A DNA stretch of 64,000 nucleotides from positions 3,348,001 to 3,412,000 of the forward strand of contig JAZGTN010000002.1 of the NCBI GenBank assembly GCA_037783415.1, in the 5' to 3' direction. The translations under genes were made by a program, and so were the position numbers. The stretch's first letter is position 1, and each line of letters begins with the position of its first letter. This DNA is from Leptasterias polaris (lineage: Eukaryota > Echinodermata > Asteroidea > Forcipulatida > Asteriidae). This document shows, in pieces, positions 1-64,000 of this stretch. The notes beneath the pieces were generated by a model. The model did no database searches. It was not told the origin of the DNA and saw only the letters and a program-made list of their open reading frames with translations.

Positions 1-30
1 TTGTGCAGTCACGTGTTTGGGAGGAGCAAA

Positions 31-97
31 GGGGCGACAGGCGACGCGCGACGCGCGACGGGCGACGGGCAGCGGGCGGCGGGCGGCGGGCGACGGC
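31..97. repeat. GC-rich short tandem repeat
   Basis: Irregular tandem units of the type GGCGACG, GCGCGAC and GGGCGGC form a very GC-rich island in AT-rich DNA. It is a simple-sequence repeat with no coding signal. Confidence 0.8.
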
Positions 98-958
98 AGA
101 TATATACATATACATAAAGATGTTATTACGCACGATAGCAGATATGAAATTCCATCCTAAAACATATTGGGATTTTTAACTGACCATGTGCGCCGTAATA
201 ACCGGATATTAACGGACCCCGCCCCCTCCATCAAACATCTTCGCGTACTAGCTTCATGCACAGTATTCAACTAACGGGGTTATATCCACTCGAGGACGGC
301 AATTCGACATAATGTTATCTATAAAGATCAACTTTAACGAAATCACTCAAACTAATCTGACTATTTATCCTTGTTTATTTTGTGTTTAGTTATTATTTGA
401 TCATAAGTATGAAGTTTTCTTCCCTGTATTTTTGTTGAAATTTGATCAGAACAATAAGCCCCTCCCCCCCACCCCTTTCGATTTTTAGCAGGTGCTTTTC
501 CTGCCATTGGCGGCGCCCTGCATGGTTAACAGCAAAGACCCTTGAAAATGAAACAAATAACAGTCATGTTTATTTCGTTCAAGTTGATCTTTAAGCAGAT
601 AGAGAATAAAGTAGTAACCAAGATACCAATAGTCTTGAAACCCTGTACTTGCAGCAGTTTCTTAAAAGCTTCTAAGCAGATGTTATCTGCTTAATATAAA
701 GCAACGTTAGCAGAAAGCATGCCGGTGGTTCTTGCCAGCATGGTCCAATTTCATCAAATTAGTAAGCACATCAAATTCGCTAAGGATAGACAAATTATCG
801 CTTAGCAGAATCGGAAAATCTGCCAAAATGCTATGAAGTTTACATTGTCATTAATGGTGCACCACAACTAATTAGCTTTGCAAAGAAGTTTAAGCAATTT
901 GTTTGTGTTAATAACACGGTTTTCTGTGACATTCGTCATAGATAATTTAAAAATTAGG
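98..958. other. Noncoding sequence, nothing recognised
   Basis: No open frame, exon or inverted-repeat element is visible. There is a short C-rich run near 460-475. The stretch ends where the first duplicated block begins, at about 959. Confidence 0.5.
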
Positions 959-1032
959 TCTGTAGTGAGGTCTGGTTACGATAACATGGCGTTTTGATCG
1001 GCATACTCTGATGCTATGCGTGCGGATCTGTT

Positions 1033-1818
1033 TAAAACCCTCCAGTGCATAACCCTACCAATCAGCAACTAGCTGATTAAGCCCTTTCTTTTAATTACTC
1101 TGCGCATGAATTTAGTTGTAATCCCATTTTCTTGACTTCTAAGAGAATACGCTTGAGAAACATAATTTAAAGTTTGAGTGGCCAGGGCAAGGTCTTTTAC
1201 ACGCTACGTTGCTCAGAACTTACACTGGTCGACTGGACTCAAGGGAATCCCCATTGACTCGTACACAAACAAGCCTAGGTATTGGGGTCCTTTGTCGGTA
1301 GACATACAGACTTGGTTGACAGGTCTAAGAGTCTTTATGAATAAGTTGTTGTCTTTATGAGTGAGTTGTAGACTACTCCGGTCTGCATGAACATGTCGTC
1401 CACGCATTCAAACCGGGGATAGGTAAACACATTCAAACCGGGGACCTATAACAAAAGAGGACAATAGGTCCACGGTTGGGGAAAGGTCCACAGTTGGAAA
1501 GCGTGTACAAAACCAATGGGAGCTGTTGCAAAAAAGTTAGCATAAACAAAAGAGGGACAATAGGAGGTCCACGATTGCAGGTGATTACACACTTGGTGTG
1601 TGTGGGGGGACATTAGGGGCGGTACATAAACATTGCACATAAAAGGGGGTCATCATCAGCACAAAGAAAAACCTGGCCCCACCCCCTGGAATTGTGAAAT
1701 ACAATCTCTTGACTCTCTGGAAGACTGTGGGATAGCTATCAGTTATTTATGGCCGGTATATTGAGATAAGGAATTGCCAGTTGTCAACAGGCAGGGTTTT
1801 GTTATAATGTCCCAAATG
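1033..1818. other. Insertion relative to copy B, unassigned
   Basis: Copy B reads straight from GCGGATCTGTTT into the region matching 1,820, whereas copy A has about 785 extra bases. The insert starts with AAAACCCT and has AGGGTTTT near its right end. It contains small direct repeats, such as CATTCAAACCGGGGA twice near 1,406-1,440 and an 'acaaaagagg-acaata' block twice. No protein is recognised. Confidence 0.45.
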
Positions 1819-2137
1819 GACAAACATCGACCTTGTTTATAACTTTATCGTTTTTGATGCAAAGTGGAACATCAAATTGAATGTGTGGAAAACAATTGGA
1901 TGATTAGTTATGAAGAAATAAACGCATCCTATCTATGACGATACAATAATTACCATTATCCAATTAGGAACAAAAACCAAGAAACAACAATAATAACTGA
2001 CAATCGAAAACAAGCTTGATTTTGTGCTCTTTTATTCTTCTACTTTTGTGCATGTGTTACTTTTTTTACAAACTTACAATCACATTTTGAAACTATACTG
2101 TATTATTACCATTTTATTACTCTGTACTTTTAAAAAG

Positions 2138-3168
2138 TAATATAGGTTTTCTCGGTCAATTTCGGTAAATGAGCAGCCAATTTAACCACCACGCTATTCT
2201 ATTTCGCGCGAAATCGAATGCTACTGAAAAGGGTCATTCGATTTCGTTTTATGACTAGTCAAATGTACTGTTGCGTCATTAGATTTAACAAAATAATCAT
2301 TCAATTTAACGATTCATCAAAGCAGCATTCAAATTCGCCGGAGCTTTTTGAGGCGTGTGTTTAGTCATTCAAATTCATTTTTGGGCAGTCATTTCTGTAA
2401 TTTGTGCAATCTAAAAAACGCTTTGTTAATAAGGCATATACGGTTCACTTATTTGCACTTGAGTCACTTTGTACTTCGAAGACGAGCTTTTGCTACAGTT
2501 TTACACGCATATTTCAATAAGTTTGCAGCTTGTGGTACAACCATACCTAAACATATACGCCAAGATGTCTGGCACGCCAACAGATTGATGGTTGAGGAAG
2601 AAACAACATAAACAACAAAAACCAGGAAAAACATAAAGAAACACCCCATTCAAACACAATACAAAATTAGGCCAGTTAACCAATAAAGATCCCCCAAAAA
2701 AGAATATAGGAGAAAACAAAGAAGAAAAAACATCATGGGCCCCATGTGAAGTCTCCTGGAACCATAAATAAAGAAAATAAGGTTTGCCTGAATTAAAGTG
2801 AAGATACGAAACAGTTGCCTAATACAGATTATCTGTTTATTCGTATTTCTTTAGTCGTACTTATTTGAATTCTCATTTAGCGAAATTGATTGCCTCTTTA
2901 CGAAATTGAAAAAAATTAAATCAGTAAAATCTCCAGTCGAACCAGCTTTGCTAAATTGAATGATGATTGTGCGTCACGAAAAAGAATGACGATATGCTAA
3001 ATTGAACACAGTGCAAAAGGAATTTGAATGCCTCAATACGAAATCGAATGCCCGAATTTTGAATTTGAAACGCAGTAACAACTGGAGAGGCAAAATAGCT
3101 TTAATTCGAACGCACGAAAATGAAATCGGCTGCTCATTTGCCGAAATTGACCGAGAAAACCTATATTA
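2138..3168. mobile_element. Inverted-repeat DNA element (MITE-like), 1.03 kb
   Basis: The two ends are inverted copies of each other for about 45 bp, starting TAATATAGGTTTTCTCGG on the left and its complement on the right. Copy B and the partial third copy near 8,330 lack this segment, so it is an insertion into the duplicated block. No transposase is visible. The inside is filled with short variants of CATTCAATTTCG and its complement, which look like subterminal transposase-binding repeats. The target duplication is probably TA or TAA, but the ends are too AT-rich to decide. Confidence 0.8.
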
Positions 3169-4854
3169 GAATTTCATATTAAAGACAGAGATATGACAAA
3201 TTACTAACAATAAAGAAAGTATGTACGTGCCCCATTGCGTTTGCCAGCTGAAACCTTATCACCATTAGGTTGTTAATAATTTGGACATATCCTTACGCAA
3301 CGCGAAATAATTCCGCCACGTGTTCGAAAACACTGCTGTCACTGCCAACGGTTGCCTTTCAATTATAACTTTGTTAATGTTAAAATAACTCGATCTAAGT
3401 ATAAATAAAAGACGAATGGTACTTTCTTTCTCTAATGACGGAGGATATATTTTGACAAGATATGAGGATTTGTCTCTCGATTGCCTGGTGTTGAGTTTTG
3501 GATGGACTCATTCATCTGTTTCTCAAATTGAGTTTTCCTCCTTGGTCTTCAAGACAGTGGTTTCTAGTGTCTTACCATACATGGATGTTGTTGTTTGATA
3601 AATATTGTTTAAGCGAAGCCTCGAAGGAATAGAAAGAGGGGCATGGAAGGACAGTGGGGTTCTGTTTCATTGCTATGAACCGATTTCTTAAAGGAAATGT
3701 AGACGTGTGGTAATCACTATTAAAATAAACGGCAATAAAAACTTACTTGGTTACAAGTACAGTAGCTTTTGAGTGTATGAAGCATTTTGAAAATAATTTC
3801 ACTTCGAAGTAATGTGGTTGTGGAAAAATATATCAGGTTTTGTGCCCGAAAATTTGAACTTGAGAAGCGCTTCTGTTACAAACGTTTCTCAGATTGTGTA
3901 TTCCTAACAAGGGATTATTCTTTCTGCGTGGACATATTCGCTTCGGTGTTTCGGCAATATCTCAAAACCGCAACCCCCTTTTGAAGTGAAATTTGTATAA
4001 GTTAGTTTTATTATATATATCTACATTTATATGGGATTAAAACAATTGAACGGTTCCAAAAACCAAAGGTATACTTTGCCTTTAAAATGGTCATAATTGT
4101 TAGTTAGTATCTACAAATAGCTTTTGGAAATTTAACTTATTCTCCCAGTTTCAATATTTCCATTGAACAATTACAGTTTTATTTTATTTTTATTTTATTA
4201 CCTTTATTGCACAAACATCTAAATACAACGTAGTGCAAAAGGGAAACCCCGAACAGGCACACAGGCCCACTAAATGGGGACCCTTGATCACACAAAGCAA
4301 AATTAAGAAGGAAACGGGGAAGTATGTACAGTTCTTAAAATTTTGAATACATAAACAAATAAACACACAAATAAACTAATCCACATTAAAGGTGTCAGCC
4401 AGTGTATGTTTCCCTGTGCAACTCAGTGCGCGGAATTTTGACCTGTGACCTTTTTATCTTCAGACAAAATATTGCGCAGTACAAGCGATCATACCCACAT
4501 TCGAATTCCACAACCCATTCTAAAACTTTGAGTTCAATATACATGTTAACCAAAAGCAGATCAAAAAGTTCAATATTATCTTTTGAACTTTTCAGGAAAA
4601 GTTCGGCAAGATGACACCTTTGTAACATTATGGGATTTTTTCGAAAGAAATTCCCAACAAATACACCCAAATCATTATATTATTGTTTCTCCCAAAACTA
4701 CAAGATCACATCTTTTCCATACTATCTTTTCCATGACTATGACTGAGATACATAGCAATGACGTCACATTACCAACTTACAACTATTACTTTGACATAAC
4801 TTTATCAACTAAATGTTTTAATATCAAATAACAAACCACAAGGGAAACTGACTG
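3169..4854. other. Noncoding part of duplicated block A
   Basis: This stretch matches about 19,930-21,200 in copy B and partly matches 8,340-9,150. The open frames here are short and not conserved between copies. I see no gene. Confidence 0.6.
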
Positions 4855-4925
4855 GGTAAATTTTTACATGATTTTGGGTTGAACAAGGAAAAATTGACTA
4901 GAGCGGGATTTGAACGGGATTAAAA
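4855..4925 (-). repeat. SINE tail fragment, antisense
   Basis: The reverse complement contains a B-box-like TTCAAATCCCGCTCTAG followed by an AT-rich tail ending in TTGTTCAACCCA. This matches the 3' half of the SINE at 9,295-9,470. It is a truncated remnant. Confidence 0.6.
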
Positions 4926-5005
4926 TGTTTTAATGTTACACAATCATTGATGGATCAGTCTTTACAACAGAAAAGGCTTTCCTTTACTTTGTTTTAAAAG
5001 TTTGT

Positions 5006-5043
5006 TCGTTTGTTTGTTTGTTTGTTTGTTTGTTTGTTTGTTT
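5006..5043. repeat. (GTTT)n microsatellite
   Basis: About nine tandem TTTG units, with one GTTC variant at the left end. Confidence 0.95.
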
Positions 5044-5539
5044 TTCTTCGTTTTAAATACTTTTACATTCGTACTAATAGTCCTTAATAAGGTTATATCA
5101 TAACTTCCGAGATTTTCTTTCTTTCCAATGATTGATTTATAATTGAACGTATTTCAACATTTATCTCAGAGTCTAAAGAAATATTAATCCGAAACTACAG
5201 CAAGCTATATTACACCCCTTCTTTTAAAATTCACCGGTAAAATGCAAAGTGCAAATAACTAACACCGTAAAATAATCTGAAACCACAGTAACTAGTGTTG
5301 TGTTGGCGCCCTCAACATGAGTTGATACTCAGTATAGCGTTTTAAACTCAATTATCAAAGTGCGACACATCTGCCTCAAGTCAAGACTTATTTCTCAAAA
5401 TCCGGTCAGATTTACTGATTATTTAAAGATACCAATACTTTTTAGTGCTACGAATTACAGATACAGCAGACTTATCTTGCATCGATCAGAATAATGCTTT
5501 ACACGACATGCAGCAATACACTTCACTGTTCTAGAATAC

Positions 5540-6015
5540 TGACCAGCCAAACAATATGAAATAAACAAGTACTAAGTTTTTCTGCCATAAAGACGAAATG
5601 TGTTAAATAATTGCCGCTGTGTAGTAATTTTCAATATTCAGATTTTCAGAAATTATGTTGAGATTTACCAGGTCTAAAGTTTTTAAAATAGTATTTCGTT
5701 TTCTTTTTTTGACCAAAGTCACTTTTTCGTATTTTTTCTTGATCTAATGTCACTCGTTCGACTTAATACATGGGGTTATTAATCTTATTAATGTGGGCGA
5801 AAACTGAGCAGCCAAACAATAGGAAATAAATAATTACTGTGTTTTTCTGCATACCGTAGACGAAATATATTGAATAAATTGATTTTTTAAGTTTCTTTTT
5901 AAACCAAAGATTTTTTTTTTTCTCTTTTCTTTTTTACCAAAGTCTTGTTTCCGTTTTTTCTGATCAAATGACACTCTTTCGGCTTAAATACATGTGCTTA
6001 TCAATGTTATATATT
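5540..6015. repeat. Degenerate local tandem duplication
   Basis: Landmarks recur at about 240-bp spacing. The phrase around CAGCCAAACAATA with AAATAAATAATTACT occurs near 5,545 and 5,810. 'ccaaagtc...gatcaaatg-cactc' occurs near 5,713 and 5,937. The stretch is noncoding and lies just 3' of the broken FReD gene. Confidence 0.55.
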
Positions 6016-6171
6016 ATATGTGTGTATGAAAACTAGCCCACGCCAGTCTGAAATATCTTCATGTGGTGAATACATTCCACTCTTATGCTAGAACCAACAT
6101 CCAAAATGTTTGGACTTGGATATGATTGGTATGCCTATTCCATTGATAAGCAATATATATTTAATCAAGAT

Positions 6172-7236
6172 TCAGTATATTTTTAGTTTCATGCTGCATG
6201 CCTTGAGGGAGTAGGGGTATCGTCTCCAGTAGTACCACTGTACACCCTGGTCATCAGGAACGATATGAGTAAATTGATAGTATGGACCGTTGAGCAAAGA
6301 TGCATGACATTTTTTAAACCACCAACCTCCTTTGTACATTTCTGCACAATGTTTTTTGTCACTTCGATCATTGTCTCGGTCTCCAGTTGAAAATGGCATC
6401 CCTTTGTGATGAAGGAGAGAGTCCTCACCAGCTGTACTGAGTCCGGTTTCGTAGGAATTGTATTGAAGAGTGTAATTTGTACCGGTTATCTGGAACCCAT
6501 GGCCCAAGCTCTTCTGTTATCCCAGTCCTGTAAATCAACTCTAAGCCGCCAAGTGAGAACAGACTCGGTCAAGATGCGCAAGTTTTCATTTCCTAGCCAG
6601 AATTCACATGACAAGCTGCCAAATCCTTCGCGGTAGTCATTCCAGTTGCGGTAGAAGTTTTCTTGGCCATCTTGTCGTCTCTGAAAAACGATCCATCCCC
6701 CACCATCTGTCTCCATGTCACAGTACACTTGCAGTCCCCCACTGAACCCGGCAGGATATTGTGTAGACACCACTGTCCACAACACCTGCCTCAAGAAGCT
6801 TTTGACAACTCCCACAGTTACTTTTGTTAAAGGGGACAGACGTGAGAGGTGTATCAGCCTGAGAGAAGAGAGGGGTATCCAAATCGCCATCGTAGTACCA
6901 GCTGCCACAGAGGGTTTTGAAGTCATCAGGATACTGAGCCCTGGTCACATTGTTCAGCTGACAGAGATGACTGCTGGTGTGATAATTCACTGATTGACAG
7001 TTAGGATCAGAGTGGCAATAACTCACACAGATGACAGGAGATGGTGTTATTTTCTCCCAGTATGTAATAAGGTGCAATTTCTTGTTTAAGGCAGTGACAA
7101 ACTCTTTTGTCTGTAGATGGTTACATGTGGCGCCTTCGTCATTTGAACAATTTACAACAGTGACGATACATGCTAACATGACAGCGTTATAGAGTTGTTT
7201 TCCTAGAACACCGGTTAGAATGTCCTTTTTTGACAT
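6172..7236 (-). pseudogene. PAN/FReD secreted protein, frameshifted copy
   Basis: This is a sister of the intact gene at 22,268-23,293 and is read in three frames. The N-terminal part (7,236 to about 6,760) has a hydrophobic leader, a PAN/apple-like cysteine region (CVSYCHSDPNCQSVNY) and the linker CGSWYYDGDLDTPLF. The FReD domain then starts but is thrown out of frame by a 2-bp loss near 6,757 relative to the intact copy. The central FReD part (GGLQVYCDMETDGGGWIVFQ, FWLGNENL) runs in a second frame to about 6,495, where a second shift occurs. The C-terminal part, with DRDND and WWFKKCHASLLNG, ends at a stop at 6,172. Intact FReD-PAN proteins are typically secreted lectin-like factors that bind sugars or acetylated groups. 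This copy should not yield a full-length protein, unless the two shifts are sequencing errors. Confidence 0.85.
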
Positions 7237-7960
7237 GACGAGGAAAATTCTGAAAATGTCAAAGACGGTTTCGAGTTTATGTTGCGTCACAACTTCCTAG
7301 TTAATCAACAAAATGCAAACTAATGTTTCAGTAGTATATATGGCAACTGGCTTAAATTTAACAACTAGCACAAGTAGCTGGATGTTAACCAGAAATATCG
7401 GCTAAAATGATTGCGACCGTCTCAGATCAACGTGGTGCAGTGAGTGTTGGACTTGATGTGAAGAGCCGCGCTGCAGAGAGCCAGCGGCACGACGTAGACT
7501 ACCGCACCCTGATAGCGTAGACAACTGTGATTGGTCGAATATCGAGTCACATGTCCTACTTGTAGGCTGATGACGAAACCCCTTGTATAAGAAGAGATAT
7601 TATTATCACCAATAAACCACAGTAATATCGTTCCTCCATTTGTTTTGTTATAATTTCGTCGTATTTTCGTATTATTGTTTATAAAGTGTTAATCATCAAA
7701 TGCCTCCTTCAGTGAAGACTGTCAAAACTAAACGGGGTGACTTTTAATTTTGTGATAAGTGAAAATAAAGGAAGAGAAACTCCTTTTTGAGGCAGCTAGG
7801 TTTTTAATTTAAGCCACGGAACGTTGGAGACAAAGCGATGGAGGTTGTTAGTTCTGCTTTTCGAGCCTAATTGGGTTTTGTTTATGCACTGCTAGGATTA
7901 ATAAAGCGGTATATTTTTCTTATATATATTCAAGATAACATGGCGTTTCGATTGGCGCCC
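7237..7960. other. Duplicated 5' flank of the FReD gene
   Basis: This segment lies upstream of the minus-strand FReD gene and is strongly conserved at about 23,294-24,230. It contains a conserved stretch (7,400-7,640) with GTGATTGGTCGA, a CCAAT box on the minus strand. TTGTATAAGAAG and CAATAAACC also lie there, on the plus strand. I cannot tell whether it is a shared promoter, an untranslated exon or an old LTR-like insertion. Its conservation simply follows the segmental duplication. Confidence 0.45.
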
Positions 7961-9150
7961 TCTGATGTTATGCACGCGGATCTGTTTGGTCATCGACCTT
8001 GTTCATAACTTTATCGTTATTGCTAAGTCAATAGTTTTTGATCATCATAATGAAAGAAAATTAATCCTTTGGTTGTTTTTTAAGCGTGCTTTTGGTGAAA
8101 GATATAAAATGTCATCATTATTAGCAATAACAATTTTACAAGTCATATGAAGGGGGAATTATTTTTATTATTTTTATTTATCAATGATTGTCATTGACTT
8201 GACCAATGCGTACAACAGACTGTGCTCTTTTATTCTTGTACTTTAGTGCATGTGTTACTTTGTTTCACAAACTTACAATCACACTTTAGGCCTACAACTG
8301 TGTATTAGGCCTATTATCGTTGAATTACTCTATATACGTAAACATTTGTACTTAAAGACAGAGATGAGAGTTAACAAAACGTGCCCCTTTGCTTTTGCCA
8401 GCTGAAAACTTTATCACCATAGGTTATAATATCATTTAGAGGTGTCCCTAAGCTATGCGAAGGTAAACGTTTATCTGTCTATTATAAGTATGTTTATGTT
8501 CAGATTTCTAAAACCACGATTCAAATACCAATACAAGACGAACGGAACTTTCTTTCTGTAATGACGGAAGGATATCGTTTGAAGTAATGAGGTTTTGGCT
8601 CTCGATTGCCTGGTGTGGAGTTTTGGATGCGACTCATTCATTTGTTTCTCAAATTAACAGCTGATTTGGGTTCCATGTGTCTAACAGTTTGTGGATTTTC
8701 CTGTTTGATAAATCTTGTTGAAGCGAAGCCTCAAAGGAATTGAAACAGGGGGCGGGGAAAAGAGAGTGGGAGTCTCTTCCATTCTTGTGAAATGTTTTCT
8801 TAAAATCTTAATTTCTTTGTTATTTCTATAAACAGTTATCCCTTAAAATACTTGTGTCCTGATATACAGAAATAAGTAAACACATTGAATTTGAGAAAAA
8901 CATTGACTTTCTTCCAAGATTTATAGAATTGAACTATACATTAAAGGTGTCAGCCAGTGGAACTTTCCCTCCGATCTCAGTGCATGGAATTATCACCTTT
9001 GACCGCTTTAAGTTCACAACAATATTGAGCAGTGCAAGCGATTACACCCTGCTTTAAGTTCAATACTTTGAATCAAAAGCATATCAAACATTTAAAGGTT
9101 CTATTCTCTTTCGAATTTTTTCTGGAAAGTTTGGCAAGATGGCACCTTTT
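7936..9150. repeat. Partial third copy of the duplicated block
   Basis: It starts with GATAACATGGCG and follows the order seen at 19,320-21,000, including CATTAAAGGTGTCAGCCAGTG at about 8,941. It lacks the insertions of copy A and has no FReD gene. No coding sequence is seen. Confidence 0.65.
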
Positions 9151-9294
9151 TAATAATACCTGGTTGTTTTTTGTTTGTTTTTTAAATATCCCTATACCAA
9201 AATCATCATAGGCCTAGTTTGTTTTGTTTTGTATTGTTAGACTGATGCGTAAAAAGTCTGATTTTATTTGTATCTGTTTGTAGATCTTTAGTGC

Positions 9295-9470
9295 AACAGC
9301 ACTCCGCACTAATGGCGTCATTGGACTAGCACCCCCTGAACAAAAATATTGACAAAACAGGGAGACTGCCAACATAGGGCTAGATACCTCAGTTGGTAGA
9401 GCACCGGCACGTTAAATCGGAGGTCGTTGGTTCAAATCCCGCTCTAGTAATTTTTTCTTTGTTCAACCCA
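9295..9470 (+). repeat. tRNA-derived SINE
   Basis: The tRNA-like head at about 9,377-9,450 has an A-box-like CCTCAGTTGGTAGAGCA and a B-box-like GGTTCAAATCC at 9,429-9,439. Its acceptor ends, GGCTAGA and TCTAGTA, pair only partly. The base before the possible GTT anticodon is C rather than T, and the D and T stems have mismatches, so it is not a working tRNA. It continues into a T-rich tail ending TTGTTCAACCCA, as in the antisense fragment at 4,855-4,925. Confidence 0.7.
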
Positions 9471-10084
9471 GAATGAAATATTAACTCAAATACTCGTTAT
9501 CTATATTTTTATGTAAGCTTAGGTACATATCACAAAATCTTCTGGTAGATAAATAATGTGAAAAATAATGGTGTGTGTTGAGTACATCGAATAAAGAAGA
9601 ATAAATATAATTTTATCAAATTGCTCGTGGATTATCATTTAAACGCTTCGTGATAGAACTTGATTTGTGAATTATTGGAAAATGTGCTGTATGTTTGTCA
9701 TAAATTTGTTTTTAATTACGAACAAAGAAAATATTCAAAAGCCCAAAGGTCGCAATGTTTGTGCGTATTTTTTACAATGTAACCCCACCCCCCTATTTGG
9801 CTCTAAAAATCTGCCTAGTCATGGTAGAGAATAATTTGAGAACCTGGAAAATATTCGTCGCTCTGTTTTTTCCTATTCATTCGGATGCATCCATACCTGA
9901 TGTGTTCGATTTGGTTATGCATAATAATATTGTGTCTTCATTGTGTTCTTGGAATCTCAGACATTCCTAAGATGATTTTACGGGGTAGGCCTACTTCTGT
10001 ACAAGACGAAAATAGTGTGTTGGGTAATTGAACATCACCCTCAGCCACATATCGGACATCGTGTAGCAATGGCATTTCAAAAAG
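9471..10084. other. Noncoding sequence
   Basis: AT-rich with no conserved open frame. I see nothing that can be named. Confidence 0.4.
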
Positions 10085-10820
10085 GTGTGAATAGTTTTGT
10101 TTCTAGGGAGTTATTTGGAAACAATTTTGGGGTATTTAGAACAAAAACATAGCAGTAATTTCTTGAATCGTGGTTCAAATTTATAAAAGACACCCAAGGC
10201 TAATAATTTATGCCCTATGTACGGTTTTCGTCTTTTTCGGGAATATTATCATTGATTAACATAATTATTTCTAGTACGAAAGTGATAAGTCCCTAGGGAA
10301 CAATGAGTACTTCTCGCTAACGGCTACCGGTAATTTTTATGGTGATTATTTTTACCTGGCATCAAATGCTCGTACTGATTAATTGCTAAGTCCATAATTT
10401 TAGTATCATCATAATGAAAGATTATTATTAGTATTATTTTTTTCTTCAAATGAGCATGGTTTTGGTGAAAGCTACACAAAAAAATCATCATCATTAGCAT
10501 TTCAATTTTTACAAGTCATAATTTATTTGAGGGGGGAATTATTATTATATTTTTTTTTTAATCAACGATTGCCATTGACTTGACCAATGCGTACCACAGA
10601 CGGCCTATCTAATTTGATTGTGATATTACTTTTTAATGCAATACACAAGCTTGTGAGTGTTTCCTCCTACTGCATGTTACGGTATATCAGTTTTGGCGGC
10701 TGGGCGGTCCAGTGGCTAAACTACAGTCACTGTGAATAAGTGCACTTATATTAATATAACAATCTGATAACGTAAAGGTAAAATAACAAACAAAAAACAA
10801 AATATACATTAAATCACACC
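10085..10820. repeat. Repeat family R2, copy 1
   Basis: The marker phrases are TCTCGCTAACGGCTACCGGT (10,312), TGCCATTGACTTGACCAATG (10,570) and GCGGTCCAGTGGCTAAACTA (10,704). The same order recurs at 24,330-25,540, around the LINE at 32,597, and at 35,240-36,960. This copy is uninterrupted at the point where the SINE and the RTE fragment sit in the other copies, so it is an empty site for both. Its right end is cut at about 10,820 by the poly-G segment. It is noncoding and its class is unknown. Confidence 0.7.
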
Positions 10821-11216
10821 AGCGGCGTAACTAAGGTAAATTTTTAGGGGGGGGGGGGGGGGCACCAATTTTTCTAGGGGGGGCACTGCTGGCAAATCAA
10901 CTATAGATTCCTTTGCACTTTTTAAAAACTGGATCTTAATCTACGCAATGGCGGGTTCCAAACAGCCCCTCAATTAAACCTTAGGGAATATGGTCAATTT
11001 ACAAAGTTGTTTTTCTTTCCTTTTTTCCCCTTCTTTTTTGCTCTTTTCTTTTTCGCACATCTAGAACCATGCAGTTACTGTTTGAATGTGTAGAAATAAA
11101 TCATAACTGTCAAACAAGGCCATGCACAGTAGGCCTAATCAATGTTAAAAACTTTGATCTTTTTTCGATTGTTTTTTGACCCATCCGCCCCCCCCCCCCC
11201 CCCCCCCCCCCCCATT
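10821..11216. repeat. Segment bounded by long G and C runs
   Basis: It starts AGCGGCGTAACTAAGG, which resembles termini common in nonautonomous DNA elements. G runs follow at 10,847-10,862, and a 26-base C run lies at 11,188-11,213. No matching inverted end is found, so it is probably a truncated element. No coding potential. Confidence 0.45.
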
Positions 11217-11554
11217 TCGATTTTTACATATTGACAAACTATTTAATATACCCTATACACTGAAGAACAAAGTAATGTCTCAAATGAAGCAGATTTTTTA
11301 GATCAATGCTAAAAGTAGTAGTCCCGGCCGATTTCCTACCTTCCGCCCAGGTAGTAGTTAATAAGCAGGACAGTTCTTTTCAGAACTGAGAAGTCTCCCG
11401 AAGTCTCCCGAATAATCTACCCCGCGGCAAGACAAGCTCTCAAAGAACACATTCTACCTAGCAAGTAGACATCCACTTGGTGTTACCGTAAACCAAATAA
11501 ACTTGCACAGTTACGAAGATTGGTTTAATGTATTATGACTGTTTTGATTTGCAG

Positions 11555-11622
11555 TGAACTCGGTGCAAACAGACTGTGAGACAGTTTTAGATCCAAAGAT
11601 GAGCCCACCAAATGCAACACAG
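11555..11622 (+). CDS. DHX37: DHX37 exon (C-terminal region, first visible)
   Basis: This 68-bp exon has clean borders. A pyrimidine-rich tract ending TTTGCAG precedes it and GTAATT follows it. It begins in phase (two bases, then 22 codons) and reads NSVQTDCETVLDPKMSPPNA followed by TQ. This corresponds to the NSV...DPKM.PP segment of DHX37 (Dhr1/kurz), a DEAH-box RNA helicase of the nucleolar small-subunit processome that frees U3 snoRNA from pre-rRNA. The family next has a short segment with a GLGDH-like motif. I cannot find that in 11,623-13,449, and joining this exon directly to the next would break the frame. Either a short exon is missed or this gene copy is damaged. Confidence 0.7.
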
Positions 11623-11739
11623 GTAATTTTCAGGGACTGGACCTCACCTTTAAAAGTTTGTATGGTTGATTCACCTGGTTCTCCAAAGACAACCTGTTCA
11701 GTAACGACAGAACTAAAGAGTAATAGTTCCAATAATTAA

Positions 11740-13449
11740 GACATTTATAATGCGTCAAATCCATTTGTAAAAAAAAACAATTGCCCGGGCACTTTACACT
11801 TAAAGTAAACACTAGAATGGTACAACTTTAAAACAAATTGAAATTATACAGAATCAAATGTTAAAAATAATTGCCAAACTGGAAATGGTCTCATGTTGTG
11901 ACCCTTGTAATGTTCTTCCCGAAAGCTAAACATTATTTTAACCCTGCCGTCAACGAACAGTCTCAGACCGTAGGACAACTTTTCTATTTTTGTTAATTAA
12001 AACACTTTACACATTTTTTTTTTCGCTGAACTGAATTTTCATCCAACCCTGGACACCCCTGAACAAAGTGGTAGAACCGATTTTGCCCTAGAGGTCGTTT
12101 ACCGGGTAAGCCAGCTGTCACAAAGTGCCAAGGCGGCAATCCTTAATGCGCCTACCGCGTGAGCAACCTCGTTCCTCGGTTCCTGGGTGCTGTCTGTCAT
12201 ATGTCTGTGAATGGAAACCAGAGCTGTTTGTTTACAATCCTGACCAGAAATACCCTCAGGGTATATCTAGGTGACCTGGTTACTGCTTGTTTTCACCCTG
12301 TGGCTGTTTCATGTGTCAATTTCACTAATTACATAATGCGCCTACCGAGTGAGTCGCCTCGTTCCTCGGAGCAAATCGGAAACTACTCGCTTCTCGCAGG
12401 GTTTTAAAGAGTGAAAATAAAAAAATTAAATAAAGGAATTCAAGAAAATACATATATAATACCAATATCTGTCCGACTCCTTCATTGAGCAGCTCAGCTT
12501 GCATTCTGGTATTTTTATTTTTTTTACATTTTTTTTAATTTTTTTTATTAACATTATTTTTTTATTTATTTTTTATTTTTTTTGGGGGGGGTGCTTTTTT
12601 TAAATGGTTATTGAGAAACTGAGGTTAATTTTTACAGGTCGTTTGTTTGGTGTCAGGGTTTATTAAAAAACAAGTGTATTAGAGCTAGTGTTATCTTTTT
12701 AAAAGACGTTAATTTTATGTTTTTACCCTGACACCGATGTGTATTAAGCACTTCTATCCTCAGTATTTTCCCGAGTTTTGTGAACAAAAATCCACTGGCA
12801 AATCACTAGAGTGTGATTCAAACTCACGACCTTTGCATTGCTAGAGCAGATGTCTTACCACTGGACCATCAAGCTAGCACGGCGGCGAGAGGCAGTTCGA
12901 ATCCTATGTTTTAGCATCGGTGACAATGATTATGTTTTTAACCTTACACCGATGTGTGAAAAAGAAAGCTTTTTCTTTTCCTTTACAACAACACTCCGCA
13001 CTAATGATGTCACTATTAACAAACTGCACTAGTATAGTCAGTCGGTACATGCGAGTAATTATTAAAACTTGGACACGCATACACGTATGTTAGTGAAAAT
13101 TGACAGTTTAATTGTCTGAGATCCGGGTACTTAACTTCTTCTTTTTAGCATTAGAGGAGTGCTATTGTGTTTAAAGTTAGTCTTATTTCAAACGTCTGGC
13201 CAGGTATTTCAGAAATGTACCAAAATGTGTAAATGCTTTTGAACATCCTTTCAATTAATCTGTTCCGAGAACTGGATGTTTGTTTAATGAATGTACTCTT
13301 TCAAAGCTAATGGTGTAAAACCTTGTTAATGCTAAATTGACCAAAACATTATCTGACTTCCAAATTTGTGCGAGCATTCTTTAATCCCAGTTTGTCATCC
13401 GAAATGTTTTTTGAAATGTTTATCTGATTCTTTTGTTAATTGCTTTAAG
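11740..13449. other. Intron-like stretch with low-complexity DNA and a SINE
   Basis: A 35-bp phrase (GCGCCTACCG-GTGAG...CCTCGTTCCTCGG) occurs near 12,148 and again near 12,339, about 190 bp apart. A T-rich, G-tipped low-complexity tract lies at 12,500-12,600. A short inverted pair, GGTGTCAGGGT and ACCCTGACACC, flanks 12,650-12,740. A degenerate SINE follows. No DHX37 exon was recognised here. Confidence 0.5.
12741..12940 (-). repeat. Degenerate tRNA-derived SINE, antisense
   Basis: On the minus strand, GGTCCAGTGGTAAGACATCT (A-box region) is followed by GTGAGTTTGAATCACAC (B-box region), spaced as in a tRNA gene. It lies between two near-identical direct repeats ending ACACCGATGTGT (12,726-12,748 and 12,942-12,960), which may be part of its target duplication or of a host repeat. 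Confidence 0.5.
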
Positions 13450-13610
13450 GAAAATGCCACAAACCGAGGAGCAAAAAGAGAAAGGCTCCTATCAAAGTAT
13501 GGGCATAGAGGGCGCTGTTTTCATCCATCCGGACTTGGTACTCGCTAAGAAGCAACCGCAGTTTGTCGTGTACCAGGAAGTCATAGAGACCTCCAGACCG
13601 TTCATGAGAG
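13450..13610 (+). CDS. DHX37: DHX37 exon (VFIHP...VVYQE region)
   Basis: The reading runs from MPQTEEQKEKGSYQ through GAVFIHPDLVLAKKQPQFVV and YQEVIETSRPFMR and ends in phase 1 at a GTCAGT donor. The motifs VFIHP, FVVYQE and ET(S/T) are hallmarks of the C-terminal region of DHX37. The left border is less sure: the best acceptor is TTTAAG at 13,443-13,449, which lacks the usual CAG. The frame is open a little further upstream. The exon joins in frame to the next one (AGA G + GT GTG). It lies on the plus strand, opposite to the FReD genes. Confidence 0.8.
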
Positions 13611-14044
13611 GTCAGTTTGGGGTCAAAAATGTCATGTGTCTTTTCATATTGATCAATATTGGAACAAACAACATGGAACAAACGTCTCCTGTATACCGTG
13701 AGGTATGCGTAGGTCAGTTAGACTGTAGGTCTTTCTTATAAACATTTTGCAAATTCATAAAAATATGAGGTGACCGTGATCAATATAATTATGGTTATCA
13801 CTTTGATAGAAATCAGTAATTTTTGAATCATCACTGGACACCCAGACAAGACTTTTGTTTTCAAATGGTTCGACACATTTTTCCAGCATAAATGCCTGAA
13901 ACGAAACTTTACAATTGTTTGACATTTATATGAATATGATAGCAGTAGGAATTTTATATTTGATGAAGCTCTTTGTTGAATGTAGATTGCTTATTACCTT
14001 CAAGCAAAGTTGAATGCTCGATTCTCATCCGAAGGACAAAGCAA

Positions 14045-14165
14045 TTATGGTAAAGTATTTTGATCAAGGACACAAGTGCAACAATCGGGACTCGAACCCA
14101 CACTCTGCTGATCAGAAAAACAAGAGCTTAAGTCTTGTGCTCTTAACCACTCGGCCATAGGCCTA
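14045..14165 (-). repeat. tRNA(Leu/Ser-like)-derived SINE, head only
   Basis: On the minus strand, ATGGCCGAGTGGTTAAGAGC (A-box region) is followed about 45 bp later by the B-box GGTTCGAGTCCCG and then TTGCACTTGTGTCCTTG. It is the same family as the full-length copy at 24,628-24,988. It lies in the intron between two DHX37 exons. Confidence 0.75.
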
Positions 14166-14256
14166 ACGTGCCTTTCGAAAGTCCTGTCTAAAACAATAAA
14201 TCCAGATCTATCAAAATTGTGATTTTTCTGATGATTTGTCTCGTTGGCCTTTGCAG

Positions 14257-14373
14257 GTGTGACAGCGATTGAACCAGAATGGCTACCAGTCATCCTTCCT
14301 CAACTCTGCACCTTCTCCAAACCTCTTGAGAAACCTGCTCCTACCTTTCACTGCCACATGACCGGCACATTTG
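14257..14373 (+). CDS. DHX37: DHX37 exon (WLP...CTFSKPLEKPAP region)
   Basis: This 117-bp exon is bounded by TTTGCAG and GTATGT. Spliced to the previous exon it reads GVTAIEPEWLPVILPQLCTF, then SKPLEKPAPTFHCHMTGTF. The order (G-V, W-(L/I)-P, P-x-x-C-x-F, PLE-PAP) matches the family C-terminal segment that follows VVYQE. It ends in phase 1 and joins correctly to the exon at 18,754. The intron between them is 4.4 kb and holds the piggyBac element, a foldback element and a MITE. Confidence 0.82.
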
Positions 14374-15089
14374 GTATGTTTTCTAGAATTGCTCTTTCAA
14401 TTAAACTCACATTTTTGAATAATTTCTCTTGATTCAATGATCATTGACTCTACTGTCTTGTTTTCTATATTTCTCTGGAACATTTGGTAAACTGGTAAAT
14501 GCATCACAGCTGTAGAATTTATTTCCTACGACCGTGTCTATACAAACAAGTTTTTATTATCACTCGCATTTATTTGTGATGTCGTACGCCAAATTCAGGC
14601 ACTCCTGAGAAATAGTGAAACGGCATTCAAAATGTAGACATTCATTTGAAGCATTAGCCTTAATGTTGAATAGAGGCTATGTCTTAACCCTTTCGCGCCC
14701 GACGGGACTTTCAAGTCCCAGCCCAATCTTTCACACTGGCTACTTTAAAAAAAAAAGCCCTTTGCAGTCTATTCAGGTATGAAAGGACTCATGAGTCACT
14801 GTAATATGCTATCAACAACAATGCTGCCCTCTGTTGTTAGGGGTAGCTTTTTCTCAACTGTTTACTTCGACCTGATGCGCGTCCTTTTACTGTCAATTTA
14901 TGTGCCAACTTCCAGCTCAAGAAAATCAACTTTCCTGTGCAGGTAAGCACTTCTATATTTTTTATATTGATAAAACATGCTATATAGATTGTTCTGATAA
15001 AGTAAACTTAGTGGTAAATATGAGTAACGTATAAATATGGGCCATTTTGTTGATGGGACTTGTACATCCCGACAGGCTGTGCGTGCATA

Positions 15090-15240
15090 GTGGGGAATGA
15101 CATGTACATGACGAATGTACACGTACATACATACATACATGTACATGGACATACACGTTCAGCACACATACAATACATGTACATGTATATGTACACATGT
15201 ATGTGCAAGTTGTTGTATACATGTAAAATACATACAAGGG
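15090..15240. repeat. (TACATG)n-like low-complexity tract
   Basis: Overlapping TACATG, CATGTA and TACA units lie inside the piggyBac element, upstream of its reading frame. The tract produces open frames on both strands that are not genes. Confidence 0.85.
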
Positions 15241-15392
15241 TACATATTATGATAATTGTCTTAGAGGTATTCAATAAAATTTTACTATTTTGAACTAAGG
15301 TTGATTATTTTACCCAGGCACTCTTGAAAATACTGATCAATTAATATTTCGTGGTTGTTTGTATTGATTTTCTCCAGATAGAATCAAATAAT

Positions 15393-15557
15393 ATGGCATC
15401 TACAAGTACAAAGAAAAGCGTGTCAGCAGAGCTCCTTCTTGAATCCATACTTGAAGGTATTCCAAGCTACGGATCAGATGAAGATATCCCTATTGAGTCG
15501 GACATGGATCAGGAGGAATTCTTCTCCGACACTCTACCCCAACCAGGATTGCCATAA
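15393..15557 (+). pseudogene. piggyBac transposase, N-terminal fragment
   Basis: The frame starts MASTSTKKSVSAELLLESIL and is rich in Asp, Glu and Ser (SDEDIPIESDMDQEEF), as the N-terminal tails of PGBD-type transposases usually are. It ends at a TAA made by the MITE inserted at 15,557. Removing the MITE does not by itself reconnect this fragment to the next in frame, so there is also a frameshift. Confidence 0.75.
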
Positions 15558-15720
15558 GGTTTATCGCGAATAGCAAAATACCAAGAGAGGGCGCTGTTTT
15601 GCCGCGCATGATGGTGTAGTGAAAGGGGGCAACCCGGGAACTCGCGCACGACGACAGACTGTAGCATTTGCCCCCTCTGCCCTCCCATGATCCATTGCGA
15701 TTCTGAATCGTGATAAACCT
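15557..15720. mobile_element. 164-bp MITE inside the piggyBac reading frame
   Basis: The ends are inverted: AGGTTTATCGCGAATAG on the left, and on the right a segment whose complement starts AGGTTTATCACGATTCAG. It is flanked by TA on both sides, which fits a Tc1/mariner-type or similar TA insertion. It is nested in the piggyBac transposase gene. Confidence 0.75.
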
Positions 15721-15722
15721 TA

Positions 15723-16238
15723 TTGGATATGACAATGATGTTCCGCAGCCACAGCTAGCTGAAGACTCGGACTCTGATGACGAAGATGACGTACCCCTGA
15801 GTTCCCTGCAGAAAAATCGTGATGCAGCACGACGATGGAAGAAGAGAGAATTAGAAACAGTAATTCCTGACTTCTTCGAAAATGCGGGTGTCTGCAACAA
15901 AGAGAAGTTTGCAGGCTGCTCCACACCGACTGAGGCATTTCTGATGTATTTTGACCAAGAAATGCATGAATTTTTTTTGTATCAGTCGAATCTCTACGCC
16001 GTGCAAAAGGGTAGAAAGTTCCAACCACTCACAGAGAGTGAGCTTCTTGGATTTGTTGGAATTAACTTTTTCATGGGCTACCACCACCTCCCATCGTACC
16101 GCAATTATTGGTGCACTGATCCAGATCTTCACATTGGTGTTGTAGCTGAGATAATGCCCCGCAATCGTTTTGCGGACATATTGTCCGTTCTTCACTTGAA
16201 CGACAACCTGCAAATCCCTAAAGAAAACAAAGACCGGA
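15723..16238 (+). pseudogene. piggyBac transposase, second fragment
   Basis: The frame reads YDNDVPQPQLAEDSDSDDED, then the family block with FLMYFDQEM, the GFVGINFFMGYHHLPSYRNY segment (a DDE_Tnp_1_7 hallmark), and ends PKENKDR. It runs into 24 G residues at 16,239-16,262 and then unrelated sequence. In piggyBac transposases the catalytic aspartates come after this point, so all are missing. Confidence 0.85.
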
Positions 16239-16781
16239 GGGGGGGGGGGGGGGGGGGGGGGGCTACAGCCCCATTTGCCTGTGCCACTGGGTTACATTGA
16301 TTTACAATATGACATTTCTAATCAAATAGTGTAACTGAAATAGACCTTTATTGCAATAATAAGACCATCTTTTGCAAGTTCTGTCAATAGAAAAAGTTCC
16401 ATGTAAAAGCAGTGAAAATGACAATAATAATGTACGAAAAAAAGGAACCAGACTAATTTACTTCCAGCCTCGATCTGGTGACAATCATTTTTGTGTGTGA
16501 TTGCAGAAAATAAATGTTGAACCACCATGATGAAGACTAATAATGTGTCTGTTTGTATTTACTGATATATTAATTTTATTGGAAATTGGATTCAAAACTC
16601 GGACCTCGTAGCCTGTCGGGACTTTGAAGTCCCATCACTAATTATGCATGATAATTAGCGAAAATAAAAATAATACAACTTTTTTTCTTCAAATTTTCAT
16701 TGTACTCGCTATAACCGGTTTAGAAAAAAATTACATGTAAAATTGAGTGTAAGATAAATAATTTGGGTAGGAAAGGGTTAA

Positions 16782-16871
16782 ACACTGTTGACCCTTGTTA
16801 TAAAGAGCACTGTTTGTTATAAAGAGGTTCTGCTTATAAAGAGTACATTCTGAAGTACTGAATCTCATTTC
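16782..16871. other. Short spacer with 'ttataaagag' repeats
   Basis: Three variants of TTATAAAGAG occur between the piggyBac end and the foldback element. They end with CATTTC, the left target duplication of that element. Confidence 0.6.
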
Positions 16872-17952
16872 TACGGAAGCCGGATAGTGCCAGGAGATAA
16901 GAAGTGAAATATATTTTTCATGAGCGCGAGAATATTTTTTTGTACCATTTATCTGGCGGCCGCCACATATTATCTGGCGGCCGCCACTTAATTATCTGAT
17001 ACCACACGTTCTTTCTTTTGCGGATTTTAAGAGGACAGGTCATAGGATCCATGGGGGTAAGAGGACAGGTCATTGGATCCTGGGGGAAAGAAGACATGTC
17101 ATAGGATCATGGGGTTGGGGGGTTGTTTAAGAGTACAGGTCATAGGATCATGGGGTGTGGGGCAAGAGGACAGGTCATAGGATCCAGGGGGCTTTTACAG
17201 GACAGGTCATAGAATCATTGGGGCGGGTAAGAGGACATGTCATTGGATCATGGGGGTGGAGTAAGAGGACAGGTCATAGGATGCGGGGCTGGGGGGGGGG
17301 GGGGGGGTTAGAGGAAAGGTCATAGGATCCAGGGGGTAAGAGGACAGGTAATAGGATCCAGAGGGGTAAGAGGACATGCCATAAGATCCAAAGGGGTAAG
17401 AGGACATGTCAAGATGGCAGATAAAAGAAATAAAGTTTTGATGAGATGTTTGGTGTAAGTGGATTGACAAATTACGTTGCACTATAGAAGGGTAACATGA
17501 TGGGGGTGATCCATAGAGACATCAAAGTCATGTCCTCTTACCCCCCCCCCCCCCCAAAAAAATGATCCTATGACATGTCCTCTTACCCTTAACCCCCTCC
17601 CCCTCCCGGATCCTATGACATGTCCTCTTACCCCCCCCCCCCCTGAATCCTATGACCTGTCCTCTTAAAATCCGCAAAATAAAGAACGTGTGGTACAGAT
17701 AATTAAGTGGCGGCCGCCGGATAATTAAGTGGCGGCCGCCGGTTAATAAGTGGCGGCCGCCGGATAATTAAGTGGCGGCCGCCGGTTAATAAGTGGCGGC
17801 CGCCAGATAATTAAGTGGCGGCCACCGGTTAATAAGTGGCGGCCGCCGGATAATTAAGTGGCGGCCGCCAGATAAATGGTACAAAAAAATATTCTCGCGC
17901 TCATGAAAAATATATTTCACTTCTTATTTCCTGGCACTATCCGGCTTCCGTA
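16872..17952. mobile_element. Foldback element I (6-bp target duplication CATTTC)
   Basis: CATTTC flanks both sides (16,866-16,871 and 17,953-17,958). The terminus is TACGGAAGCCGGATAGTGCC on the left, with its inverted match at the right end. The long arms then read inwards through ATATATTTTTCATGAGCGCG and TTTGTACCATTTATCTGG. Next come GGCGGCCGCC-containing units (two on the left, eight on the right, unit about 21-22 bp). The core is an array of units containing GAGGACAGGTCATAGGATCC, about a dozen on the left and three inverted on the right. There is no open frame for a transposase. It lies in the DHX37 intron. Confidence 0.85.
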
Positions 17953-18105
17953 CATTTCTGCTTTGTGTTTCTTCTTTTTGTTGTCCTCTTATAACAGCAT
18001 TCCTGTTAAAATAAAGAGGTAATTTGGCTAATCCCAGCGACCTTATTATAACGAGAGTCGACTGTAAAAAGTTATAGGCTCTGGTAAGGTGTTAATTGAA
18101 AGCTC
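17953..18105. other. Intronic spacer
   Basis: Contains TTGTTGTCCTCTTATAACAG and related phrases. No feature is recognised. Confidence 0.4.
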
Positions 18106-18109
18106 TTAA

Positions 18110-18371
18110 AGGGACACGTTGCCTTGGATTGGACGAGTTGGTCTATCGTGAACTAACATCGTGAACTAACACGGTCGGCCATTTATGGGAGTAAATGGCC
18201 GACCGTGTTAGTTCGCAAAGTAAAAGGAAAACCACGCAATTTCGAGCCATATTTGTGTGGATCATTGTATTCTACTTTTAAAACATCTTTCTAACCATAT
18301 GCATTTCATAACAAACGGTTACAAACGCTTTTTATTAGACCAACTCGCCCGATCCAAGGCAAAGTATCCCT
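18110..18371. mobile_element. 262-bp MITE with TTAA target duplication and a central hairpin
   Basis: TTAA lies at 18,106-18,109 and 18,372-18,375. The termini AGGGACACGTTGCCTTGGAT and (complement) AGGGATACTTTGCCTTGGAT match for about 38 bp with few differences. Inside, CTAACACGGTCGGCCATTTA pairs perfectly with its inverted copy across a 6-base loop. A right-hand part of the same family is present at 51,655-51,836 and 57,629-57,811. The TTAA duplication suggests piggyBac- or Kolobok-type mobilisation. Confidence 0.85.
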
Positions 18372-18753
18372 TTAAGCTCAAATCTTTGATGAGCAAACAA
18401 ACCCAGTTTTAAGTTCGAAACTCTTCACGGAAAAAGGAAAGGAGCGAGTTGAGTCACACGCAGAATGGAGTGTGTCTATCAAGTCCAAAAGGACGGAACT
18501 TTCTGAAAGGATCTGTAAAGTATTCAATGGGGTGTACATGGAATGTTACATTTAAACATTCAGAATGCTAACGCGCAAATTTCTTTGTATAGGATTGTTC
18601 CTGTTGTTCAGCACGGTCACAGTCCAGCAGAACATTGTGGCGGTCCACTGGATTGTGAGCACATTATGCTTATGAGAATGTTGCTTTGCGCTGAAAACGT
18701 GCCTGACTTTTGATTACGCTCCCTGAGAATAATGCTTTTTTATTGTTACACAG

Positions 18754-18848
18754 GTCGTAATGCATGGATGCTGCAAGCCGTGGACTTGGAGTATCCCAAG
18801 AGTCTGGAGCGATTCAAGTGGTTCGCCAGGTTCTTACTGGAGGGAAAG
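18754..18848 (+). CDS. DHX37: DHX37 exon (FKWFARFLLEGK region)
   Basis: The exon is bounded by TTACACAG and GTAAGG. Joined in frame to the previous exon it reads GRNAWMLQAVDLEYPKSLER, then FKWFARFLLEGK, and ends in phase 0. The family has a conserved YKHFARFLLEG-like segment here, followed by a final KTWARLQPRT-like block. I do not see the final exon in the rest of the window, which turns into repeats and a minus-strand FReD gene. The gene may continue across a very long intron or be cut off here. Confidence 0.8.
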
Positions 18849-19306
18849 GTAAGGGTCTTAGAAAACCCACTAAATGTTCCTGCGTACGATGTCTCAAGCG
18901 TAAACTGAGATCAAAAGAAGGCGTATCATCACTATCATGTTGATAAAGTTGTTCTTCTTTTTGATATATTTTACATTTCGTACCTTAAACTCTGAGATTT
19001 GTTTTCTTTCTAGATCAATCATTGATTAATAAATACAACAAGTTGTTATGTGTATTTCAACATTCTCAAAATCTTAAGAAATAATTTAAAATCACATGCA
19101 CAATGCAAAAAAGTAAGACTCCGTAAATAATCTGACACCACGCAGTAACACAGTGTTGTGTGTTGGCGCCCTCAATATAAGTTGATACTCAGTGTAGCGT
19201 AATGGACTCAGTTATCAAAGTATCTTTGTGACATCTCGCCGTTATCAAAGTATCTTTGTAACATCTCGCCCTAGACTATTTTTAGAACTAGGTAAAACAC
19301 TATTTA
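18849..19306. other. Noncoding, after the last visible DHX37 exon
   Basis: A short direct repeat (GTTATCAAAGTATCTTTGT) occurs twice near 19,211-19,260. Some phrases are shared with 5,270-5,400 of copy A. No final DHX37 exon is found. Confidence 0.5.
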
Positions 19307-20068
19307 TAGTGAGGTCCGGTTACGATAACATGGCGTTTTGATTGGCATCTTCTCTGATGTTATTCGCGCGGATCTGTTTGATGTCGACTTTTTGTATAAC
19401 TTTAACGTTATTGATGCAAAGTGAAACATCAAACTGAATGTGTGGAAAACAATCGGATAATTCCCTATAAATAAATAAAAACATCATATGACGATACAAT
19501 AATTACCATCATCCAATTAGGAACAAAAACCGATAAACAACAATAATAACTGACAATCGAAAACAAGCTTGATTTTGTGCTCTTTTATTCTTCAACTTTA
19601 GTGCATGTTTCAATTTGTTTTACAAATTTACAATCACATTATAGAATTAAATTGTTCTTTCTGTATTTTTGTCTACGATTTTTTAACAAATTCATAATAA
19701 AGACAAATATGACGATTAATAAACGATGCTAAGTAGTTTTGCCACATGTTGAAAAACACTTATGTTACGATGAATGGTTACCTTATGTTTATGTGCGCAA
19801 TTTAAATAAATAATTTAAATATAAATCACAATCTTACAATCACATTTTTAAACTAAACTGTATTATTACAATTTTATTTGTCTGCATTGTATTTTTTCTT
19901 TTGTTGTTCAAGCAATTCAAAATAAAGACAAATTAGACAATATTAAACGAAAAAGAAAGTCAAGATCCCGCACCCTTTGCTTTCGCCAGATGAAAACCTT
20001 ATCAACCATAGGTTAGGCTATATATAATTTGTTTGCTATGCTGTTCATGGTCAACGGTTACTTCTCAA

Positions 20069-20241
20069 TAGACCTTATGCATATGACGTCATTTGAGTAG
20101 GGCGCCCTCACCTAGAGGTCAAAAGGAAGATGCTCATTGGCCAGTCTTGTGCGCCGCGCGTACAAATCAGCGCGTTTCCATTGTTTCATCATCAGTTTAC
20201 CTCTAAGATGGCGGCTTGGTGACGTCAATGCATAAGGTCTA
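20069..20241. mobile_element. 173-bp MITE
   Basis: The ends are TAGACCTTATGCATATGACG and (complement) TAGACCTTATGCATTGACGT. The matching place in copy A (near 3,362) reads straight through TTTCAATTATAAC, so this is an insertion. It contains GGCGCCCTCA and a GC-rich centre. Confidence 0.75.
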
Positions 20242-22149
20242 TTATAACTTTCTTTATGTTCACATTAAATACCTCGATTTAAAAAATTAATACCTCGATT
20301 TTAAAAATAAATAAAAGACGAACGGGACTTTCCTTCCGCTCTAATGACGGAACTTCGAAATGATATCGTTTGAAGTAATGAGGTTTTGGCTCTCAATTGC
20401 CTGGTGGGGAGTTTTGGATGGACTCATTCGTCTGTTTCTCAAATGAACCTGTGAGTTTTCTTTCTTGGTCATCAAGACAGCTGATTTAGGTTTGTAATGT
20501 CTTATAGTTTATGGATTTTACTGTTTGATCAATCTTGTTGAAGCGAAGCTTCAAAGGATTTAAAAGAGGGGCCGGGGAATTGAGAGGGAGTCTGATCTAT
20601 TCTAGTGCATTTGTTCAATAAAATCGTCTTAATTGTTTATTATATATAAACAGTACTTTAGTTAAACTTTTTCTCCCAGAAAGCTTTATCATTTTAAAAT
20701 TTTGAATACATACAGAAATAAGTAAACACACTGAGTTTGATAAAAACATTTACTTTCTTCAAAAAATTACATAACTAAAGCACATTAAAGGTTTCAGCCA
20801 GTGGAACTTTCCTTGTGCAACTCCGTGCATGGAATTATCATCTTGGACCTTATTATCCTCACAAAATATTGAGCAGCGCAAGCAATTACAACCACCTTCG
20901 AATTTCTCAACCATTCTAAAACTTTGAGTTCAACACTTTGAACCAAAAGCAGATAAAGAATTTAAAAGCTCCATTATCTTTCGCATTTTTTCAGGAAAGT
21001 TCGGCACCTTTAATATTATTACTTTGTTCCCCCAAAAATCCCAACAAATACATACAATCATCATAATGTCTGTTCCAAAACTACAGAGGCACATCTTGTC
21101 CATAAGTGTATATACTTGCTGACTTTAAAGATAGCGATGACGTCACCTTACTAACATTTATCTATTACTTTGACATAACTTTATCTTTTAGATGTTTAGA
21201 TGTGTTAACATTTTCAGTCATTGATGGATCCAGTCTTTAAAACAATAGGCTTTCCTTTACTTTTTTGTTATTTTGTTTGCTTGGGTTTTTTCTTCTTCTT
21301 TAGAAAAACAAAACTTTTACCATTTTACTGGTTGTCCTTATAATCAGGTTATATCTAAACTTCCGATATTTTTTTATTAATTTTTCTGGATCAATCATTG
21401 ATTAACAAATACAACAAATTTATATTGTGTACTTCAACATTTAATTAACAGTCATAAGAAATATGTCTGAAAAAATCGCAAGCTGCATTTATAAAATGTA
21501 CTGTTAAAATAATCTGACACCACACAGTGACAAGTGTTGTGTGGGCGCCCATGAAATTATACTTGGTTAGCTTTATGAACTCAATGATCAAAGTGCGACA
21601 CATCTGCCTCAAGTCCAGACTTATTTCTTATAATCCGGTCAGATTTACTTATAATTAATCAAAGATACCAATACAGCTACAGCAGACTGATATTGCATCG
21701 ATCAGAATAATATGCTTAACACAACATTCAACAATACACTGCACTGTTCTAGAATACTGAGAAGCGAAATATTTAAAATAAATAACTACTATGTTCTCTT
21801 GCCATAACGATAATTGAACAAATTGGCTATCCATTATTTTCAATATTCAACATATTCATCAGTTTTGTTAAAATATACAAAGTCCTTAGTGTTTAGGTCA
21901 CTTTTCCGTATCTTTTTCTGATCAAATGTCACTGTTTCGGCTTAATGCATCTCTTTATTAATGTGCGTGAAAATATAGTCCACACCAGCCTTCAATATCT
22001 TAATGTGGTGAATGCATACAATTCCTTTACTAAAATTAGCATTCAAATTTTTGGACTTGGTTAAGAGTGATATGCCTATTCCATTGATAAGCAATATTTA
22101 TTTTGGCCTGCAGTACCAAACCGTAAAAATTCATGTAGGATTTGGTACC

Positions 22150-22275
22150 ATCCAGGTTAATGCTGCATGACTTGAGGGAGTAGGGGTATTGTCTCCAGAA
22201 GCCCCACTGTACACCCTGGCCATAAGGAACGGCAATAGTAAATTGATAGCTGCTGTAGCTCTGACTGTTAGGCAA
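22150..22275 (-). pseudogene. Orphan FReD C-terminal tail behind the intact gene
   Basis: Directly after the stop of the intact FReD gene, in another frame, the DNA encodes SYQFTIAVPYGQGVQWGFWR and then QYPYSLKSCSINLD. This aligns with the C-terminus of the broken copy A (YYQFTHIVPDDQGVQWYYWR, RYPYSLKACSM) better than with the C-terminus of the gene it follows. The intact gene therefore looks like a new FReD end joined in front of the older tail, by unequal exchange or gene conversion between paralogues. Confidence 0.75.
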
Positions 22276-23293
22276 AGGTAATTCTGATTTTCATGCTACA
22301 TTCCTTTAGCGAGTGACCACTCCAAGAGCCCCATGCTATGTCATTTCGGGAATATTGACCATTCAGTAAAGCTGCGTAGCAACAATTAAACCACCACCCA
22401 GCTCTATAACTGCATCCACAGGAATTATCTCTGTCTGGTGTTGAAAATGAACTCCCTCTGTGGTGATCGAGTGAATCACCAGCAGTGCTTTTCTGATCAA
22501 AGGCGCTGTACATCAAGTTATACAAGTTTCCAGTTATTTGAAAGCCGGAATATTCAGACCATGCTGTTAATCCATCTAAGTCCATCAGATCAACTCTCAG
22601 GGTCCAGGTAGCTACAGACTCGGTCAGAGTGCGAATGTCATCGTTTCCAAGCCAGAACTCTGTGGTCAAATCACCAAATCCAGTGCGGTAATCATTCCAG
22701 GTACGGTCAAAAATTACGCTGCCGTCTAGGCGTCTCTGAAAAACAATCCATCCTCCACCATCTGTTTCCATGTCACAGTACACTTGCAGTCCCCCACTGA
22801 ACCCGGCTGGATATATTGTGTAGACACCACTGTCCACCATACATGCCTCAAGAAGCTTCTGACAACTGTCTCTGTTACCGTTGTTAAAGGGGACAGACAT
22901 GAGAGGTGTATCAGCCTGAGAGAAGAGAGGGGTGTCCAAATCGCCATCGTAGTACCAACTGCCACAGAGGGTTTTGAACTCATCAGAATACTGAGCCCTG
23001 GTCACATTGTTCAGCTGACAGAGATGACTGCTGGTGTGATAATTCACCGATTGACAGTTAGGATCAGAGTGGCAATAACTCACACAGATGACAGGAGATC
23101 GTGTTATCTTCTCCCAGTATGAAACAAGGTGCAATTCCTTGTTTAGGGCAGGAACAAACTTTTTCGTCTGTAGATGGTTACATGTGGCACCCTCTACATG
23201 TGTACAAGCTACAACAGTGACGATAAATGCTAACATGACTGCGTTATTGAGTTGTTTTCTTAGAACACCAGTTAGAATGTCCGTTTTCGACAT
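22268..23293 (-). CDS. Secreted PAN/apple plus fibrinogen-domain protein
   Basis: This is a single-exon gene for 341 residues, using the first ATG (MSKTDILTG). The frame is open 18 codons further upstream, starting at GTG, but without an ATG. Residues 18-30 (AVMLAFIVTVVAC) form a hydrophobic leader, signal peptide or signal anchor. Residues 38-112 are a PAN/apple-like region with CVSYC, CQSVNY and HLCQL. Residues 142-340 are a fibrinogen-related domain with GGLQVYCDMETDGGGWIVFQ, FWLGNDD and DRDNS. WWFNCCYAALLNG matches the calcium and ligand pocket, and CSMKI is at the end. Such proteins act outside the cell as lectin-like recognition factors. The exact ligand is unknown. It is the unbroken sister of the copy at 6,172-7,236, and its C-terminal end appears to come from another paralogue. 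Confidence 0.88.
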   Translation of the reverse strand: MSKTDILTGVLRKQLNNAVMLAFIVTVVACTHVEGATCNHLQTKKFVPALNKELHLVSYWEKITRSPVICVSYCHSDPNCQSVNYHTSSHLCQLNNVTRAQYSDEFKTLCGSWYYDGDLDTPLFSQADTPLMSVPFNNGNRDSCQKLLEACMVDSGVYTIYPAGFSGGLQVYCDMETDGGGWIVFQRRLDGSVIFDRTWNDYRTGFGDLTTEFWLGNDDIRTLTESVATWTLRVDLMDLDGLTAWSEYSGFQITGNLYNLMYSAFDQKSTAGDSLDHHRGSSFSTPDRDNSCGCSYRAGWWFNCCYAALLNGQYSRNDIAWGSWSGHSLKECSMKIRITFA

Positions 23294-24230
23294 GACGAGA
23301 AAAATTCTGAAAATGTCAAAGACGGTTTCGAGTTTATGTTGCGCCACAACTTCCTAGTTAGTCAAAAAAATGCAAACTAATGTTTCAGTAGTTTGGCAAC
23401 TGGCTTAAATTTCCTAAAAAGTTTGTACAAACGATGTCAACTTACACAAAATGGAATTGTCTTCTTGCAACGTGAAGATTGATATCTCTATCATATGAGT
23501 GACGGTTACACGATAAAGACTCATCTGTATTTACTTGTTGACATTGTTGCAGTTTACGGATTCAAAGTTGTCCTTACTCTGACACCACGACAAAACATCA
23601 ACCGATTGAAGATATCCAGAACATAATATTATACAAGTAATGAATCAAAACAACTAGCAGGATGTTAACCAGAAATATCGGCTTAAATGAATGCGACTTT
23701 CTCAGATCAACGTGGTGCGGTGAGTGTTGGGCTTGATGTGAAGAGCCGCTCTGCAGAGAGCCAGCGGCACGACGTAGACTACCGCACCCTGATAGCGTGG
23801 ACAACTGTGATTGGTCGAGCATCGAGTCACATGTCCTACTTGTAGGCTGATGACGAAACCCCTTGTATAAGAAGAGATATTATTATCACCAATAAACCAC
23901 GGTATAATATCGTTCCTCCATTTGTTTTGCTATTATAATCGTCGTGTTTTCGTGTTATTGTTTATAAAGTGTTAATCATCAAATGCCTCCTTCAGTGAAG
24001 ACTGTCAACTCTAAACGGGATGACCTTTAATTTTGTGATAAGTGAAAATAAAGGAAGAGAAACTCCTTTTTGAGGCAGCTAGGTTTTTAATTTAAGCCAC
24101 GGAACCTTGGAGGCAAAGCGATGGTGGTTGTTAGTTCTGCTTTTCGAGCCTAATTGGGTTTTGTTTATGCACTGCACAGGATTAATAAAGCGGTATATTT
24201 TTCTTAGATTAATTTAGAATTTAGAATTAG
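23294..24230. other. Duplicated 5' flank of the intact FReD gene
   Basis: It matches 7,237-7,960, including GAGAGCCAGCGGCACGACGT and the CCAAT-like GTGATTGGTCGA. Relative to copy A it has about 200 extra bases at about 23,410-23,640. A promoter is expected here, but I cannot define a start site. Confidence 0.45.
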
Positions 24231-24627
24231 GTATGTAGTGAGGTCTGGTCACGATAACATGGCGTTTTGATTGGCGCGCTCTGATGTTATGTACGCGAAT
24301 CTGTTTGGTCATCGACCTTGTTTATAACTTTATCTTAAGTCAATAGTTTTTGATAGTATCATCATAATGAAAGAAAATTTATATTTTATTTTTTTTTACA
24401 AATGAGCGTGGTTTTGGTGAAAGCTACAAAATGTCACCATCATTAGCATTACAACTTTTACAAGTCACATGTGAAGGGGGATTTGTTTATTTATTTTTTA
24501 ATATATCAATGATTGCCATTGACTTGACCAATGCGTACCACAGACTATCTAATTTTCTTTTGATGTTATTTTTTCTCGCAATACACAAGCTTTGGGCGGC
24601 TGTGCGGTCCAGTGGCTAAACTACAGT

Positions 24628-24988
24628 GGAGTGTCGTGGCCGAGTGGTTAAGAGCACCGAACTCAAGCTCTTGTGTTTCTGTTCAGCAGAGTGTGGGTTC
24701 GAGTCCCGGTCGTGACACTTGTGTCCCTGAGCAAGACACTTAACTATAATTGCTTCTCTCCACCCAGGGGTAAAATGGGTACCTGTGAGGGCAGAGATGG
24801 TTTTTGTGATTGATTTAGCCTTGTAGCGCATATATTGCAGCACAGGCTGTATACTCCCCAGGGAGCTGAGATGGTTTATGGAATGAAATAAATGGCCCAG
24901 TGACCAGGGGTAATAATGAGCGCTTTGAGACGCCCTTGGGTGTGATAAAGCGCGATATAAATCCATATTATTATTATTATTATTATTA
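24628..24988 (+). repeat. Full-length tRNA(Leu/Ser-like)-derived SINE
   Basis: The head carries an A-box (TGGCCGAGTGG, 24,637-24,647) and a B-box (GGTTCGAGTCC, 24,696-24,706), with a long variable region as in class II tRNAs. The body includes GAGCAAGACACTTAACTATA and ends GCGCGATATAAATCCA followed by (TTA)n. Such an ending is shared with L2/CR1-type LINE tails, compare 32,310-32,353. The R2 copy at 10,700-10,760 is the empty site. Confidence 0.85.
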
Positions 24989-25040
24989 CTGTGAATAAGT
25001 ACACTTATATGAATATACAAATCTGATTACGTAAAGGTAA

Positions 25041-25063
25041 AAAAAAAAAAAAAAAAAAAAAAA
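25041..25063. repeat. Poly-A run
   Basis: An A run of about 23 bases within R2 copy 2. The other copies have a short AAC-rich stretch at this place. Confidence 0.8.
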
Positions 25064-25539
25064 TCAAAAGATACATTAAATCACACAAATTCATAGAATT
25101 TACTCAGTTTATAAAACCAAAATACCCAAACGAAAGTGAAATGCGATAAAAAGCGAAAAACGATAAATAAATAAATAACCTGCAAGATAAAAAAAATATT
25201 GATACAAACAAAACCTGTTTTCTAAGTCTATGCCTAGGGCCTATATTATATAAAATCGAACAAATACAAGCCAAAAATTTAATATTAAAGTCATTAAATT
25301 CTCAATGTATTTTTGTGTAGGGCCAGGCCTAAATAAAGTAATTTAGTAAGTACAGCAATAAAAGCACACACAAATAATGCTGCGTATATAGAAACTTATA
25401 TTAAAAAATATTAAATAAAAAAAACTAAAAGGGGATGGGTCGTCATGATTATCAAAACATGCCTGTGGCTTAGCCCTGGCGGCCTTTCACTTTCGTATTT
25501 TATACCACAGCACAGAGGAAGAGTCCGATATAGGGCTAG

Positions 25540-26652
25540 TATGGTGTTCCATTTATTATGTGCCACTCCGTTTTCATTTTTTTCCGTCGCGTTTTCAATT
25601 TTGTCCGTCGCGTTTTCATTTTTTTCCGTCGCGTTTTCATTTTTTCCCGTCGCGTTTTCAATTTTTTCCCTCGCGTTTTCAATTTGGTCCGTCGCCTTTT
25701 CAATTTTTTCCGTCGCCTTTTCAATTTGGTCCGTCGCCTTTTCATTTGGTGCCAGCACCAAATTTGTTGCTGGCGAGAAATTGGCCTAAAAGTTATTGAA
25801 ATAGTATGAAAAAACTCTTCTCCTGATATCAAGATCATGTCCTAAACCAGCACATGATTTTTCGATGACAACTTTTCAAAAATCAAAATAAGGTAGTTGC
25901 GTGTTTAACCATATACTTTGTTACAGTCAATTCGCATACAGGCTATATTTTGCGATTGTTTAATTAGTTGGGCTGAGTTAATTAGTGGGTTAATTAAATG
26001 GGGGCGCCTAGGCATAATAGTTTGGGATATAAGGAAGACAACTGTAAAGAAACATTTAAGATATTATGTTTTTTCGATGACAACTTTTCAAATGAAAATT
26101 GCGTGTTTCTTCCGGACGTTAAATAGTAAATTCGCATACGTGCTAATTTATGCAATTGTTAAATTAATTGGGCTGAGTTAATTAGTAGGTTAATTAATTG
26201 GGGGCGCCTAGGCATGATGGTTTGGGATATAAGGAAGACATCTTTGAAGAAAAAACTTAAGGTTTTATGATTTTTCGATGACAACTTTTCAAATGAAAAT
26301 TCGAGAATTCGCGATTTCGTTCACACTTTCAACGACGGCCCATGACGGTTGTTGACAATGTTTTTAGAAATTTGGTGCTGGCACTAAATTTCTCGCCAGC
26401 AACAAATTTGGTGCTGGCACCAAATGAAAAGGCGACGGAAAAATTGAAAACGCGACGGAAAAAATTTAAAACGCGACGGAAAAAATTGAAAACGCGACGG
26501 AAAAAATTGAAAACGCGACGGACAAAATTAAAACGCGACGGAAAAAAATGAAAACGCGACGGAAAAAATTGAAAACGCGACGGACAAAATGAAAACGCGA
26601 CAGAAAAAAATGAAAACGCGACGGACACGAGTGGCACATATGGAACACCATA
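25540..26652. mobile_element. Foldback element II (6-bp target duplication GGCTAG)
   Basis: GGCTAG flanks both sides (25,534-25,539 and 26,653-26,658). The R2 copy at 36,831-36,836 has the single uninterrupted site GGTTAG. The right terminus, read inwards, is TATGGTGTTCCATATGTGCC; the left end has the same sequence with a 5-base insertion. Each arm has about ten 21-bp units containing CGCGACGGAAAAAATTG, in opposite orientation, followed by GGTGCTGGCACCAAATTTG. The core has a direct repeat of about 210 bp around TTTTTCGATGACAACTTTTC (25,858; 26,068; 26,273). No transposase is present. Confidence 0.88.
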
Positions 26653-26658
26653 GGCTAG

Positions 26659-27879
26659 TCTGTGGCTTTACATGGAATTATGAACTCCCATCCAGTAACT
26701 GCACGCCCTCCCAAGCCCTTTAATATTAGTTACCAACGGGCAAATTGCGTTTTGGCATGCAGGCGCGTCAAGCGCTTCCTAACGAAATGTTCACTAACCA
26801 ATCGTGCAATGGGTGTTGTGAAATATGAGCATGCTGGACGCCATTCTCATGCAGAACGCATGACTGTGTGTTCCAAATTGCCCTTTAAGGTGGCCGATTC
26901 ACATCATATTGCAACCTATCTATACATGAAATGGCCTTTACAATGCAGAGCAATTGGTGCGAAATCACCGTGAGCGAGGAACCTACTGCGCGCACCATAC
27001 AACACAATAGACTGTGCAAGTCTCGCGCGCATTCGAACTTCCGGGACCATAGTGGTCCCAACCATATGGAGTTTTACGTGGGCGAGATTTTGTTTCGTCA
27101 ATTATTTTAGTTTAACGTAGTTTATGACTTAGAAAATTATACATGTTGTTGGAATGTAATACTAAGTGATAACAAAATATAAAAGTAAAACCAATTCAAC
27201 AATATAACGACGAAAACCCGATAATTTAACTTGACCTCAGCTTCCGGTTATTGCAAAAAATTAAGAATTTTGTGCTCGCCTCTGATCATAAAACTTATGT
27301 AAACGCTTGTTTTGGATGCGCGATTATAATCGCCAGATGCAGTAATTGCAAAACAAACCCTTTTCATTGCAGTCTATGGTTGTTGAGGCGTCAGCATCTT
27401 CTCTAAACTGTGATACGAGTCAAATTTAAACCTGTTTGACCACCACGAATCCGCGTAAGGGGTTTCTAAAAAGTTAACATCAAATAAGCATCCTTGTCCC
27501 AGAGTTTTAATTTTTCCCCAATATTAATCAACACACACTATTGTGTAATTTTTTCAAAAGCTAAAACTTTTTATAAAATTGTAATGATTTATTTTTGTTG
27601 TTCAGATTTTGTTATGAGAAATAATTTAAAACAAAGATTTGATTTCAGAAATAAAAAGGTTCTTCGTTTGACGTGTTTTCTCGTTCGGATAAGTGCGAGA
27701 CTTGCACAGTCTATAGCAAAATAAACGAACAACTCAAAAAAATCCCAAACGAACAAATCAGAAACAGACGAGTTTCAGAAATAAACCAACGGCGGAACTT
27801 CAATTGAGACGGCTTGTTGGCTGGTGGTTAGCCTTTAGTCAAGGCGAACTCGTTTTGGGGCTTTATGTTTTTCTTCACT
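26659..27879. other. Remainder of R2 copy 2, then noncoding DNA
   Basis: The first 60 bases match 36,837-36,890 (ATGGAATTATGAACTCCCAT). Beyond that I find no conserved open frame or repeat. There are scattered CpG-containing phrases such as CATTCGAACTTCCGGGACC near 27,030. Confidence 0.4.
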
Positions 27880-29004
27880 TTTTGCTTCCGATTTTGGTAA
27901 GAGATGCATAATGCATTAGCTCGCTTTGATGTTGGCCAATAAGAAGACACAATTACTTGCATGACGTCACATGAACGTTTGATGCAAACTAGATGCAAAT
28001 CATTAGCAAGGTGGCGACTTCAACTACCACCAGTATTGACGACTAATTGTTTCAGCAAAGCATTAGCTTTACTCCTCAACAATTGAACAATTCCGGCCTT
28101 AAGCCACATCAGCGTCGTTCTAGTAAAAGTATATTGGACGGAACGTACGTGGGTGGAGTTGCAGTGTTTTCAATCAAGGACCCGGACGACGTTTGACTTA
28201 GAGTTTAGACTCTTAATGTGTTTTAAGTTTAATAAGAGTGGCAAGTGTATGCCTTTCACTTTTAAATACAAATAAAATTACATTTTGTCAAATCGTCCTT
28301 TTTCATCGATTATAAAATTAGTCTAAATATTTCCCAGACAGTATTACCCATCTAAATAATTATACACTGTAGAAGACTCTAAGATCTAGCTGACGGTGAT
28401 TGGAAATTGCATAAATAAATATTTCATGGTCATGAATATCTGATTAGCTCAGCAGGTTGGTAAAGGCAGTTTGCAGTCTTGCCGCTCACGCTGGTCTTTT
28501 TCGTGTTTTTGACATCTGGGGGTGCCGTGTGCGCCTTGACTCAAGGCTAGCTGGTGGTCTGACGCGCTCCGATCCACCACACGTCTCTAGCTAGTTCAGG
28601 GGTGCGTTTTCGCGGTCGTAACCAATAACTGTTTCGGTCAATGGCCAGTGATTAACCAATGGCAAGTTCAAATGAAACAGTTATTGGTTAGAACCGCGAA
28701 AACGCACCCCAGGTATGTGTCCCGACGTAATCGAGATGATCTTGCACGTGCAGTTTTTCAGTGGTCCAAAACTTCCACAGTTTAGGTAATTTGGCGTGCA
28801 TTGAGAAAGGTTAGGTGGCCCCCTTATTCCATAGAACTTTCTATTGCAACATCACAGCCCGAGTTTTTGCCAACCGAGGTTCGAAAACTATGGATAGCCA
28901 TAAATGCAAAACAAAACAGATAGCCACAGTTTGTAACAATATGTTTAACACAATCATAATTCCCAAATAGTGTTGAATTTATTAGAAACAAAGCAACCAA
29001 TCAT
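27880..29004. repeat. Duplicated block D, copy 1 (uninterrupted)
   Basis: Its phrases recur in order at 39,105-39,234, 40,086-40,211 and 50,800-51,640. For example, GGTGGCGACTTCAACTACCA occurs at 28,011 and again near 39,170, and GACCCGGACGACGTTTGACT occurs at 28,179 and 50,816. Copy 1 has neither the solo LTR nor the hAT-like element, so it is the empty site for both. It ends where LINE 1 is inserted. Confidence 0.85.
28597..28712. mobile_element. 116-bp MITE, hAT-like ends
   Basis: The termini CAGGGGTGCGTTTTCGCGGT and (complement) CTGGGGTGCGTTTTCGCGGT are inverted for about 37 bp. The CAGGG start is typical of hAT. The same element is in the other copy of block D at 51,234-51,348, so it predates that duplication. 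No clear target duplication. Confidence 0.75.
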
Positions 29005-29108
29005 GGAGGTATTTTTATTTAATTGAAAGTTTGCAGTAAAATGTTGAATTCGGTTAAAACTCCTGTTAACACGATGGAATGCGTTACTAACATTCGGCCG
29101 TTCATACA

Positions 29109-30017
29109 ATGGAAAGGTCTATAATTGAACATGAGGGTACCTATAGTTTACTATTGCTTACTTCATCGTGGTCCCAAAACCTTCATGGTCCGAGTATGTT
29201 CGACCCCTATCTTGTCAGTATTCCATGTCATTCATCGACCATTGACTCTTATTATAATGATTTTACAATGACATTGTGCACCCTAAATACGCGATCTCTT
29301 AAAAATAAAACTGGTGACTTCATTGACTATGTCTGCAGTTCGGGTGCTGATATTCTGGCATTGACTGAGACTTGGCTGAAAGATGCTGATGATGCTTGTA
29401 GAATTGAAGCAACACCCGCTGGATTTAAACTTCTGGATCACCCGAGGAGCAACAGAACCGGTGGAGGCACTGCACTTCTTTTACGAGACAGTATGGAAGT
29501 TGGCAAGCTTGCCGCTGGTGAACGCCAGTCATTTGAATTTTCAGAATGGCTAATCAAGTCCGGATCACAACCTCTCAGACTGGTTATAATATACAGGCCT
29601 CCTTATTCACCCAACCATCAGGTTACTGTGACAACATTTATTGCTGAATTTTCTGATTATTTGGAATCACTCATATTATCCAGTGAACCACTTGTGATAA
29701 CCGGGGATTTTAACATTCATGTTGATTCAACTCAAAACCTTGATGCTATGCACTTCTGTGATATGCTTGAATCTGTGAATTTACAGCAGCATGTTACTAC
29801 CTCTACTCATATACATGGCCATACATTGGACTTAATAATCACTCGTAAGTCAGAATCAATTATTCGGGGTGTTCCAGTTTCTGATCATTTATTTTCTGAT
29901 CATTTTTCAGTTTTGTGCAATCTTCAATTCAGTAAACCTCTTTTATCTTCAAAAGAAGTGTCCTTTAGGAAAATTAAGACCATTAATCGGGCTAGATTTA
30001 AGGAAGATTATTATTGA
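29109..30017 (+). pseudogene. LINE 1 endonuclease region
   Basis: The apurinic-type endonuclease domain is recognisable from LNTRSLKNKTGDFIDYVCSS, LALTETWLKD, IYRPPYSP, GDFNIHVDS and SDHFSVL, in the correct order. The frame is lost at about 30,015, and the linker to the reverse transcriptase crosses a stop at about 30,097 and another shift. Confidence 0.85.
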
Positions 30018-30264
30018 TTCGGATTTGTGTAATATCGAGTCATCTCATGTAAATCTGGATGACCTAGATGGTCTTGTTAGTTTGTACAATAATACTTAAA
30101 GTGCCATTGTTGATTGTCATGCCCCAGTTATCAATAAAACGATTACTGTTCGCCCACAAGTACCTTGGTTTAATGACAATATTAAAAAGGCCAAGTGTGA
30201 GAGAAGAAAACTTGGAAGGAAATGGCGCCAGACTAGGTCACAACACGATTTATATTTATTCAAA

Positions 30265-32076
30265 TTGAAGAAAAATAATGTCACCTTTTTAATGAAAATT
30301 GCTCGTCAGGATTACTATACTAGATTTATACAAGATAATAGTACTAATCCTAAAAAGTTGTTCAAAGCAGCAGGTTCTCTTTTTCGCAATAATGTGTCAT
30401 TATTACCTGCGCATACTGATGATTTACAGCTCGCTAACCATATGGGTGACTTTTTTGTCCATAAAATAACTCGTATACGGTTATCATTGTCTAGGGTGAA
30501 TTGTTCACTTAATTATGACACACCTACTTCATCCCAACTTGGGTCAGCTGTTTTTACTGACTTTAGTCAACTGTCAGAAAACTGTGTGTACAAACTTGTT
30601 TCTGGTTCTAGTAAGAAAACCTGTGTACTGGATCCAATTCCTATGCAATTACTCACTGATTGTTTAGATATTCTATTACCATTCATTACGAGGTTGGTCA
30701 ACCTTTCATTAAAAACTGGGCATTTTCCATACTCGTGGAAGTCAGCAGTTGTTCTGCCTCTGTTAAAAAAGCCGGGTCTCGAGGCCAGGGTGGAGAACTT
30801 TCGACCCGTTTGTAATTTACAGTTTGTTTCAAAACTACTGGAAAGAGCTGTAGCATGTCAGTTACAGTCCTATCTGACTCAGAATGATTTATACCCATCG
30901 ATGCAGTCAGCTTACCGCAAATTTCATAGTACCGAAACAGCTCTGTTGAAAATTCAAAACGATTTGTTAATGGCTATGAATAGAAAACACGTAACTCTGT
31001 TGGTCTTATTAGATTTAAGTGCTACATTTGACACACTAGATCATAGCATTTTATTGAGTACACTTAAGTCACGTTTTGGAATTAACGGAACAGCCCTCAA
31101 CTGGTTTCGTTCATATCTGGCTGACAGATCTCAAAGGGTTTTGATAAATGGTAAACTCTCAAATAATTATAATCTTGAATGGGGAATTCCGCAAGGGTCG
31201 TGTCTAGGCCCCCTACTTTTCATTTTGTATACTAGCCAGTTGTTTGACATTGTCAAAGTTCATCATCCACAGATTCACTGCTATTCAGATGATACTCAGT
31301 TGTATCTGTCATTCAGTCCTGATGAGGCTGGTAGTCAGGAGACTGCTCTTTCTGCCATGGAGGCTTGCATTCATGATGTTCGACAATGGCTGCTTGCTAA
31401 TGGGTTATTTTTAAATGACAATAAAACAGAAGTTAGTTTGGATGGTATTCAGGTTGGGCAGTCAATTGTATCACCTGTTTCCCTTGCCCAAAACCTAGGT
31501 GCATGGTTTGATGCCAATATGTCAATGAAAACTCATGTTACTAAAGTTTGCGGAAGTGCGTTTTATTATTTGCATAACATTAGGCGCATAAGAAAATATT
31601 TGTCTAAAGAATGTACTGAGACACTCATTCATGCATTTATCTCTAGTAGACTGGATTACTGTAACAGTCTGTTTTATGGCCTACCTAACACTAAGATTAA
31701 ACAACTCCAGAGAGTGCAAAACGCTTGTGCCAGGCTCGTCTGTAATGCATTCAAGTTTTGTCATATTACACCCTTATTTATGGATTTGCATTGGCTTCCT
31801 GTCCGGTACAGAATTGAATTTAAAATTTCAATGATTACTTACAAAATTCTACATAGTCTAGCTCCACAGTACTTAAGTCAGCTTGTTTCTATCAAGTCCC
31901 AGTCTCGTTACTGCCTTCGCAGTTCTGGTGACGGAATTTTTCTTAACCACCCTGTTGGTGGTAGTAAGGCTGCTCTTGGGGATCGAGCCTTTGAGAACAG
32001 TGCACCGCACCTCTGGAACAAACTTTCACTCCATATTAGAATGCTGGTAGCCTTGATGTTTTTAAATCTGTTCTAA
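30265..32076 (+). pseudogene. LINE 1 reverse transcriptase and C-terminal region
   Basis: The reverse-transcriptase blocks include RPVCNLQFVSKLLE, LLDLSATFDTLDH (motif A), GIPQGSCLGPLLFILY and YSDDTQLY in place of the usual YADD (motif C). The C-terminal part has RLDYCNSL and LHWLPV. The frame is open to 32,076, just before the usual end. It is part of a defective element, so no function is expected. Confidence 0.88.
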
Positions 32077-32379
32077 AGACTTATCTTTTTAAAGAAGCTT
32101 TTTACTGAATGTGCATTTATTGTTCCTCTCCTACATTTTGGTTTCTACTGTCTTAATGTTAATGCATTTTTACTATTTGGGAAGTCCTGTAAGGGTCTTG
32201 TATTTACTTTTTTTTTTTATGGATTGTTGTATTTCCTCACTTTTACCAGTTGTTAGCTTTTTAATCTTTGTATAATTATTTTTGTTGTGCGCTTGTGTAC
32301 ATTTTATGGAATGGGCGCAATATAAATGAATAAATTATTATTATTATTATTATCCCCATCGCTCCTGCACAGGCCGAGT

Positions 32380-32596
32380 TTGCTGAATAGATTTTTAGTT
32401 TTCAAGACTGTTGCAGTAAATAATAGAATCGTGTTCAAATTTCAAAATATACCCAAGGCTTGTTATTCACGTACAATTATCGTCCTTTTCGTTAGTGCTG
32501 TTATTGAATAACAGATTTGTCCAATAGGTGATAAGTCCCATGGGAACAATAACTGCCTCTCGTTAACGGCTACCGGTAAATTTATTGTGATTAGTT
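32380..32596. repeat. Repeat family R2, fragment left of LINE 2
   Basis: It matches 10,165-10,345 (CCCAAGGCT, CTCGTTAACGGCTACCGGTA). It is cut by LINE 2 at about 32,597 and resumes after 35,085. Confidence 0.65.
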
Positions 32597-35084
32597 TTTG
32601 GATGATCACCATGACCACAACACACAACGCTTCTACGACCTAACAGAATCTTTTGGTTTTGTGCAATCTGTTGTTGGCCCTACCCATAGTCGTGGACATA
32701 CGCTCGACGTTGTGATATCCCGGGACTCCGACTCTCTAGTCAAGAACACCCGTGTCCTGGATCAAATCTCCGACCATAGACTCATTGCTTGCTATCTTGA
32801 CATTGCTAAGCCACTACCAGTTATGAAGACCATTACATCCAGGAAGTTCAGATCTCTTAATGTACAGTCCTTCCAGGATGATCTTCTGACCTCAGAGCTC
32901 ATGGTGTCTCCTGCCTCTAATGTTTGTGACGCTGTAGAGCAGTATAACACTGTTCTCACCAACCTGTTAGACAAATATGCACCTGCATCAACTAGGTTAG
33001 TGCCAGTACGTCCCAAGCAACCCTGGTACTCTGATTCTCTGCATCTGGCTAAACGTACTCGCAGAAAAGCTGAAAGAAAATGGCTACTTACTCGTTCTAA
33101 CGATGACCTCTGTCGTTACAAGGTAGTCAAGAATAACTACAACCAGCTACTCTACAAATCCAAATGTAACTTCTTCAATGACAAGATTATCAACTGTGGT
33201 AACGACTCTAAGCAGCTATTTGGCATCATCAATGACATCCTTCATAAGAAGAAGCCATCTAAGCTCCCAGATCATGTCTGTCCTGAGGAATTGGCAGAAC
33301 GATTCTCATCATTCTTCAGTGACAAAATTCAGTCTATCAGAGACGGCCTCTCTTCTGCCACATCTGTTGCAGTTCCACGATCCAGATTAGGCTCGTCCTT
33401 GGATTCCTTCACAACAACTTGCGACCAAGAAGTGGGTGAGATTATCTCAAAGTCACCTAGCCCATCTTGTGTTCTAGACCCAATACCATCTTGGCTGGTT
33501 AAGCAGTTTCTGGACACTCTTCTATCTACCATCAGTAGTATTGTCAACGCATCCCTCAAATCTGGAGTAGTTCCATCTTGTCTTAAATCTGCAGTTATCA
33601 CACCGTTGCTGAAGAAACCAAGTTTGGATCCCAATACTCTAAAGAACTTCCGCCCTGTCAGCAACCTGACCTATGTATCCAAAGTACTTGAACGAGTTGT
33701 CGCCAGACAGCTGACTAACTACATGAGTGATCACCATCTTCATGAGCCCATGCAGTCTGCATATAAGCGCTTTCATAGCACCGAAACAGCACTCCTTCGG
33801 GTTCATAACGACATCATGTGGACCATGGAAAAGCAAGGTATCACCATTTTAGTTCTGCTTGACCTCAGTGCCGCTTTTGACACGATCGACCACAATGTGT
33901 TACTAGCTCGGATGGAAGAACTGCTGGGAGTGCAGGATGTTCCACTGAAGTGGTTCACATCATACCTGTCTGGAAGAACGCAACGTCTCCATATCAACAA
34001 CCAGTTCTCGCAACCTCGTGAGCTGCTGTCTGGTGTTCCACAAGGTTCAGTCCTTGGCCCCCTGTTGTTTTTGATATATACTCTTCCTCTTGGACAGATC
34101 ATTCGTAAACATGGTTTGGAACTACACATGTACGCAGATGACACTCAGATTTACACATCTATCTGCCCTGTCAAGTCTTCTGAGGTCCTTCAAAATGTGT
34201 CAAAAGTCGAAGACTGCATAACTGAGGTACAGGCCTGGATGTCAACTAATTTTCTCAAACTCAACGCTGACAAGACCGAGGTAATAGCGATCGGTTTTAG
34301 AGCACAACTCGCCAAGCTTAATCTTCAATCAGTTAAAGTTGCAGGAGTTGATGTCTTAGTTGAAACCAAGCCAGTCAGAAATCTTGGAGTCATGTTTGAC
34401 CCTGCAATGACCATGTCCGCGCAAGTTTCAAGCATCATCAAGACTGCCAATTTCTATCTCACTAACATCGGCAGGGCCCGCAGACTACTGACTGTCGACG
34501 CAACCAAGCTTGCAGTACATACTTTGGTCACTTCAAGACTCGACTACTGCAACAGTCTCCTGATTGGAGTCAGCCAAAAACTCAAAGGGAGGCTAAATAA
34601 CGTGCAACGAACAGCTGCCAGACTCATCACAAAGAAGCACAAGTTCAATTCTATCACCCTGGAACTCATCAAACTACACTGGCTCCCAATCCCACAAAGG
34701 ATCAACTTTAAGGTCATCGTTCTCATGTTCAAGGCCTTACATCAACAAGCCCCTCATTACATCATGGACATTCTGCAAGTTGGTACTGAACGGAGACTCC
34801 TTCGGTCAAACAGCTCACGTTCACCATACTTTGTAGTACCAAGAACAAGTCACATCACTTTTGCCGATAGAGCCTTCTCGGTATATGGACCCAAACTCTG
34901 GAATAAACTTCCCAATCACATCAGGGATACAACATCAATCAACACATTCAAGGCACTTCTGAAAGCCCATTTGTTTCAGGAGGCCTACCACCAATGACTT
35001 TTTATTTCTTCTGTGCCTCAGCGCCTTTGAGCAAACTTTTGATATAGGCGCTTTACAAATAACGTTTGATTGATTGATTGATTT
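32597..35084 (+). mobile_element. LINE 2, 5'-truncated CR1/L2-like element
   Basis: It is inserted in an R2 copy. The element starts inside the endonuclease region, runs through an intact reverse transcriptase and ends with CGCTTTACAAATAACG and (TGAT)n. 5' truncation is the normal outcome of target-primed reverse transcription. The target duplication is not clear. Confidence 0.85.
32598..34997 (+). CDS. LINE 2 ORF2 fragment, reverse transcriptase intact
   Basis: An uninterrupted frame of about 800 codons without its native start: the first codon of the open stretch is TTG, and the frame is entered from the missing endonuclease part. Visible are the endonuclease C-terminus (GHTLDVVISRDSDSL, SDHRLIACYLD), LLDLSAAFDTIDH (motif A), GVPQGSVLGPLLFLIY, MYADDTQIYTSI (motif C with YADD intact) and the C-terminal SRLDYCNSLLIGV and LHWLPIPQRI. 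It would supply reverse transcriptase only if transcribed from a neighbour. The full open frame suggests a fairly recent insertion. Confidence 0.9.
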   Translation: MDDHHDHNTQRFYDLTESFGFVQSVVGPTHSRGHTLDVVISRDSDSLVKNTRVLDQISDHRLIACYLDIAKPLPVMKTITSRKFRSLNVQSFQDDLLTSELMVSPASNVCDAVEQYNTVLTNLLDKYAPASTRLVPVRPKQPWYSDSLHLAKRTRRKAERKWLLTRSNDDLCRYKVVKNNYNQLLYKSKCNFFNDKIINCGNDSKQLFGIINDILHKKKPSKLPDHVCPEELAERFSSFFSDKIQSIRDGLSSATSVAVPRSRLGSSLDSFTTTCDQEVGEIISKSPSPSCVLDPIPSWLVKQFLDTLLSTISSIVNASLKSGVVPSCLKSAVITPLLKKPSLDPNTLKNFRPVSNLTYVSKVLERVVARQLTNYMSDHHLHEPMQSAYKRFHSTETALLRVHNDIMWTMEKQGITILVLLDLSAAFDTIDHNVLLARMEELLGVQDVPLKWFTSYLSGRTQRLHINNQFSQPRELLSGVPQGSVLGPLLFLIYTLPLGQIIRKHGLELHMYADDTQIYTSICPVKSSEVLQNVSKVEDCITEVQAWMSTNFLKLNADKTEVIAIGFRAQLAKLNLQSVKVAGVDVLVETKPVRNLGVMFDPAMTMSAQVSSIIKTANFYLTNIGRARRLLTVDATKLAVHTLVTSRLDYCNSLLIGVSQKLKGRLNNVQRTAARLITKKHKFNSITLELIKLHWLPIPQRINFKVIVLMFKALHQQAPHYIMDILQVGTERRLLRSNSSRSPYFVVPRTSHITFADRAFSVYGPKLWNKLPNHIRDTTSINTFKALLKAHLFQEAYHQ

Positions 35085-35835
35085 AAATGAAGAACACAAT
35101 GGTCTTTGAATGCATCAAATGCTCAGCTGATTAAATACTAAGTCATTAGTTTTTGACACTCATGATGATGGGAAAAAAGCGTATTGTTTAGTTACAAATG
35201 TGCGTGGTGTTGGCAAAGGCTAAATTATTTCATCGTCATTAACAGTTTTGTTTCTAGGGATTTATTTGGAAACAATTTGGGGTATTTAGAACAAAAACAT
35301 ATCAGTAAAATTCTTGAATCGTGGTTTAAATTTTCAAAAGACACCCAAGGCTAATTATTTATGCCCTATATGTACAGTTTTCGTCTTTTTCGTGAATATT
35401 GTCATTGAATAACATATTAATTATTTTTATTATGAAAGTGATATATCCCTAGGGAACAATAAGTGCCTCTCGTTAACGGCTACCGGTAATTTTTATGGCA
35501 ATTATTTTTTACCTGGCATCAAATGCTCGTACTAGTTAATTGCTAAAGTCAAGAGAGTATCATCATAATGAAAGATTAATCTGTTTTTTGTTTTTTTAAA
35601 TGAGCGTGGTTTTGGTGAAAGCTACAAAATGTCATCATCATTAGCATGACACCTTTTACAAGTAATATGTGAAGGGGTATTTATTAATCTTTTTTTAATA
35701 TATCAATGATTGCCATTGACTTGACCAATGCGTACCACAGACTATCTAATTTTATTTTGATGTTACTTTTTCTCGCAATACACAAGCTTTGGGCGGTTTT
35801 GCGGTCCAGTGGCTAACGGTCACTGTGAATAAGTC
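35085..35835. repeat. Repeat family R2, further copies
   Basis: Resumed R2 lies at 35,085-35,240. A second, partly overlapping unit follows from CAGTTTTGTTTCTAGGG (35,246), with CGTTAACGGCTACCGGTAAT at 35,472 and TGCCATTGACTTGACCAATG at 35,711. Noncoding. Confidence 0.7.
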
Positions 35836-36299
35836 GTCGTCGTCCTATGAGTCATGGCTGACCCTTTGTGACCCTGTTTATGATGTAGTTCCACTTCTGT
35901 CTATCCAGTGCAGATCGATATGCAACGTTTATTGATAAGCCCGTGAGTTCTTTGATTCCGTCTGTCCAACGAAGTTTTTGACGGCCACGTCGGCGACTAC
36001 CTGCAACACATCCTTGCATAAAGATCTTCTCAAGGTTGTCCCCCTCTCTTCTGGATATGTGACCAAAGTACTGAAGCTTGTTTTTGTTAATTTTTGAGGA
36101 CACGGTGGGTCTTTCTTCTCCTATCAGGTTTCTAACAAAAACATTGGTCTTGTGCTCTTGCCATGATATTCTCAGCATTCTCCTCCAGCACCACATCTCA
36201 AAAGCGTTGATCCTGTTCCTGTCTGCTTTACCCACAGCCCACGTTTCAGACCCATAGGTGGCTATTGGGAAGACGAGAGCATTCATGAGTCGAATTAAG
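35836..36299 (-). mobile_element. RTE-like LINE 3' fragment
   Basis: It is inserted within R2 at the point where copy 1 reads ACTGTGAATAAGTGCAC. The element's 3' end on the minus strand is a short (CGA)n tail, as in RTE elements. It is strongly 5'-truncated. Confidence 0.75.
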
Positions 36300-36304
36300 T
36301 ACAC
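35852..36304 (-). pseudogene. RTE-like reverse transcriptase C-terminal part
   Basis: The open frame encodes LIRLMNALVFPIATYGSETW, then WCWRRMLRISW, KLQYFGHISRREGDNLEKIF, GRQKLRWTDGIKELTGLS and the final DRQKWNYIIN. These are the C-terminal landmarks of RTE/Craf-like reverse transcriptases. The catalytic YADD part is absent because of truncation. Confidence 0.85.
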
Positions 36305-36960
36305 TTATATTAATATACAAATTCTGATTACGTAAAGTAAAAATAACAAACAAACAAACAAAAACAAAAGATACGTTAAATCACACAAATTCAAAGAATT
36401 TACACAGTTTATAAAACTAAAATCACAAAACGAAAGTGAAATGCAATAAAAAGCGAAAAACAATAAATAAATAAATAAAATGATAGAGAGAAAAAATACA
36501 TTGATACAAACAAAACCTGTTTTCTAAGTCTATGCCTAGGGCCTATATTATATAAAATCGAACAAATACAAGCAAACAATTTTAATATTAAAATCCATTA
36601 AATTCTCAATGTATTTTTGTATAGTGCCAGGCCTTAATAAAGTAATTTAGTAAGTACACCAATAACAGCACTCACTGATGCGTATAGAAACTATATATTG
36701 AAAGATATTAAACATACAAAAATTAAAGGGGCTGTGTCGTCATGATTATCAAAACATGCATGTGGCTTAGCCCTAGCAGCCCTTTACTTTCGTATGTTAT
36801 ACTACAGCACAGAGGAAGAGTCAAATATAGGGTTAGCCTGTGGCTTTTCATGGAATTATGAACTCCCATCCTTGTATCAAGTTCAACTTCCCAAACAAGA
36901 AACATGGCTTCGTCGTTGGCACGGTACGGTGGTGTATCATTTGCGGCAAGAGTGATTGGT
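36300..36960. repeat. Repeat family R2, right part with empty site for foldback II
   Basis: It matches 24,990-25,539 followed directly by 26,653-26,710. At 36,831 it reads GGTTAGCC without interruption, which gives the unfilled target of foldback element II. Noncoding. Confidence 0.8.
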
Positions 36961-37897
36961 TACTTCATGGAGCTATAAACTAGATTGCTCCATGGTTACT
37001 TGCAAAAGAAATAAAAAACAACCCTATGGGTGCCATAAACACACATAATTTTAGAATCCTAACCCTTAACATTTCTGAGATATGATCCCCCTAAAAAATT
37101 ATTGTGTCATTTAAATTTCCACACAAATTCAAGCTGAACTTGTAAAAATAACTGCTAAAAAGGTTTCTGGCTGTGTACAAACCATGCCTGCATGAAGTCT
37201 AGGCTCTCTGTCTCTTTTGTAAGATAAAGGGGGAATGAGATATGGGTGATTAACACGTTAACCCACTATTATTGTAGTGCTAGGGGGTAGCCTGGCCTGG
37301 GTGCCCGTTCAGCCCACGGAGCCGTGGAGCGCAAAGTACCGGTACTTAGGGTTTTAAGCCGCTCGGAGGAGCTTGGTGATGGGTCGCTGCGGAGCTCCTG
37401 CCGGCACCCAATGGCCGGTCATAGGGAGGCCCCGGGAACATGGTCTATGGCTGCGCATTATCAGACAATAGACTCTGTGTGTACAGTGTTGATTGATACT
37501 ACATGTAGAAGCCCGAACGTATTTGGACCATGGTTTGTATACTGTAAGGCCGCTGACTTCAATTGTGTTTGTTCTTCTTATCATAACATTTTCATGTTAA
37601 AAGGTATTATACAGGATTGGCAGAGCTGACAAAATAATCACAGACAGTGTTCATGTTTTGTGTAATCAAACATACATGAAATAACAAACCTGTGAAAATT
37701 TGAGCTCAATTGGTCATCGAGGTCACGAGAAAATAGTGAAAAGAGACCTTATGTGTTTTCTGTTTTTCAAACATGGAGTTTTTTATCGCGCGCGATAAAA
37801 ACTATTGTTTTACTCATTTCTCGAAAACGATAGCATTTTAGGCAGAAATATTTTAAGGAACCCTTTCTACCATTACTTACTTTAAATCATGTAAGTT
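36961..37897. other. Noncoding stretch with a GC-rich island
   Basis: A GC-rich island at 37,285-37,440 (AGCCTGGCCTGGGTGCCCG and neighbours) is flanked by AT-rich DNA. Open frames on both strands there look like composition effects. Nothing was recognised. Confidence 0.4.
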
Positions 37898-38285
37898 ATG
37901 TGTGAATCTGTGAACATTTGTGTTTTTCGATCTTACCAAATGTTTAATTCTCTTGCTTTACTTAAGTTACAAGATATTTATATATACCAAGTTTCTCTGC
38001 TTATGTTTAAATACACCAAAAATTGCCTGCCCATGTCTATTTCTAAAAACTTTAACTACCGTTGTCAAGTTCATTCTTACAACACTCGCTCTGCTAAAAA
38101 AATTCACATTCCTCAACTCCGTACATCCTTTGCCCAGCGTACCGTCTTGTTCTCTGGCCCCAAAACCTGGAACAACCTTAAAATGCACCAAGGCATTAAC
38201 AAGACAGATCAAAACACCAGTACACATTGGTAGACCTTCAGCTCATTTATTGGATCTTGAGGAAATATTTAACTGCACTTTTTAA
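37898..38285 (+). pseudogene. LINE ORF2 C-terminal fragment
   Basis: The frame contains LQDIYIYQVSLLMFKY, HSYNTRSAKKIHIPQLRTSF and AQRTVLFSGPKTWNNL. This follows the C-terminal pattern H-x-YNTR ... FxGPxxWN found in many non-LTR retrotransposons. A frameshift follows WNNL. The clade cannot be told from so little. Confidence 0.7.
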
Positions 38286-38874
38286 TCTACGACGTCCCCT
38301 CTCTCACGAAAAAAGCTTGCTTGATGATGCAAAATTTACCATGTCAGACACACAGTCACGGTCAAAATCGAGTCCTGTGTGGACATTTCAATTCTTATAA
38401 GCCCTTTTGGAGGAGGGGGTGTTAGTGTAATAGCAGGCCAATTGGTATGATTTGGCTACTGCACACTTCATGAAGGTTTGCCAATAACATTTTAAAATAG
38501 TACGTGATAATTTCATGTAGTTTTAAACGAAAACATCATCGTCCGCGGGGATCCACATCCACAGCTTGAAACTGTGGCTTCAAAGAATCAAAACCTGACC
38601 AATTGCAAGCAAATGATTGATTTAGCTTGAATAATTTCAGAATCACTTGATAATAATGCGTTGATAAATGCGATGAAGAAGCCATTATCACTCAAAACAA
38701 GATTGCACGGTCGCGACGTCAACAACATGCACAGCATACACGAGTTCATGACCTTTCACATCTTGCAGGTCATACAAGCTTGTCATTCAGTCACTAATAT
38801 GAATAATACATGATTTGATGCCTCATTACCATAACTTGGCCACACCCTCTATACAAGATATCCAAGACGTTACT
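38286..38874. other. Noncoding sequence
   Basis: It contains a G-rich phrase (GGAGGAGGGGGTGTTAGTGT near 38,410), which may be the 3' end of the LINE fragment. No gene is visible. Confidence 0.4.
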
Positions 38875-39097
38875 ACAGTTGTCAGCCGCGCCGATAAATA
38901 AAAGAACGGAAAGCGCGCCCTCTGTCGGGTTATCACGAGTATTATTATATAAGATAGTTACGCGTATAGCATAGTGACGTCTTGGACAGTTGTCAGCCGC
39001 GCCGATAAATAAAAGAACGGAAAGTGCGCCCTCTGTCGGGTTATCACGAGTATTATTATATAAGATAGTTACGCGTAAAGCATAGGGACGTCTTGGA
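38875..39097. repeat. Two-copy tandem repeat, 111-bp unit
   Basis: ACAGTTGTCAGCCGCGCCGA begins each unit, at 38,875 and 38,986. The units differ at only a few bases (GCGCGCCC against GTGCGCCC; GTATAGC against GTAAAGC). It is a recent local duplication. Confidence 0.9.
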
Positions 39098-39234
39098 CCA
39101 AGACTACACAATTACTTGCCTGACGTCCATGAACGTTTGATGCAAATTTGATGCAAATCATTAGCAAGGTGGCGACTTCAACTACCACCAGTATTGACGA
39201 CTAATTGTTTCAGCAAAGCATTAGCTTTGCTCCT

Positions 39235-40085
39235 TGTTATGAGACCCTAATGGGTGTACATGTAATTATGTGTATACAACGCACGCTGTCAATCATTCTC
39301 TGTGTGTAAGTGCGTTGACCCTAGTGGGCGGCGCTAATCCGTTGAGAAGGATCTAGAATGATCTAGGAGGTTCGAAGTTAGTTTTAGTACTTTCCAGAAA
39401 ACATCACAAATCCTTTATATACGGGCTGGGGATAAATCTTCGACAGGACACAAATATTCAAACTGGTGGAAGCCACGACTTCTGTGATTGTTTTTCAACT
39501 CGTTGGAGGAGCTTGTGATAGAGTTCGCCTTTGACCGAGTGCAGTTAAAGAGCTTAATTGAATTCCGGAAAAGACATTTTCGAACTTAATCTACAGTTCG
39601 GTATTTTGGGGTCTTCTTCCCCATATTTTGTGGCGGGTGTCAGATTGTGTACCCGTTGTTGCTTCGTCTTCTTCTGGACATTTCGTCGGAGTGAGTTCCC
39701 CGTGATAGCTCATAGTCACATCGGCAAAGAACTGATTTATCGCCCCTGGAGTTGATCGTTTTAGAGCCAGTGTCTGTGTTCCTCGCTGTATCTTCTGTTG
39801 TTGCGATCCTCGCCTGTATTTCATCCAGGTTGACGTATTAGCCCGTAAGATACTTATTTTGTATAAGAACCATTGTTAATGTACACTTGTTTCATGCAAT
39901 CATTGTACGTTTGTTAAACCAAATCGGTAACTGAAGTGGTTGATAGTTTTATCATTAAATCACTTTGATTCTGTGTTCTTTACATCAGTGTCACCTTGTT
40001 TGATTTCTTTGTTGCATCTGAGGAAATTCAGGCTTTTTGAGTGATTTATATTCACGGATAGTTTGGAGTTTTTTGGATCGTAACA
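39235..40085. mobile_element. Solo LTR, 851 bp
   Basis: It starts TGTTATGAG and ends CGTAACA, with TCCT on both sides (39,231-39,234 and 40,086-40,089). Block D copy 1 has the uninterrupted site. TG...CA ends, a 4-bp duplication and no internal genes are what recombination between two LTRs leaves. A TATA-like TTTATATACGGG lies near 39,413. The family (Gypsy or similar) is not decided. Confidence 0.8.
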
Positions 40086-40603
40086 TCCTCAACAAATGAA
40101 CAATTTCGGCCTTAAGCAACACAGAGTCAGCGTCATTCTAGTAGTAGAAGTATATTGGACGGAACATAGAGACTTATTTGTAAATCTTCGCATAGGTGGG
40201 TGTATAGACGCCAAGGGCGTCGATCGCTACTGAAAAGTAGGGGGGACGGGCGAGCAAGTCTTGAAAAAATACATCTTACATTAATTGCACCCCACACCAT
40301 TACTTTTACATATCCATTTTAATATGCTTCGGGAGTCCGGCGTTTATCGTGTGTCAGCTTGAAACTCTTCGAAAAAACAAAATACTGGAATTTACTACAT
40401 TTTGTGCGTTGTGCGATTGTAACAAAATGTAACACATTTGCACATGCGCGCACACACAGACTTCCTTTTATATGTGTGGAGGGATGTGTACCGTACATTT
40501 ATAGCATACACAAACGACGCATAACAAGGTATGTAAGCGGGATTTTGGCGTTCATGTCTTGGACGAAACTTGTCGTTAGAACGGAAATAGGCCCAAAATA
40601 CCA

Positions 40604-40637
40604 TTCAATTCAATTCAATTCAATTCAATTCAATTCA
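40604..40637. repeat. (CAATT)n microsatellite, LINE tail
   Basis: About seven CAATT units mark the 3' end of the minus-strand LINE. Confidence 0.9.
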
Positions 40638-40992
40638 AACTTTTATTAGTCATGTTAAAAAGTACATGAAATTCCTTTTCCTGGTGTGAAAAGTATATAT
40701 AAAAATACAGACATCCACTTTAAGACACACCACACAAAAATTACAATAATTTTTTTTTACAACAATACAGATTAAAAATAGAAATACAAAATACAGGCTA
40801 CATGATATGCAAATCCCCCTCCCTTCCTTTAAAAACTCCCTCCTGTGATTTATGTTAAACAATCCAGAGTTTATGTAAAAATACAAACATCCACTCCAGG
40901 ACACATCACTCAATAATTACAATAAATAAAATAGTGTTTTAAAATTATTACAGAACAAATACAGGCTACATGCACAAGTTCACCTCCCTTTC

Positions 40993-41361
40993 CTAAGTTA
41001 AAAACTCTCTCCTGTGATTTATGTTAAACATTCGAATTGCACTGGGTAAAAAAGAAAACTTATGGCGGTTTGTCCGCAAATGCGATTGCAAGATTCTCCC
41101 TGCCCTACTAAAAACAATTTGGGAATGTAATGGGTGGGTTTTATCTGTACAGATCAGGTTAAGTTTTCCTAATAAAGCTTGATCATTAATACAGACCATA
41201 TCTTGAACACTAATACCGATAACCCTGCTGGCAGCCTTGGTGACTCTACGAAGCTTCTTCAAGTTTTTGTTAGTCAGACTATTGAACCAGACAATACTAC
41301 AAAAAGTAACAACCGATTGAATAACACTTTGATAAAATAAAAACATGGTATCACTGTCCAC
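40993..41361 (-). pseudogene. LINE C-terminal region
   Basis: The frame reads FYQSVIQSVVTFCSIVWFNS, then RVTKAASRVIGI and ends SFLPSAIRMFNINHR. This is the post-RT segment of Rex1/CR1-type ORF2 proteins. It is in another frame from the RT part, so a shift lies near 41,370-41,480. Confidence 0.8.
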
Positions 41362-41479
41362 CTTAAAATATCTTAACTTGCGTAGAAAGTAAAGCCGTTG
41401 GTTCGCTTTGTTATAAATCTTTTGTGTGTTTGTGTTCCAATTTAGCTTACTGTCAATAAAAGTTCCAAGATACTTGTAC

Positions 41480-42471
41480 TCAAGTCACAATCTCAACATC
41501 TACATTTTTAATCTTTAGAGGCATAATTGCATTTGTTTGTTTCCGGAAATCGAAAATTATCTCTTTTGTTTTATGAACATTGAGCACTAAATGGTTGTCG
41601 TCACACCACCTTACAAAGCGGGCAACTTCATTCCTATATGCGTCCTCATCTTCGTTTGAAATCAGCCCTGTCAGTGACGTATCATCTGCATACTTAACAA
41701 TGGAACATGAAGAATTAAAACACCTAAGATCACTAGTATATAAAGTAAAAAGCAGTGGTGACAAGACACAACCCTGGGGAGCACCAGTATTAGAACAAAT
41801 TATGTTTGAAAAGGAATTTGCTACCTTAACCAGCTGTGACCGTCCTGAAAGAAAATCACTTATCCACAATGATAAATAAGGATTAATTCCCATGGTTTGA
41901 AGTTTCCTTATTAGGATATGAGGCTGTATAGTGTTAAAAGCTGATGAAAAATCAATAAAAAGAGTTCGTACATATGACTTTGGCTTGTCCAGGTGTTTAT
42001 AAATTTGATGTAACATCGTTATAACAGCATCTTCCACTCCTCTCTTTGCCTGATAGGCGAACTGCAGAGGATCAATGAATGGTTTAGTCCGTTCTACAAC
42101 AGTATCTCTAACTATGCGCTCTAAACATTAATCATAGCAATAGAGGTGAGTGCCACTGGCCGGTAGTCATTCAATTCACATGGCTTGGTTACTTTTGGCA
42201 CTGGAATGATAACTGCAGTTTTCCAAATTTCTGGGACAGTAAAACAATTAAGTGACCATTCAAACAGATTATGAAAAACTGGGGCAAGCTGTTTAAAACA
42301 GACTTTTAAAGATTTACCCGACACTTTATCTGGACCCCCCGCTTTGCTAGATTTGACAGCACTAAACATCTTCTCTACATCAGAAATACAAATATCTACG
42401 ATACCGGAGTCATTCAGATTTGCATGTATAGTCTCTTTCGTGGCATCGAGAACAGTGATAAAGTCATGCAC
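41480..42471 (-). pseudogene. LINE reverse transcriptase
   Basis: Two frames cover the domain. The upstream piece (42,121-42,471) has SSKAGGPDKVSGKSLK and WKTAVIIPVPK. The downstream piece (41,480-42,037) has LFIDFSSAFNTIQPHIL (motif A), GAPQGCVLSPLLFTLYTSD, and YADDTSLTGLI with YADD kept. A shift separates them near 42,040-42,120. Confidence 0.85.
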
Positions 42472-42484
42472 GTCAAAACGAGCA

Positions 42485-43344
42485 TTAGAATTGATTTAAA
42501 TTGTTCGCGAAGTCCATGTGATTAACTCCTCCAGGTACACAATGACCTTGTTTCTTGCCGCACCCAGTTATTGTCCGCATTCCCGATCCCTGCCATGCTG
42601 TCTTGGGGTTGCCACAGCTGAAGTTGCGTTTGATTTTAGCACCAAATTGCTGCTTTGAATGTAAAATGTGTTTCTTTATTTCTTTTTGAAGTTTCCGCTT
42701 TTCCTCAATCTCATTGTTCAAAAAAGCCTGTTGTTTCCGTTTTAGAAGTTCGCGGATATCTTGATGACTTTCTCAGGAATAGCAAAATTTTCGCAAAATT
42801 GTATGTAGTCGCTAATGACCTCTGTGGCATCGTTAAGTGAGTTTGAAGCCGTGAACACATTCCAATCCGTGCACTCAAAGCAAGCTTGAAGAGTTTCATT
42901 GTTTTCCCTTGTCCAGCTTCGTACTGTCTTCACAATTGGCTTTTGTTGTTTAAGCTTTTGTTTGTACGCCGGAATAAGATGGACCATGTCATGATCTGAT
43001 GATCCCAAACCTGCTTTCCTGCATGCTTTATGAGCTTTTGGAATGTTACCATAACATTTATCTAACGTGCGGTTCCCTCTTGTTGGTACATTGACATATT
43101 GATGGTAATGGGGTAGTACATGATCAAGGTTGCATGAGTTGAAGTCACCCAAAATGATTTTGAATGCATCCGGTGATTGGGTCTCGAGTTGCTGAATAAC
43201 CTCATGTATTTTAGCAGATGCAATCTCAACATCTGCGCGAGGATGGATGTAAACAACAGTAATAAAAAGTTGATTGAACTCACGTGGCAAGTAAAATGGC
43301 CGCAGCCCCGCAGCCCATCAGTCAATAACTCTATGTCAGGTGTA
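42485..43344 (-). pseudogene. LINE endonuclease, C-terminal half and linker
   Basis: The frame from 43,344 begins with TPDIELLTDGLRG. It continues, with a shift near 43,300, into FITVVYIHPRADVEIASAKI, ILGDFNSCNL, GNRTLDKCYGNI and GSSDHDMVHLIPAYK. These are the endonuclease motifs of a CR1-group LINE. The linker to the RT is broken near 42,740. Confidence 0.82.
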
Positions 43345-46300
43345 CCCTTATAAAAATCCACCATAGATTTACTATAGTAAAACTGTACTTTTACTAAAGT
43401 ACATAAAGTTTTACTGTAGTAAGTAAAGTACAAGTAAAGTTTTCCCTAAAGTAAAACTACTGTAGTTTTACTACAGTAAAAACCCAAGTCAAACTATAGT
43501 GAATCTGCAGTATTTTTGAAGTAATACTATAGTATTTCTATTCTTAGTTTACTGTAGATTCACTTTAACTTTACTGCAATAAAAACTGCAGTAATACTGC
43601 AGTATCCTTGTAGTAAAACAATGGTAATTTGTTTGATAATACTATAACTTTACTGCAATAAAAACTGCATAAAAACCCAAGTCAAACTATAGTGAATCTG
43701 CAGTATTTTTGAAGTAATACTATAGTATTTCTATTCTTAGTTTACTGTAGATTCACTTTAACTTTACTGCAATAAAAACTGCAGTAATACTGCAGTATCC
43801 TTGTAGTAAAACAATGGTAATTTGTTTGATAATACTATAACTTTACTGCAATAAAAACTGCATAAAAACCGAAGTCAAACTATAGTGAATCTGCAGTATT
43901 TTTGAAGTAATACTATAGTATTTCTATTCTTGGTTTACTGTAGATTCACTTTAACTTTACTGCAATAAAAACTGCAGTAATACTGCAGTATCCTTGTAGT
44001 AAAACAATGGTAATTTGTTTGATAATACTATAACTTTACTGCAATAAAAACTGCATAAAAACCCAAGTCAAACTATAGTGAATCTGCAGTATTTTTGAAG
44101 TAATACTATAGTATTTCTATTCTTGGTTTACTGTAGATTCACTTTAACTTTACTGCAATAAAAACTGCAGTAATACTGCAGTATCCTAGTAGTAAAACAA
44201 TGGTAATTTATTTGATAATACTATAACTTTACTGCAATAAAAACTGCATAAAAACCCAAGTCAAACTATAGTGAATCTGCAGTATTTTTGAAGTAATACT
44301 ATAGTATTTATATTCTTAGTTTACTGTAGATTCACTTTAACTTTACTGCAATAAAAACGGCAGTATCCTTGTAGTAAAACAATGGTAATTTGTTTGATAA
44401 TACTATAACTTTACTGCAATAAGAACTGCATAAAAACCCAAGTCAAACTATAGTGACTCTGCAGTATTTTTGAAGTAATACTATAGTAAGTTCTATTCTT
44501 AGTTTACTGTAGATTCACTTTAACTTTACTGCAGTATCCTTACAGTAAAACAATGGTAATTTGTTTGTTAATATTATAACTTTACCCTACTGCAATAACA
44601 ACTGCATAAAAACCCAGGTCAAACTATAGGAGGTATGCATACTATGAGTAAAAGAAAAAATTATCTGAAAAATTATTGGACACATGGTATGGTAGTATGC
44701 AGTCACTGCATATTCAAAGCAGTAAAAGGACTGCGCAAGTTTATTTAACACAAAGATAGCATAAGGCTGCCGCTTGGTGGCGCTATACGATCTTTGATTA
44801 AGACCAGCACTGGCACCCTGACTTAGCGTATGTAAATTGAACACCTATGTGGTTAGAGCCCCTTCTCTTCCACAATGAGTCATCAGTTTGAAATGATGAC
44901 TGAACACTTTTTTTTACAACCGACGTTTTCTGATGATGTAGTCTGACTTGTTGATGTTTTAGTGTAAATGATTAAAGCTTCCCATTTTTAAGTAGGATTA
45001 GGAGGTTTTTGAGGGCAATTTAATTTCAACAACTGATGGTGTGAAACTGAAGAACAAGAGAAAGAATCATCGGTGATCAGCATCACACTCCATCAGATCG
45101 TTGCCACGTTTTTGTGCTTGCCTCGTGTTGTGTGATCAGAACTAAAATAGCATGATATGGTAAGTGTTTTGTTTAAAACGTGATTTTAAGTATAATTTTC
45201 TTGTAACAATGTACGTGAACAAGTACTTTTGGTATGTCAGGTTGGTGCATGTAATGTGGTTGGCCATGTAGTTAATAATACTACTATAGTATGTACTAAA
45301 CTTGCATGGGATATAGGCCTATACATTGAGATTGTCATGTAATTGATAGTAAGTAAATCATACTCAGTTTTGAGTTTGGTCCAAAGTTTGGCTATCCTAA
45401 TTTTGATACAGGTCAACTCGTGGTTGTACCCAAGTTATTTTTTACCTACTAGTAGTACTAGTAGTAGGAAGACCCAGTAACTGGGGGCGCTGTTATTTTA
45501 AAACCGCCGACGTGGCTTCTCGATATATCAAACATGTCAAAGATGCAAAATCAGACAGGCATTGTTGTACTCACAAATTGATAAATTTTAAGTCAACGAT
45601 CGGTGAAACCCCATCCATCGCAATCCACGTCTAAGAACGCTCTCGTAATTAAACCGGTGCCCTGCTTACTGTGTAGAGGCGGTGCATCAGTAGCCGGGTC
45701 TAACTTGTACCCATTTCAAATCGTACCCAGGTTAACCACCAGCGTACCCAAGTCAATTCATTTGTAACCTATTCGTCTAAAACCCCTTTAACTGATTAGC
45801 GCACAATTTATATATGCCATATTTGTAACTGGGTCTTTAATTTAAAATTAATTATATTCAATAACTTCATGGTCAAGGCTTGGCACTGATAAGTTTTGCT
45901 GCCATGTCTGTACCATCGCAGACCACAGAGTTGTGTAAACCATATAGTTTTGGCAAATGTTTACATTTTTCTTACAAATATTTGTCCTATTTCTTCCTTT
46001 ACAGTTCGTTGTGCTTCCCTCTCTGAGGAATGTGACTAAATCATCATCACCATCAACAGAAGCCTAGCAATGGAGCATGGTGGCATTTCTCACAAGACCA
46101 GCATTGGGTTCGGGCTACTTACCCAAGATAAACATTCCAAAAAGAGATTAATCCTTTGGTGTTGCAACTTCCACGACTTACTGTCCTCTTCAATCACCAT
46201 AATAATCAAACTTGTTTTTCCTAAGTTTAAAACTGCAGTACAATTGCCCTTAATTTAACATATTTTTTTCATAGTATTACTACAAAATTGTTTTTTGAAT

Positions 46301-48283
46301 TGCATGTTTAAACAGAAGTGTTGCTGTAATTACATGTAACATGCAGGTTTGCTATAGGCCTTCATGCTGTATTGATTTCTTTGTACTTTTAGTACAAATA
46401 CTGCAATACTACTGTAATAAAGATGAAGTAACAATGGGTTGTTTCAAAGTAAAAATATGTTAAAACTACCGTAACAGTGTTGTTTTACTGTAGTAAACAC
46501 TGCAGTAACACTGCAATAATGCCATAGTTAAGATGAAGTAACGGTGGGTTATTTTGAGGTTAAACAGTGGTAAAACTACAGTAATTACTTAGTTTTACTG
46601 CAGTAAACACTGCCGAAATACTTCAATAAAAATGTAGTAAAGATGAAGTAATAGTGGGTTATTTTGAGGTAAAAATATGCTGAAACTACAGTAACCGTAA
46701 CGTTTTACTGCAGTTAAGACTGCAGTTTTACTGCAGTTACGACTGCAGTAAAGACTGCAGTAAAACTACAATAAAACTATAGTAATTGTGTGGTAAGAAT
46801 GGGTGATTTTGAGGTACAAAAATGCTAAAACTACAGTAACAGTTTAGTTTTACTGCAGTTAAGACTGCATTAAAACTACAATAAAACTATAGTAAATGTG
46901 TGGTAAGAATGGGTTATTTTGAAGTATAACTAAGTTAAAACTACAGTAATCGTAAAGTTTTACAGCTGTAATACTAAAATAATACTACAATAAAAATGTA
47001 GTAAAGATGAAGTAAGAGTGGGTGATTTTGAGGTAAAAGTATGCTAAAACTGCAGTAACAGTTTAGTTTTACTGCAGTTAAGACTGCAGTAAAACTACAA
47101 TAAAACTATAGTAATTGTGTGGTAAGAATGGGTGATTTTGAGGTAAAATAATGCTAAAACTACAGTAACAGTTTAGTTTTACTGCAGTAAAACTACAATA
47201 AAACTATAGTAATTGTGTGGTAAGAATGGGTGATTTTGAGGTAAAATAATACTAAAACTACAGTAACAGTTTAGTTTTACTGCAGTTAAGACTGCATTAA
47301 AACTACAATAAAACTATAGTAAATGTGTGGTAAGAATGGGTTATTTTGAAGTATAACTAAGTTAAAACTACAGTAATCGTAAAGTTTTACTGCTGTAATA
47401 CTAAAATAATACTACAATAAAAATGTAGTAAAGATGAAGTAAGAGTGGGTGATTTTGAGGTAAAAGTATGCTAAAACTGCAGTAACAGTTTAGTTTTACT
47501 GCAGTTAAGACTGCAGTAAAACTACAATAAAACTATAGAAATTGTGTGGTAAGAATGGGTGATTTTGAGGTAAAATAATGCTAAAACTACAGTAACAGTT
47601 TAGTTTTACTGCAGTTAAGACCTGCAGTAAAACTACAATAAAACTATAGTAATTGTGTGGTAAGAATGGGTGATTTTGAGGTAAAATAATACTAAAACTA
47701 CAGTAACAGTTTAGTTTTACTGCAGTTAAGACTGCATTAAAACTACAATAAAACTATAGTAAATGTGTGGTAAGAATGGGTTATTTTGAAGTATAACTAA
47801 GTTAAAACTACAGTAATCGTAAAGTTTTACTGCTGTAATACTAAAATAATACTACAATAAAAATGTAGTAAAGATGAAGTAAGAGTGGGTTATTTTGAGG
47901 TAAAAGTATGCTGAAACTATAGTTACACTATAGTAAACCTACAGTAAGTACTGCAGTTAATTTAAAGTAAAAAATGGCTACAGTAATCTTGTAGTTTAAC
48001 TGCAGTAAACTGTAGTAATAACATGGTAAATGGGAAGTAAACTATAGTAATAATGCAGTTTAAACCAAGTAATACTGCAGGTTTACTACAGTATTACTGT
48101 AGTAAACGGGACATTTTTGCGAAAACACCATACTTTGACTACAGTATAAACTATAGTTATATTAAAGTAAACCTACAGTTTTACTTTAGTTTTAAGATAG
48201 TTTAACTGTGGTTGCACTATAGTAATACTACAATAAAACTGCAGTTTTTTGTAAAGTAAAACTATAGTGGATTTTTCTAAGGG
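43345..48283. mobile_element. 4.94-kb TA-flanked element built of CTGCAGT-type repeats
   Basis: It is flanked by TA (43,343-43,344 and 48,284-48,285). The termini CCCTTATAAAAATCCACCAT and (complement) CCCTTAGAAAAATCCACTAT are inverted. The left arm has about six direct units of about 190 bp (43,480-44,620, each with CAAGTCAAACTATAGTGA). The right arm has units of about 105 bp in a higher-order period of about 430-440 bp (46,600-47,940). Nearly all arm sequence is made of words such as TACTGCAGTA and AACTACAGTAA. The centre (44,640-46,400) is unique. No transposase was recognised. Excision with one TA restores the LINE frame. Confidence 0.85.
44640..46400 (+). other. Unique centre of the CTGCAGT element, possible spliced micro-ORF
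   Basis: An ATG at 45,157-45,159 is directly followed by a good donor (GTAAGTG). At 46,001-46,004 a pyrimidine-rich acceptor ends in TTTACAG. Joining them would give ATG plus 20 codons, FVVLPSLRNVTKSSSPSTEA, ending at a TAG at 46,065. This is too short to judge as a protein, but the splice signals are good. Otherwise I see nothing. Confidence 0.3.
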
Positions 48284-48307
48284 TACAGAGCCGTTTTTTT
48301 ACACTTA

Positions 48308-49839
48308 GGCCAAGTAAAAAAAAATACCAGTTGATCGTCCCCGCCCGCATCCTTTTTTGAGGCCGCATCCTTTTTTTTACTATTTATTATTTTCGATTTT
48401 TCCTAAAAAAGACAATATTTATTTGTATTTTTAATCCACCCTTGACATAATTTAGTATTTAAAAAAATATTTTTGATGTAAACTTACCGATATTTTAAAA
48501 TTTGCAACACAAAAAAGGGGGTCGGAAAACACAAAACCGCATTTATTATGGGGCTATGGGTGGGAGATATGGCGATCGGCCGTCGGTAGACTGCACGCTG
48601 CATGCAGGCTCAGTACGTGCGTGCAAGATATACATGTACGAGCATAGCTCTATGCAACCTCGCTACCATGCATGGGAGCGTGCCGTATCGAATAGTGCTA
48701 CGAGATCGATCATCCATGGGAACGAAGTTTAGCTATGGTTACGGTCGTCACTTGCACTTCGACCATTGAGACAACTCGACCTGTTATCTTACGTTGTAAG
48801 TTTTGATCGAGTTGACTCGACTGTGGAGTTCTTTCAAACGTGTCGAGTTGGTCTTCATTGCCGCGTTGCTGACCCACGCATCTCGTGTGGCGTCTTCTGA
48901 ATCTGAACACGTTTTTTTCAGAGTAAAATTTATCAGAGGTGAGCTGCAAGATGGTCTTTGTGTGTGTGTAATTCGCACCAAAAGCAAAATTCTTAAGCCG
49001 TGGTGCACGGTCAGTAGGGGACGAAAAACGCATGCTTGTCGATATTTTCTCGGGACTATGCGTCGGGAGACTTCGACAACGGTGTCTGACCAGTACCAGA
49101 CTACTACTGAGTGTGCATTGTTTGTATAAGATGTAGTCAAGGAACTAGTGCAGGTGGAGCCAAACATTTTTATTTACAAATACAACTCGAAGTTCAAAAG
49201 CTCTTTTTGTTTTATTTTTTTGAACTAGCCAAGCCTATGGAATCTTCAAAATGTTGTTTTTAAATATTAATTATAAAAAATAGTAAACTGCATGATGTGT
49301 CGGGTACATGACCCACATCATTTTTATTTTTATTTTTTTTTAATTTTTTTACAAATGGTTTTTTCTGGCGTGCCGGGTACATGATCCAACGTCATTTGAA
49401 TTTTGTTTTCACAAGTATTTTTTCATGATCAAATCTGACTTGGTGTCTCTGATGTATTCTGCATTTTTTGTGTTTTTCTGATTGCTTGGGTGAGGTGTTA
49501 CTATTTTGTTAATCCTTTGAAAAATACCTGCACACAAATAGATTTTGAGAAAGTGTATTTCTTTTCTAACTATACTTTTCCAGGTTCAGGTCAACATTGG
49601 TGAATCCAAGAACAAGTTGGATGTTTCGGCAAACCCCCCTGTTAACCTGGGTTCTCATGCAATAAATTGATATAAAGAAAGTTAGCGATGATTTCAAACT
49701 GAAGAATTGGTGGCCTGTTTGAATCGAAATACTTGGCGGCCATCTTGAAAAAAAATAATAAATAATAAATATAAAGGCCCTCATCCTCCTCTTTTTGGAA
49801 AAATCAGGACGATCAACTGGTATTTTTTTTTATTTGGCC
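48308..49839. mobile_element. Harbinger-like nonautonomous element, 1.53 kb
   Basis: TTA flanks both sides (48,305-48,307 and 49,840-49,842). The inverted termini are GGCCAAGTAAAAAAAAATAC and (complement) GGCCAAATAAAAAAAAATAC, continuing through CAGTTGATCGTCC with one mismatch in 33 bases. TWA target duplications and GG-starting ends point to PIF/Harbinger. No transposase or Myb-like gene is seen. It lies in the endonuclease frame of the minus-strand LINE. Confidence 0.85.
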
Positions 49840-49842
49840 TTA

Positions 49843-50504
49843 TATTATTGCACCATCTATTGTTAATGTAAATACAGACACCGCCTCCAGAGGACTTTCC
49901 TGAATCCGGAGTTCTGTCAACTTGTCAAGTCGTTCACATGTGAACCCATCAATGGTAGAAGCGTATGGGGTGTCAAAGTCCTTGAACCAAGTCTCGGTAA
50001 AACACATAAGGCTACTTTCCCGATATTCATATCGAAAAGAAGAACATGCTCTCAGTTCATCCAATTTATTTCTCAGAGATTGTGTATTACCCGTGATTAT
50101 CGACGGTAAGGGTGGGTTGAACTTACGCCGCTTTAGTCGCTGACGTACACACCTCCTTTTCTTCCTCGGTGACGTTTTTTGAGAAAGTTAAACTCGGTGG
50201 GAATAGAAAGACTTGAAGAGCTCCTAACCTGTGACCTCAAATTCAATAGCTCGTCCCTCCCGTACACAATAGGTAATGGCCGCTGGCATGATGTATCGGA
50301 GAGCTGGGCTGGATGGGCAAATGTGTCGTAGTAAAAACTGCACACCAGTGTCATTAAAAACACACATTTCCACACACATTTTGGTCTCGGAGACATCTTG
50401 CTCAAAACTATAGCAAGAGCAGAAGAAAACGAGGTGAATAAAACACTGAAACTTAAAAAATTGCACAAAAATTGCAGAGCAATTTCACACCAGGTGGTCG
50501 CCAC
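49843..50504 (-). pseudogene. LINE ORF2 N-terminal region with endonuclease start
   Basis: The frame from 50,504 contains LPIVYGRDELLNLRS and RKKGG-like basic residues. After a shift near 50,130, LDELRACSSFRYEYRESSLM and CFTETWFKDF follow, which are typical of the start of ORF2 in this LINE group. It ends at the Harbinger-like insertion. Confidence 0.8.
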
Positions 50505-50687
50505 ACACAGTGCAGCGCCCTCTGTGCGTGGTCCATCAGAAAAAAAGATGAAAATGATGAAAACATTTCACCGTTTGTTCGCTATTCTTTTATTTGAGCA
50601 CAAATTGTAATGAAATATTAAATCAAGAAAATGGTGTATATTTTTATATTTTGTTGCATATTTCTAATGAACAGTCAATCAAAAAGT

Positions 50688-50774
50688 GGGGGGGGGGGGG
50701 GGACATCTGATATGCTGTCCCCCCAGTCTAAAAAGTGGGGGGGACATGTCCCCCCCCCCCCCCCCCCCCCCCCC
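50688..50774. repeat. Paired G and C runs near the hAT right end
   Basis: A 15-base G run (50,688-50,702) and a 25-base C run (50,750-50,774) flank GACATCTGATATGCTGTCC, with shorter runs between. They can fold on each other and may be unstable. Confidence 0.8.
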
Positions 50775-51233
50775 ACCCATCGACGCCCTTGATAGACGCA
50801 GTGTTTTCAATCACGGACCCGGACGACGTTTGACTTAGAGTTTAGACTCTTAATGTGTTTTAAGTTTAATAAGAGTGGCAAGTGTATTCCTTTCACTTTT
50901 AAATACAAATTAAATTACATTTTGTCAAATCGTCCTTTTTCATGTTATCGATTGTCAAATTATTAGTCTAAATATTTGCCAGACCGTATTACTCATCTAA
51001 TATAGAGGACTCTAATATCTAGCTGACGGTGATTGGTTAAATAAATTTCCTAAATAAATATTTCATGGTCATGAATATCTGATTAGCCCAGCGGGTTGGT
51101 AAAGGTGCTTTGCGGCTTAGTCACTCGCGCTGGTCGTGCTTGACATCTGGGGTGCCGTGTGCGCCTTGACTTGACTCAAGGCTAGCTGGTGGTCTGACGC
51201 GCTCCGATCCACCACACGTCTCTATAGCTAGTT

Positions 51234-51348
51234 CAGGGGTGCGTTTTCGCAGTCGTAACCAATAACTGTTTCTGTCAATCCCAGTGATTAACCAGTGGCA
51301 AGTTGAAATGAAACAGTTATTGGTTACAACCGCGAAAACGCTCCCCAG
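51234..51348. mobile_element. Copy of the 116-bp hAT-like MITE
   Basis: The same element as at 28,597-28,712, in the other copy of block D, with a few substitutions. Its right edge is only 16 bp from the start of the large tandem duplication. Confidence 0.75.
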
Positions 51349-51654
51349 GTAGCTGTGTGCCGACGTAATCGAGATGATCTTGCACGTGCAGTTTTTCAGT
51401 GGTCCAAAACTTCCACAGTTTCGGTAATTTGGCGTGCATTGAGAAAGGTCAAGTGGCCCCCTTCTTCCATAGACCTTTCTATTGCAACATCACAGTCCGA
51501 GTTTTTGCCAACCGAGGTTCGAAAACTATGGATAGCCATCAATGCAAAACAAAACAGATAGCCACAGTTTGTAACAATATGTTAAACACAATCATAATTC
51601 AAAAATAGTGTTGAATTTATTAGCAACAAAGCAACCAATCATGGGAGTCAAAAA

Positions 51655-51836
51655 TTTGGCTCTACAAAATGGCGGGCCGTGTTAGTTCACGATGTAAAAG
51701 GAAAACCACGCAATTTCGAGGCATATTTGTGTGGAGTACTACTTTTAAAACATCATTCTAACCATTGCATTTCCTAACAAACGGTTACAAACGCTTTACA
51801 TAGCCCAACTCGCCCGATCCAAGGCAAAGTGTCCCT
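51655..51836. mobile_element. Right part of the TTAA MITE family
   Basis: It matches 18,188-18,371, from CCGTGTTAGTTC through AAACCACGCAATTTCGAG to the terminus CAAAGTGTCCCT. The left half is missing. It is also present at 57,629-57,811. Confidence 0.8.
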
Positions 51837-53260
51837 TTGGACTATACACCGAAAGGTTTATCTCAAGCTTCGAATGTCAAAATGCCTTGCAGTTTACTAT
51901 AGAATCTGGTGGTTTTATTTCAGTGAATTTGATGGAGTTAAAATCATTGAATTTACTGCCAAATGTGAATTTTTAAATCGCTTGAAAAACATGGCCCAAT
52001 AAACCCTTTAAGATACTACATGTACAAGCAAAGCATTAATACATCTCATAAAAATAATTAAAACACGAATAAAGAAATAACAGGCAATGGTGACTTGTGT
52101 TGCGGGCGAATACTGCCGGATCTAAGGACAATTAAATGAACATCTAGCGGGGGATTTGAATGGTGTGAAGTTTGCTTTTTCGGGTATTTTCGCATCAGTT
52201 AAAAGTCGGACTAAAGAGGGTTAGGTGAACCCTCTTCTCTGTTATATATAATCTATCTTTGATATCCACAATAAATTAATGTCCATGTATAGGCTAATCT
52301 TTTTCAGAACACAGGATGCTCATTGGCAGCATACGATGGTAAAATTATTAAGTATGCGTTTTCATGGAATTGCGGTGAGAGTATAAAAATATTGACGTCC
52401 AGCATTTATAATTACTAAGGCAAAAAACAGATTACCAAGGTAACCAGCCAGAAAAAGCAGGTCACATGTACAATGTGTGACTGGTATCCTGCTTATTTTT
52501 GCTTGCCAGACAATTTTTTAAGACACTGTACTGTTTTCTGCTCAAGCAGCTCTATGAAATTGGGCCGAAGGGTTTAGGTATCCTGTGCGAAGGCAATGTC
52601 ATACGAGGCGTTTTACAGGCAACCAGTTCCAGGCAATCTCTATAAAAAAATCATTTACATTTCAGTTTTCGCATTATTTAATGCTGAGTTACAGCAAAAA
52701 TAATGTTTTTTGTGCTGCCGAAGAGTTCCTTGTGCATTCAGTGCTGTCGGTTGCCTCCAAGTTCCCGTACAAAAATGCGGTGCGTGACGTGCCTTCAGTG
52801 TGACGTACTTCCACTGTAAGCCACGCCCACTTAGCACTAACGGCTTCACTGATTGCCAGAAACCCATAGGAAATGCATTGAGCAAGTTGTTAGGGTTTTT
52901 TGAGAATTTATGCAAAAAGTAGTTTCTGGACTTGCCTTCCAGTAATTTTTTGCGAAGTCTCCAGGTGTTGTCAGAATTATCAGCTTTTGTTATAATAATG
53001 TCTTTTAAGGATGAAATGAGCGATTTTTTGTGAGGAAAATTACACACAAACAAATGACAGCTTTGGAGCCGGAAATATCCAAAATCTTGTGCGTATAGCA
53101 GATGCCTGCGAGTGTGACATAATATTGATTTGCCAATGAGATACAGAAGTTTGCTCCGAACCATGTGACTTAGCAACGCTGTCTTTAGTCTGGGGAATTC
53201 ACGTACAGTGTTCCTTTGTGACCAATGAAGTCCCTGTACCAGACATTATACAAAATATCT

Positions 53261-53446
53261 ATACCATGCCCGATATGGGGCAGAGGGAGGCCCCCCCCAA
53301 ACTAACCCTAACCCTAACACACTCTTCCCTCTTGTATACAGAAGCACCCCCCCTAAAATTCTCAAAAGAATTCCTGAGATTCCCAGAACACAATGAAGAC
53401 ACAATAGAGGGGGGGCCTCCCTCTGCCCCATATCGAGCAGCAATTG
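53261..53446. mobile_element. MITE with 9-bp target duplication and telomere-like core
   Basis: AAAATATCT occurs at 53,252-53,260 and 53,447-53,455. The P2 copy near 57,302 has one AAAAATCT and no insert. The inverted arms are CGATATGGGGCAGAGGGAGG followed by C7-8, and the complement at the right. About 10 bp outside the arms on each side do not match. TAACCCTAACCCTAAC lies at 53,303-53,318. The 9-bp duplication suggests a Mutator-like element. The second copy is at 59,235-59,420. Confidence 0.75.
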
Positions 53447-54238
53447 AAAATATCTCACAAAATTGATTATTGGAGGCAAGTTTTTGTCTTGATATCATCG
53501 GTCACTCACCCTGAGTTGACGGAATTCTAAAATAATGGCGTAAATTTAACAAATTCCAAACTACAAACATCCAACAACTAAGAGAGACACTTCAAGTCTT
53601 TGTACATTTCTTTAATACAACATGTGTAGAAAATACAGTTTATATACAAGTCATGTGATAGACATTATTTATTTCAATTAAACAGAAGTCTCAACATTTC
53701 TGAATCTAAGTCCTAGGTAAAACAATGGAATTCTGATGCAATGTTTCCGGTTTACATGATCATAATTGTGTGTAGTTCAAACACAACAAGTCTTTTACGG
53801 TAAAAGTTGTAGCTTCTTACCGAGCATTTTCCTTAAGTTTTCAGTTTCACTGTGACCTTTTGGGTTGGGTTTCACTACTTTCGATGAGTTCTCATCAGTC
53901 GTGCCACTGTATTGCTCGCCTATGTGACGATAGTGCATTTTGTAGAACTGGGGGAAAGTATTCGTTTTTAAATACTACACTTATAGATCCTTGTCATTTA
54001 ATTGGTGAAACACATGCGTCACTTTTCATACTTTATTCTATTCCCAGACTCAAAAGTTTAATATAGGAGTCCTATATTGATAAATATAGAATGCTAGGGA
54101 CACTTCGCAGCTATGCTTTACATGTACTGATAGATTTAAAGCCCCACCTGCAAACCAACAGCTCAGCAAAGGCACCTCGATGAAAGTTACCACGGAAGTA
54201 CACTCTGCTCTACAAGGCAGTAAGTCTTTCTCTAAACA

Positions 54239-54306
54239 AACAGCAGCAGCAGCTGCTGTTGTTGTTGTTGTTGTTGTTTTTTGTTTGTTTGTTTTTTTTT
54301 TTTTTT
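54239..54306. repeat. Compound microsatellite (CAG)n-(TGT)n-(T)n
   Basis: CAG/CTG units, then seven TTG units, then a run of 15 T. In unit 2 (60,213-60,281) the T run has 16, the only difference found between the two units. Confidence 0.9.
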
Positions 54307-55883
54307 CTCGGGGAGGGGTTTATTTGTTTGTTTGTTTCTTTCTTTTCTTTTTTCTTTTAAAATCTATCCAAGAATGTGCCACGGTTAATCACACTAGTTA
54401 GGTATCATCACATTATTAATATTTGGTTGCCCAATATTAAATAACTGCTGTTGTCTATTTTACTCAATCATTATCAAACCTTGATAAGTATGGAGCTCAG
54501 GAGTGGCTAAATAAATGAAACGCTCAGCCCCAGTCTTCCTCTCTCTGTGATATTGCTTGCCAACTATATCATCCATGCCTAGCCTTGGCAGTCTCGCGGT
54601 ATTTGATTCTGAACACGAACCTTTACGAGATTAGGCGAAGCTCTGTGTGAAAATCAGAAAGATAAACGCAGAGCAGAGACAATTTGGGGTTTTTCTGACA
54701 ATCATATTAACGAATACGAGGAAAAAACCTATTACGAAAGACTAAAAGACTAAGCGTTAATTCTTTCATCTACAACTAATTGGCAGGCATGCTTAGCCAT
54801 GGAAGCTTCGCGAGACTTTATTCTGAAACACCAATCTGCACGAGCTTTGGGTGAAGATTTTGTTATCATATTTTGCTTGGGGAAAATTCAACATGAAAGA
54901 TATCAGAGAAATATTGGGCTGTGTTTAGCAATCATATTGACAATGAATTCTTTTAAAAAGCCCGAAAGAAAACACACACAAAAAAACACAATACAAAAAC
55001 CTGGAACAAAGATGGCTTTCAGATGTCCATAATGTTGCACATCAACCTTGGTTTTTATTTTAACAGATACCAAAAACATCCCAATAAACCTCGCCCCCGT
55101 ACACAATATTCCACCCTTGAGATCAAAACATTTTAGGTCATCTAATTGGCTTAAATGCTGTACAGAATTTGTAATAATTAGTTTCGATCTCGAGTTGCCT
55201 GAATATAAAGCTAACCAACTCTCAAGAGAAACATTCCCGCATGAAATTGTGAGCTACAAAAACCTAATCACAATTTCGCTCATTTCGATTACAGTTTGCA
55301 ATCAACACAAGCACGTAGGCATATTGCCAATTTCCTGACGAATCGTAAATTATGTTGCTGTTGTTTTCACTTTGACGTCCACCATATTTACTGGACCTGT
55401 CACATGTTAGTTTTATGGTGTGTTGAAAACAAGATGGGGACGAATTTGATTCTTTCAAAAACGATATCAAATAACAAACCACAAGGCGCAGTTTAAAGAG
55501 GTCAGTTCGACTTTAATATCCGAGACTCGCGCCTACTTTGAAATATCGATGATAAGGCAAGAACTAGCGTGGTAACCTGTTGTTGTTTTTTGCTGCTCAT
55601 CAAAATCGTGTGTTTTTGGCAGCTCAAATTAAATTTACCGCGGCAGTCCTTCGGAAAAGCACAAGGACCACCACACGGGTTAAAAATCGATAAGTAAAGT
55701 GACCAATTTTTTGAGTTATTGAAGAAAAAATATCTGGTACAACGACTACTAGTCACAAGTGTCTGCTTTTAAGAATTTCTCAGACTGGTAAAAGTCATGT
55801 CGCATTGTTTGGGGTAAGCCTTTACGTAGAGACGACAAACACAAAACCTCATTCCGAATGAATGTGTACGGAACAATGGTACT

Positions 55884-56072
55884 GGGTCCAATTTCATAGA
55901 GCTGCTTAAAAGCAGTTAAGCTCAACAAAATTAAGCTTGCCAGAATAACGTAACCAGCCACACAAAGCAGGTCACATGTACAATGTGTGACTGGTATACT
56001 GCTTATTTTTTCTTGCCAGACAATTTTTTAAGACACTGTTTTCTGCTCAAGCAACTCTATGAAATTGGGCCG
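55884..56072. mobile_element. MITE with 'ccaatttcatagagctgctt' ends
   Basis: TGGGTCCAATTTCATAGAGC at the left is inverted at the right (CTCTATGAAATTGGGCC). The centre has the palindromic CAGGTCACATGTACAATGTG. A left-truncated version is at 52,440-52,570. The duplicated copy is at 61,859-62,047. Confidence 0.7.
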
Positions 56073-56179
56073 AAGGGTTTAGGTATCCTGTGCGAAGGCA
56101 ATGTCATACGAGGCAGTTTACAGACAACCAGTTCCAGGCAATCTCTAGAAGAAAAAAAAACATTTACATTTCTGTATTG

Positions 56180-56670
56180 TACGAAAGCCCAATCGTGCCA
56201 CTGAAGTATATAATATCAGCGGGAACTAATCCGTTATAACGAATTAGTAATCCGTTATAACGAATTAGTAATCCGTTATAACGAATTAGTAATCCGTTAT
56301 AACGAATTAATAATCCGTTATAACGAATTACTAATTCGTTATAACGGATTACTAATTCGTTATAACGGATTACTAATTCGTTATAACGGATTCTAATTCG
56401 TTATAACGGATTACTAATTCGTTATAACGGATTACTAATTCGTTATAACGGATTATTAATTCGTTATAACGGATTACTAATTCGTTATAACGGATTATTA
56501 ATTCGTTATAACGGATTATTAATTCGTTATAACGGATTATTAATTCGTTATAACGGATTATTAATTCGTTATAACGGATTATTAATTCGTTATAACGGAT
56601 TATTAATTCGTTATAACGGATTAGTTCCCGCTGATAATATATACTTCAGTGGCACGATTGGGCTTTCGTA
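56180..56670. mobile_element. Foldback element III (6-bp target duplication GTATTG), copy 1
   Basis: GTATTG occurs at 56,174-56,179 and 56,671-56,676. The paralogous place in P1 (52,664) has TTTTCG once and no insert. The termini are TACGAAAGCCCAATCGTGCC and its exact inverted copy, continuing as ACTGAAGTATATAATATCAG with a base or two of difference. Inside are five 21-bp units TAATCCGTTATAACGAATTA, then about 14 in inverted orientation. Each unit holds the perfect palindrome CGTTATAACG. There is no coding sequence. Confidence 0.9.
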
Positions 56671-57338
56671 GTATTGCATTATTTTCTTAATGCTGAGTTA
56701 CAGCTAAAATAATGTAATTTGTGCTGCCGAAGAGTTCATTGTGCATGCAGTACTGTCGGTTGCCTCCAAGTTCCCTGTACAAAAAATGCCCTGCGTGAAG
56801 AGACTTCAGTGTGACGTAGATCTACTGTGGGCCACGCCCACTTCACACTAACTGGCTCTACTGACTGATTACCAGAAGCCCATAGGAAATACGTCGAGCA
56901 AAGGTTTCTTCGAGAATTTATTTATGCAAACATTAGTTTTTGTTTTTGGACTTGCCTTCCACTGAGTAATGTTTTGCAGAGTCTCCAGGTCTTGTCAAAA
57001 TTATCAGTTTCTGCCTTTTTAAAGAAATGTCTTTGAAGGATAAAATGGGAGATTGTTTTTTTTGAAAAATTACACACAAAAATGACAGCTTCGGAACCGG
57101 AAGTATCCAAAATCTTGTGCGTACAGCCATGGAGGAATAAGAACACATACATAGTACAGCAGAGTGTGACATATTATTTACTTACCAATAAGATACAGAA
57201 GTTTGCTCCGAACTATGTGACTTAACAACGCTGTCTTTAGTCTGGGGAAATCACTTCGAGTGTTCCTTTGTGACCAATGAAGTCATTGTACCAGACATGA
57301 TTAAAAATCTAACTCACAAAATGGCTTATTGGAGGCAA

Positions 57339-60300
57339 GTAATCGAGATGATCTTGCACGTGCAGTTTTTCAGTGGTCCAAAACTTCCACAGTTTCGGTA
57401 ATTTGGCGTGCATTGAGAAAGGTCAAGTGGCCCCCTTCTTCCATAGACCTTTCTATTGCAACATCACAGTCCGAGTTTTTGCCAACCGAGGTTCGAAAAC
57501 TATGGATAGCCATCAATGCAAAACAAAACAGATAGCCACAGTTTGTAACAATATGTTAAACACAATCATAATTCAAAAATAGTGTTGAATTTATTAGCAA
57601 CAAAGCAACCAATCATGGGAGTCAAAAATTTGGCTCTACAAAATGGCGGGCCGTGTTAGTTCACGATGTAAAAGGAAAACCACGCAATTTCGAGGCATAT
57701 TTGTGTGGAGTACTACTTTTAAAACATCATTCTAACCATTGCATTTCCTAACAAACGGTTACAAACGCTTTACATAGCCCAACTCGCCCGATCCAAGGCA
57801 AAGTGTCCCTTTGGACTATACACCGAAAGGTTTATCTCAAGCTTCGAATGTCAAAATGCCTTGCAGTTTACTATAGAATCTGGTGGTTTTATTTCAGTGA
57901 ATTTGATGGAGTTAAAATCATTGAATTTACTGCCAAATGTGAATTTTTAAATCGCTTGAAAAACATGGCCCAATAAACCCTTTAAGATACTACATGTACA
58001 AGCAAAGCATTAATACATCTCATAAAAATAATTAAAACACGAATAAAGAAATAACAGGCAATGGTGACTTGTGTTGCGGGCGAATACTGCCGGATCTAAG
58101 GACAATTAAATGAACATCTAGCGGGGGATTTGAATGGTGTGAAGTTTGCTTTTTCGGGTATTTTCGCATCAGTTAAAAGTCGGACTAAAGAGGGTTAGGT
58201 GAACCCTCTTCTCTGTTATATATAATCTATCTTTGATATCCACAATAAATTAATGTCCATGTATAGGCTAATCTTTTTCAGAACACAGGATGCTCATTGG
58301 CAGCATACGATGGTAAAATTATTAAGTATGCGTTTTCATGGAATTGCGGTGAGAGTATAAAAATATTGACGTCCAGCATTTATAATTACTAAGGCAAAAA
58401 ACAGATTACCAAGGTAACCAGCCAGAAAAAGCAGGTCACATGTACAATGTGTGACTGGTATCCTGCTTATTTTTGCTTGCCAGACAATTTTTTAAGACAC
58501 TGTACTGTTTTCTGCTCAAGCAGCTCTATGAAATTGGGCCGAAGGGTTTAGGTATCCTGTGCGAAGGCAATGTCATACGAGGCGTTTTACAGGCAACCAG
58601 TTCCAGGCAATCTCTATAAAAAAATCATTTACATTTCAGTTTTCGCATTATTTAATGCTGAGTTACAGCAAAAATAATGTTTTTTGTGCTGCCGAAGAGT
58701 TCCTTGTGCATTCAGTGCTGTCGGTTGCCTCCAAGTTCCCGTACAAAAATGCGGTGCGTGACGTGCCTTCAGTGTGACGTACTTCCACTGTAAGCCACGC
58801 CCACTTAGCACTAACGGCTTCACTGATTGCCAGAAACCCATAGGAAATGCATTGAGCAAGTTGTTAGGGTTTTTTGAGAATTTATGCAAAAAGTAGTTTC
58901 TGGACTTGCCTTCCAGTAATTTTTTGCGAAGTCTCCAGGTGTTGTCAGAATTATCAGCTTTTGTTATAATAATGTCTTTTAAGGATGAAATGAGCGATTT
59001 TTTGTGAGGAAAATTACACACAAACAAATGACAGCTTTGGAGCCGGAAATATCCAAAATCTTGTGCGTATAGCAGATGCCTGCGAGTGTGACATAATATT
59101 GATTTGCCAATGAGATACAGAAGTTTGCTCCGAACCATGTGACTTAGCAACGCTGTCTTTAGTCTGGGGAATTCACGTACAGTGTTCCTTTGTGACCAAT
59201 GAAGTCCCTGTACCAGACATTATACAAAATATCTATACCATGCCCGATATGGGGCAGAGGGAGGCCCCCCCCAAACTAACCCTAACCCTAACACACTCTT
59301 CCCTCTTGTATACAGAAGCACCCCCCCTAAAATTCTCAAAAGAATTCCTGAGATTCCCAGAACACAATGAAGACACAATAGAGGGGGGGCCTCCCTCTGC
59401 CCCATATCGAGCAGCAATTGAAAATATCTCACAAAATTGATTATTGGAGGCAAGTTTTTGTCTTGATATCATCGGTCACTCACCCTGAGTTGACGGAATT
59501 CTAAAATAATGGCGTAAATTTAACAAATTCCAAACTACAAACATCCAACAACTAAGAGAGACACTTCAAGTCTTTGTACATTTCTTTAATACAACATGTG
59601 TAGAAAATACAGTTTATATACAAGTCATGTGATAGACATTATTTATTTCAATTAAACAGAAGTCTCAACATTTCTGAATCTAAGTCCTAGGTAAAACAAT
59701 GGAATTCTGATGCAATGTTTCCGGTTTACATGATCATAATTGTGTGTAGTTCAAACACAACAAGTCTTTTACGGTAAAAGTTGTAGCTTCTTACCGAGCA
59801 TTTTCCTTAAGTTTTCAGTTTCACTGTGACCTTTTGGGTTGGGTTTCACTACTTTCGATGAGTTCTCATCAGTCGTGCCACTGTATTGCTCGCCTATGTG
59901 ACGATAGTGCATTTTGTAGAACTGGGGGAAAGTATTCGTTTTTAAATACTACACTTATAGATCCTTGTCATTTAATTGGTGAAACACATGCGTCACTTTT
60001 CATACTTTATTCTATTCCCAGACTCAAAAGTTTAATATAGGAGTCCTATATTGATAAATATAGAATGCTAGGGACACTTCGCAGCTATGCTTTACATGTA
60101 CTGATAGATTTAAAGCCCCACCTGCAAACCAACAGCTCAGCAAAGGCACCTCGATGAAAGTTACCACGGAAGTACACTCTGCTCTACAAGGCAGTAAGTC
60201 TTTCTCTAAACAAACAGCAGCAGCAGCTGCTGTTGTTGTTGTTGTTGTTGTTTTTTGTTTGTTTGTTTTTTTTTTTTTTTTCTCGGGGAGGGGTTTATTT

Positions 60301-63300
60301 GTTTGTTTGTTTCTTTCTTTTCTTTTTTCTTTTAAAATCTATCCAAGAATGTGCCACGGTTAATCACACTAGTTAGGTATCATCACATTATTAATATTTG
60401 GTTGCCCAATATTAAATAACTGCTGTTGTCTATTTTACTCAATCATTATCAAACCTTGATAAGTATGGAGCTCAGGAGTGGCTAAATAAATGAAACGCTC
60501 AGCCCCAGTCTTCCTCTCTCTGTGATATTGCTTGCCAACTATATCATCCATGCCTAGCCTTGGCAGTCTCGCGGTATTTGATTCTGAACACGAACCTTTA
60601 CGAGATTAGGCGAAGCTCTGTGTGAAAATCAGAAAGATAAACGCAGAGCAGAGACAATTTGGGGTTTTTCTGACAATCATATTAACGAATACGAGGAAAA
60701 AACCTATTACGAAAGACTAAAAGACTAAGCGTTAATTCTTTCATCTACAACTAATTGGCAGGCATGCTTAGCCATGGAAGCTTCGCGAGACTTTATTCTG
60801 AAACACCAATCTGCACGAGCTTTGGGTGAAGATTTTGTTATCATATTTTGCTTGGGGAAAATTCAACATGAAAGATATCAGAGAAATATTGGGCTGTGTT
60901 TAGCAATCATATTGACAATGAATTCTTTTAAAAAGCCCGAAAGAAAACACACACAAAAAAACACAATACAAAAACCTGGAACAAAGATGGCTTTCAGATG
61001 TCCATAATGTTGCACATCAACCTTGGTTTTTATTTTAACAGATACCAAAAACATCCCAATAAACCTCGCCCCCGTACACAATATTCCACCCTTGAGATCA
61101 AAACATTTTAGGTCATCTAATTGGCTTAAATGCTGTACAGAATTTGTAATAATTAGTTTCGATCTCGAGTTGCCTGAATATAAAGCTAACCAACTCTCAA
61201 GAGAAACATTCCCGCATGAAATTGTGAGCTACAAAAACCTAATCACAATTTCGCTCATTTCGATTACAGTTTGCAATCAACACAAGCACGTAGGCATATT
61301 GCCAATTTCCTGACGAATCGTAAATTATGTTGCTGTTGTTTTCACTTTGACGTCCACCATATTTACTGGACCTGTCACATGTTAGTTTTATGGTGTGTTG
61401 AAAACAAGATGGGGACGAATTTGATTCTTTCAAAAACGATATCAAATAACAAACCACAAGGCGCAGTTTAAAGAGGTCAGTTCGACTTTAATATCCGAGA
61501 CTCGCGCCTACTTTGAAATATCGATGATAAGGCAAGAACTAGCGTGGTAACCTGTTGTTGTTTTTTGCTGCTCATCAAAATCGTGTGTTTTTGGCAGCTC
61601 AAATTAAATTTACCGCGGCAGTCCTTCGGAAAAGCACAAGGACCACCACACGGGTTAAAAATCGATAAGTAAAGTGACCAATTTTTTGAGTTATTGAAGA
61701 AAAAATATCTGGTACAACGACTACTAGTCACAAGTGTCTGCTTTTAAGAATTTCTCAGACTGGTAAAAGTCATGTCGCATTGTTTGGGGTAAGCCTTTAC
61801 GTAGAGACGACAAACACAAAACCTCATTCCGAATGAATGTGTACGGAACAATGGTACTGGGTCCAATTTCATAGAGCTGCTTAAAAGCAGTTAAGCTCAA
61901 CAAAATTAAGCTTGCCAGAATAACGTAACCAGCCACACAAAGCAGGTCACATGTACAATGTGTGACTGGTATACTGCTTATTTTTTCTTGCCAGACAATT
62001 TTTTAAGACACTGTTTTCTGCTCAAGCAACTCTATGAAATTGGGCCGAAGGGTTTAGGTATCCTGTGCGAAGGCAATGTCATACGAGGCAGTTTACAGAC
62101 AACCAGTTCCAGGCAATCTCTAGAAGAAAAAAAAACATTTACATTTCTGTATTGTACGAAAGCCCAATCGTGCCACTGAAGTATATAATATCAGCGGGAA
62201 CTAATCCGTTATAACGAATTAGTAATCCGTTATAACGAATTAGTAATCCGTTATAACGAATTAGTAATCCGTTATAACGAATTAATAATCCGTTATAACG
62301 AATTACTAATTCGTTATAACGGATTACTAATTCGTTATAACGGATTACTAATTCGTTATAACGGATTCTAATTCGTTATAACGGATTACTAATTCGTTAT
62401 AACGGATTACTAATTCGTTATAACGGATTATTAATTCGTTATAACGGATTACTAATTCGTTATAACGGATTATTAATTCGTTATAACGGATTATTAATTC
62501 GTTATAACGGATTATTAATTCGTTATAACGGATTATTAATTCGTTATAACGGATTATTAATTCGTTATAACGGATTATTAATTCGTTATAACGGATTAGT
62601 TCCCGCTGATAATATATACTTCAGTGGCACGATTGGGCTTTCGTAGTATTGCATTATTTTCTTAATGCTGAGTTACAGCTAAAATAATGTAATTTGTGCT
62701 GCCGAAGAGTTCATTGTGCATGCAGTACTGTCGGTTGCCTCCAAGTTCCCTGTACAAAAAATGCCCTGCGTGAAGAGACTTCAGTGTGACGTAGATCTAC
62801 TGTGGGCCACGCCCACTTCACACTAACTGGCTCTACTGACTGATTACCAGAAGCCCATAGGAAATACGTCGAGCAAAGGTTTCTTCGAGAATTTATTTAT
62901 GCAAACATTAGTTTTTGTTTTTGGACTTGCCTTCCACTGAGTAATGTTTTGCAGAGTCTCCAGGTCTTGTCAAAATTATCAGTTTCTGCCTTTTTAAAGA
63001 AATGTCTTTGAAGGATAAAATGGGAGATTGTTTTTTTTGAAAAATTACACACAAAAATGACAGCTTCGGAACCGGAAGTATCCAAAATCTTGTGCGTACA
63101 GCCATGGAGGAATAAGAACACATACATAGTACAGCAGAGTGTGACATATTATTTACTTACCAATAAGATACAGAAGTTTGCTCCGAACTATGTGACTTAA
63201 CAACGCTGTCTTTAGTCTGGGGAAATCACTTCGAGTGTTCCTTTGTGACCAATGAAGTCATTGTACCAGACATGATTAAAAATCTAACTCACAAAATGGC

Positions 63301-63313
63301 TTATTGGAGGCAA
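57339..63313. repeat. Tandem duplication, unit 2 (5,975 bp)
   Basis: Repeats 51,365-57,338 in the same orientation. It contains the second copies of the TTAA MITE part (57,629-57,811), the telomere-core MITE (59,235-59,420), the 'ccaatttcat' MITE (61,859-62,047) and foldback element III. It ends where the sequence returns to P2. Confidence 0.92.
62155..62645. mobile_element. Foldback element III, copy 2
   Basis: Identical to 56,180-56,670, as far as I compared, and carried along by the tandem duplication. It is not an independent insertion. Confidence 0.9.
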
Positions 63314-64000
63314 GTTTTTGTCTTGACATCATCGGTCACTCACCCGAGTTGACGGAATCCTACAATAATGGTGTAAATTATAAAAATTTCCAAACTAAAC
63401 ACATCCAACAACTAAGAGAGACACTTCAAGTCTTTGTACATTTCTTTAATACAACATGTGTAGAAAATACAGTTTATATACATACATGTGATAGACATTA
63501 TTTATTTCAACTAAACAGAATCTGAATCTATTTCTGAATCTATTTCCCAGGTCAAACAATGGAATTCTGATACAATATTTCCGATTGACATGATCGTACT
63601 AATCAGGTGCAGTTCAAACACAACAAGTCTTTTACGGTAAAAGTTTTAGCTTCTTACCGAGCATTTTCCTTAAGTTTTCAGTTTCACTGTGACCTTTTGG
63701 GTTGAGTTTCACTACTTTCGATGAGTTCTCATCAGTCGTGCCACTGTATTGCTCGCCTATGTGACGATGGTGCATTTTGTAAACTGGGGGCAAACATTCG
63801 TTATTATATACTGCACTTATAGATCCTTGTCATTTAATTGGTGAAACACATGCGTCACTTTTCATACTTTAATCTGTTCCCAGACTCAAAAGTTTAATAT
63901 AGGAGTCCTATATTTATAAATATAGAATGCTGGACACTTCGCAGCTATGCTTTACACGTACTGATAGATTTAAAGCCCCACCTGCAAACCAAAATCTTAG
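63314..64000. repeat. Continuation of older repeat unit P2
   Basis: It is similar but not identical to 53,475-54,170: GATATCATCGG against GACATCATCGG, CTGGGGGAAAGT against CTGGGGGCAAAC. It gives the sequence that followed P2 before the 5.97-kb duplication. The window ends inside it. Confidence 0.8.

Follow-up and report, generated by a model that had tools for sequence, protein, structure and literature searches.

Three insertions in the 64,000-nucleotide stretch of Leptasterias polaris DNA analysed here (the window), designated I, II and III, are probably members of three families of non-autonomous IS3EU/GingerRoot cut-and-paste transposons with a foldback body. Their membership in IS3EU is assigned from termini and duplication length, because the literature characterises IS3EU/GingerRoot by TA..TA tips combined with 6-bp target duplications. 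The sample behind the assignment is three insertions and not four: the second copy of III lies in a tandem duplication (51365-57340 versus 57339-63315) whose two halves align over 5,977 bp without a mismatch and with a single gap, and for that reason was excluded from the count of independent insertions. This duplication is either very recent or an assembly duplicate.

Table 1. Coordinates of elements I, II and III, their parts, their target duplications and related sites in the window
Feature	Positions	Strand
Target duplication of I, left, CATTTC	16866-16871	
Element I, 1,081 bp, TIR TACGGAAGCCGGATAGTGCCA	16872-17952	
I, left outer unique arm, 77 nt, 1 mismatch versus right arm	16872-16948	+
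I, left array, 2 units of 21-22 bp	16949-16998	+
I, left inner array, ~30-bp units, 11 full and 1 partial	17028-17411	+
I, right inner array, same ~30-bp units as left, inverted, 3 full and 1 partial	17529-17667	-
I, right array, 8 units of 21/22 bp (43-bp dimer), inverted versus left	17698-17875	-
I, right outer unique arm	17876-17952	-
Target duplication of I, right, CATTTC	17953-17958	
Target duplication of II, left, GGCTAG	25534-25539	
Element II, 1,113 bp, TIR TATGGTGTTCCATATGTGCCACTC; 5-bp insertion in left copy	25540-26652	
II, left array, 21-bp units, 8.4 copies	25569-25744	+
II, middle, non-coding: two direct ~176-bp copies, 88% alike (25925-26100, 26125-26301)	25925-26301	
II, right array, 21-bp units, 9.7 copies, inverted versus left	26425-26625	-
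Target duplication of II, right, GGCTAG	26653-26658	
Empty-site paralogue of II, single GGTTAG	36831-36836	
Empty-site paralogue of III, single GTTTTCG-like copy near 52665	52650-52678	
Target duplication of III, left, GTATTG	56174-56179	
Element III, 491 bp, TIR TACGAAAGCCCAATCGTGCCACTG	56180-56670	
Target duplication of III, right, GTATTG	56671-56676	
Second copy of III, 100% identical, within tandem duplication	62155-62645	

Inverted ends of the form TAYG-N11-GTGCCA bound all three elements, and every insertion (3/3) has TA..TA termini and an exact 6-bp flanking duplication at zero offset. Read directly, the tips and flanks are CATTTC/TACGGAAGCC...GGCTTCCGTA/CATTTC for I, GGCTAG/TATGGTG...CACCATA/GGCTAG for II and GTATTG/TACGAAAG...CTTTCGTA/GTATTG for III, the inverted tips being perfect or near-perfect. 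The exact repeat is 6 bp; the 8-bp flanks differ in I, II and III. In the window we counted the motif TAYG-N11-GTGCC 7 times, whereas 100 shuffles averaged 0.53 and never exceeded 2; all seven occurrences are ends of these elements (III in both copies). The eighth end, on the left of II, escapes the motif through a 5-bp insertion, TTATT. Every GTGCC in the three elements continues with A, and the resulting GTGCCA stands in register at 7 of the 8 ends, or 5 of 6 when counted over three insertions, the left end of II being shifted by 5 bp. Element II holds five copies of GTGCCA (shuffle mean 0.26, largest 3 in 500 shuffles), two of them close to the tips and the other three bordering the arms on their inner side, and its tips have GTGCCACT in common with those of III. 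The pairing of a TA tip with an inner block at positions 16-21 appears to resemble a bipartite recognition site. No further copies of the I or II ends were found in the window at up to 3 mismatches, and the three end sequences gave 0 matches each in a viral contig collection from which the window's own or near genomes are possibly excluded. The original prediction, in which three loci of one design had TAYG...GTGCC ends and 6-bp duplications (CATTTC, GGCTAG and GTATTG), is thus borne out.

The ends are not equally alike. That prediction had put the agreement of I and III at 16 of 20 positions and that of II at about 11 of 20; we measured 16/20 for I versus III (letter-shuffle P 0 of 20,000), 10/20 for II versus I (P 0.007) and 11/20 for II versus III (P 0.001). 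From these identities and shuffle values, the kinship of the I and III ends is judged strong and that of II moderate. The low figure for II counts against the assignment, as three of its 10-11 common positions are the TA and G possible in any IS3EU element. It also favours a reading in which the three are foldbacks of different superfamilies, alike by convergence, as does the finding that their array sequences are unrelated. Such convergence would nevertheless have to produce the agreement between I and III, together with TA tips, 6-bp duplications and an in-register GTGCCA common to all three, and we consider it quite unlikely.

A scan that made no use of GTGCC recovered the same elements. 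Inverted ends starting with TA, spaced 60-4000 bp apart and flanked by exact repeats, were collected throughout the window. At an end identity of at least 14/16, the four matches with 6-bp repeats were I, II and III (III twice); repeats of 5, 7 or 8 bp were absent, one match had a 9-bp repeat and 19 had 4-bp repeats. Relaxing the identity to at least 13/16 raised the number of 6-bp matches to 5 and that of 4-bp matches to 21. Most of the latter (16/21) start within the arrays region of these elements, and the remaining five have one start in common, 43458, near the array at 43-48 kb. In 40 first-order Markov sequences, the mean number of six-bp matches was 0.00 at the stricter threshold and 0.05 at the looser one. 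The fifth 6-bp match (28889-30982, 13/16) was set aside as chance because LINE ORFs overlap it. The 9-bp match is an unrelated DNA transposon of 721 bp at 27829-28549, whose inverted ends are TAGCCTTNAGTCAAGGCG and which is flanked by the 9-bp repeat GCTGGTGGT.

Clean, insert-free paralogues lie within the window for two insertions. The joined flanks of II align across the insertion point to 36440-36871, with 88% identity over 440 columns, which agrees with the empty site and single GGTTAG already proposed for this element at 36,831. In an addition to that proposal, the joined flanks of III align to the insert-free paralogue 52437-53046 (84% over 645 columns). No empty site for I was found in the window. 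The paralogue of III also bears on an alternative parse, in which the terminal TA would be a Tc1/mariner-like target duplication: the empty site, GTTTTCG, has no TA, so the dinucleotide belongs to the element, and this parse was rejected.

Excerpts of the literature on IS3EU/GingerRoot state that the termini are always TA..TA and the target duplication usually 6 bp (PMC10045372), that fungal IS3EU elements have TAYGG..CCRTA ends and 6-bp duplications (PMC12730594), and that Styx, whose transposase is of the IS3EU type, likewise leaves 6-bp duplications (PMC10853768). Elements I, II and III resemble IS3EU/GingerRoot in both respects. Against TAYGG..CCRTA, a fungal consensus that may not hold for animal IS3EU, I (TACGG) and II (TATGG) fit, and III differs, starting TACGA and matching only TAYG, which counts against the assignment. 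Foldback bodies with 21-bp arrays go unmentioned in the excerpted IS3EU descriptions. Repbase is said in one such excerpt to hold 45 IS3EU families, 17 of them autonomous, implying 28 that are non-autonomous (PMC10045372).

A separate reading, in which TAYG...GTGCC ends define an undescribed superfamily with its own transposase, gains some support from the excerpted IS3EU descriptions (PMC10045372, PMC12730594), where GTGCCA at positions 16-21 goes unmentioned. Likewise, neither a cognate nor an IS3EU transposase was present among the 10 window ORF pieces checked against Pfam, all of which lie outside the elements; this also counts against the IS3EU assignment. Both visible hallmarks, the TA..TA tips and the 6-bp duplications, are nevertheless the published IS3EU signature, and we regard this reading as very unlikely. 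The three elements are probably not a new superfamily, then, although they may be undescribed at the family level.

It is on the superfamily that our result departs from the original prediction, which found no known superfamily to fit the ends and duplication and named Polintons and Dada alone; IS3EU has both hallmarks. Polintons carry AG..CT tips and a body of 15-20 kb with polymerase B. Their termini therefore contradict a reading of I, II and III as Polinton fragments, to which we give next to no credence: the tips here are TA, the bodies span 491-1,113 bp, and I and III contain no ORF of at least 110 aa. Duplication length alone agrees, Polintons also giving 6-bp duplications (excerpt of PMC10045372).

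For IS3EU-type elements, we infer the following course of events. A DDE transposase supplied from another place in the genome would act in trans on I, II and III, recognising a bipartite end with TA at the tip and GTGCCA at positions 16-21. It would cut at TA, free the element and insert it where the two target strands are offset by 6 bp, so that repair of the gaps would leave the 6-bp duplications. In the interior, which has no transposase, the inverted 21-bp arrays would lengthen and shorten independently in each arm, presumably by slippage or unequal exchange.

The bodies have the features of the foldback class: long inverted arms made largely of tandem repeats, and little or no coding sequence. 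Element II is overlapped by four ORFs of at least 110 aa, which read through its arrays. In I, a short unique stretch common to both arms separates the 21/22-bp array from the ~30-bp units; the inner unique stretch of II, ~46 nt, is identical between arms. Element III is the simplest, with outer unique arms of 48 nt (1 mismatch) followed by 5 units of 21 bp facing one way and 14 facing the other, the opposed arrays meeting directly with no spacer. As single-stranded DNA, III is predicted to form a near-complete hairpin with a folding energy of -222.6 kcal/mol; shuffled versions averaged -57.9 kcal/mol (sd 3.75), and 0 of 100 folded as low. A 10-bp palindrome, GGCGGCCGCC, is present in the array unit of I, and the units of the III array (56228-56620) are built around the palindrome CGTTATAACG; none was seen in the array unit of II.

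Inverted arrays with a unit near 21 bp had been predicted, and the periods are 21 to 22 bp in I (with a 43-bp dimer), 21 bp in II and 21 bp in III. The number of units differs between arms, 2 versus 8 in I and 5 versus 14 in III, while the adjoining unique arm sequence differs by only 1/77 and 1/48, respectively. Arrays therefore turn over faster than ends, as was anticipated for nonautonomous elements with fixed termini and quickly changing interiors. The arms of these elements would then be either young or homogenised.

We compared arrays with ends by the longest word that they share, using shuffled ends as the control in 15 end-array comparisons. The end of I has GCCGGATA in common with its own 22-bp array (P 0.009), which is not significant after 15 tests. 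For II ends against their own arrays P was 0.996 and 0.999, and for III ends against their own array 0.63. Descent of the array units from terminal repeats was accordingly rejected for II and III and is at best marginal for I, so that binding of transposase by the arrays is unsupported by the sequence here. The shared pitch of ~21 bp is the sole hint of a binding role. This period is not a habit of the window at large: arrays of at least 5 copies are confined to these elements, and the weak 20-23 bp repeats elsewhere (at 1331, 20266, 36465, 43389, 46702, 47981-48103 and 60242) have fewer than 3 copies each. An excess of CpG from tip to tip was considered as a common array property and discarded, as I does not share it (observed/expected 0.65 in I, 1.86 in II and 4.0 in III, with 0.78 for the window). 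It is conceivable, if rather unlikely, that IS3EU-type elements here repeatedly evolve foldback bodies in which array sequence is free and a pitch of ~21 bp, or two helix turns, is kept because transposase, or another DNA-bound protein that helps to pair the ends, uses the arrays as a phased scaffold.

Mobile DNA abounds in the window, with LINE ORFs encoding endonuclease and reverse transcriptase domains, several tandem arrays and, just upstream of I, a piece of a piggyBac-like transposase (DDE_Tnp_1_7, E 3e-22) at 15707-16297 (+). The tandem arrays include two that are CTGCAG-rich, at 43477-44629 (period 193/182 bp) and 46418-48103 (period 110/219 bp), and a 111-bp unit at 38875-39098 in two tandem copies that are 97% alike. 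Duplicated, sea-star-like pieces of a fibrinogen-C/PAN gene lie at 6172-7296 (-), known from ORFs only, and at 22268-23353 (-). For the ORF at 22271-23353 (-), the four best named matches are from Patiria miniata (43-49% identity), and many Asterias proteins are among the best 120 of 1,557 matches.

Two testable hallmarks thus place a set of puzzling foldbacks in a named superfamily. If this is confirmed, IS3EU would join Mutator and P as superfamilies giving rise to foldbacks, and three bodies with one 21-bp pitch and no array sequence in common would make the purpose of foldback arrays directly testable. The elements also act as a breeding ground for short tandem arrays, from which satellite DNA might originate.

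Among echinoderms, the TU elements of sea urchin, said to have been described by Lieberman et al. in 1983, are reportedly foldbacks with long inverted repeats like the elements here. They reportedly differ in having ~15-bp outer repeats and 8-bp duplications. Tetris of Drosophila virilis, in an excerpt of its description (PMC4079207), is likewise non-autonomous, with modular inverted arms that contain tandem repeats and an autonomous partner that is unknown; it differs in its 8-10 bp duplications, its assignment to Mutator and its 220-bp repeats. Mutator is the commonest origin given for foldbacks, and long arms with internal repeats would fit it. The duplication length contradicts such an origin for I, II and III, being exactly 6 bp in three insertions, and makes it highly improbable.

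We retain IS3EU/GingerRoot as the preferred placement. Both IS3EU and the foldback form, the latter described for several superfamilies (excerpt of PMC4079207), are already known; in the literature covered, which comprised sources other than Repbase reports and subscription journals, we met no combination of the foldback form with IS3EU or with a 6-bp duplication, apart from one paper in which IS3EU occurs and the word foldback appears in the reference list. The closest link between IS3EU and tandem repeats comes from oyster, where CgiSat35 and CgiSat47 are annotated as IS3EU; their units are 690 and 129 bp, and foldback structure is absent from the excerpted description (PMC8268682). Galileo, a foldback of the P superfamily in Drosophila, has long inverted arms with internal tandem repeats like those seen here, and some of its arm repeats bind the THAP domain of the transposase; it belongs to another superfamily, its arms exceed 1 kb, and the arrays described here are known from sequence alone (excerpt of PMC3688188 for Galileo).
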